From Oscillospiraceae bacterium (lineage in GTDB: Bacteria; Bacillota; Clostridia; Oscillospirales; Ruminococcaceae), in the NCBI GenBank assembly GCA_017399625.1, contig JAFQBT010000024.1:1-35006 (forward strand): a stretch of 35,006 nucleotides of DNA. The letters run 5' to 3'. This document shows, piece by piece, positions 1 through 35,006 of the stretch; positions within the stretch are counted from its first letter, which is position 1; each line of letters opens with the position of its first letter. Under the pieces are notes generated by a model. The model was not told where the DNA came from. It worked only from the letters and a program-made list of their open reading frames with translations, and did not search any database. Made by a program: the position numbers and the translations under genes.

Positions 1-660
1 GTTCTGTTCTTTGTTGTCGGTGTTATGAAAACCTGCGGTTCTTTTGCGGAAGTAAAACGTCCCGAAACCGCACTCAAAATCTTTATTCGCTTTGCACTTG
101 CAAAGGGCGTTGTAACATATGGTCTTGATTTAATGCTTGCGCTTTTCAGTATCGTTCAGGGCGTTGTTTCAACCATTATGAACTCTGCAGGACTTGGCGC
201 AATACAGCAAACTGTCCTTCCGGGAGAAATCATAACGGCTATTGAAGAGTGTACTTTCTTTGAAAGTATTCCCCTCTGGGCTGTAACGCTTATCGGAAGT
301 CTTTTCATAACTGTACTCTCTTTCGTTATGATACTCACAGTTTACGGAAGATTTTTTAAGCTGTATCTTTACACAGCTATTGCTCCAGTTCCGCTTTCAA
401 CTTTTGCAGGAGAGCCAACACAAAGTGTAGGAATAGCTTTCATCAAATCTTACGCTGCTGTCTGCCTTGAAGGTGCGATTATCGTACTTGGCTGCATAAT
501 CTTCTCCCTCTTTGCGGCAACTCCTCCGGTGGTTCAATCCGGAGCGACAGCTGTGACTATGGTTTGGAGCTATGTTGGAGAACTTGTTTTCAACATGCTG
601 GTTCTTGTGGGTGCAATAAAGATGGCGGACAGGGTTGTAAGAGAAATGATGGGACTTTAA
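1..660 (+). CDS. VirB6/TrbL-like conjugation membrane protein (3' part; 5' end outside window)
   Basis: The reading frame is open from the first base, so the ATG at 25 is probably internal and the gene begins upstream. The 219 visible residues are very hydrophobic, with about four to five membrane segments separated by short loops. The last segment ends in a charged tail just before the stop. This fits the C-terminal half of the polytopic VirB6/TrbL-like channel subunits of Gram-positive conjugative elements. The family call rests mainly on hydropathy and on position directly upstream of PrgI and VirB4 genes, which is the standard order in Tn1549/CTn-type elements. An AGGAGG site follows the stop and serves the next gene 11 bases downstream, so they are cotranscribed. 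Confidence 0.75.
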   Translation, partial: VLFFVVGVMKTCGSFAEVKRPETALKIFIRFALAKGVVTYGLDLMLALFSIVQGVVSTIMNSAGLGAIQQTVLPGEIITAIEECTFFESIPLWAVTLIGSLFITVLSFVMILTVYGRFFKLYLYTAIAPVPLSTFAGEPTQSVGIAFIKSYAAVCLEGAIIVLGCIIFSLFAATPPVVQSGATAVTMVWSYVGELVFNMLVLVGAIKMADRVVREMMGL

Positions 661-671
661 AGGAGGTTTTT

Positions 672-1034
672 ATGGAAATTAAAACTATTAAAGAAATACG
701 AGATTATCATGAAAGTATCTTTCTCGGCTTAACACTTCGACAATTCGTTTTTTCTGTTATAGCAATTGCAGTTACCATTTTGCTGTATTTTCTGTTAAAA
801 CCAATTGTAGGAACGGAAATGGTTTCGTGGATGTGCATTCTTGGAGCTGTTCCTTTTGCGGTAATGGGGTTCTTTTCATATCACGGCATGACAGCAGAAA
901 AGTTTCTTCTGAATTTTATTAGAACAGAAATTCTTGAACCCCATATTCTTCTTTTTAGGCCGAACAATTATTATTTTGAAGCTATAAAAGAGAAAACAAA
1001 TAAAAAGAAAAGGAGGTCAAATCTCCGATGCTAA
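672..1034 (+). CDS. PrgI family mating-channel protein
   Basis: A 120-residue protein starting at the ATG six bases after AGGAGG (661-666). It begins MEIKTIKEIRDYHES, then has two membrane segments at about residues 23-43 and 48-68. An F-x-Y-H-G-M stretch and a basic lysine-rich tail follow. Size, the two early helices and the position between a VirB6-like and a VirB4-like gene match the PrgI family of conjugative type IV secretion loci. The role is probably as a small inner channel component. Its 3' end overlaps the VirB4 start by 7 bases, which suggests translational coupling. Confidence 0.85.
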   Translation: MEIKTIKEIRDYHESIFLGLTLRQFVFSVIAIAVTILLYFLLKPIVGTEMVSWMCILGAVPFAVMGFFSYHGMTAEKFLLNFIRTEILEPHILLFRPNNYYFEAIKEKTNKKKRRSNLRC

Positions 1035-3376
1035 AAACATTAGATGCCCTGTTCAAAAAAGATAGAGGAAAATATACCGTCCCCAGAAAAGTGCAGGATG
1101 TAATTCCGATTAAACAAATCTGGTCGGACGGTATTTTTATGGTAGATGATAAGTTTGCAAAAACCTATCAGTTCAAAGATATAAATTATTTTGCTGCTTC
1201 AAATGAGGATAAAAAGAAGATGTTTCTTAGCTATGCTAATCTTCTTAATAGTCTTGATGACGGTGATACCGCAAAAATCACAATCAACAACCGAAGAATT
1301 GATACGAATAAATTTGAAGAAAATATTGTCAAGCCATTGGAAGATGATGGTCTTGATGAATACCGTGATGAATACAACAAATTTATTCTTGATAAAGCTT
1401 CCGGGGCAAACGGAATTGTTCAGGAAAAATACGTAACGATTTCTTCATATCATAGAAACATTGAAGATGCAAGAAACTATTTTATGCGAGTAGAAACAAA
1501 CCTTGGAACACAGCTTTCAGAACTAGGTTCGGAATGTATTCCCCTCGATGCAACAGAAAAGCTTAATATTCTCCATGATTTTTATCGTCCGGGTGAAGAA
1601 AGCTATTTCAGTTTCGATCCTAAACAGTTGATTCGTCACGGGCATGATTTTCGGAACTATATTTGCCCTGACTATATAGAAAAGAAAAGTGATTATTTCA
1701 AGTTTGGAGATAAATATGCGAGGGTTCTGTTTCTTAAAGATTATGCTACATTTATCAAAGATGAAATGATCAAGGAACTTACGGATTTTAACAGAAATCT
1801 TATGCTTTCACTCGATATTATTCCAATTCCTACCGAGGAAGCTATAAAAGAAACCGAAGCCCGTCTTTTAGGTGTAGAAAAGAATATAGCTGATTGGCAA
1901 AGAAGGCAAAATGCAAACAACAACTTTTCTGCAACAATTCCTTACGACCTTGAACTTCAGAGAAATGAATTAAAAGAATTGCTTAATGATTTATCCAGTC
2001 GTGATCAAAAGATGATGTTTGCGGTTTTAACCCTTGTTCACGTTGCAAATTCAAAGGAACAACTTGATTCAGATACAAAAACATTACGTTCCATTGCGGG
2101 TAAAAATATGTGTCAGCTTGCGATTATGCGTTTTCAGCAGATGGATGCTTTGAAAACCGTTCTTCCAATCGGTATTCGTAAAATCGATATGGTACGCACT
2201 CTCACCACAGAAAGTGCCGCTGTTCTTATGCCTTTTAACGTTCAGGAGATACAGGAAGACGGAGGTATATATTTCGGAGAAAACGCAATATCACACAACC
2301 TAATTCTTTGTAATCTTTCAAAACTAATGAACCAGTCAATGATTATTCTCGGTATCTCCGGCTCTGGCAAATCTTTTTTTGCAAAACTTCTAATTACATT
2401 TTATTCTTTGTTTTGCCCTGACGATGAAATCATAATCTGTGATCCTGAAGGTGAATATACACCTCTCGTAAAGGCATTTCATGGTTCAGTACATGAGATC
2501 AAAGCAGGAGGAAAAGACCATATCAATGCAATGGATATGGCTCACGGATACGCAGACAAAGATGAAAAACCTCTTGCAAAAAAATCCGAATTCATTATGT
2601 CACTTTTTGAACAAATCGATAAAAACGGTGCAGGAGCCCATAACCAATCAATCATAGACCGATGTGTTACACAACTTTATCGTGAATGTGAGTTTACCGG
2701 AGAAACGCCTACTTTGAAGTTACTTCGTGATGTACTTTTGGAACAGCCGGAGGAGGAAGCAAGAAAAATTGCTCTTTCCATGGAGCTTTTCACTTCCGGT
2801 TCTCTTGATATTTTTGCACATGAAACCAATGTGGATACAAGCAATAGAATTACTTCCTATGATATTCATAAATTAGGCGAGCAGCTTAAACCAGTTGGTC
2901 TTCTCGTTATTACTGATACTATTCTCAATCGCGTAACGGAGAACTGGAAAGAGGGCAAACGCACTCATATTTTTATAGACGAATTTCATGTTGTGTTTAA
3001 TAGTGAACATAGTGCTGCCTTCTTTAGTTCTGCATGGAGACAATTCAGAAAACGAAATGCATCGCCATGTGCAATTACTCAGGATATTGAATACCTGCTT
3101 AACGATAATCTTGCAAGAATAATGGTTTCCAACTCCGAATGTATTGTTATGATGAATCAATCTACGCTTGACCGTGACCCTCTTGCTGCACTTCTTGGAA
3201 TATCACGGGAACAGATGGGCTACGTTACAAACGCAAAAGCCGGCTGCGGCCTTCTCCGCTATGGAGGCGCAATTGTTCCGTTTATTAACAAATTTCCTAG
3301 CAATACCAAAATTTACAAACTTATAACCACCAAACCTAATGAAGGTGCCTTCGGACAATATGAAGACGCCTGCTAA
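1028..3376 (+). CDS. VirB4-like conjugation ATPase (TraE/CD1110 type)
   Basis: A 782-residue protein, a usual length for VirB4-like ATPases of Firmicutes elements. The N-terminal half (about residues 1-400) is the mixed alpha/beta VirB4 region. The C-terminal half is a RecA-like ATPase with Walker A GISGSGKSFF at about residues 442-451 and Walker B HIFIDEFHVV with D651-E652. An AITQDIEYLL segment follows, as in the VirB4/TraG superfamily. It would energise assembly of the mating channel and substrate transfer at the cytoplasmic face. The start overlaps prgI and is preceded by AAAGGAGG. The gene is intact, which argues that this transfer module is not grossly decayed. Confidence 0.92.
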   Translation: MLKTLDALFKKDRGKYTVPRKVQDVIPIKQIWSDGIFMVDDKFAKTYQFKDINYFAASNEDKKKMFLSYANLLNSLDDGDTAKITINNRRIDTNKFEENIVKPLEDDGLDEYRDEYNKFILDKASGANGIVQEKYVTISSYHRNIEDARNYFMRVETNLGTQLSELGSECIPLDATEKLNILHDFYRPGEESYFSFDPKQLIRHGHDFRNYICPDYIEKKSDYFKFGDKYARVLFLKDYATFIKDEMIKELTDFNRNLMLSLDIIPIPTEEAIKETEARLLGVEKNIADWQRRQNANNNFSATIPYDLELQRNELKELLNDLSSRDQKMMFAVLTLVHVANSKEQLDSDTKTLRSIAGKNMCQLAIMRFQQMDALKTVLPIGIRKIDMVRTLTTESAAVLMPFNVQEIQEDGGIYFGENAISHNLILCNLSKLMNQSMIILGISGSGKSFFAKLLITFYSLFCPDDEIIICDPEGEYTPLVKAFHGSVHEIKAGGKDHINAMDMAHGYADKDEKPLAKKSEFIMSLFEQIDKNGAGAHNQSIIDRCVTQLYRECEFTGETPTLKLLRDVLLEQPEEEARKIALSMELFTSGSLDIFAHETNVDTSNRITSYDIHKLGEQLKPVGLLVITDTILNRVTENWKEGKRTHIFIDEFHVVFNSEHSAAFFSSAWRQFRKRNASPCAITQDIEYLLNDNLARIMVSNSECIVMMNQSTLDRDPLAALLGISREQMGYVTNAKAGCGLLRYGGAIVPFINKFPSNTKIYKLITTKPNEGAFGQYEDAC

Positions 3377-3401
3377 ACTAAAATTTTAGGAGGAAAATAT
3401 T

Positions 3402-4202
3402 ATGAAAAAATCTACTGTTATGATGCTTATTGCGGTTATCCTTTCCGTTATTACAATTTCTTCCGGAATTGTCTTCTTCAGTCAGATGGCAGACGAAAAC
3501 AAAGCGGAACAGACCTATGAAAATCTTTCTTCTCTTGTATCCAGTGGTGTTGAAAACGAAGAAGATGTAACGATTGACCTCGAAGGAAATGTCGAGAACA
3601 AATACAACGGACCGACTTCCTATGAAAAATATCTTCCCATCTATGAGCAGAACGATGACTTTATCGCATGGGTTAAAATCGACGGAACTAAAATCGATTA
3701 TCCCGTAATGCAGACCGCAGATGATCCGAACTTCTATCTTAAACATGCTTTCGATAAAACCTACAGCGACTACGGTGTTCCGTACATCCAGGAGAACTGC
3801 CTTATCGACAACTGTGATAACATCGTTGTTTACGGACACAACATGAACAACGGTTCTATGTTCGCAGATCTCTGCAAATATGAAGACGAGGAATTCTATA
3901 AAGAGCACAAATATATTCAGTTCGATACTCTTCTTGATTACGGAAGATATGAGATCGTTGCAGTATTCAAAACAGTTGCGTATAACGATGCAGGATTTAA
4001 ATACTTTCAGTTTGTAAATGCGGAAAATGAAGTGGATTTCAACGAATATATCGAAACCTGCAAATCCTTGCAGCTTTATGATACCGGTGTTGATGCAGAA
4101 TATGGCGACAGACTTCTCACTCTCTCCACCTGCGAATATAGCCAAACTGATGGCAGAATTGTAGTTGTGGCGAAGCTTGTGGATAATATGCCGATGAGAT
4201 GA
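3402..4202 (+). CDS. srtB: class B sortase
   Basis: A 266-residue membrane-anchored transpeptidase. An N-terminal signal anchor covers about residues 6-28 and is followed by an acidic linker. The sortase fold carries the catalytic His146 in VVYGHNMNNGSMF, Cys244 in TLSTCEYSQ and Arg252 in TDGRIVVVA, all in order and intact. The NDDFIAWVKIDGTKIDYPVMQ segment is typical of class B. The enzyme cleaves a sorting signal and joins a surface protein to the cell wall or to another protein. It follows VirB4 by 25 bases with its own AGGAGG site, and similar conjugative elements carry a sortase here. Its substrate is not visible in the window. Confidence 0.92.
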   Translation: MKKSTVMMLIAVILSVITISSGIVFFSQMADENKAEQTYENLSSLVSSGVENEEDVTIDLEGNVENKYNGPTSYEKYLPIYEQNDDFIAWVKIDGTKIDYPVMQTADDPNFYLKHAFDKTYSDYGVPYIQENCLIDNCDNIVVYGHNMNNGSMFADLCKYEDEEFYKEHKYIQFDTLLDYGRYEIVAVFKTVAYNDAGFKYFQFVNAENEVDFNEYIETCKSLQLYDTGVDAEYGDRLLTLSTCEYSQTDGRIVVVAKLVDNMPMR

Positions 4203-4212
4203 TATAATTAAC

Positions 4213-4246
4213 AAAAGCACCCTTCAATAAACCGAAGGGTGCTTTT
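4213..4246. terminator. bidirectional intrinsic terminator
   Basis: A 13-bp perfect stem (4213-4225 with 4234-4246) has an 8-base loop and A/T ends on both sides. It lies between the convergent sortase and SDR genes, so it can end transcripts from either direction. It would separate the conjugation operon from the SDR/TetR cargo. Confidence 0.85.
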
Positions 4247-4285
4247 GCTTTTTGTCCATGGGGGTATTTATTATAGTTGTGGATT

Positions 4286-5023
4286 TTACATTGCGTCTCT
4301 GCCACCATCAATAAGATAGCACTGACCGGTAATGTAAGAAGCTTCATCGGATGCAAGGAAAAGAGCAAAGTTTGCCATTTCTTCTGGCTCTCCGATTCTT
4401 CCCATCGGAATCTGTGAATCAAGGAATTTTCGCAGTTCCTCGCTCATTCCGTCAATAATACCAGTATTGAATATTCCGGGACACACAGCATTTACACGAA
4501 TATTATCTTTAACATACTCTGCTGCAGCTTGTTTTGTCATCATAGCATTTGCACCCTTAGATGCGATATACGCAGGAGAACCAGGAGTAGCTTTGAAACT
4601 ACCGACTGAGGCCGTATTTACGATAGACCCTTTCCCATTTTCAAGCATAAGTTTAAGTCCACCTTGCATTACCATGAGATATCCGCGTACGTTAACGTTA
4701 AAAATCTTATCCCATGCCTCAAGAGGATATTCATGCATCCTTGCACGCGGACCACTGATTCCTGCATTGTTACAAAGAATATCAAGCTTTCCAAACTTTT
4801 CAACGCAAAGAGCATACATTGCGTCAACATCTTCCTGTTTGGAAACATCAGCAACAATACCCACTACGTCGCCGGCAATTTCTGCGGCGATTTCAGGCAT
4901 TTGGGGGTTGATGTCTGCGCCAACTACTTTTGCACCTTCTTTTGCAAAAAGTTTTGCCATTGCAAGGCCGAAACCGGAAGATGCACCGGTGATAACTGCT
5001 ACTTTTCCGTCAAGTCTGCCCAT
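4286..5023 (-). CDS. short-chain dehydrogenase/reductase (SDR)
   Basis: A 245-residue classical SDR. The nucleotide-binding motif TGASSGFG is at residues 12-19, CNNAG ends at 88, and the catalytic Ser139, Tyr152 and Lys156 are present (SPAYIASKG). The C-terminal GQCYLIDGG motif is also present. It should be a cytosolic NAD(P)-dependent oxidoreductase. The substrate cannot be read from sequence. The start is set at 5023 because a GGAGGAT site lies 7 bases upstream, while the longer frame to 5080 would begin inside the promoter. It is divergent from a TetR gene. The pair sits inside an otherwise standard transfer module and looks like cargo. Confidence 0.9.
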   Translation of the reverse strand: MGRLDGKVAVITGASSGFGLAMAKLFAKEGAKVVGADINPQMPEIAAEIAGDVVGIVADVSKQEDVDAMYALCVEKFGKLDILCNNAGISGPRARMHEYPLEAWDKIFNVNVRGYLMVMQGGLKLMLENGKGSIVNTASVGSFKATPGSPAYIASKGANAMMTKQAAAEYVKDNIRVNAVCPGIFNTGIIDGMSEELRKFLDSQIPMGRIGEPEEMANFALFLASDEASYITGQCYLIDGGRDAM

Positions 5024-5071
5024 AAAATAAATCCTCCAAGCTTGTTGAAATTTGTTTTTTGTTGTGATAAT

Positions 5072-5113
5072 ATTATACAAAATTCAGCAAAACTGTTAAA
5101 CCATCAACAGTTT
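5072..5113 (-). promoter_or_regulatory. promoter and 8-bp inverted repeat upstream of the SDR gene
   Basis: On the minus strand a perfect -10 TATAAT (5072-5077) lies 17 bp from a weak -35 TTTAAC (5095-5100). An inverted repeat, AAACTGTT (5090-5097) with AACAGTTT (5106-5113), covers the -35 box. This is a plausible repressor site for the divergent TetR protein. The -10 is clear, the operator role is inferred. Confidence 0.6.
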
Positions 5114-5132
5114 GCGAAGCGTTGCATTTCGC

Positions 5133-5153
5133 AACACTTTTTCAAAAAGTGTT
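5133..5153. promoter_or_regulatory. 21-bp palindrome upstream of tetR (candidate operator)
   Basis: Two perfect 10-bp arms, AACACTTTTT and AAAAAGTGTT, surround a single central C. The palindrome ends about 30 bases before the TetR start. It lies between divergent genes and is not followed by a T-run, so an operator is more likely than a terminator. A second short dyad, GTTGC(N5)GCAAC, lies just before it at 5121-5135. Confidence 0.6.
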
Positions 5154-5183
5154 CACTGATGTTTCAATCGGAGGTGCATTCTA

Positions 5184-5729
5184 ATGACTTACGCAGAAAA
5201 AAGAACACGAGCACATTTTCAAAATGCTTTTATAAAAATGATAAAAGAAGTCGGATATTCAAAAATCACCGTAAGAAAACTTGTGGCATACGCAGATTAC
5301 AACCGAACTTCTTTCTATCGCTATTATAATAACCTTGATGAACTTTCGGATGAAATTATAGATTTCATAGTTAAAACTTTCTACAACAGTTTTGAAAAAG
5401 AATATAAAGATTATGAAAAAACAACTTCACAAATATATGCCACTATTTATGAGAACAGGGACTATTTTGACCTTCTTGCATTAAATGACTCTATTCCACA
5501 ATTAAAAGAACAATTCTTAATGTGCATCGAAAAAATCCTTAATGAATTGATTATTGAAACCGACGAACACGAAATATGGAATAACGAATATATTTATTCA
5601 TTTTATGCACACGCTACATTTGGCATTATTGAAACTTGGATAAAAAACAATTATGCTCTTGATTATAAAACACTTGCAAAATATATTTACATGTCATATG
5701 ATAGACCATTTTATTATAAGGTAAAATAA
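5184..5729 (+). CDS. TetR/AcrR family transcriptional regulator
   Basis: A 181-residue protein. The N-terminal TetR helix-turn-helix covers about residues 8-55 (YSKITVRKLVAYADYNRTSFYRYY split over two helices). A variable all-helical ligand/dimer domain follows. The start is the ATG 7 bases after GGAGG (5170-5174). It is divergent from the SDR gene, with two dyads between them. The simplest reading is an autoregulated repressor that releases the SDR gene when it binds a small molecule. No ligand can be inferred. Confidence 0.85.
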   Translation: MTYAEKRTRAHFQNAFIKMIKEVGYSKITVRKLVAYADYNRTSFYRYYNNLDELSDEIIDFIVKTFYNSFEKEYKDYEKTTSQIYATIYENRDYFDLLALNDSIPQLKEQFLMCIEKILNELIIETDEHEIWNNEYIYSFYAHATFGIIETWIKNNYALDYKTLAKYIYMSYDRPFYYKVK

Positions 5730-5784
5730 GAGAATCCCGTTGGTTGGCGAGATTCTTAATGCAAGCATTTTTTATGAGGTATTT

Positions 5785-7647
5785 ATGAACAATATAAAAA
5801 CAAAAGAATCCGTTGTTGATAATTCAATAAAGGTTCTCGATAAATCAGCAAATCTTTCGGATAGAATGAAAGATTCATATATCCGAACAAAGCAAAGCGC
5901 CGAGCACAGCTATTACGCAGAAGAAAATTCTCCTGAAGAATATGCTTCCGATAAGGTTACAGAAACTTCCGAAGCTGTTGGATATGAAGCTGTTTATAAA
6001 TTCGATGAGCACGGAAGAAAAGGCTTTGAAACCACAAAAGGAAACATTATAAAAGCAAAAGAACATTTTGAGCACGGGGATAATCCCCGTGCTCATTCTG
6101 CTTCTTATAGCTCTGAATCAAAAGAAGACCGCCAATATACCGGCGGTCCTTCTCATAAAAGACATTATAATTCTCCTAAATCCAATCCACAGGAACAAGC
6201 AAGAGAATATGCTGTCAAGCAAGCGAAAAAACGAACCGAAAAAGTTTACGAACAACGTACAGCGGAATCTGTTGGAAATACCATTAAAACAAGAGAATCT
6301 GCAGAGTCTTCTGCAAATATTACAAAGAACGGAATCAAGACGAAATCAAGCCTTGCAAGTGCCAGCAAAACATCCGTGAAAGGCGGTAAAACAACGATTA
6401 AAACCGCGGAGCGAACTTCAAAAGCAACCGTCAAAACGGCAAAAACGGCGACCACAGCGTCCCATACAGTAGTTAAAGCACCGCAGACTATTGTTCAAGG
6501 AACGAAGAAAACAGTCAATGCAATTTATACCACAGGAAAGGCTGTTTTTGTCGCAGGCAAATCTATGGTGAAAGGGATAATTGCAGCCACAAAAGCACTT
6601 GTTGCGGCTATTGCCGCCGGAGGCTGGGTTGCTGTTATGATTATTGTAATTATTATGCTTATAGGACTTTTGGTTGGTTCTTCATTCGGCATTTTCTTTT
6701 CAAACGAAGATACAGGAGGAGAAACTATGCAGGATGTTATCCAAGAAATCAATGACGAGTATCTTGCGGAAATAGAGAAAATTAAGTTTGAGAACCCTTA
6801 TGATGTTCTTGAAATGTCCGGTTCCCGTGCTGTATGGAAAGAAGTTCTTGCCGTGTATGCGGTTAAAACTACAACAGATCCAATAAACGGTCAAGAAGTG
6901 GCAACTATAACAGATGAAAAGAAAGAGATCCTCCGTAAGATATTCTGGGAAATGAATGAGATTTCATTCCGCACAGAAGAGATAACCGAAACAGTTATAG
7001 TTGAATCCGACGATGGTAATGGAAATATTGTTGAAACCAAAACCACAGAAACAAGGACTTATCTTTTTATCACTGTAAGCCACAAAACCGCAGATGAAAT
7101 GGCAGAAGAGTATAACTTTGACCACAAACAAAAAGAACTGCTCGGCGCTTTACTTTCAGAAGAGAACGACGAGCTGTGGGCTATGGTTTTATATGGAATT
7201 GCTGGACAAAGCGATGATATGATAGTTGCCGTTGCTCAATCCCAAATCGGCAACGTAGGCGGGGATCCTTACTGGTCCTGGTATGGATTCAGCGAACGAG
7301 TTGACTGGTGTGCCTGTTTTGTCAGTTGGTGTGCAAACGAATGCGGATACATCGAAAACGGAATCATACCGAAGTTTGCAAGCTGTGCTATTGGTGTAAA
7401 CTGGTTCCAGTCACGTGGACAATGGGTGGATAGTTCTGCAGAACCTGTTCCCGGAATGATAATTTTCTTCGATTGGGATGAAGATATAACTGGCCAGGAC
7501 GGCAGGCCTAACCATGTTGGCATCGTCGAGAAGGTCGAAAACGGAATGGTTTATACTATTGAAGGCAACTCTGATGATACCTGCAGGAGAAGAAACTACA
7601 GTATTGGACATTATGAGATATTTGGGTATGGAGTTCAGGAATATTAA
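5785..7647 (+). CDS. CHAP-domain peptidoglycan hydrolase of the conjugation module
   Basis: A 620-residue membrane protein. Residues 1-275 are a long, charged, Lys/Thr/Ala-rich region with repeated KTxxKTA-like units. A membrane segment lies at about 279-306 (GGWVAVMIIVIIMLIGLLVG). A region of unknown fold follows, and a CHAP amidase/endopeptidase domain spans about 480-620. Catalytic Cys509 is in DWCACFVSWC and His577 in PNHVGIVEKV. It would open the cell wall locally for channel assembly, the VirB1/Orf14-like role. The start at 5785 has GAGGT 4 bases upstream. An earlier ATG at 5756-5760 or the frame start at 5740 is less likely. Two strong hairpins lie inside the coding sequence. Confidence 0.88.
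   Translation: MNNIKTKESVVDNSIKVLDKSANLSDRMKDSYIRTKQSAEHSYYAEENSPEEYASDKVTETSEAVGYEAVYKFDEHGRKGFETTKGNIIKAKEHFEHGDNPRAHSASYSSESKEDRQYTGGPSHKRHYNSPKSNPQEQAREYAVKQAKKRTEKVYEQRTAESVGNTIKTRESAESSANITKNGIKTKSSLASASKTSVKGGKTTIKTAERTSKATVKTAKTATTASHTVVKAPQTIVQGTKKTVNAIYTTGKAVFVAGKSMVKGIIAATKALVAAIAAGGWVAVMIIVIIMLIGLLVGSSFGIFFSNEDTGGETMQDVIQEINDEYLAEIEKIKFENPYDVLEMSGSRAVWKEVLAVYAVKTTTDPINGQEVATITDEKKEILRKIFWEMNEISFRTEEITETVIVESDDGNGNIVETKTTETRTYLFITVSHKTADEMAEEYNFDHKQKELLGALLSEENDELWAMVLYGIAGQSDDMIVAVAQSQIGNVGGDPYWSWYGFSERVDWCACFVSWCANECGYIENGIIPKFASCAIGVNWFQSRGQWVDSSAEPVPGMIIFFDWDEDITGQDGRPNHVGIVEKVENGMVYTIEGNSDDTCRRRNYSIGHYEIFGYGVQEY
6069..6148. repeat. two strong hairpins inside the CHAP coding sequence
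   Basis: The first is a perfect 12-bp stem, TGAGCACGGGGA (6069-6080) with its complement at 6084-6095, closed by a TAA loop. The second is GACCGCC (6127-6133) with GGCGGTC (6142-6148). They fall in the low-complexity linker region of the protein, where sequence constraint should be weak. They are more GC-rich than the surroundings. Function unknown. Confidence 0.6.
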
Positions 7648-7710
7648 AATTCGCACATTTGCCATTTACACCTCCTTATGCTAATCTCGGCATAAGGAGG
7701 TGTATTTTTT
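7643..7710 (+). promoter_or_regulatory. leader hairpin: terminator shape that also hides the Shine-Dalgarno
   Basis: A perfect 15-bp stem (7667-7681 with 7690-7704, 8-base loop) is followed by TTTTTT and then directly by the ATG at 7711. The 3' arm contains AAGGAGGTG, the ribosome binding site of the next gene, and the 5' arm contains CACCTCCTT. The folded RNA would both resemble an intrinsic terminator for the CHAP gene and block translation of the metallophosphoesterase. The same leader occurs before the gene at 11039. Confidence 0.8.
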
Positions 7711-8487
7711 ATGCCAAAGTTTTTTGTATTTAGCGATGTTCATGGGTTTTATGATGAATTTACAAAAGCTCTTGATGAAGCTGGTTATGATAAAAACAAT
7801 CCGGAACACTGGCTTATTTCTTGCGGAGATAACTTTGACCGTGGTGATGGTAATTCTGAAATGCTAGATTTTCTCTTAAATTCGGAACGAACTATTCTGA
7901 TTAAAGGCAATCATGAGGACATGCTAATGGATGCACTAAACAGAGGTTTTTCGGAACGCCATGATATACACAATGGTACTGACAAAACTATTTGGCAGCT
8001 TTCAAATGATTTGTGTGAATTTGATTCAGCTTATGATAGGGTTTCTCCTCTATTCAACAAAATGTTTAACTATTTTGAAACAGAAAAATTCATTTTTGTT
8101 CATGGCTGGATTGCTGTAAGTTATTTTGAAGATTATCCACATTGGGCAAGATACAGAACTTATAAATATAATCCCGAATGGAGAAATGCAGACGAAAAAG
8201 GTTGGGCTGAAGCGAGATGGCATAACGGTATGCAGCTTGCACATGAAGGAATTATCGAAGAAAATAAAACTATTGTATGTGGTCACTTTCACACCACTTG
8301 GGGTAAAGCAAGATACCATCGACCTGCCGGTGATTTGAAAGGCAATGATTATTACGAGTTTGGAGAAGGTGCAGATTTTTCTCCATATTACGACAAAGGT
8401 ATTATCGCTATTGATGGTTGTACTACTTATTCCGGTAGGGTTAATATTCTTGTAATTGAAGATGAGTTTTTAGGAAGGAATGGATAA
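7711..8487 (+). CDS. calcineurin-like metallophosphoesterase
   Basis: A 258-residue protein with the metallophosphoesterase motifs in order: SDVHG (residues 8-12), GDNFDRG (about 39-45), KGNHED (about 69-74), a histidine in FVHGW and GHFHTTWG near residue 191. These bind the two-metal centre of phosphoprotein or nucleotide phosphatases. The GDxxDRG form is closest to the bacterial PrpA/ApaH-type phosphatases. The substrate is unknown. Translation start is fixed by AAGGAGGTG in the leader hairpin. The stop overlaps the region where the second metallophosphoesterase begins, so the two are coupled. Confidence 0.88.
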   Translation: MPKFFVFSDVHGFYDEFTKALDEAGYDKNNPEHWLISCGDNFDRGDGNSEMLDFLLNSERTILIKGNHEDMLMDALNRGFSERHDIHNGTDKTIWQLSNDLCEFDSAYDRVSPLFNKMFNYFETEKFIFVHGWIAVSYFEDYPHWARYRTYKYNPEWRNADEKGWAEARWHNGMQLAHEGIIEENKTIVCGHFHTTWGKARYHRPAGDLKGNDYYEFGEGADFSPYYDKGIIAIDGCTTYSGRVNILVIEDEFLGRNG

Positions 8488-8488
8488 T

Positions 8489-9067
8489 ATGGGAAAAGTA
8501 TTTTTTACAGGAGATTTGCATTTCGGACATGAAAATGTTATAGCTTTTGATGATAGGCCATTCAAATCTGTTGAAGATATGGATGCGGAACTAATCAAAA
8601 GATGGAATGCAAAAGTTGGCAAGGATGATTTGGTTTATGTGCTTGGTGATATGATTTGGAAAACTAGAAACAATGATGCGCATAAAATAATAAAAAGCCT
8701 TAACGGTCGAATAATCCTTATTAAGGGAAATCATGATGGATTTCTTATTAATTCAAAGGTTAAAGAAGCTCTTGCAGATGTAAAAGACTATGACGATATT
8801 TGCGTTACATTGGAAGATGGAACTGTAAGACGTTGTATTCTCTCTCATTATTTTATTCCTATGTATAACGGACATCGGAATAAAGCAATTCATTTACATG
8901 CACACTCTCATTGTTCAAAAGAGGCTATTTATGAAGTCGAATTTGCAAATTATCTCAATAAAATTGGGTGCAAAAACGAAATATATAACGTAGGTTGTAT
9001 GTATTGGAACTATGAACCTGTTACACTGGACGAGATATTAGCACAAAAGCAACCGGCTACATCATAA
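8489..9067 (+). CDS. second metallophosphoesterase
   Basis: A 192-residue protein. The motifs GDLHFGHEN (about residues 8-16), VLGDM, KGNHDG and HLHAHSHC identify a calcineurin-like phosphoesterase of the shorter phage/element type. It is only distantly similar to the gene before it, so this is not a recent duplication. I chose ATG 8489 because AGGAAGGA lies 9 bases upstream. The in-frame ATG at 8480 overlaps the upstream stop region and has almost no spacing from that site. The two phosphatases form a bicistron. A role in nucleotide turnover or host signalling is possible but unproven. Confidence 0.85.
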   Translation: MGKVFFTGDLHFGHENVIAFDDRPFKSVEDMDAELIKRWNAKVGKDDLVYVLGDMIWKTRNNDAHKIIKSLNGRIILIKGNHDGFLINSKVKEALADVKDYDDICVTLEDGTVRRCILSHYFIPMYNGHRNKAIHLHAHSHCSKEAIYEVEFANYLNKIGCKNEIYNVGCMYWNYEPVTLDEILAQKQPATS

Positions 9068-9115
9068 TTGATAAAGAAGATGCCAGATATGTTATTTGTA
9101 AATCGCCTATAATAT

Positions 9116-9187
9116 ACGAACAAAAGACGAAACAAACACGAAATATTTACGAAATACAGTTGTTTTTTTCGTTCCCTGTGATATAAT
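9116..9187 (+). promoter_or_regulatory. four ACGAA iterons in 11-bp phase plus promoter
   Basis: ACGAA occurs at 9116, 9127, 9138 and 9149, exactly 11 bp apart, with the inverted form TTCGT at 9168-9172. A TTGTTT -35 (9160-9165) and a TATAAT -10 (9182-9187), 16 bp apart, follow for the gene at 9209. That gene encodes an N-terminal XRE helix-turn-helix, so an autoregulatory operator array on one face of the helix is the natural reading. Confidence 0.65.
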
Positions 9188-9208
9188 AACATTAGGGAGG
9201 CGATGGCT

Positions 9209-10939
9209 ATGACATTAAAAGATTTAAGAAAATCCAAAGGTCTTAATCAAGCTGAATGTGCAAAGTATCTTGGAATGACCACAAGAAATTATCAAAACTA
9301 TGAAAATGATCCCGAAAAAGTTATCACTGCTAAATATAACGCTATTTATCAAAAAATAGAATCATATGGAATAAATATAGGCTCCAATGATAATAGTGAA
9401 AATGATTACTCATTTAATACAAACGTTGTAACCGGTGTTGGTCTTCAGGCATTTGCAAAAAGTGTAGCCAGATTTGATAGAAGAGATTGTTTCCGCACGT
9501 TGGAAAGATTTATTAAAGAATCTTATGATGGTAAAATATGTATTCTATACGGATTACGCAGAACCGGTAAAACCACTCTTTTATTCCAAATGATCGGTGA
9601 ACTTCCGGTAGAACAAACCGCTTATATCAAAGCACAAACTACCGACAATATGCTTCTTCTCAGAAAAGATCTGGATAAACTTTTCAAGCTTGGATATAAA
9701 TATGTTTTTATTGATGAAATAACATTACTTGCAGATTTCATTAATAATGCAGCTGTTCTCTCAGATATATTCGGTATGATGGGAATGAAAATTGTGGTAT
9801 CCGGAACAGATTCGCTCGGATTCGCAATGGCAAACAGAGATGAACTCTATGACAGAAATGTAACTATCCACACTTCGTTTATCCCTTTCAGAGAATATTC
9901 CCGCCTTCTCGGCATCAATTCGATAGATAAATATATCGAATATGGCGGTACTCTCAAAATGGAAAACATGAGCTTTGATGATCCCGATGCTCTGTTTGAT
10001 GAAGTATCTTTTAGAGATAATGAAAGCACAAGAAAATACATTGATACTGCTATCAGCAGAAACATTCAGCATACTCTCAAAAATGATCACTTTGGAGAAT
10101 ACTTTAATCAGCTGCGTGAACTTTACGATCAAGGCGAACTCACAAACGTAATTAACCGTATAGTTGAAAATTTGAACCACGACTTTCTGCTTCGTGTAGT
10201 TGAGGAAAAATTCAATTCACATGATTTTGGTTCTGCTAAAGATTTGCTTTTACATGAAAAGTCTTCTGAACGTGCAAATGCTCTTTACGAAGTTGATAAA
10301 GAATCCATTATTGATCGTTTGAAAGCTATTATAGAAGTTAAAGAAAAAAGCGAAACCAAAATCAATGTTACTCAAGAACATGTAAATAAAGTTAAAAAAT
10401 ATCTGCATATGCTCGATTTGATTGTATCCTGCACAGATAAATATGAAGATGGCACTTGCAAAGAACATGTTGTTTTTTGTCAACCCGGAATGCGCTATTC
10501 AATAGCAAAAGCTCTTGTTTATTCCTTGATACAGGATGAGTACTTCAAATCCATATCAATAGTAGATAAAGAATACATTATCAATAAAATTCTTGATGAT
10601 GTCAAAGGACGAATGCTTGAAGATATTGTACTTCTTGAAACACAAAAATCCTCTTCACGTGATACAGAAACCTTCAAATTCAAGTTCGATCTCGGTGGCG
10701 AATATGATATGGTGGTCTGCGATAAAGCTACTTTGACAAGCAAAATATTTGAAATAAAACACAGCGATAAAATCGTAGAACAACAAACTCGTTTCCTTCG
10801 TGATGATGAGAAATGTGCTCTTATTGAACACAGATTCGGAACAATTGGAGGTAAATATGTTCTTTACCGCGGTAAAACAACAAGGGCAGACGGCATTCAA
10901 TATCTTAATGTTGAAGAATACTTAAATTCTTTATCCTAA
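9209..10939 (+). CDS. XRE-HTH / AAA+ ATPase / PD-(D/E)XK-like fusion protein
   Basis: A 576-residue protein. Residues 1-50 form an XRE-type helix-turn-helix (LRKSKGLNQAECAKYLG). Residues about 108-205 are a P-loop ATPase with Walker A GLRRTGKT (115-122), Walker B VFIDE (D169-E170) and a VVSGTD sensor strand. The ATPase resembles the AAA_14/DUF4143 group. The C-terminus has a nuclease-like core, GGEYDMVV with D500 and FEIKHS with E515 and K517. The start is ATG 9209, 8 bases after GGGAGG; ATG 9203 is too close. An autoregulated stand-alone defence or element-maintenance protein is possible. The nuclease assignment rests on few residues. Confidence 0.75.
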   Translation: MTLKDLRKSKGLNQAECAKYLGMTTRNYQNYENDPEKVITAKYNAIYQKIESYGINIGSNDNSENDYSFNTNVVTGVGLQAFAKSVARFDRRDCFRTLERFIKESYDGKICILYGLRRTGKTTLLFQMIGELPVEQTAYIKAQTTDNMLLLRKDLDKLFKLGYKYVFIDEITLLADFINNAAVLSDIFGMMGMKIVVSGTDSLGFAMANRDELYDRNVTIHTSFIPFREYSRLLGINSIDKYIEYGGTLKMENMSFDDPDALFDEVSFRDNESTRKYIDTAISRNIQHTLKNDHFGEYFNQLRELYDQGELTNVINRIVENLNHDFLLRVVEEKFNSHDFGSAKDLLLHEKSSERANALYEVDKESIIDRLKAIIEVKEKSETKINVTQEHVNKVKKYLHMLDLIVSCTDKYEDGTCKEHVVFCQPGMRYSIAKALVYSLIQDEYFKSISIVDKEYIINKILDDVKGRMLEDIVLLETQKSSSRDTETFKFKFDLGGEYDMVVCDKATLTSKIFEIKHSDKIVEQQTRFLRDDEKCALIEHRFGTIGGKYVLYRGKTTRADGIQYLNVEEYLNSLS

Positions 10940-10941
10940 TT

Positions 10942-10973
10942 ATAAAACCTACGGTTATTGCCGTAGGTTTTAT
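10942..10973 (+). terminator. intrinsic terminator
   Basis: A 13-bp stem, ATAAAACCTACGG with its complement, has a 6-base loop and lies just after the stop of the AAA+ fusion gene. The T-rich 3' arm completes a typical terminator. Confidence 0.85.
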
Positions 10974-11038
10974 TTATAAATCGTACATTCGCAAATTATA
11001 TCTCCCTGTGCTAAACTTTAGCACAGGGAGGTGTTTTT
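10971..11038 (+). promoter_or_regulatory. second copy of the SD-hiding leader hairpin
   Basis: CTCCCTGTGCTAAA (11002-11015), one central C, and TTTAGCACAGGGAG (11017-11030) form a perfect dyad. The 3' arm holds the GGGAGG ribosome binding site of the ATG at 11039. The bases before the hairpin (TCGTACATTCGCAAATTA) also align with those before the hairpin at 7667, so the whole leader of about 70 bases is a related copy and not only a similar stem. Confidence 0.78.
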
Positions 11039-11341
11039 ATGAAAAATTTTATAGAAGAACTCTTTTATGACAACATAAAACCACAAGAAAAAAGTATAAG
11101 GCGCAGCGATCTTTGCAAAGAAGAATTACAGTTGCTTCATGAACATGAACAACATCTTTTATGCAACCTTCCAAATGAATTAAAATCAGAATTTATTGAG
11201 TATGCAGACATTTGGGGCATAATAAATGGAAAAACCGTTTTAGAAGGTTTCACATCAGGATTTAAACTTGGTGCAAATTTTGCAACAGACACCTTCGGTG
11301 ATAATAAATGTTTATTAAAAACATTTACAGAAGAAAAATAG
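11039..11341 (+). CDS. small DUF6809-like protein
   Basis: A 100-residue soluble protein beginning MKNFIEELFYDNIKPQEKS, with a helical middle and an INGKTVLEGFTSGFKLGA segment. That pattern (short N-terminal IEEL-Y-N-I, then I-NG-...-F--GF-LGA) recalls the DUF6809 proteins often carried by conjugative elements of gut clostridia. No catalytic motif is visible and no function is known. It has its own leader hairpin, and translation must start at 11039 because GGGAGGTG lies 5-6 bases upstream. Confidence 0.65.
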   Translation: MKNFIEELFYDNIKPQEKSIRRSDLCKEELQLLHEHEQHLLCNLPNELKSEFIEYADIWGIINGKTVLEGFTSGFKLGANFATDTFGDNKCLLKTFTEEK

Positions 11342-11357
11342 AACCAATAATGAAAAT

Positions 11358-11386
11358 TTGACATTAACTCCTTTATGGCTTAAAAT
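11358..11386 (+). promoter_or_regulatory. sigma-A type promoter
   Basis: Consensus -35 TTGACA (11358-11363), a 17-bp spacer and -10 TAAAAT (11381-11386) lie 30 bases before the ATG of the next gene. A TATAAT at 11386-11391 overlaps it but has too long a spacer. Confidence 0.7.
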
Positions 11387-11415
11387 ATAATATAATATAT
11401 TTAAAGGAGAGCACG

Positions 11416-11829
11416 ATGAGTTTCATTGTTACACATTACAGTCAACTGAATAAACCTCTGGAATCATACATAGCTGTTGGCGGAAAAAGTAGCATGACTA
11501 CTGTAAAAGCGCTTTGGGATCCATCTTCTCCTCAAAGTTTGATTTCTGCTGAAACAATAGATTTGATAAATCCTCTCCAAAAAAGCAAAGAAAAGTTCGT
11601 TTCAAAGGATATTATTATTGAAAAAGAATTCTTTTCTGTAAGCGTTTCTTTATCAGATGAAATTACTTTTATTGATGTTTCTTTTATGAAAGCTGATTTA
11701 TCAGAAAAGAAAGTCGATATCGTTATCGGAAATGATATTATCTCTCGCGGTTGTTTCGAGATAATAAATTACGATAGCCTTGTAGAATTCAGTTTCAGCA
11801 TTCCACCCAAAGATGAAATCATAAACTAA
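11416..11829 (+). CDS. retropepsin-like fold protein with an altered active-site loop
   Basis: A 137-residue protein. The C-terminal half, DIVIGNDIISRGCFEIINYD ending in FSFSIPP, matches the retroviral-type aspartic protease domains found in Firmicutes elements. There an IGMDI-x-GDF-x-(T/I)N block follows an N-terminal DTGA active site. Here the expected position reads LWDPSSPQSLIS (Asp35), so the Asp is kept but the Thr-Gly is replaced by Pro-Ser. Protease activity is therefore doubtful. It has a strong promoter of its own and an AAAGGAG site. Its role is unknown. Confidence 0.6.
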   Translation: MSFIVTHYSQLNKPLESYIAVGGKSSMTTVKALWDPSSPQSLISAETIDLINPLQKSKEKFVSKDIIIEKEFFSVSVSLSDEITFIDVSFMKADLSEKKVDIVIGNDIISRGCFEIINYDSLVEFSFSIPPKDEIIN

Positions 11830-11831
11830 TG

Positions 11832-11868
11832 AAAAGAAGGTTCTGCTTTTCAAACAGAACCTTCTTTT
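11832..11868. terminator. bidirectional terminator overlapping the yolD 3' end
   Basis: A 14-bp stem (11832-11845 with 11855-11868) has a 9-base loop and a T-run on the plus side. It serves the retropepsin-like gene. The right arm also encodes the last residues (KKEGSV) of the YolD-like protein on the minus strand, whose stop falls in the loop. Confidence 0.8.
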
Positions 11869-12278
11869 TTTATATCTGTAATCGTATTAATATCAAGTAT
11901 AGTTTCACCTTCAAACACCACTACTCCATTCACCTCATCAATCCTCCTCACTCTTCCGGTCACAGTAACATACTCCCCGCCCTCTTTCCTCTCATCCGGC
12001 TGAAAGTAGGTTATGGTAACTTCCGGACGCTCCTTTATGTGCTCCTGAATGAAGTTGAGTTTTGCGTTGAGTTCTTCCATCTCATACTCGCTCAGTTCGA
12101 TTCTGCGGTCGGTGAGCCTTGCGGTTTCCTCAATGGATTCTTCGTAACCGGTCAGCGCCGCAAACGGAGCGAACTGCGCCGCGCGGTTCATTCTTGACAT
12201 TCTCGGATGTTTCTTCGATGTAGGGTGTTGTCTGTTGATTACGTCGTCGTATCTGTGACATTCCATTCGGTCATTCAT
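11850..12278 (-). CDS. YolD-like protein
   Basis: A 142-residue protein with the YolD-like pattern: RMSRMNRAAQFAPFAAL (about residues 26-42), a helical middle rich in Glu, then a beta-rich C-terminus VTITYFQPDERKEGGEYVTV and VVFEGETILDINTI. YolD-like proteins are usually encoded beside Y-family polymerases (YqjW/UvrX type) in Firmicutes and their elements, and probably assist or regulate them. The start overlaps the stop of the small Cys-rich gene by 4 bases (ATGA), so the two are coupled. The matching polymerase gene lies 5 kb upstream on the same strand, separated by inserted modules. Confidence 0.85.
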   Translation of the reverse strand: MNDRMECHRYDDVINRQHPTSKKHPRMSRMNRAAQFAPFAALTGYEESIEETARLTDRRIELSEYEMEELNAKLNFIQEHIKERPEVTITYFQPDERKEGGEYVTVTGRVRRIDEVNGVVVFEGETILDINTITDIKKEGSV

Positions 12279-12478
12279 GCAGAATCACCCCGTTTTCTCT
12301 TTGCGTTGAGGATCATGCACCCATAGTAACATTTCCATCCCTGTTCTTTTGGTCTGCGGCAGATCCCCAATAGTTCACAGTGCCAGCAACCCTTTGGCAG
12401 ACCCTCGTACTTTTTCTTCTCCTCTCTGTATTCTTTACTATCCCCAAAAATTATCCCCAGGAACCTTTTCACTAACAT
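12275..12478 (-). CDS. small Cys-rich protein of the Y-polymerase operon
   Basis: A 67-residue protein of unknown function. It has a basic N-terminus (MLVKRFLGIIFG) and then a cysteine cluster: Cys31, His33, Cys34, Cys40, Cys50 and Cys54, which could bind a metal. The start follows GGGAGG by 7 bases. The 4-base overlap with the YolD-like gene and the typical polymerase/small-protein/YolD order support a real gene. Its first nine codons and leader are duplicated 1.8 kb away, at 14295-14322, in a dead copy. Confidence 0.7.
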   Translation of the reverse strand: MLVKRFLGIIFGDSKEYREEKKKYEGLPKGCWHCELLGICRRPKEQGWKCYYGCMILNAKRKRGDSA

Positions 12479-12570
12479 GGTAAAGCCTCCCGGTTATTAA
12501 ATTAAAGTATCTTAACTTGATTTTTCTTCCGCAAAAGATTATTCTTAATAGCGGAAAGGCCGTGATTTTT
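12451..12570. repeat. junction repeat copy A (120 bp)
   Basis: This segment aligns without gaps to 14295-14414 at about 90% identity by eye. It runs from inside the small Cys-rich gene, across its ribosome binding site, through the TetR promoter to the TetR start codon. The similarity continues into both TetR coding sequences. Confidence 0.85.
12517..12556 (+). promoter_or_regulatory. promoter and dyad upstream of the first array TetR
   Basis: TTGATT (12517-12522) and TATTCT (12540-12545), 17 bp apart, form a plausible promoter. The inverted repeat TTCCGC (12527-12532) with GCGGAA (12551-12556) brackets the -10. Both are kept in the second copy near 14371-14400, with one arm reduced to five pairs. 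Autoregulation by the TetR protein is inferred. Confidence 0.5.
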
Positions 12571-13098
12571 ATGAATTCAAAAGAAAAAATCATTGAAAAA
12601 TATATTGAACTGGTGCTCAGAAAGAAATCTCCCGAGATTTCCGTTACGGAAATCTGCGAAGAAACTGGAATCTGCAGAAAAACATTTTATCGCCATTTCC
12701 GCGACCGTTACGCCATAATCGAGGATATTTTTGTAAACGATATCGAAGTTCCTCTTCGTATGTGCCTTCGGATAAACGCAGGTAACGATTATTATGTTCA
12801 GATGATTTATCAAAGTTTTCTTACAAAAAAGGATTTTTATATCATTGCCATTCGCGAAGAAGGAAACAACTCCCTTTTTGAAAATATCATCTCAAAACTT
12901 ATGGTGCTCAACTACGAAGAACTTCCGCAGATAGGCTGGAACGGCGCGGAACTTGAGTATCTTTCATACAAATTTGCAACGACACAAGCCTTTCTTCTCC
13001 GGAAATGGATCCGCGGCGGAATGAAGGAATCCCCAGAATTTATGGCTCGAATTTATTTAACAGGCCTTCCTGACAGGAGTATGCTACATAATCCATGA
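12571..13098 (+). CDS. TetR family regulator (array module 1)
   Basis: A 175-residue TetR-type protein starting MNSKEKIIEKYIELVL. The helix-turn-helix is in ISVTEICEETGICRKTFYRH at about residues 24-43. The rest is a helical ligand domain with DYYVQMIYQSFLTKKDFYIIAI. It is a close paralogue of the TetR at 14415 over its whole length, ending with the same SPEFMA(R/K)IYL motif. I chose ATG 12571 over the upstream frame because the duplicated leader ends exactly there. It lies directly before a zinc dehydrogenase in the same direction. It probably represses that gene and itself. Confidence 0.85.
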   Translation: MNSKEKIIEKYIELVLRKKSPEISVTEICEETGICRKTFYRHFRDRYAIIEDIFVNDIEVPLRMCLRINAGNDYYVQMIYQSFLTKKDFYIIAIREEGNNSLFENIISKLMVLNYEELPQIGWNGAELEYLSYKFATTQAFLLRKWIRGGMKESPEFMARIYLTGLPDRSMLHNP

Positions 13099-13100
13099 AA

Positions 13101-13119
13101 TGTGTCTTTTAATGACACA
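13101..13119. promoter_or_regulatory. 19-bp dyad after the TetR stop (candidate operator)
   Basis: TGTGTC and GACACA flank a 7-base centre, immediately after the TetR stop. A dyad of the same length and shape (TGTGnnTTTTnnTGnCACA) follows the paralogous TetR at 14945-14963. There is no T-run, so a terminator is unlikely. Confidence 0.5.
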
Positions 13120-13169
13120 TACTCTCGTTAATGTCCGTTATATTCTTGATGCTTCAATGTTATACTTGT

Positions 13170-13200
13170 GTTAAACCGTAAAAATATTAACGGATTTAAC
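13170..13200. promoter_or_regulatory. inverted repeat just upstream of the zinc dehydrogenase
   Basis: GTTAAACCGT (13170-13179) and ACGGATTTAAC (13190-13200) form a 10-bp inverted repeat with one bulged A and a 10-base centre. It ends 2 bases before the AAGGAGG of the dehydrogenase gene, a good place for a repressor site. Confidence 0.5.
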
Positions 13201-13216
13201 TCAAGGAGGCAATTTT

Positions 13217-14242
13217 ATGGAAGGCATGATGAAATGCGGTATCTACAAAGGTATCAAACAAGTTGCAATTGAAGAAAGACCTATTCCCCAGATCGGACCG
13301 AAAGACGTTCTCGTAAAAGTTCTCAGAGCAGGTATCTGCGGTTCCGACACCGGCGCATATCTCCACGGCGGTATGTATTACGGCGTTGCAGACAACGCTG
13401 AATTCGGTCACGAAATGGTCGGTAAAATCGTTGAAAAAGGCGAAGAAGTCGAAGGTATCGAACTCGAAGACATTGTTTTCGTTGAACCCACCTGCGCAAA
13501 GAAAAAAGGCATTTATGTTGCAGATATGTGCGGCGGTTTCTCCGAATATGTAAACGTTGAAGACGCAAAAGTAAACCATAACATTTATATCTGGAACAAA
13601 GACGTAAACCTTGATGAAGCAGTTCTTGCAGAACCTCTCGCAGTAGGTACCAACGGCGTTATCATGGAAGAACCCGGCCTTGACGAAAAAGTTGTTGTTC
13701 TCGGCGCAGGCACCATCGGTCTTTCCGCAGCAGCAGGACTCATCGCAAGAGGTCTTAAAAACGTTGCTGTTGTTGATATCAACGAAACCCGCCTTGAAAT
13801 GGCAAAACAGCTCGGCGCAATCGCAATCAACGGAAAAGACGGCGATCTTCATGAACAGCTTATCAACGTTTTCGGTTCTTTCCCGGGATATCATCCCCAG
13901 CCCGACGTTGATATGTACGTTGATGCAGCAGGCGCACCCGCTCTTCTTTCCCAGACCTTTAACTTTGCGCGCGAAGGCAGCAGATACGTTGTTCTTTCCG
14001 TTTATGGCGGAAACCTTGAAATCAACCCCGGCATGTTCATCAGAAGCCAGGCAAAAATCTATGGTTCCCGCGGATATATGCCCAAAACCATTGTTGAAGT
14101 CATGGACCACATCACCAACAAAAAGACCCCTATCGGCCTTCTCGTAACCAAAAAATACAAACCTTCCGAATTCGTTGAAGCAATGGAAGAAGCCGCTTCC
14201 GGCAGACAGGTAAAAGTTGTTATCGACTACGAAATGGAATAA
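13217..14242 (+). CDS. zinc-dependent medium-chain alcohol/polyol dehydrogenase
   Basis: A 341-residue MDR-superfamily enzyme of the threonine dehydrogenase/sorbitol dehydrogenase group. Catalytic zinc ligands are visible as Cys41 in AGICGSD and His65-Glu66 in FGHEM. The Rossmann motif VVLGAGTIGL begins near residue 160, followed by VVDINETRLEMA. The four-cysteine structural zinc loop is not present in its usual form. The substrate should be a secondary alcohol or polyol, but which one is unknown. AAGGAGG lies 7 bases upstream. The codons are markedly more C-rich at third positions than in the neighbouring accessory genes, as in highly expressed genes. Confidence 0.88.
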   Translation: MEGMMKCGIYKGIKQVAIEERPIPQIGPKDVLVKVLRAGICGSDTGAYLHGGMYYGVADNAEFGHEMVGKIVEKGEEVEGIELEDIVFVEPTCAKKKGIYVADMCGGFSEYVNVEDAKVNHNIYIWNKDVNLDEAVLAEPLAVGTNGVIMEEPGLDEKVVVLGAGTIGLSAAAGLIARGLKNVAVVDINETRLEMAKQLGAIAINGKDGDLHEQLINVFGSFPGYHPQPDVDMYVDAAGAPALLSQTFNFAREGSRYVVLSVYGGNLEINPGMFIRSQAKIYGSRGYMPKTIVEVMDHITNKKTPIGLLVTKKYKPSEFVEAMEEAASGRQVKVVIDYEME

Positions 14243-14261
14243 TAAATACCCCAATCTGCGT

Positions 14262-14294
14262 AAGAAAGTCCCCGGCTCTGCCGGGGATTTTCTT
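14262..14294. terminator. terminator T1 after the zinc dehydrogenase
   Basis: A 15-bp stem around CCCCGGC-TCT-GCCGGGG ends in TTTTCTT. The same hairpin type, preceded by AAATACCCC, follows the SDR genes at 15832 and 17431. The one at 17431 abuts the Y-polymerase stop, so this may be a copied polymerase terminator. Confidence 0.85.
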
Positions 14295-14322
14295 TTATCC
14301 CCAGTAACCTTTTCACTGACAT
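14295..14322 (-). pseudogene. remnant of the small Cys-rich gene's 5' end
   Basis: On the minus strand an ATG at 14322 with a GGGAGG leader encodes MSVKRLLGI, matching MLVKRFLGI of the intact gene at 12478. It then runs into terminator T1. The remaining 58 codons, including the cysteine cluster, are absent. Confidence 0.75.
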
Positions 14323-14414
14323 GGTAAAGCCTCCCAGTTGTTAAATTAAAATACCACAACTTGATTTTTCTTCCGCAAAAGGTTATCCTTAATAACGGAA
14401 AGGCCGTGATTTTT
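14295..14414. repeat. junction repeat copy B (120 bp)
   Basis: Counterpart of 12451-12570. It joins directly onto terminator T1 on its left and runs into the second TetR start codon on its right. Confidence 0.85.
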
Positions 14415-14936
14415 ATGAATTCAAAAGAAAAAATCATCGAAAAATATATCGAACTGGTGCTCGAAAAAAGAACACCGGATATTTCCGTTACTGAAATCTG
14501 CGAAGAACTGGGTATCGGCAGAAGGACTTTCTATAACCATTTCCGCGACAGATATGCCATTATCGAAGAAATATATCTCAGGGATATCGAACTTCCCATC
14601 CGTATGAGTCTTAACGTAAACGCTGTAAACGAATATTACGTGCAGACTGTTTATCAGAGCTTTTTGTTAAAAAAAGATTTTTACTGCATCGCTATAAAAG
14701 AGGAAGGTGCAAACTCCCTCTATGAAAACATCGTAAAAAGACTCTCTATTCTGACCGAAGAATCGCTTACAAAAATGGGAAAAAGCGAAAAAGAAAAATA
14801 CTATCTCTCATACAAATTTGCTGTAACTATGGCTTCTCTTATAAATCTCTGGATGAAAAACGGAATGCAGGAATCTCCGGAATTCATGGCAAAAATATAT
14901 CTTGAAACCCTTCCCCACAGAGAATTGGCACAATAG
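14415..14936 (+). CDS. TetR family regulator (array module 2)
   Basis: A 173-residue paralogue of the TetR at 12571. It has the same first 16 residues, the helix-turn-helix in ISVTEICEELGIGRRTFYNH, the same EYYVQTVYQSFLLKKDFY block and the same end motif. Divergence is spread through the ligand domain. That fits a duplication followed by adaptation to a different ligand or to a different partner gene. The gene downstream in the same direction is an SDR rather than a zinc dehydrogenase. So the regulator was duplicated while the enzyme beside it differs in family. Confidence 0.85.
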   Translation: MNSKEKIIEKYIELVLEKRTPDISVTEICEELGIGRRTFYNHFRDRYAIIEEIYLRDIELPIRMSLNVNAVNEYYVQTVYQSFLLKKDFYCIAIKEEGANSLYENIVKRLSILTEESLTKMGKSEKEKYYLSYKFAVTMASLINLWMKNGMQESPEFMAKIYLETLPHRELAQ

Positions 14937-14944
14937 TTTTTATC

Positions 14945-14969
14945 TGTGCATTTTTTTGGCACACTGTGC
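14945..14969. promoter_or_regulatory. dyads after the TetR stop, upstream of SDR (candidate operator)
   Basis: TGTGC (14945-14949) pairs with GCACA (14959-14963), giving a 19-bp dyad like the one at 13101. GCACA-C-TGTGC (14959-14969) forms a second, tighter palindrome sharing a half-site. A TATAAT -10 for the SDR gene follows at 15005-15010. Confidence 0.5.
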
Positions 14970-15042
14970 GAAATATGCATCTTCTTCCTGTTATTTTTTT
15001 GATATATAATTAATGTATCCAAAAAACAAGGAGGAAAACACT

Positions 15043-15795
15043 ATGTTTGATATTAACGGAAAAGTTGCTGTTGTTACCGGCGGCGCAAACGGAATCGGTC
15101 TTGCAACCGTAAAAGCAATTCTTGCAAAGGGCGGTCATCCGATTATCGCCGACTATAACGAAGAAGCAGGCAAAAGAGAAGCCGAAGCTCTTGGAATTCC
15201 TTTTTACAAAATCGATATTTCCGACGAAGAAAAAGTAAAAGAGATGTTTGAAGATATCATCGCAAAAAATGAACGTCTCGATATTCTTGTAAACGGCGCA
15301 GGCATCGGCGGAAACAGCAGACCCATCACCGCTCCGGACAGCCTTGAACTTGCTAAAAAATCCTTCAACGTAAACGTCCACGGAACTCTCAACTGCTGCA
15401 AATACGCAATTGCACAGATGCAGAAACAGGGTGGAAACTGTGCAGTTGTAAACGTAGCTTCCATTCTCGGCGTTGTAAGTAATCCCAACAGCATCGGCTA
15501 CAGCGGAAGCAAACATGCTGTAATCGGTATCACCAAATCCCTTGCTCTTGAAAACGCCCCTATGAATATCCGTGTAAACGTTCTTTGCCCCGGCTTTACC
15601 GATACCGCAATGTTCAACAAAGACCTTTACGGCGAACAGATCTATAATTATATTCTCGGTCTCCAGCCTCTTTCCAAAGGAACCGGAAGAGCTGCAAATG
15701 TTGATGAACAGGCACATGCAATCATCTTCATGATTGAAAACAGCTACCTCACCGGACAGAGCATTATCGTTGACGGCGGTTACACTGTTCAGTAA
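15043..15795 (+). CDS. short-chain dehydrogenase/reductase (array module 2)
   Basis: A 250-residue classical SDR. The cofactor motif TGGANGIG is at residues 12-19. NGAG at 84-87 replaces the usual NNAG. The catalytic Ser140, Tyr153 and Lys157 (IGYSGSKHAV) are intact. LTGQSIIVDGGYTVQ closes the protein. It is an NAD(P)-dependent oxidoreductase of unknown substrate. The start at 15043 has AAGGAGG 8 bases upstream. It probably forms a small regulon with the TetR before it and ends at terminator T2. Codon use is biased as in the zinc dehydrogenase. Confidence 0.9.
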   Translation: MFDINGKVAVVTGGANGIGLATVKAILAKGGHPIIADYNEEAGKREAEALGIPFYKIDISDEEKVKEMFEDIIAKNERLDILVNGAGIGGNSRPITAPDSLELAKKSFNVNVHGTLNCCKYAIAQMQKQGGNCAVVNVASILGVVSNPNSIGYSGSKHAVIGITKSLALENAPMNIRVNVLCPGFTDTAMFNKDLYGEQIYNYILGLQPLSKGTGRAANVDEQAHAIIFMIENSYLTGQSIIVDGGYTVQ

Positions 15796-15831
15796 TAAAC
15801 TTTTCCGCGTTCTAAATAAATACCCCTTAAA

Positions 15832-15863
15832 GGAAAGTTCCCGGCTTCTGTCGGGAGCTTTCT
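15832..15863. terminator. terminator T2 between SDR and TetR
   Basis: A stem of GAAAGTTCCCGGC with GTCGGGAGCTTTC is followed by TTTTTT. It is related to T1 and T3 and is preceded by the same AAATACCCC. It lies between a plus-strand SDR and a minus-strand TetR and can serve both. Confidence 0.8.
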
Positions 15864-15872
15864 TTTTTATAT

Positions 15873-15894
15873 AGTAAAGCCTCCCGGTCATTAA
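15873..15894. repeat. third junction remnant (22 bp)
   Basis: AGTAAAGCCTCCCGGTCATT followed by AA matches the leader of the small Cys-rich gene (12479-12500) with two differences. It directly follows terminator T2, as copy B follows T1. Confidence 0.7.
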
Positions 15895-15897
15895 TTT

Positions 15898-16482
15898 TTA
15901 TTTTACGAGCATCTTTTTATAGAAGAATTTCTGCATAAGTTCTGCAAACTCCTTTGGGTCAACATCTTTTCCTGAAGAAAAAATATTGTAAATAAGCCCA
16001 AATACTCCGTTTATTGCAAAAAGATTCATCACAAACAGTTCTTCTTCGTTATCAAAAGCAATGGTTTCGTCTTTTTCCCATTTTTTATAATCGTCAAATG
16101 ATGTCATCCATTTTGTTTCTTCTTCCATAAGTTTTTCAAGAAGAATCGAACATCTGTCGCTTCTGTAAAAAATCATAAAAAGTCTTTTATTATCAAAAAA
16201 ATATTTTGTTTGTTCTATAAACATTTTTCCCATTTCATAACTTGATGAAAACATTTGCTTAGGAGATATAATTTTTGAAAAGTTTTCAAAAAAATCGTTT
16301 TCAAGTTTTTCATAAAGGTCATATATATCTTCAAAGTTATGATAAAAAGTTGCTCTGTTGATACCGGCTTTTTCACAAAGTTCTTTAACTTTGATTTTAT
16401 GTAAAGGTTTTTCTTCAAGCAGTTCTATCATTGTTTCTTTAACAAGCTTCTGAGTACATCTTTTTCTGTAATCCAATGCCAT
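15898..16482 (-). CDS. TetR family regulator (array module 3)
   Basis: A 194-residue TetR-type protein. The helix-turn-helix is in IKVKELCEKAGINRATFYHN at about residues 30-49. The ligand domain is helical and aromatic-rich. It is not a close paralogue of the two other array TetRs and has a more A/T-rich gene. AAGGAGT lies 5 bases before the start. It is divergent from the SDR at 16638, with four CWGTTTA repeats between them. It is probably the repressor of that SDR gene. Its stop lies three bases from the 22-bp junction remnant. Confidence 0.85.
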   Translation of the reverse strand: MALDYRKRCTQKLVKETMIELLEEKPLHKIKVKELCEKAGINRATFYHNFEDIYDLYEKLENDFFENFSKIISPKQMFSSSYEMGKMFIEQTKYFFDNKRLFMIFYRSDRCSILLEKLMEEETKWMTSFDDYKKWEKDETIAFDNEEELFVMNLFAINGVFGLIYNIFSSGKDVDPKEFAELMQKFFYKKMLVK

Positions 16483-16501
16483 AAAAAACTCCTTATTAAC
16501 A

Positions 16502-16610
16502 CAGTTTATCGTTTTTTGTTTAACAACTTACTTTTACAAAAATACTGTTTATTGCTTATTTACACAACAAATTATACAATATATTTGCAGTTTATTCAAC
16601 ATACTGTTTA
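16502..16610. promoter_or_regulatory. four CWGTTTA repeats and the SDR promoter
   Basis: CWGTTTA occurs at 16502, 16545, 16588 and 16604. The first three are exactly 43 bp apart, about four helical turns. A promoter TTGCTT (16552-16557)-17 bp-TACAAT (16575-16580) for the plus-strand SDR lies between repeats two and three. The repeats are likely TetR half-sites. Confidence 0.5.
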
Positions 16611-16637
16611 ATATTTTTCATGGAGGTTGTTAATATT

Positions 16638-17390
16638 ATGAGATTTGATGGTAAAGTAGCAGTAGTAACCGGTGCCGCTTCCGGCGTTGGCAAAGTAGTA
16701 GCAGAACTTTTTGTTAAAGAAGGCGCAAAAGTAGTTGGCGTTGACCTTAAAGAAGGTTCCATGACAGAAATGAAAGCAGAACTCGGCGAAAACTTTGCTG
16801 AATATTACGGAGATATCTCCCTTCGTGAAACCAACGAAGGCATGATCGACAAAGCCGTCGAACTTTTCGGAGAATGTGATATCCTCATCAACAATGCCGG
16901 AATTTATGATATGGTAATGCCCCTCGATCATGTAACCGACGCAATGTGGGATAAGGTTATTAAAATCGATCTTTACGGACCTATGTACGCAAGCAGATAT
17001 TTCACCGCTCTTAAACTTAAAGAGGGCAAACCCGGAAGCGTTGTTTCCACCGCTTCTGTTGGCGGTGCTGCTCTTCCTGTTTGCGGTGGTGTCTCCTATG
17101 CAGCGGCAAAAGCAGCTCTTATTCAGATGACTCGTCATGCCGCATACTGCTACCGTGATAACGGTGTCCGTTTCAACGCTATTGCTCTCGGTGGCTGTGC
17201 AACCGGAATCCAGGCAACTATTACCGAACCCGATACAGATGGCCTCCGCATCGCAAAAATCATTAACAGCGATACCAGAATCTGCCAGCCCATTGATGCA
17301 GCCAATGTTATTCTCCATCTTGCATCCGATGAAGCAAAAGCAGTTACTGGTTCCATCGTCAATGTTGACAGCGGCTGGTCCTGCATTTGA
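16638..17390 (+). CDS. short-chain dehydrogenase/reductase (array module 3)
   Basis: A 250-residue classical SDR. TGAASGVG is at residues 11-18, NNAG at 85-88, and catalytic Ser140, Tyr154 and Lys158 (VSYAAAKAAL) are intact. The ending is IVNVDSGWSCI. It is clearly a different SDR subtype from those at 4286 and 15043. The start at 16638 follows TGGAGG by 11 bases. The ATG at 16620 has no ribosome binding site. The substrate is unknown. The gene ends at terminator T3, which abuts the polymerase stop on the other strand. Confidence 0.9.
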   Translation: MRFDGKVAVVTGAASGVGKVVAELFVKEGAKVVGVDLKEGSMTEMKAELGENFAEYYGDISLRETNEGMIDKAVELFGECDILINNAGIYDMVMPLDHVTDAMWDKVIKIDLYGPMYASRYFTALKLKEGKPGSVVSTASVGGAALPVCGGVSYAAAKAALIQMTRHAAYCYRDNGVRFNAIALGGCATGIQATITEPDTDGLRIAKIINSDTRICQPIDAANVILHLASDEAKAVTGSIVNVDSGWSCI

Positions 17391-17430
17391 TTTCAACAGA
17401 CAAAAACCTTTAAATACCCCCAAATCCACA

Positions 17431-17465
17431 AAAGAAAGTCCTCGGCTTTGCCGGGGATTTTCTTT
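17431..17465. terminator. terminator T3, shared by SDR and Y-polymerase
   Basis: A 16-bp stem around CCTCGGC-TTT-GCCGGGG. It touches the polymerase stop codon (17466-17468, minus strand) and follows the plus-strand SDR, so it works for both. T1 and T2 look like copies of it. Confidence 0.85.
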
Positions 17466-18989
17466 TTACGCCCTGTGTCCTCCAATCTGCCCGTTTCTGT
17501 CTATAGTAGTGCCGCCTTCCTCAAAGTTCATTCCCTTGAGAATGGCGTTCTTGCCGTAGCGCTTCTTTATCTCCGCAATAGCCTTCTGCTGCCGCTTTTC
17601 TTTTTCGAAAGCGGCTTTTTCTTTTGCCAGTTTTTCTTCTTTGGCAGCAAAATCATCGAAAAAGTTCAGCTGCTGGAACGGAGATTCCTCCTGAGCACCC
17701 TCCGGCAGAACATGGCAGGCAACAATGTTCACTCTGCGTGCTAAAAGGTTCTTGTCGGTAATTTCATCAAAAAGCTTGAGCACCGATTCGGTTATCAGCT
17801 TCGATGATGAAGTGTATCTGCCGATATTTGCCGTACCGTGGGCGTGTTTCGGTACTTTTCTTCCGTAATAGTCGGTTTTGATCTCACCTTTGTAGCTGTT
17901 TGCGCTGTTATCGTTCGCAAGATTTTCAATATCATATCCAACAGTGAGCACTATCTGATCCGTGACAAGTCCTTTCTCCACCAAATCAAGAGCAAGAAGA
18001 TCTGCCATCTCTTTGATGATGAGCACCGTTTCTTCGTATTTGTAAGGTCTGTGAAGCACTTGTCCTGAACCGAGACTGTTGTTTTCGGGTCTGTAGGCCT
18101 TTATTTCAGCAATTGTGCAGGGTTCCCAACCCCATGCATGGTCTATGAGCAGTTCCGCATTGACTCCGAAGAGTTTATAGAGCAGTTCTTCATTATGATA
18201 GTTCTCCGGCCAGCCTACCGAGCACCGGGCGATGTCTCCCATGGTAAACATTTCGTTTGCTTCAAGTTTTTGAGCATAGCCGTGGCCTATCCTCCAGAAA
18301 TCAGTAAGGGGCTTATGATCCCAGAGTTGTTTTCGGTAGCTTATCTCGTCAAGTTCAGCTATCCTCACTCCGTCCTTATCCGCAGGCATTTTCTTTGCGA
18401 CTATATCCATAGCCACCTTTGCAAGGTACATATTCGTTCCTATGCCCGCAGTTGCGGTTATTCCCGTGGTTTTGAGCACGTCCCTTATCATCGTCATTGC
18501 AAACTCATGCGCATTGAGCACGGAGTGCTTCAGATATGGAGTGAGGTCTATAAAAACCTCATCAATTGAGTAAACGTGGATATCTTCCGGAGCGATATAT
18601 TTGAGATAGATGTTATATATCCTTGTGCTGTATTCGATATACAGTGCCATTCTCGGCGGTGCAACAATGTAATCAAGTTCCAGCTGAGGGTTCTTTTCTA
18701 ATTCAAGCGCATGAAAGGACTTCCTTGCAAACATCTTTCCAGGAGTTTTCCTTAATCTTTCTGCGTTTACCCACTTAACCTTCTGCACTACCTCAAAAAG
18801 TCTTGCTCTGCCCGGTATGCCGTGTTTCTTCATTGAAGGCGAAACCGCAAGGCAGATGGTCTTTTCCGTTCTGGATTTATCTGCAACCACAAGGTTAGTG
18901 GTCAGTGGGTCCAATCCTCTCTCGACGCATTCCACCGAAGCATAAAAGGATTTGAGGTCTATGCAAAGATATGTTTTCTCCTTCTCCAT
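17466..18989 (-). CDS. Y-family DNA polymerase (UmuC/YqjW type)
   Basis: A 507-residue translesion polymerase. The N-terminal catalytic motif is YLCIDLKSFYASVECVERG with Asp11, and the palm acidic pair is in VYSIDEVFIDLTPY. TAGIGTNMYLAKVAMD and the helix-hairpin-helix-like region GIGHGYAQKLEANEMFTMGD follow. A little-finger region and a charged Lys/Glu/Ala coiled coil of about 50 residues end the protein. It would copy damaged DNA after SOS induction. A LexA box overlaps its promoter. Its usual partners (small protein, YolD-like) lie 5 kb downstream across inserted dehydrogenase modules, so cotranscription is probably lost. Confidence 0.9.
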   Translation of the reverse strand: MEKEKTYLCIDLKSFYASVECVERGLDPLTTNLVVADKSRTEKTICLAVSPSMKKHGIPGRARLFEVVQKVKWVNAERLRKTPGKMFARKSFHALELEKNPQLELDYIVAPPRMALYIEYSTRIYNIYLKYIAPEDIHVYSIDEVFIDLTPYLKHSVLNAHEFAMTMIRDVLKTTGITATAGIGTNMYLAKVAMDIVAKKMPADKDGVRIAELDEISYRKQLWDHKPLTDFWRIGHGYAQKLEANEMFTMGDIARCSVGWPENYHNEELLYKLFGVNAELLIDHAWGWEPCTIAEIKAYRPENNSLGSGQVLHRPYKYEETVLIIKEMADLLALDLVEKGLVTDQIVLTVGYDIENLANDNSANSYKGEIKTDYYGRKVPKHAHGTANIGRYTSSSKLITESVLKLFDEITDKNLLARRVNIVACHVLPEGAQEESPFQQLNFFDDFAAKEEKLAKEKAAFEKEKRQQKAIAEIKKRYGKNAILKGMNFEEGGTTIDRNGQIGGHRA

Positions 18990-19028
18990 AAACCCCGCTC
19001 CTTTCCGATTTTATTATTCCCCAATCTC

Positions 19029-19070
19029 ATTATATATCCAAAAATCGCAAAGTCAAGAACATATGTTCTT
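19029..19070 (-). promoter_or_regulatory. LexA (SOS) box on the Y-polymerase promoter
   Basis: GAACATATGTTC (19057-19068) fits the Firmicutes LexA consensus GAAC-RNRY-GTTC and extends to a 16-bp palindrome. On the minus strand TTGACT (19051-19056) and TATAAT (19029-19034) are 16 bp apart. The box overlaps the -35 side of the promoter, so LexA binding would repress the polymerase until DNA damage. Confidence 0.85.
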
Positions 19071-19158
19071 TTTGTATGTAATTATTTTCTTTGGGACATT
19101 TTTACACCAATAATTTTTATTAAAACATGTTGCACCTTTTCATATTTTCTGTTATCTA

Positions 19159-19272
19159 TTGTAGAAACCATTAAAAGAGGCCTCTATTATATTCCCGTTG
19201 TTTTAAGTATTCATTCCCACCTAAATACTTACCGGTTACGATTCCCACCTTTTGATATCATGGTTTCTACAA
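19159..19272. repeat. 114-bp element with 13-bp terminal inverted repeats
   Basis: TTGTAGAAACCAT (19159-19171) and its exact complement (19260-19272) bound the element. Inside are a perfect 10-bp palindrome AGAGGCCTCT (19176-19185), a second hairpin TAAGTATT (19204-19211)/AATACTTA (19224-19231), and three ATTCCC copies at 19191, 19213 and 19241. No open reading frame fits. It could be a MITE, a recombination site or a structured RNA. The rest of the 356-base gap from 18990 to 19345 holds only the polymerase promoter and the next terminator. Confidence 0.6.
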
Positions 19273-19307
19273 AGAGCTCTTAAATCAAGTAATTAGGAGG
19301 TGTATAA

Positions 19308-19338
19308 AAAGCCCTACTCGGATTTTGAGTAGGGCTTT
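19308..19338 (-). terminator. terminator of the GmrSD-like gene
   Basis: A 12-bp stem, AAAGCCCTACTC with its complement, has a 7-base loop. On the minus strand it ends in TTTTTATA, 8 bases after the stop codon. An AGGAGGTGT just to its left (plus strand) has no start codon after it. Confidence 0.85.
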
Positions 19339-19345
19339 ACTTCTA

Positions 19346-21070
19346 TTATATTGTCTCCCAAAGGGATTTCGCTTGTTCATAGAGCCATTTCGCTCTTGCT
19401 TCAATTTCCGCTTCATTCCAAATTTCTTTCTTCAAAGAATCATGCATAGTAACTAATCCACTTGCACATCTTTCCAAACCGGGATTTTCGTCTCCTTTTC
19501 CAGCTTTTTTATCTATCCAACTATTGTCTCGGATGGAGGCATTCAAAGATTGCGGTATGATAGCAAGATTTCCCAATGTAAGCAATTTAGAGTCACGGTT
19601 TCTTGCCAATTCTTCCGTTGCACAAGGCTCCCAATTGTTACGCCATTTCTTGGGCATCATATGTTCAAGGCTATAGTTATTAAAACCAAGTAAGGCTACA
19701 GAGCTTTTTGGAGATCTTATTCCGGATTCAATCATGTAAAGAATACCTCTGGTCTGGAGATTTACAAGTTTAGCGCTCATAAAGCCTTCTTTCAGTTCAT
19801 TATTATCCGGAATATATGTAGTTGCATCATTACTTTTAAGAAGCTTTTCTTTAAGGGATTCCGCATCTAACACACCATTAAGAATTAAAGAAGAAAACAA
19901 ATTGTTATAGTTCTTTGTATTGGCGTGTACAACCATTCTACGCATTAAATAGCTTTCAAGAATCTCATATATTTTTCTTAACTCGTTTGGATTCTCTACA
20001 TTTTTTGCTACATAAAGAATATATGGAATAAGAGTAGTATTTTTCAAACCAAATATTATAATGTTAATTCTCTGTATTCCAGGTACGGAAGTAAGACTCA
20101 TATCACAATATTCGGGATGGAACGTTTCTGCAAAACAATTTGCATACTCAGCCATATGCTCAAGCACAATTTTTTTATCACCAGCACAGTAATTGGTAAT
20201 AAAATCTTGATACGATTTTGAAAGATGTTCCACTCTTGAATATACAATTTTATCTTCTGCAGAGACATTATATTTTTTATCTTGCAAGAATATTTGAAAA
20301 TAAGCATCAAAGAAAATGTCTATTAAAGACCTCTTCATTCTACCGGTTTCTAATGTCTGTTCCCAATAGCTACGAGCATCTGAATCCTTTTCAAATATCG
20401 AAACCCAATTTTTTTCATACTCTTCAACATTATCTTTACTATAAAAATAGTTTTTAAGTAATTCTGCCGTTGTTAAACGCACACCAAGAGAGTTTATTGT
20501 GTCAAAAACCTGTTGTTCATCTTCGCCATCCGCAAGATCAATACAAACAAACTGTACATTTTGTTTGATAATATTTCTATTGAATTTCTGTACATTTATT
20601 TTAGATATAAAGTAATTGAATGCAGAAATAATACGCGACTCTGGTGTTGAATTTTCAATTTTTTCTGCTGCAGTTAAATTCATTACTTTTTCAAAAGCCG
20701 CACAATCATTTCTTCCATGCTGAAGAACAATGGTATTATCATCAAGACGGAAATCTTTATCAAATAAATTATTTTGATTGTTTTTCAAGCAGAGTGCTTT
20801 CAGAAAAATCATTAGGGTAGTCAGTCTTTGTTGACCATCAATAACTATTCTTCGATCAGAAAAGCTATCCCACATGTTTGGTTGGGCTCCGGCTTTGAAA
20901 ATAATGGAACCAAGAAAATACGGTTTTTGCGTTTTTGTTACAAATTCCATGTCAGAAAGAAATCTGTCCCATTGTTCTTCATCCCAAACATAAGAACGCT
21001 GATAGAATGGAATTTCCAACAATCTCGAACCATTGAATATACCATTAATCAGTATTTCGCCAGCTTTCAT
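19346..21070 (-). CDS. single-chain GmrSD-like protein (DUF262 + DUF1524)
   Basis: A 574-residue protein. The DUF262 domain has the IPFYQRSYVWD motif (about residues 19-29) and the DGQQRLTTL motif at residues 78-86, which are the nucleotide-binding ParB-like features of GmrS. The C-terminal DUF1524 HNH-type nuclease has SLEHMMPK (His470) and LTLGNLAIIPQSLN. GmrSD enzymes are type IV restriction systems that cleave modified phage DNA, so antiphage defence is the leading role. The start at 21070 follows AGAGGG by 6 bases; the longer frame lacks a site. It has its own promoter and terminator, so it is a stand-alone gene. Confidence 0.88.
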   Translation of the reverse strand: MKAGEILINGIFNGSRLLEIPFYQRSYVWDEEQWDRFLSDMEFVTKTQKPYFLGSIIFKAGAQPNMWDSFSDRRIVIDGQQRLTTLMIFLKALCLKNNQNNLFDKDFRLDDNTIVLQHGRNDCAAFEKVMNLTAAEKIENSTPESRIISAFNYFISKINVQKFNRNIIKQNVQFVCIDLADGEDEQQVFDTINSLGVRLTTAELLKNYFYSKDNVEEYEKNWVSIFEKDSDARSYWEQTLETGRMKRSLIDIFFDAYFQIFLQDKKYNVSAEDKIVYSRVEHLSKSYQDFITNYCAGDKKIVLEHMAEYANCFAETFHPEYCDMSLTSVPGIQRINIIIFGLKNTTLIPYILYVAKNVENPNELRKIYEILESYLMRRMVVHANTKNYNNLFSSLILNGVLDAESLKEKLLKSNDATTYIPDNNELKEGFMSAKLVNLQTRGILYMIESGIRSPKSSVALLGFNNYSLEHMMPKKWRNNWEPCATEELARNRDSKLLTLGNLAIIPQSLNASIRDNSWIDKKAGKGDENPGLERCASGLVTMHDSLKKEIWNEAEIEARAKWLYEQAKSLWETI

Positions 21071-21108
21071 AATAAACCCTCTTTTTTCGACAAATATATT
21101 CAATTTAT

Positions 21109-21137
21109 ATTTTATCACCAAGAATTCAGCTAATCAA
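21109..21137 (-). promoter_or_regulatory. promoter of the GmrSD-like gene
   Basis: On the minus strand TTGATT (21132-21137), a 17-bp spacer and TAAAAT (21109-21114) lie about 40 bases before the start codon. Confidence 0.6.
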
Positions 21138-21201
21138 TATCAAAACAGTCTCAGCAAACAAAAGGATATTTCAAATTATCAAAACCACCTTATTTTAAAC
21201 A

Positions 21202-21238
21202 AAAAGTATCCCATGCCTCTTCGACATAGGATACTTTT
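21202..21238 (-). terminator. terminator after the large lipoprotein gene
   Basis: A stem of AAAAGTATCC with GGATACTTTT, plus an inner CATG/CAT pairing, lies 8 bases beyond the stop codon. On the minus strand it ends in TTTTTGTTT. Confidence 0.85.
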
Positions 21239-21245
21239 ATTCTTT

Positions 21246-24146
21246 TCATTGCGCTACAAGCGTATATTCGCCTGTTTCCATGTTGTAGCGGTAAAGATAG
21301 ATATTATATCCATACTCAATAATAAACCGCTGCCAACCTCCACTCCATTCAAAATCTTCTATCATTTTGTCATTATTCAAATCCGCATCGGTATATGCAA
21401 CATAAATATTATTGTCCAACACGCAAATCACGCTTACCATTTTATAATTATTATAATTTACATCAATGTTTATATTGCTCAAAGAACCTTCTTGGGTATT
21501 ATAACATTTAATATAATTTAATACAGGCATATATGGATAATCTTGAAGAAAACCATATGTATCATTCGTGATATATAAACAGCTATCGTCTGAACCTACA
21601 ATTTCTACTGGTTCATTTAGTTCACACACCATCACTTCTTCTCCCGTCGAATAAATCTTGTTCAAACTTCCTTTATATGCGCTGTAATATGTCTCATCTC
21701 CAACTTTACCCAAAAATGTTCTGCCCCATACATCATCAAAATCAATATTTTTTAGACCTTTTGTAGCCGCTCCATTATTATCAACAATTATGTTATACGG
21801 ATAAGGATTTTGCGAAGTATCCATTTCTTCGTTTATCCAAAAGTCATTTCCAAAAATAATAATAGAATCCTCTACAGTACAGATATCCCATGGGCCTAGT
21901 CTTAATTCATCATTTATTAATTCAAGTCTTCTATTTTTTATATCGTAAATATACAACTTGCAAAAATCCGTATAACTATTTAATAATACTTTCCCTTGGT
22001 CCTTTGGCCCACGTGCTATATAAATTTTGTTATCTTCTGCATAGTACTTAAGATGTACTATGTCCATATCGTCATATTCAAAAAAGTTTTTCGGATCAAA
22101 AATTTCTTCTTTTATACCGGAGAATATGTTGTACCTACACACCTTATAACCGTAGTCGTCCTCAACATAAGGCTCAAAATCAATATAATATATCCACTCA
22201 TTATCAATATTTATTATAGACAATATCGGTAACGCATATCTTTCTTTTAAACGGTTTCCTATCCACTCATCCAGCTTCGCAAAATCAACTTTCGTAGGTT
22301 CATAGTTTTCAACTCCGCCTATATCCTCAAAAATGCATTTCTCAACAGTTTTTCTGTCATCCGCATGAGTGCTGTAAATCGTTGCTTTACGAGGATTTAT
22401 AAGCGTCCAGGAAGTACTTTTGACTTTACCCAAAAGTGAATTTTCTCCAACTGAAAAATCAAGGAAAATCCCACAATTTATATCTACACAACTGTGAATT
22501 GTACCGTCTTCTGTAAAATAGCCATATTCTGATAATTCCTCAAAAGCATGTTTCGGAAGTGAAACCGCTCCGCAAAAATATGTTCCGCTTAAATCTATAA
22601 TCTTTCCGGAACATTCTGCATCAACGCCAAAATCAAATGTACAATCAACTATCGGGTAGTTTATAACTTTATAGAACAATCCTACTCCAAGTCCCACTCT
22701 TGCAGAAAGATCCAACTCTATTTCTGTCTTTGGTTCAGACAGATCAAATATCGGTCTGATACCCGCTCCTTTTCTGTATTCCACACCAATTACATTTTCG
22801 TCCATTACGGTTTCTATTCCGAGCGTTCCATCCATTTTCAGAAAAATTGAAAGTTTAACGGTTACGCTATTGACGCCGTCTGTGTAAAGAGGAACTTCAA
22901 TAAGCGCAATGGAATACTTTTCTTTATCAACTGACGGAGAAGCATTGAATTCATCCAGCATATCACTGAAAGGGCTTTTATAAATATCTTCCAATTCTTT
23001 TATAGCTTCTTTGATGTTTTTTGAACCGGAAAGGATATCTTTACTTACGTTTTCCGGAAGAACCATTTTTGCTCCATTCGCAGAAAAACCATATCTTATA
23101 TCAAAATCTGTTTTCAAATAAACGTGTTTTTCTTCCGATACATATTCAAATGAAACATCTCCAAAATCCACCGCTGCAAACGCAGACATTCCTATGTCTT
23201 TGGAACTTTTACCGTCATATTCTACTGCAAAATCAATTTTGGAGCCTTCAATTTCTCCTATCAGTTTCATTTTTGTTCCTAACGGAATTTGAAACCGCTT
23301 TCCCTCGGAAGAAACAGCTCTGCCCTTCGTACTCAAAGATATAACGGAAGGAATTTCTGTTGCTGAAAGATTTGAAATACCTGTGTCGTACTCAACAGGT
23401 ATTTTATTTCCATTAGCATCATAGGCAAATATATCCGATACTTTTGCTCTTACTGTTCCGGCTGTATCAACTTTGTCAAATACTTCCTCCAGCTCAATCT
23501 CTTCTGAAATCTGTTTTGCTACGATATTCCCGTCATATGACGCATTTTTATCAATAGCAAAAACACGACCGCTATTTTCCCAAATTTCTTCATCCAGAAA
23601 AATATAATCTTGATTCGAATATGTACTGCTGATTGAAACAGTTCCTTTGCTTTCGTTTGCTTCATTAATAGCATTTACACCAATTTCCAAAGTTTTTTCA
23701 GATACTTCATAATTGCTTCTGCTTTCCGGCGCATAATTTGCCCAACAAGAATGTGCATATTCTATTGCCGCTTTTGCAGTTTTTACATTTACTTTATCCA
23801 AGCCTTTTCTTCTTGATGTAAAACCTAAAATATCGTTTATTTTTTCTTGCTCTTTTTCATCATAATCAAATACATTTAAAAGTGTTTCCGAAGCAAAAGC
23901 CGCGACTATTTCTTCATCTTCTTTTCCTGTAAAATCTGAAGAAATGATATTCCAATTTCTTGCAGCTTCAAAATTATTCTCGAAATTAGAATTTACTGGC
24001 TCAACCATTCCAAATGTAGTACACAGCATTTCAAGCCATTCGCCCACAGTTACTTTTGAACCATATGATGGTCCTATAAAAGCACATGATGAAAAAGAAG
24101 AACAAAGTATGCAAACGATCAATACAACACTTATTATTTTTTTCAT
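21246..24146 (-). CDS. large lipoprotein of unknown function
   Basis: A 966-residue exported protein. A lipoprotein signal (MKKIISVVLIVCILCSSFSSC) ends in the lipobox Cys21, so it should be anchored outside the membrane. Residues about 35-130 weakly recall S-layer-homology-like helices (VTVGEWLEMLCTTFGM). The middle is beta-rich and unassigned. The C-terminal 350 residues contain repeated YIYYIDFEP, KLYIYDIKNRRLELI and NIYLYRYNMETGEYTLV segments like DUF5050 or other propeller-type repeats. The start at 24146 has AGGAAG 7 bases upstream. It follows the FHA genes on the same strand behind a hairpin, and may be a surface partner of that cluster. Confidence 0.7.
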   Translation of the reverse strand: MKKIISVVLIVCILCSSFSSCAFIGPSYGSKVTVGEWLEMLCTTFGMVEPVNSNFENNFEAARNWNIISSDFTGKEDEEIVAAFASETLLNVFDYDEKEQEKINDILGFTSRRKGLDKVNVKTAKAAIEYAHSCWANYAPESRSNYEVSEKTLEIGVNAINEANESKGTVSISSTYSNQDYIFLDEEIWENSGRVFAIDKNASYDGNIVAKQISEEIELEEVFDKVDTAGTVRAKVSDIFAYDANGNKIPVEYDTGISNLSATEIPSVISLSTKGRAVSSEGKRFQIPLGTKMKLIGEIEGSKIDFAVEYDGKSSKDIGMSAFAAVDFGDVSFEYVSEEKHVYLKTDFDIRYGFSANGAKMVLPENVSKDILSGSKNIKEAIKELEDIYKSPFSDMLDEFNASPSVDKEKYSIALIEVPLYTDGVNSVTVKLSIFLKMDGTLGIETVMDENVIGVEYRKGAGIRPIFDLSEPKTEIELDLSARVGLGVGLFYKVINYPIVDCTFDFGVDAECSGKIIDLSGTYFCGAVSLPKHAFEELSEYGYFTEDGTIHSCVDINCGIFLDFSVGENSLLGKVKSTSWTLINPRKATIYSTHADDRKTVEKCIFEDIGGVENYEPTKVDFAKLDEWIGNRLKERYALPILSIINIDNEWIYYIDFEPYVEDDYGYKVCRYNIFSGIKEEIFDPKNFFEYDDMDIVHLKYYAEDNKIYIARGPKDQGKVLLNSYTDFCKLYIYDIKNRRLELINDELRLGPWDICTVEDSIIIFGNDFWINEEMDTSQNPYPYNIIVDNNGAATKGLKNIDFDDVWGRTFLGKVGDETYYSAYKGSLNKIYSTGEEVMVCELNEPVEIVGSDDSCLYITNDTYGFLQDYPYMPVLNYIKCYNTQEGSLSNINIDVNYNNYKMVSVICVLDNNIYVAYTDADLNNDKMIEDFEWSGGWQRFIIEYGYNIYLYRYNMETGEYTLVAQ

Positions 24147-24165
24147 TTCTTCACTTCCTGTTTTG

Positions 24166-24195
24166 TTTATAATTCCCAATATAACAATATGACAA
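24166..24195 (-). promoter_or_regulatory. promoter upstream of the lipoprotein gene
   Basis: On the minus strand TTGTCA (24190-24195), an 18-bp spacer and TATAAA (24166-24171). The -35 overlaps one arm of the large hairpin, so folding or protein binding there could matter. Moderate support only. Confidence 0.45.
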
Positions 24196-24229
24196 TTACA
24201 GCCTACATAAACTGCAATTGTCATATTGT
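24184..24229. terminator. 14-bp inverted repeat between FHA and lipoprotein genes
   Basis: ACAATATGACAATT (24184-24197) pairs exactly with 24216-24229 around an 18-base loop. It lies 18 bases after the FHA stop on the minus strand. It may terminate the FHA operon, although the T-run is poor. Confidence 0.55.
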
Positions 24230-24247
24230 ACGCGATTTCTCTTTATT

Positions 24248-24556
24248 TTAATTAAGACGGAACGTATCTTTTCTGCTTCCGATATATATTACTGTTCCTT
24301 TTTCAAGGGGAATCGGCACATTGGGAACAAGACGTTTACCATCACTTGTAAAAGTACCGTTTTTCGAATAATCCGTCACATAATATTTGTTTTCATCAGC
24401 ACTGAAAGAGATTGAACAATGGCAACGACTTACGCTTGTACTGAATTGATCGAAAACTATATTACAATAATTGGGGTCACGTCCCAACACTATTTCTTTT
24501 CCGTCAAACATCGGGATTTCCGCTCCCGCATATTTTCCGGTAATTCCTTCAAGCAT
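24248..24556 (-). CDS. small stand-alone FHA-domain protein
   Basis: A 102-residue protein that is almost entirely one FHA domain. It has the canonical phosphothreonine-binding residues: VLGRD, SVSRCHC (S-R-x-H) and DYSKNGTF (N-G). The N-terminal LEGITGKYAGAEI strand is shared with the C-terminal domain of the membrane FHA protein at 25211, so the two are probably related by duplication. It would act as a soluble reader of Thr-phosphorylated partners made by the kinases in this cluster. The start at 24556 has AAGGAGG 5 bases upstream. Confidence 0.88.
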   Translation of the reverse strand: MLEGITGKYAGAEIPMFDGKEIVLGRDPNYCNIVFDQFSTSVSRCHCSISFSADENKYYVTDYSKNGTFTSDGKRLVPNVPIPLEKGTVIYIGSRKDTFRLN

Positions 24557-24586
24557 GTTTGCCTCCTTGCATAAGTACAAGCTAAA

Positions 24587-25183
24587 TTAAGCCCAAGTAA
24601 ATCCTTCATCACAGCAAGGTATGAACATAAGTTCAACCTGACCTACTTTAATTCTGTCCCCCTTGACAATTTTCTGTGCGGAAAGGACAACATCACCATT
24701 AAGGTAGAAAAGTTCTTTCGCATCACCCGGAATTGCAAGGAACATGTTCTGCTGCGGCTCGTAAACGATAATGGCATGTTTATCTCTGGAAACGGTTGCT
24801 TCTCCGGTAAGTGCCACATCCATATCAGGACCGCGACCTATGCTGTTTTTTCCAACAGTAAGTCTGTAATCTTCGCCTTTATGAGAACCTTCCGTACAAA
24901 CAAGCCAGCCCACTACCGGTGCTTTGCTGCCGGGCATATCATCAAGGAATACCGTTTTCTGATCGTCATCATTATCGAGTGGCATTGTAACTCCGGGAAC
25001 AACATTATTCAACGGAACAGTAGGATTAGGAGTTCCAAATCCAAGCGGAGTTGTTTTTGCATCATCAGACTGATCGTAGAAAGTGACAGTTTCATTTACC
25101 TGCGCACTGCCGCCGCAATAAGGGCAGGAAGTATATTGATCCGCATCATAATAATGATCTTTGTTGCATTTTACATATTTCAT
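24587..25183 (-). CDS. zinc-ribbon + FHA protein
   Basis: A 198-residue protein. The N-terminal ribbon is KCNKDHYYDADQ then SCPYCGG (about residues 5-24). A low-complexity acidic linker with Thr-rich DDAKTTPLG and DDQKTVFLDD stretches follows. The FHA domain begins near residue 95 (VVGWLVCTEGSHKGEDYRL, SIGRGPDMD, TVSRDKHA). The linker threonines are candidate kinase targets. It is a paralogue of the protein at 31111, with the same ribbon, linker and VVGW entry to the FHA domain. The start at 25183 is set by GGAGGT 7 bases upstream; ATG 25189 lies against that site. Cotranscribed with its neighbours. Confidence 0.87.
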   Translation of the reverse strand: MKYVKCNKDHYYDADQYTSCPYCGGSAQVNETVTFYDQSDDAKTTPLGFGTPNPTVPLNNVVPGVTMPLDNDDDQKTVFLDDMPGSKAPVVGWLVCTEGSHKGEDYRLTVGKNSIGRGPDMDVALTGEATVSRDKHAIIVYEPQQNMFLAIPGDAKELFYLNGDVVLSAQKIVKGDRIKVGQVELMFIPCCDEGFTWA

Positions 25184-25210
25184 TTTCATAACCTCCAAAA
25201 TAATTATTGT

Positions 25211-26155
25211 TTATCCAAGTCTGAAAGCATTGTTTTCATCACCAAGATAGATTACAGAACCTTTTTCAACTTTTTTGGTTGCATTTTTTCCAATATTAAG
25301 TTCACGGTTTACAAGTGTTCCATTGGAAGAATAGTCGGTTACATAGAAAGCATTCTCGTTTGCCGCATATCTGATTGCACAATGTACTCTACTAATGCTT
25401 GCATATTTTTCATCATATACTATGTTGCATTTCTGAATATCTCTTCCGATTACAACAGTTTCACCGTTGTTAATTTCGAATCTACTACCTGCATATTTTC
25501 CGTTAACACCGGTAATTGATGCATTTACAATTGCAGATACATTTTTTCCGTTTCCGTTTTCGAGTTTCATAACTCTCTGGTCGATGTTATTGATTCTTTG
25601 TTCAACTGCTTTGTTTGCTTCAAATTTATCGCTGAAAGCAACAATCATTTCGATTATATTGAAAATAAAACTAAAAACCGGAATAAAAGTTACAAGTGCC
25701 AAAGTACCATCAAATCCAAAAAGTTTAAGGAACTTATTATAATATTTATAGGTGTAAAAAGCAGTAGCTACATATCCCGCAATAAAAACGAGCATTGCAA
25801 CAATAAGAGATTTAAATATTGCAAGTACGATAAGAGCAGCTATTGCAGATAAAACATAACCATTTACATCGTAGAGAAGAGCAAATGCAGGATGAATTCC
25901 TACCATTCTCATTCTGTAAAAATCTCTGACAAACGGAATGTATGCCAATGTTTCTTTTTCAAAAACTTTGAGTTTGTGAGAAATACGAGTAAGAACTGCA
26001 CCTATAAAAGCAATAGATACAACAAGGAAGAAGATCGAAACAAGGCCCCAGAAAATTGAATACAATACTGTTGCAATTGTTGCATCAGCAAAGTTCCCTG
26101 CCAAATCTCCTATCTCTGCCATGTCAAACATGTAATCACTAATGTAAGAATCCAT
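25211..26155 (-). CDS. polytopic membrane protein with C-terminal FHA domain
   Basis: A 314-residue protein. Four or five membrane helices lie within residues 25-195. A short predicted coiled coil follows (AVEQRINNIDQRVMKLEN, about 198-215). A canonical FHA domain spans about residues 225-314 (VVIGRD, SISRVHCA, DYSSNGTLVN). It would hold a phosphothreonine reader at the inner face of the membrane. The YIPFVRDFYRMRMVG loop is typical of small DUF805/DUF5684-like membrane proteins. GGAGGG lies 6 bases before the start. It heads the second transcription unit of the cluster. Confidence 0.87.
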   Translation of the reverse strand: MDSYISDYMFDMAEIGDLAGNFADATIATVLYSIFWGLVSIFFLVVSIAFIGAVLTRISHKLKVFEKETLAYIPFVRDFYRMRMVGIHPAFALLYDVNGYVLSAIAALIVLAIFKSLIVAMLVFIAGYVATAFYTYKYYNKFLKLFGFDGTLALVTFIPVFSFIFNIIEMIVAFSDKFEANKAVEQRINNIDQRVMKLENGNGKNVSAIVNASITGVNGKYAGSRFEINNGETVVIGRDIQKCNIVYDEKYASISRVHCAIRYAANENAFYVTDYSSNGTLVNRELNIGKNATKKVEKGSVIYLGDENNAFRLG

Positions 26156-26186
26156 AAATAACCCTCCAATGTTTTGTTATGACTTA

Positions 26187-26192
26187 ATTATA
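26187..26192 (-). promoter_or_regulatory. -10 box upstream of the membrane FHA gene
   Basis: A perfect TATAAT on the minus strand, 32 bases before the start codon and just after a terminator. The -35 is weak (CAACCT or TTCAAC at 17-19 bp). Confidence 0.45.
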
Positions 26193-26265
26193 CTTACCAA
26201 ATACAAAAAAGGTTGAATTTTGCATAACTGTAGTCTAAAATGTAATTTTTGCATTTTTTGCAACA

Positions 26266-26300
26266 AAAACGGGGCAATCAACAAATGATTTCCCCGTTTT
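26266..26300 (-). terminator. terminator after the membrane PP2C gene
   Basis: AAAACGGGG (26266-26274) pairs with CCCCGTTTT (26292-26300), extended inside by AATCA/TGATT. On the minus strand it is followed by TTGTTGC. It splits the signalling cluster into two transcription units. Confidence 0.85.
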
Positions 26301-26303
26301 AAT

Positions 26304-27854
26304 TTATCCAAGATATTTTATTGTAATAACAGAAGTGTTATCCTGATGTATTTTGCCTTTATCAAAGGCCGTTGCCGTAAGGACATTAGGAAGAAACTCA
26401 AGATGATCTATATATCTTTGTATGATTTCTGATGTCTCATTTTCAGCAACGCTTCTATAAAAGCCATCAGAACACATAATAATAATATCATTCTTTTGCA
26501 GTTCTATTTCATTTTTTGAAATATCAAAATGTTTCAAACCACCCATTCCCACATAGCTCGTAAGCGCCTCTTTTCTCGGATTATCAAAAGCTTCTTTCCA
26601 TTCAGGACTTCCTTCCGGATGACCTGCAACCAAATCTTCAAAATAATTATGATCATGAGAAAGCTGAATAATTTCTGCCTGGCGGTAAAGATATATTCTG
26701 CTGTCGCCAACCGATGAATGAACCAGTTTTCCGTCTTTAATGAAAACGCTGGTCATTGTCGTTCCTGCTTTCATGGGTTTACCGTCTGCCTTTTTCAGGC
26801 AATATATCCGCTCATCGGCTTCATTTGCCGCATCATACATCATTTTTTCTATGTTCTCATCACCGGATGAATAGAATCTGTTCATCAAAGTTTCCGCACA
26901 GATTTTACTTGCAAGGCCACCGTCTTCCAATCCGCCCATTCCATCACAAAGAACACAGAAACATCCCTTTTGTTCAATTATATCCTCCTGAATATTTTTC
27001 ATATATGGAGTTAAAACATAGTCCTGCTGATAACTTCTTGTTCCAACAATCGAAGACGCAGTGGCCCATGTTTCTCCAGTAGGATAATAAACCGGTCCAA
27101 GCGGAACAATATCAGAAATTATTTCATCCGAATTTGCCGGAATTCTCTTTTTCTTTTTTCGTTTTATAAACAAAAATGCTCCAACTGAAGCAGCGGCTAA
27201 AATAACAACTGAACCTGTAATCAATATAACAAGGAATTTTTTATCAAATTTTTTCTCATCATTTGAAATTGTATCTTCCTGCATTGCTTCGGATTCATCC
27301 GATTCAGTTTCTTCAGAAGAAAGGCTACTATCAGATACCGAAGAACTTTCCTGACTTGAAGGATCCGATTCTGTACTACTTGAAGCATCAGAAGAAAATG
27401 AATTCTCTGAGCTTGTTGCAGAACTTGATATCGAACTGCTTTCTGAGCTTGTTGCAGAACTTGATATCGAACTGCTTTCTGAGCTTGTTGCAGAACTGAA
27501 TATTGAACTGTTTTCAGAACTTGTTGGCGGTACAACTTCAGGTTTAGTGACATCACCGGGTTTTGTGGTATCACCGGGTTTTGTGGTATTACCGGGTTCT
27601 GTGGTATTACCGGGTTCTGTGGTATTACCGGGTTCTGTGGTATTACCGGGTTCTGTGGTATTACCGGGTTCTGTGGTATTACCGGGTTCTGTGGTATTAC
27701 CGGGTTCTGTGGTATTACCGGTGCCACCGCCGGGCTGAATATTTTCCTCTGTAAGAACTTCCGTTGGCTCCACTTCTGCATAAACAGTTTCAAACGGAAC
27801 AAGTAATATGATCATAATAAAAACTATTGCAATCTTTTTTATCATTTTTTTCAT
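26304..27854 (-). CDS. exported-stalk transmembrane PP2C phosphatase
   Basis: A 516-residue protein. A signal peptide ends near VYA (residue 26). A low-complexity outer region follows with tandem TTEPGN repeats and then Ser-rich SSATSSE repeats. A membrane helix lies at about 204-226 (FLVILITGSVVILAAASVGAF), then KKKKR. A cytosolic PP2C domain runs from about residue 265: YQQDY, CVLCDGMGG, SVGDSRIYLY, IIMCSDGFY and HQDNTSV carry the metal-binding aspartates. It would dephosphorylate Ser/Thr targets of the cluster kinases. Its start overlaps the kinase stop by 4 bases (ATGA). The outer stalk probably crosses or binds the cell wall. Confidence 0.9.
   Translation of the reverse strand: MKKMIKKIAIVFIMIILLVPFETVYAEVEPTEVLTEENIQPGGGTGNTTEPGNTTEPGNTTEPGNTTEPGNTTEPGNTTEPGNTTEPGNTTKPGDTTKPGDVTKPEVVPPTSSENSSIFSSATSSESSSISSSATSSESSSISSSATSSENSFSSDASSSTESDPSSQESSSVSDSSLSSEETESDESEAMQEDTISNDEKKFDKKFLVILITGSVVILAAASVGAFLFIKRKKKKRIPANSDEIISDIVPLGPVYYPTGETWATASSIVGTRSYQQDYVLTPYMKNIQEDIIEQKGCFCVLCDGMGGLEDGGLASKICAETLMNRFYSSGDENIEKMMYDAANEADERIYCLKKADGKPMKAGTTMTSVFIKDGKLVHSSVGDSRIYLYRQAEIIQLSHDHNYFEDLVAGHPEGSPEWKEAFDNPRKEALTSYVGMGGLKHFDISKNEIELQKNDIIIMCSDGFYRSVAENETSEIIQRYIDHLEFLPNVLTATAFDKGKIHQDNTSVITIKYLG
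27406..27513 (-). repeat. three 36-bp tandem repeats (Ser-rich stalk)
   Basis: Units at 27406, 27442 and 27478. The first two are identical and the third differs at a few bases. They encode a 12-residue Ser-rich repeat in the outer part of the PP2C protein. Confidence 0.85.
27541..27722 (-). repeat. about ten 18-bp tandem repeats (TTEPGN stalk)
   Basis: Seven identical 18-bp units and three variant units encode N-T-T-E-P-G hexapeptides, and TTKPGD in the variants. Identical units make copy-number change by slippage likely. No frame shift would result because the unit is a multiple of three. Confidence 0.9.
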
Positions 27855-29299
27855 TTCACTATCCTCATTCCATACTGTTTTGTTGCGAGATAAACAACTT
27901 CTCCGGGGGCAACATCATATATTTTTTTCGGCTCAAGTTTTCCGTATTTTGTGGTGTAAGTTCCGTTGGCGGATCTGTCCTCAATGAAAAGTTTTTCCCC
28001 GTGGTTTTGTGATGTAATTATGCAATGGAGCCTGCTTATTTCAGGATAATTTCCGTCCAGCAAAACATTGCACTGCGTACACGACCTGCCGACCGTATAT
28101 GATCCATCCCTTGTTATTTTGTAGGAAAATCCCGCTGCCGGTCCTTGCTCAATTTTCAGCCATACCGGCTTGAATCCGGAATCCGGCGGAAGTTCAGGTG
28201 GATTAAAGGTACCTGGTTGTAATTCATTTTCTTCCACGAACCCCAAAAAAGCTTTGATTTTATGCCAAAATCCAGTTTCTTCTTGTTTATTATCCGGTGG
28301 CACCACATATGGCTTTGGCGGAGCAACTACAGGTTCATCCTGTTGCAAATTTACAAGCATTTCGCCGATGGACTGATATCTTTCAGCCGGCAAAACAGCC
28401 ATTCCCTTTTCAATTACCGAAGCAAATTTTTCAGGCACTTTAGCAACCACCGAATCAAGTCGTAACACATTTTTACCATTTACTCTATCAAATGCATCCG
28501 GAACATACTGACCGCTCAACATAAAATAAATAGTGCAGCAAAGGGAATATATATCTGTATATGGACCTTGTTTTTTCTCTGATGAATATTGTTCAACAGG
28601 AGCATAACCGCTTTTTACCATTACAGACATACCGGTTGCATTTTTTATATAATCTCTCGCCGAACCGAAATCTATAACTTTTATGCTCCCGTCTTTTTTT
28701 ATAAGAACGTTTTCCGGAGTCAAATCTCTGTGCAAAAGTTTTTTTACGTGGACTTTATCAAGGGCAATCGCTATTTCTGTAAAAATACGTTTTGCCTCAT
28801 CATAGCTGTAAGTTCCGCCTTTTTGAACCATATTCTTTTTAAGATTGATTCCGTCAACATATTCCATTACGATATACGCTGTATTATTCGCTTTCAAATA
28901 AGCCCAGATTTCGACAATATTCTTTTCTCCTTTAAGAGTTGCCAACGTTCTGGCTTCTTCATAAAAGCGCTTTAATCCATGGGAATACTCCCTTATATCT
29001 TTGGAGGAACACGAAACTTCATTTGTATTTCTATCCCTGTAAGCCAAATTGGACGGAAAATATTCTTTTATTGCACAGCGTTTTTGCGTTTTCAAATCGA
29101 GCGCCACATATGTGATTCCAAAACCACCGGCACCTATGCAGTGTCCTAACATATATTTACCGTCAATTACGGTGAAGGGCGGTAAACTGTTTGCTTCATT
29201 TTTACCAGACATCTGATCATAGCCGCAGTAATTGCAAAGTATACCATCGTATCCGCTTTTAAAACAATGCGGGCAAACGTTATTTATCCAATCAGGCAT
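27851..29299 (-). CDS. zinc-ribbon Ser/Thr protein kinase with C-terminal FHA domain
   Basis: A 482-residue soluble protein. The N-terminal zinc ribbon has Cys9, Cys12, Cys22 and Cys25. The kinase domain has the Gly loop GAGGFGITY (56-64), Lys78 in AIKEYFP, HRDLTPEN (190-197), DFGSAR from Asp210 and the GYAPVEQY activation segment common in clostridial kinases. A proline-rich linker leads to a canonical FHA domain at about 395-482 (TVGRS, EISRLHC, DRSANGTY). Kinase plus its own reader suggests self-recognition or scaffold binding. It lies between the VWA-FHA and PP2C genes and overlaps the latter by 4 bases. Confidence 0.92.
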   Translation of the reverse strand: MPDWINNVCPHCFKSGYDGILCNYCGYDQMSGKNEANSLPPFTVIDGKYMLGHCIGAGGFGITYVALDLKTQKRCAIKEYFPSNLAYRDRNTNEVSCSSKDIREYSHGLKRFYEEARTLATLKGEKNIVEIWAYLKANNTAYIVMEYVDGINLKKNMVQKGGTYSYDEAKRIFTEIAIALDKVHVKKLLHRDLTPENVLIKKDGSIKVIDFGSARDYIKNATGMSVMVKSGYAPVEQYSSEKKQGPYTDIYSLCCTIYFMLSGQYVPDAFDRVNGKNVLRLDSVVAKVPEKFASVIEKGMAVLPAERYQSIGEMLVNLQQDEPVVAPPKPYVVPPDNKQEETGFWHKIKAFLGFVEENELQPGTFNPPELPPDSGFKPVWLKIEQGPAAGFSYKITRDGSYTVGRSCTQCNVLLDGNYPEISRLHCIITSQNHGEKLFIEDRSANGTYTTKYGKLEPKKIYDVAPGEVVYLATKQYGMRIVK

Positions 29300-29320
29300 G
29301 CTTTCCCTTCTTTTCTTTCT

Positions 29321-31114
29321 TTATAAAAAACGTACTGTAATTTTTGTTCTTCCGAATTTTATTACATCGCCGTCATTAACACAATAAGGACCTTTCAAAC
29401 CGATTCCGTTAACAGTTGTTCCGTTTGTGGAACCAAGATCCTGTATTACAAGCGTTCCATTAATGTAATCAAAAGCGCAATGTTCTCTGGACATTCCTTT
29501 ATCGTTAAAGCTTAAATTGCATTTAGAGGAACGTCCCATGGTATATTTTCCTTTGATAAGAACATCAACGCTTCTCTGCATTTCGCCTTCTTCATTTATT
29601 ACAAGCATAATTCTTTTGGCAAAATGACCTGCCGTATCAATTCTTATATTTCCGTTCTGAAACGCTTTTGCAGAATTGTTGAGTCCTTCTTCAACCGCAT
29701 TCAACGCAGCTTTTCTAATATTTTCTTCTTCCTGTTTTTTTGCTGCAAGTTTCTTTTCTTCGCTTTTTCTTTTGGATTTATTGAGCATAATAACAGCCAA
29801 TACAATTCCAGCTACAACTATGATAAAAAGCGGTAAAGAAATGTACCAATATTTAAGGATAGTTTCTGTTACTGTAAGCGGTCTGTCGCGTCCTTCTTCA
29901 GAAAGAGTAAAACCATAATCTGATTCTTCAATCATGTTTTTTTCCATAGATACATCGGAAACGCCGGAAACGTTAACAAAATATTCGCCGTTATACAAAT
30001 CATTTTCCAAAATAACACTCGTAACGAAACTGTCTTCATTGTAAGAAACAGAAACAATTCCATATTCTGTTCCGTTTTCATCAAATATTTTGTAATTTGA
30101 AAGATTATTCGCGCCAAAAACATTTTCGCTGAACTCAATTTCAATTTTGTTCATTGCGGATGATGTACACAAAACTATCTCCGGAGATATTTCATCTTTG
30201 ATCCATTTTGTAGTTTTTACAGCAAACGTAGCTTCGAGAACAGTATTTTCGTAAGGAATTTTTATAACAAGGTCTTCAGAAGTTGCTTTTACAATGTTAT
30301 TGTCAGATTTTATCTGCAAAACAAGACAATTTTCAATTCTGTCATTAAACTCATTAAATCCCTCTGCAGCTTTACCTGTTTTAAGTACAAATTGTTTTCC
30401 GCCGGATTTTTCAGAAAAACTTCTCATAGCTTCTTTTCCATCATTTCCGGAATTGGGCAATGCAAAAGAGAAAAGAGCAATGTTTTCTTTCTGAATTCTT
30501 TCAAGAACTTCATCTTTTGTAGCTCCGCCATTATAAAGGTCTGCTCCATCACTTACCAAAACTGCAATTTTTCTTGAAACGGAATCCACATCGTTGGCGG
30601 AAAGAGTAAGCATTTTGTCAAGTCCGTCGAAAAGTCTGGTCGCTGTTTCGTTGGGCTGCATTGAATCAACTTTTTCACAGGCATATATGCTGTTTTCGCT
30701 GCCGTCCAGAACAACTTTCACTTCTTTGCCGAAAGTGATTACTATAATTTTTTCATTTTCTTCTTTTGTGTTGATATGATTTTTAATTACTTCTTTTACT
30801 TCATTAAAAACAGCTTTCTGGACAGAAGTCGATACGTCAAGAAGATAATAATATGCCGTTTTCTCGTTATTATGTTTGCTGAAGTCTACAATTTCAACAG
30901 ATTCTCCTCCAAAAACAACAGTTACCTCGTTTTTATCCGGATTAAAATTTCCAATAATATTTCCGTCGCCGTCTTCAAGATATAAATAAGCCGTGACTTC
31001 GGGAAGGTTCGCATTTACCTGCTCAATATGTATCTTATCGAAATCACTTGCATAAACTGTAATCGGAATCAAAACAGAAATTGCAAATGCAATAAATACA
31101 AAAAACTTTTTCAC
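29321..31114 (-). CDS. membrane-anchored VWA protein with cytosolic FHA domain
   Basis: A 597-residue protein. A signal peptide ends near VYA (residue 22). A VWA domain has the metal-site motif DVSTS, a conserved Thr region (ATRLFDGL) and VLVSDGAD. A beta-sandwich follows (about 285-395, Big_5-like). A membrane helix is at about 418-440. A charged Lys/Glu coiled coil leads to a canonical FHA domain (TMGRSSKCN, GMSREHCA, GSTNGTTVNG). It could couple an external ligand to phospho-reading inside. I take the GTG at 31114 as start: it overlaps the previous stop by 4 bases and AAGGAG lies 10 bases upstream. Confidence 0.9.
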   Translation of the reverse strand: MKKFFVFIAFAISVLIPITVYASDFDKIHIEQVNANLPEVTAYLYLEDGDGNIIGNFNPDKNEVTVVFGGESVEIVDFSKHNNEKTAYYYLLDVSTSVQKAVFNEVKEVIKNHINTKEENEKIIVITFGKEVKVVLDGSENSIYACEKVDSMQPNETATRLFDGLDKMLTLSANDVDSVSRKIAVLVSDGADLYNGGATKDEVLERIQKENIALFSFALPNSGNDGKEAMRSFSEKSGGKQFVLKTGKAAEGFNEFNDRIENCLVLQIKSDNNIVKATSEDLVIKIPYENTVLEATFAVKTTKWIKDEISPEIVLCTSSAMNKIEIEFSENVFGANNLSNYKIFDENGTEYGIVSVSYNEDSFVTSVILENDLYNGEYFVNVSGVSDVSMEKNMIEESDYGFTLSEEGRDRPLTVTETILKYWYISLPLFIIVVAGIVLAVIMLNKSKRKSEEKKLAAKKQEEENIRKAALNAVEEGLNNSAKAFQNGNIRIDTAGHFAKRIMLVINEEGEMQRSVDVLIKGKYTMGRSSKCNLSFNDKGMSREHCAFDYINGTLVIQDLGSTNGTTVNGIGLKGPYCVNDGDVIKFGRTKITVRFL

Positions 31115-31704
31115 CAGGATACATCTCCTTTGCAAAACGGAACAAACACAAAAGTTGAATCTCCGATTTTAAATTTATCATTTTCGTTAAGCTTCACATA
31201 TTTTTCGAGAAGCTCACCGTTGTAAAACGTTGATGTTTCGCTTCCCGGAACAAGCATATATTCTTTTTTTATCGGCTCATAAACAATTGAACAATGGTAT
31301 CTTAAAGCGATTTTCTCGTCTTCATAAACAGAAATATCCATATCCCCGGTTCTCCCTATAAAGTTTCTTTCCGGATGGATACGATAATCTCTTCCTCTGC
31401 TTTTTCCTTCAACGCAAACGACCCATCCAACAACCGGCGACCAGACTTCTTCGGCAATTGGCATTCCCATGGTAGGCATATCATCCAAATCACCATCAAA
31501 CATTGGAACTGTCATTTCTTCAGTTTCCATATTCTGATCAAGATATACTGTTGCCGTATCATCTGAAGCATTTCCGGGCGCATTTTCATTTCTTACCAAA
31601 ATATTATTTATATTTTCAGTACCGGAACCATTTCCACAAACCGGACAAAACTGCGTGATTTCCTGATTATAGTAATGGCCGTTTTTACATTGAGCTAATT
31701 TCAT
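31111..31704 (-). CDS. zinc-ribbon + FHA protein with altered phosphothreonine site
   Basis: A 197-residue paralogue of the protein at 24587. It has the ribbon QCKNGHYYNQE then FCPVCGN, an acidic linker with DDTATVYLDQ and PTMGMP, then an FHA domain from about residue 92 (VVGWVVCVEGKSRGRDYRI, NFIGRTGDMD). The usual S-R-x-H reads A-L-R-Y-H here, so the serine that contacts the phosphate is lost. It may bind differently or act as a scaffold. AAGGAGG lies 8 bases before the start. Its stop overlaps the VWA start. Confidence 0.87.
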   Translation of the reverse strand: MKLAQCKNGHYYNQEITQFCPVCGNGSGTENINNILVRNENAPGNASDDTATVYLDQNMETEEMTVPMFDGDLDDMPTMGMPIAEEVWSPVVGWVVCVEGKSRGRDYRIHPERNFIGRTGDMDISVYEDEKIALRYHCSIVYEPIKKEYMLVPGSETSTFYNGELLEKYVKLNENDKFKIGDSTFVFVPFCKGDVSW

Positions 31705-31716
31705 TACACATCCTCC

Positions 31717-32463
31717 TTATTTAAACCACACAGTAATTGCCGTAAAGTTATCGTTTTCTTTTCCTCTGCCTTTTGCTATTACAACTTTTTTCATTTCATT
31801 AAGCCATTCCGTTGCATTCTTTGCTTTTCTGGAACAATCTATCATTTCGGAATCTTCGATATTTTCCCAAAAACCGTCGCTGCAAAGCAAAAATTTATCA
31901 TTTGGTCTTGGTCTGAAAGGTTTTTGAGCAATTTCATATTCCGGCTTTTCCCATTCAGTTCCGATTACTTTCAGAAGGCGGTTTCTGTCTTCGTGGTGAC
32001 GAATATCCTTTTCCTTAATCTCACCGATTGCGACAAGCATCTGCGGAACACTGTGGTCAAGGGTTCTCCAAAAGAATCTGTGGTTTCTGAAACAATAGAT
32101 TCTGCTGTCGCCTATATGCCCCCAAAGTGCCCAGCCATCTTCAATACTCAAAACAGATAATGTTGTCTTCATTGCGCCAATAGAATTTGTTTCTTTCTGT
32201 TTTTGTAAAACAGCTCTTTGACTTTCTTCAAAATAAATATTGAGCTTGTCTGCCTGAGTTCCGCTTTTTGCGTTAAAAATCTTTTCAACCGTTTCAGCAG
32301 CTGTTGAGGAAGCAATGTCGCCTTTTCCATGTCCGCCAAGTCCGTCAGCAACGGCAAAACAGTAATTATTGCCGGAATTAAGCATAATATATGAATCTTC
32401 GTTTATAGGTCTTCCGCCTTTTTGAGTCATACCTGCAAATTCAATTTTCATAAGCTCCCTCAT
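31717..32463 (-). CDS. soluble PP2C-type Ser/Thr phosphatase
   Basis: A 248-residue protein consisting of one PP2C domain. INEDSY, FAVADGLGGHGKG, WGHIGDSRIYCFR, FLLCSDGFWE and KENDNFTAI provide the metal-binding acidic residues. It is the cytosolic partner phosphatase of the kinases. The start is uncertain: ATG 32463 has only GCGGAA upstream, and ATG 32451 has GGGAG but just 3-4 bases of spacing. The difference is four residues. The stop lies 12 bases before the zinc-ribbon FHA gene, so they share a transcript. Confidence 0.9.
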   Translation of the reverse strand: MRELMKIEFAGMTQKGGRPINEDSYIMLNSGNNYCFAVADGLGGHGKGDIASSTAAETVEKIFNAKSGTQADKLNIYFEESQRAVLQKQKETNSIGAMKTTLSVLSIEDGWALWGHIGDSRIYCFRNHRFFWRTLDHSVPQMLVAIGEIKEKDIRHHEDRNRLLKVIGTEWEKPEYEIAQKPFRPRPNDKFLLCSDGFWENIEDSEMIDCSRKAKNATEWLNEMKKVVIAKGRGKENDNFTAITVWFK

Positions 32464-32570
32464 TTCCGCTGATTTTATTTAATACATATCCTTTTCCATA
32501 CTGAATATTACAATATGTTTGATGATAAAAATCGAAATTTTTAAAACTGTGCATTATTTTGTAATAATTA

Positions 32571-33338
32571 TCATTTGATTTTGCTACTTATCGTTTTTTC
32601 AACATGTTCCGAAGAAATATGTACGTTATCAAAACTGTTTGCTATAAATCTCATATAAGCATCTTTTGACATCTTATAACGCTTGGGACTTATTTTGATA
32701 ATTTCTCCGTTAAAAAGAACAAATTCCTTGTCCTGTAGTTTTTCAACATACGACATATTTACGATATAGCTTTTATGGCAATGTAAAAAACTATTGTCAA
32801 GCAACGGAAGCATCTGTTCCAATTTGTTATAAGCTTCAACGTCTCCCTCTGTGGTATGAGCAATTACAATTCTTAAATCGCTTTCCAGATAATAAATATT
32901 TTTTATATTTATTTTGGAAACCATACCTTTTGTTGCCATAACAAGATATTTTGCATCTTTTTTTAATATGTTTTTTATTGCAAGCTGCATAGCCTCTTTA
33001 AATCGGCGTATTTCTATCGGTTTAGGGACAAAATAAACATGCCGCACGCAATAAGAATCAAAAACCGTATTCAGTTTTGAGGAAACGAAAATAACTTCAA
33101 GATCAGAATTCAGTTTTTGAGCATTATGAGCCACATCTATTCCGTCATATTCACCCAATCTTGTATCGCAAAGAATCAAATCCAATTCATCACAATGAAT
33201 CTGCAGATAATCCATAAAATCCAACGGATCCAAAAAACCGCAGACCCGCAATTTTTCGCCACAGGAAAATTCATCAGCAAGATTAATTATGTATTCAAGA
33301 TGTGCTTTATTTGTATCACAAATTGCTACGTTTATCAT
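32571..33338 (-). CDS. LytTR-family response regulator
   Basis: A 255-residue protein. A receiver domain (about 1-120) has Asp8 and the phospho-acceptor Asp58 in LILCDTRLGEYDGIDV, and VPKPIE contains the conserved Lys. A LytTR DNA-binding domain (about 135-235) has KGMVSKINIKNIYYLES, FLHCHKSYIVNM and KISPKRYK, as in AgrA/LytR-type regulators. No histidine kinase is visible nearby. It may be fed by an outside kinase or by the Ser/Thr system. The start at 33338 has GGTGG 6 bases upstream; a GTG at 33347 is an alternative. It follows the kinase gene by 17 bases. Confidence 0.9.
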   Translation of the reverse strand: MINVAICDTNKAHLEYIINLADEFSCGEKLRVCGFLDPLDFMDYLQIHCDELDLILCDTRLGEYDGIDVAHNAQKLNSDLEVIFVSSKLNTVFDSYCVRHVYFVPKPIEIRRFKEAMQLAIKNILKKDAKYLVMATKGMVSKINIKNIYYLESDLRIVIAHTTEGDVEAYNKLEQMLPLLDNSFLHCHKSYIVNMSYVEKLQDKEFVLFNGEIIKISPKRYKMSKDAYMRFIANSFDNVHISSEHVEKTISSKIK

Positions 33339-33355
33339 AACATCCACCGTAAAAC

Positions 33356-35006
33356 TTAATTATAATTGACATAAATCACAGGGCGAACGCCACACGTTTC
33401 TGTGATATTTTTTTCTTGAATATTTCCCATAGAATCAACAATTTCCGCCATAATTATATCCTTATCAGCCACCTTACCTGTATTTCTTAGCCAATATGAT
33501 GTTGTTTCACCTGTTATTATATCTTTAGCAACTAGCCACTCGGTATTTTTAAGATAAAAACTCACTTGATTAGACGTTAACAGAAGCATTTTATCTTCCG
33601 TTGTTACTGTACCGCCTAAAAGTCCATTTATTACCGGAGTATTTCTTGAACTTAAAACAATACTGTCTTTTTCTTCCTGACTAAAACAAAGTATATAAAA
33701 ATGACTTAAATAACCACGGATATAACTACTTTCCCAATCGACAAATTTTGTTCCGTCCGAACAATAAATACCTGATTTACTATATTGTTTACTATCCATT
33801 ACAAATTCACTAAGCAACATAGCCCGCCCATTTTCTTTTTCCAAAACTATCCAGGAAATAGGTTCTTTTCCGTTTTCAAAATTTTCATCTTGATCATATT
33901 CACCAAAATAGACGATGTCCCCTGTTTCTGCATCCTCAATATCGCTAAGAAATTTGTTATATCTTTGGCTTACAATACCTTCATCACATTTATTAATCAT
34001 TGCTGAAACATTTCTGTATGCTCTTCCGATTTGTATAAATATCTCTCTTGCCACAAGATACTGTTCTGCTTCAAAAAATCTCATTGCGTTCTGATAGCAT
34101 GATTCTTTATATCTTGCTTCAGAATCTTTATAGCTTCCCAAAGTTTTAAAACTTAATGCAGCATATGCATATTGTTTTTCATTAAACTGAGAAATTGCTT
34201 CTTCATAACTATTTTCAATACTTTCACAATACTGTTTCGATTCTTTATAAAACCGGATAGTATCGAAAATTTCATATGCCAAATCCAGTGTACCGCGGTT
34301 ATAATATTCCTGTCCTTCTCTATATTTTGCTTCACTGCCAGGTACGACAATTACAAAAACAAGTACGATAACAACTGAAAACAATATTACAAAACTACGG
34401 CGTATTTCTTTTCTCTTTTCTTCATTCTTAATTTTCTTGATTTTTTCAATTGTTTCATTCAGATTTCGATTATTATTTTTAACATCTAAATCTTCTTGAT
34501 GCACTTCTACTGCTTCGTCTTCTTTATCATATCCGGAAAAATCCGATTCCTGCTGAACAACTTTTTCCTCCACAAGCGGTTCCATATTAACGATTTCTTT
34601 TTCAACGATATCATTTTTCTCAGTATATTTGAAAGCATCTCTCAGTTCGAACATATTGAGATATCTGTCCCCGCTTCTCGGAGCAAGACCTTTGAGCAGA
34701 ATTCTCTCCTGTTCTTCCGTAATATCCGCTCCGAGCATCATAGGTCTTTCCATTTTGTCATCAAAAGCTCTGTCCGCCGCGCTCGGAGGTACTTTTCCTG
34801 TAATCAAACGATAAATTGTCGCGCAAAGAGCATAGATATCCGTCCATGGGCCCTGCTCGCCGTGAGTCTGATACTGTTCCATCGGTGCGTAGCCGTGTTT
34901 TACGTTTACCGTAAGGCTGTGTCCGCCGTCTGCGGATATCTGTCTTGCCGCTCCAAGATCGAGAAGTGTCACCTTCCCATCCGGTCCCACCATGATATTA
35001 TCCGGA
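33356..35006 (-). CDS. transmembrane Ser/Thr kinase with TPR-like and DUF6273-like region (5' end outside window)
   Basis: The reading frame runs off the right edge, giving about 549 visible residues. It enters inside the kinase domain at PDNIMVGPDGKVTLLDLGAAR. The DFG motif reads DLG, and GYAPMEQY is the activation segment. An acidic linker follows, then a membrane helix near 34330-34400. Outside are TPR-like repeats (YREGQEYYNRGTLDLAYEIF and several similar). The C-terminal domain, ISWIVLEKENGRAMLLSEFV and later GVRPVIYV, matches the DUF6273 type. It would be a receptor-like kinase heading the operon. Confidence 0.88.
   Translation of the reverse strand, partial: PDNIMVGPDGKVTLLDLGAARQISADGGHSLTVNVKHGYAPMEQYQTHGEQGPWTDIYALCATIYRLITGKVPPSAADRAFDDKMERPMMLGADITEEQERILLKGLAPRSGDRYLNMFELRDAFKYTEKNDIVEKEIVNMEPLVEEKVVQQESDFSGYDKEDEAVEVHQEDLDVKNNNRNLNETIEKIKKIKNEEKRKEIRRSFVILFSVVIVLVFVIVVPGSEAKYREGQEYYNRGTLDLAYEIFDTIRFYKESKQYCESIENSYEEAISQFNEKQYAYAALSFKTLGSYKDSEARYKESCYQNAMRFFEAEQYLVAREIFIQIGRAYRNVSAMINKCDEGIVSQRYNKFLSDIEDAETGDIVYFGEYDQDENFENGKEPISWIVLEKENGRAMLLSEFVMDSKQYSKSGIYCSDGTKFVDWESSYIRGYLSHFYILCFSQEEKDSIVLSSRNTPVINGLLGGTVTTEDKMLLLTSNQVSFYLKNTEWLVAKDIITGETTSYWLRNTGKVADKDIIMAEIVDSMGNIQEKNITETCGVRPVIYVNYN

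Follow-up and report, generated by a model that had tools for sequence, protein, structure and literature searches.

A probable cargo hotspot for TetR/dehydrogenase modules within a polymerase-YolD operon of a likely conjugative element

Integron gene cassettes stand head to tail and carry a conserved hairpin on the 3' side of genes that are unlike each other. In the SXT/R391 ICEs, intergenic hotspots (HS1-HS5) have been described, at which the authors suspect residues of earlier insertions (PMC2791158). Y-family polymerases (YqjW/UvrX) occur in operons with YolD, according to a further report (PMC6511836). Among the literature matches listed, no paper was recognised by its title or the start of its abstract as describing the site analysed below or its TetR/SDR cargo.

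The present locus shares with integron cassettes the head-to-tail units and the conserved hairpin 3' of unlike genes, but there is no integron integrase above cut-off in 15 genomes, the units carry their own regulators, and their ends are not fixed. As at HS1-HS5 (PMC2791158), a conserved conjugative backbone carries unlike cargo at identical bases; here, however, the host is a genus with Oscillospiraceae as its named relatives, the site is a 23-bp gap within an operon of polymerase, small gene and YolD, and the cargo frequently takes the form of a TetR-dehydrogenase-hairpin unit; three such units are stacked in the window, together with stubs of the target gene. Like the YqjW/UvrX-YolD operons (PMC6511836), the locus has a polymerase followed by a YolD-like gene, here with an SOS-type box upstream; unlike them, it has a 67-aa Cys-rich gene between the two and is cut by cargo.

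In the window (the whole stretch of 35,006 nucleotides analysed), the genes of the operon and three TetR/dehydrogenase modules between them lie where the first-pass annotation had placed them. The Y-family DNA polymerase, classed as UvrX/YqjW-like from its YolD partner, is encoded on the minus strand (17466..18989; Pfam IMS 1.7e-26, IMS_C 6.6e-8) and has further copies of 89-94% amino acid identity at G000:C67, G013:C7, G013:C64, G014:C45 and G005:C5. On the same strand are the small Cys-rich gene (67 aa, 12275..12478), present as six copies in 4 genomes, and the YolD-like gene (11850..12278; Pfam YolD 6.2e-6, 26.7 bits, just below the cut-off of 27.5). The small gene gave no match at E<=0.001 in Pfam, PADLOC or PHROG and had no relatives in the viral contigs or plasmids searched; a further weak match in G002 (46% over 30 aa, E 8e-4) was excluded from the counts. 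The palindrome GAACATATGTTC (19057..19068), which we take to be a LexA box, lies 79 nt upstream of the polymerase start and is perfect, at -79 or -80, in 6/6 polymerase copies examined; three perfect matches to GAACN4GTTC occur in the whole window. The polymerase is preceded by the sequence of a LexA-type operator, at which binding is predicted. No promoter stood out upstream of the small gene, the region containing 15 promoter-like sites vs 15.0 in shuffles.

Module 1 consists of the regulator TetR1 (12571..13098, plus strand; Pfam TetR_C_8 1e-7) and a zinc-dependent MDR alcohol dehydrogenase (13217..14242, plus; ADH_zinc_N 2.9e-18, ADH_N 1.3e-13), and module 2 of TetR2 (14415..14936, plus; TetR_C_8 7.1e-10) and the enzyme SDR1 (15043..15795, plus; adh_short 1.2e-48). 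An inverted repeat at 12527-12556 is a candidate binding site of TetR1, through which it may control its own module and possibly also the divergent small gene. In module 3, TetR3 (15898..16482, minus; TetR_N 2.1e-7) is divergent from its own enzyme and does not resemble TetR1 or TetR2; that enzyme is the short-chain dehydrogenase SDR2 (16638..17390, plus; adh_short_C2 2.3e-46), for which no other match at E<=1e-50 was found among 100 genomes, its own included. The Pfam assignments (zinc MDR, SDR and SDR for modules 1, 2 and 3) agree with the earlier statement that the enzymes belong to unlike families.

Comparison of the polymerase-YolD interval across related elements, proposed earlier as a check, yielded both uninterrupted copies and copies with differing cargo, which bears out the suggested hotspot. 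The small gene was found at seven sites, a small number (six in 4 genomes of this genus and one on a further contig, SIG653 L067): two are empty, four are fully seen and each hold an insert unlike the other three, and at one the insert runs off the end of the contig. In the empty sites, G000:C67 (the genome of the window, on another contig) and G013:C64, the polymerase stop and the small-gene start are 23 bp apart and YolD adjoins the polymerase via the small gene. The cargo is a 387-aa GTPase (1.4 kb) at G013:C7, a 123-aa ORF (0.4 kb) at G014:C45, a further TetR/SDR pair (1.6 kb) that likewise has a hairpin at G005:C5 and the three stacked modules in the window; in L067 a TetR is present at the junction up to the contig end. 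On one side the inserts directly adjoin the stop codon of the polymerase; on the other they extend up to ACCGGGAGG, or in one case ACCAGGAGG, the ribosome-binding region of the small gene. These boundaries agree to within a few bases between copies. In the window the right boundary precedes the intact small-gene leader (12479..12515), as judged against two empty and four occupied sites. Wherever a filled site is fully seen (four cases), the enzymes or ORF of the cargo are oriented against the operon. The flanking core genes are intact in 6/6 copies (polymerase 504-508 aa, small gene 67-68 aa), and YolD is stop-free over 137-151 aa from the first aligned residue in all six. Because YolD directly follows the polymerase (2-118 bp downstream) in 14 of 15 outgroup polymerase loci (59-66% amino acid identity; none found in the remaining one), the uninterrupted order is probably the older state.

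Genes of a conjugative element, in all likelihood an ICE, are present in the window. Conjugative and further genes occupy 25..9067 on the plus strand (Pfam: PrgI, TraG/VirB4-type ATPase, sortase, CHAP); PrgI and the TraG-type ATPase are above the Pfam cut-off, and a weak TrbL_2 match (E 0.0085) is below it. A scan of 32 window proteins revealed neither a relaxase nor an integrase, so that the element is no more than presumably integrative. The conjugative region is partly common, at the DNA level, to G000:C67, G013:C64 (up to 96%) and G005:C5, so that a conserved backbone surrounds the site; no backbone match was seen on the G013:C7 and G014:C45 contigs in the DNA comparison with the window.

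Each module ends in a AATACCCC box with a hairpin on the plus strand: T1 (14240..14302), T2 (15814..15872) and T3 (17408..17472), the last reaching up to the polymerase stop codon. A covariance model built without any window sequence and used to search 34 sources (389 kb) returned these as its best three window matches (65.1, 46.5 and 72.4 bits), which upholds the claim that they are related. T2 is the weakest of the three, since its score lies near those of the G005:C5 hairpin, also outside the model (46.3 bits), and of the next best match after these four (40.5). The hairpin had been regarded as the polymerase terminator, and a single copy was expected beside the small gene in an uninterrupted operon. 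Neither expectation held: no match to the model, at E up to 1, was found at the junction of either empty site or of the GTPase and 123-aa-ORF sites, and most strong copies follow dehydrogenase genes. Of the strongest 16 places in 15 genomes, 11 lie downstream of an intact dehydrogenase gene and 2 downstream of a dehydrogenase remnant. The other three follow a 163-aa ORF and two ORFs that, going by their sequence, are presumably sigma-factor-like and MmgE/PrpD-like. The enzymes after which this one hairpin family occurs are unlike, MDR and SDR. A role as a general terminator of the genus was mostly rejected, with at least 16 places at >=52 bits in the 15 genomes (10 of them in the model), followed by a score of 46 bits and a falling background; 150 of ~1,900 to 4,000 first-look candidates were scored per genome, and places may be missed.

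The hairpins T1 and T2 are followed by fragments of the small gene's 5' region, as had been noticed before; for each, the observed score was reached by 0/2000 dinucleotide shuffles. The stub after T1 (14297..14353) comprises the leader and first codons and equals the small-gene 5' region at 52/57 positions, and the leader stub after T2 (15871..15897) has 1 mismatch to the 21-mer GTAAAGCCTCCCGGTTATTAA. This 21-mer occurs at three window places at <=3 mismatches (12480, 14324 and 15874) and in none of 100 shuffles. Stubs were also found outside the window, at G013:C2 beside TetR2 and at G010:C15 (0/2000 shuffles each), and no small gene was found at either of these places. A candidate at G005:C161 is weak (39/2000 shuffles reach its score). 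The stub ends vary from place to place.

TetR, dehydrogenase and AATACCCC-hairpin modules are a genus-wide set that is also present at other places in other species. The closest relatives of TetR1 (95% amino acid identity, G010:C15) and TetR2 (99%, G013:C2) are paired there with the same enzyme partners as in the window; SDR1 is 98% identical in G013:C2 and G005:C161, and the alcohol dehydrogenase of module 1 is 96% identical in G005:C190 and 93% in G010:C15. Most of the module genes compared exceed secA in nucleotide identity between species. This applies to G000-G013 (TetR2 96.7, SDR1 93.2, secA 87.3), G000-G005 (SDR1 93.1, ADH 91.3, TetR2 87.7, secA 86.4) and G000-G010 (ADH 89.0, TetR1 87.9, secA 83.7). 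For the TetR1 of G005 and that of the window, recent transfer is unsupported because their DNA identity (80.6%) is below that of secA. In a regulator tree (n=11, leaving out TetR3 and the G005:C5 TetR), the window TetR2 forms a group with the copies of G013 and G005 (98/100). The starred branch requires at least two changes of place, and the best tree three; the positions of TetR1 and of the half-length regulator from SIG653 are poorly supported.

The chromosomal array at G013:C2 is bounded by a hairpin on one side and by a stub of the small gene on the other. Each of its two modules has a counterpart in the cargo of a different element: one corresponds to window module 2, and the second regulator to that of SIG653 L067 (88.8% DNA identity over 260 nt). 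Its inner module has no stub by reading (286/2000 shuffles). A direct repeat flanks this array and is a candidate target duplication. At least part of the repeat is present in 14/15 genomes of the genus, often in more than one copy, and it has no Rfam match at gathering scores; in G014, one copy adjoins the trigger-factor gene without an array.

We conclude that the junction between the polymerase stop and the small gene's ribosome-binding region is very probably an intergenic hotspot for cargo in a conjugative element, like those of SXT/R391, occupied by modules that move horizontally. Modules would pass between the conjugative element and the chromosome and would stack at the site by illegitimate or unequal recombination. 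In this process the polymerase-side end of one unit (the hairpin) would be joined to the small-gene-side end of another (leader and first codons), which would leave the stubs after T1 and T2. The precision of the boundaries may reflect selection only. A more far-reaching proposal, in which regulator-enzyme-hairpin units bounded by hairpin and small-gene stub move between chromosome and element and assemble into arrays resembling those of integrons, with no dedicated recombinase involved, we consider unlikely.

A contribution of homologous recombination is a real possibility, even if somewhat doubtful as the explanation: exchange in the flanking polymerase and YolD genes would swap modules after one or a few rare founding insertions, and the array would arise by unequal crossing-over between two elements in one cell. 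The element region is indeed present twice in the genome of the window (C7 and C67), and the backbone identity of G013:C64 to the window (93-96% over window positions 1-4196) does not run parallel to that of the polymerase (85%), which fits mosaicism. However, such exchange alone accounts neither for the presence of these modules outside the element in G013, G005 and G010 nor for how four unlike cargos were first established at identical bases. The first-pass annotation had proposed that modules enter or duplicate at the junction. Entry agrees with the data, whereas duplication does not, the repeated parts being target-flank stub and hairpin. Local duplication of one TetR module, one copy then exchanging its enzyme, would account for the 300-nt direct repeat (85%) between modules 1 and 2, yet TetR1 and TetR2 are only 65% identical to each other, far below their identity to relatives in other species, where the enzyme partners are kept; it is barely conceivable.

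The head-to-tail units and the single hairpin family after MDR and SDR enzymes would also suit a site-specific cassette system in which the hairpin is attC-like and a dedicated recombinase inserts the modules. This is very improbable, as the integron integrase TIGR02249 is above cut-off in 0/15 genomes of the genus and its matches below cut-off (15/15 genus vs 14/14 control genomes) are those expected of general tyrosine recombinases. Scanning 32 window proteins revealed no recombinase family other than a weak resolvase-HTH match within TetR1. Moreover, the hairpin is absent at two of the four fully seen filled sites, and the stub ends differ between places. The attC core is GTTRRRY with a RYYYAAC partner; within 70 nt of T1-T3 there is one GTTRRRY, in the stub after T1, and no RYYYAAC near any. 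An integron cassette array was rejected, with no IntI above cut-off and no paired attC cores at the unit ends. Finally, repeated hairpins and leaders could mislead an assembler and be misjoined in the window contig, which is from a draft assembly. That the split is such an artefact is most improbable: independent assemblies back the outer joints, with the hairpin at the polymerase stop in G005:C5 and a TetR at the small-gene leader in L067, and the inner joints at T1 and T2 are backed independently in part, by G013:C2.

With the junction as a cargo hotspot, the sites form a natural series: empty, with one cargo, with stacked cargo, and with the same cargo elsewhere in genomes of other species. 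This series shows a route by which gut conjugative elements gain and pass on metabolic genes outside resistance islands, and the base-level joints make the recombination route testable. Insertion would cut the small gene and YolD off the LexA-controlled polymerase promoter, so that both would rely on read-through or on sequence that comes with the cargo. The prediction is that cargo uptake uncouples the YolD-type partner from the damage-induced promoter of the polymerase, which would be a measurable regulatory cost.

The Y-family polymerase operon (11850–18989, minus strand) is interrupted by 4987 bp between the stop codon of the polymerase (17466–18989) and the start of the small Cys-rich gene (12275–12478), which is followed by the gene for the YolD-like protein (11850–12278). 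The interruption contains TetR1-MDR-T1, TetR2-SDR1-T2 and TetR3/SDR2-T3. Modules 1 and 2 run in the order TetR, enzyme, hairpin, TetR3 is divergent from SDR2, and all three enzyme genes are antiparallel to the operon. The arrangement described in the first-pass annotation is real. An inverted repeat, TTCCGC-N18-GCGGAA (12527–12556), overlies the likely −10 region of TetR1 and is a possible TetR operator.

The window is contig C7 of the draft genome G000, which comprises 146 contigs and 2.1 Mb. In the left part of the window Pfam recognised the conjugation genes PrgI, TraG/VirB4-type ATPase, sortase and CHAP, and a TrbL match under its cut-off. No relaxase or integrase was found among the 32 window proteins scanned, and an ICE is therefore only the likeliest reading of the element. 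The stretch from the CHAP gene to YolD (7648–11849; metallophosphoesterases, an AAA ATPase with HTH and a DUF6809 gene) is variable too: it spans ≈4.2 kb in the window, and in G000:C67 (genome:contig) the sequences matching on either side lie ≈0.6 kb apart. Directly upstream of the polymerase lies a GmrSD-type restriction gene (19346–21121; Pfam GmrSD_N 3.5e-36, GmrSD_C). Genes for FHA, PP2C, Ser/Thr kinase and VWA proteins and a LytTR response regulator are clustered at 24248–33347, the kinase being similar to phage-defence kinases (PADLOC).

The small gene is present in 4/396 genomes of the family and 1/126 genera (six copies). In a named collection it occurs at five loci, four of them apparently identical with the two G013 copies, the G014 copy and the G005 copy; the new one is L067 (MAG SIG653). 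All five records are Oscillospiraceae MAGs, and the four with a stated source came from deer. The 67-aa product is without Pfam, PADLOC or PHROG match and is possibly an additional polymerase partner.

A cargo hotspot had been proposed, with empty sites and different cargo expected in relatives, and both were found among the seven sites (the six copies and L067). Two, G000:C67 and G013:C64, are empty, with a stop-to-start gap of 23 bp; the others are filled, and the four that are seen in full have unlike contents. Besides the window, the filled sites are G014:C45 (417 bp, a 123-aa ORF), G013:C7 (1382 bp, a 387-aa GTPase at L035 6085–7248 with only a weak PADLOC match, LeoBC, 2.8e-5), G005:C5 (1559 bp, a different TetR/SDR pair and hairpin) and L067, where a TetR abuts the leader before the contig ends. 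The insert begins immediately after the polymerase stop and ends immediately before ACCGGGAGG, or ACCAGGAGG in G013:C7. The backbone of the empty copy G013:C64 shares 93–96% identity with the initial 4.2 kb of the window; none was seen on the G013:C7 or G014:C45 contigs by DNA comparison, and both are therefore candidate copies of the same element. At 14 of 15 fetched outgroup polymerase loci YolD lies 2–118 bp further on (distance between alignment ends); at the remaining one it was not found.

T1, T2 and T3 share a AATACCCC box and a GC-rich stem. A hairpin model trained only on sequences outside the window was searched against 34 sources (389 kb) and scored T1 at 65.1, T2 at 46.5 and T3 at 72.4 bits; the G005:C5 hairpin, likewise excluded from the model, reached 46.3 and the best remaining match 40.5. 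On these independent scores, the claim that related hairpins end the modules holds clearly for T1 and T3, which form one family, and more weakly for T2. The small-gene fragments reported behind T1 and T2 were confirmed: leader stubs follow both directly, that at T1 including the first codons, and their scores were each reached by 0/2000 shuffles, in agreement with a 21-mer leader test. For six control stretches, taken next to other hairpins or modules, the corresponding counts were between 107 and 1797 of 2000.

Stubs also occur at other places. The G013:C2 array has a hairpin at its start and a small-gene stub at its end (0/2000 shuffles), with the small gene absent nearby; G010:C15 carries an older-looking stub behind a hairpin (0/2000), and the stub of G005:C161 is weak (39/2000). 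A ≈210-nt repeat with a terminator-like hairpin at its end flanks the G013:C2 array (L102 7390–7598 and 10993–11200); present at least partly in 14/15 genomes of the genus, often clustered, and without Rfam match at gathering scores, it may represent a small-RNA gene family.

The module genes were searched for in 100 genomes, including that of the window, and matches were confined to the genus: TetR2 in 4 genomes (E≤1e-15), SDR1 in 8 (E≤1e-50) and MDR in 6 (E≤1e-60); SDR2 had none outside the window. TetR2-SDR1 recurs as a pair at G013:C2 (99/98% aa) and G005:C161 (92/98%), and TetR1-MDR at G010:C15 (95/93%) and G005:C190 (84/96%), module stretches without small gene, YolD or polymerase matches at E≤1e-5. 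For most pairs the DNA identity of the module genes exceeds that of secA, most strongly for TetR2 between G000 and G013 (96.7 vs 87.3); the exception among the window pairs is TetR1 between G000 and G005 (80.6 vs 86.4). In a tree of 11 related regulators, the window TetR2 groups (98/100) with its counterparts in G013 and G005, and TetR1 is closest by path to that of G010, most inner branches being weak; three changes of place are needed, two forced by well supported branching. The SIG653 regulator and the second regulator of the G013:C2 array share 88.8% DNA identity over 260 nt.

Upstream of secA, G006 has a TetR-SDR-hairpin unit, to which G005 adds TetR2-SDR1 and another hairpin, the latter with a 163-aa ORF; in G013 and G003 only ≈100 bp of the SDR end and the hairpin are left, and the loci of G000, G014 and G010 lack the AATACCCC box and, at E≤0.1, any match to the hairpin. 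Because these loci differ, modules are gained and lost at other places too, and the hairpin can persist as a scar.

Presence and absence of cargo, the joints and the spread of the modules are established. By the features tested, the site appears to behave like, and to belong with, the cargo hotspots that lie between genes of conjugative elements. It is unusual in lying within a short repair operon, in its stereotyped regulator-dehydrogenase-hairpin units and in the stubs that record stacking. As read from sequence comparison, the T1 stub would match the small gene as far as CTGGGGATAA, beyond which it would enter hairpin sequence of the kind seen next to a polymerase stop; the overlap seems to be a few bases at this joint and little or none at T2. 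Such joints could arise from illegitimate joining, or from unequal exchange between two filled-site elements sharing one cell; G000 has two copies of the element region. Either would fit the joints better than a fixed cassette end, and repeated joining of such units would produce the arrangement pol-[hairpin, module, leader]n-small. Preference for this site may lie in the mechanism, or in selection for the few bases harmless to both genes, a question that the SXT/R391 study likewise left unanswered.

A palindrome, GAACATATGTTC, lies 79–80 nt ahead of the polymerase in all six copies; in these and in L067, the 250 nt preceding the small gene contain no perfect GAACN4GTTC. Where the site is empty, the small gene could share the palindrome-bearing polymerase promoter together with YolD. 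Where it is filled, this promoter is separated from the small gene by antiparallel genes, to which the window and G005:C5 add hairpins, and no convincing new promoter was found (15 promoter-like sites vs 15.0 in shuffles). We therefore predict that the cargo would uncouple YolD from the damage response.
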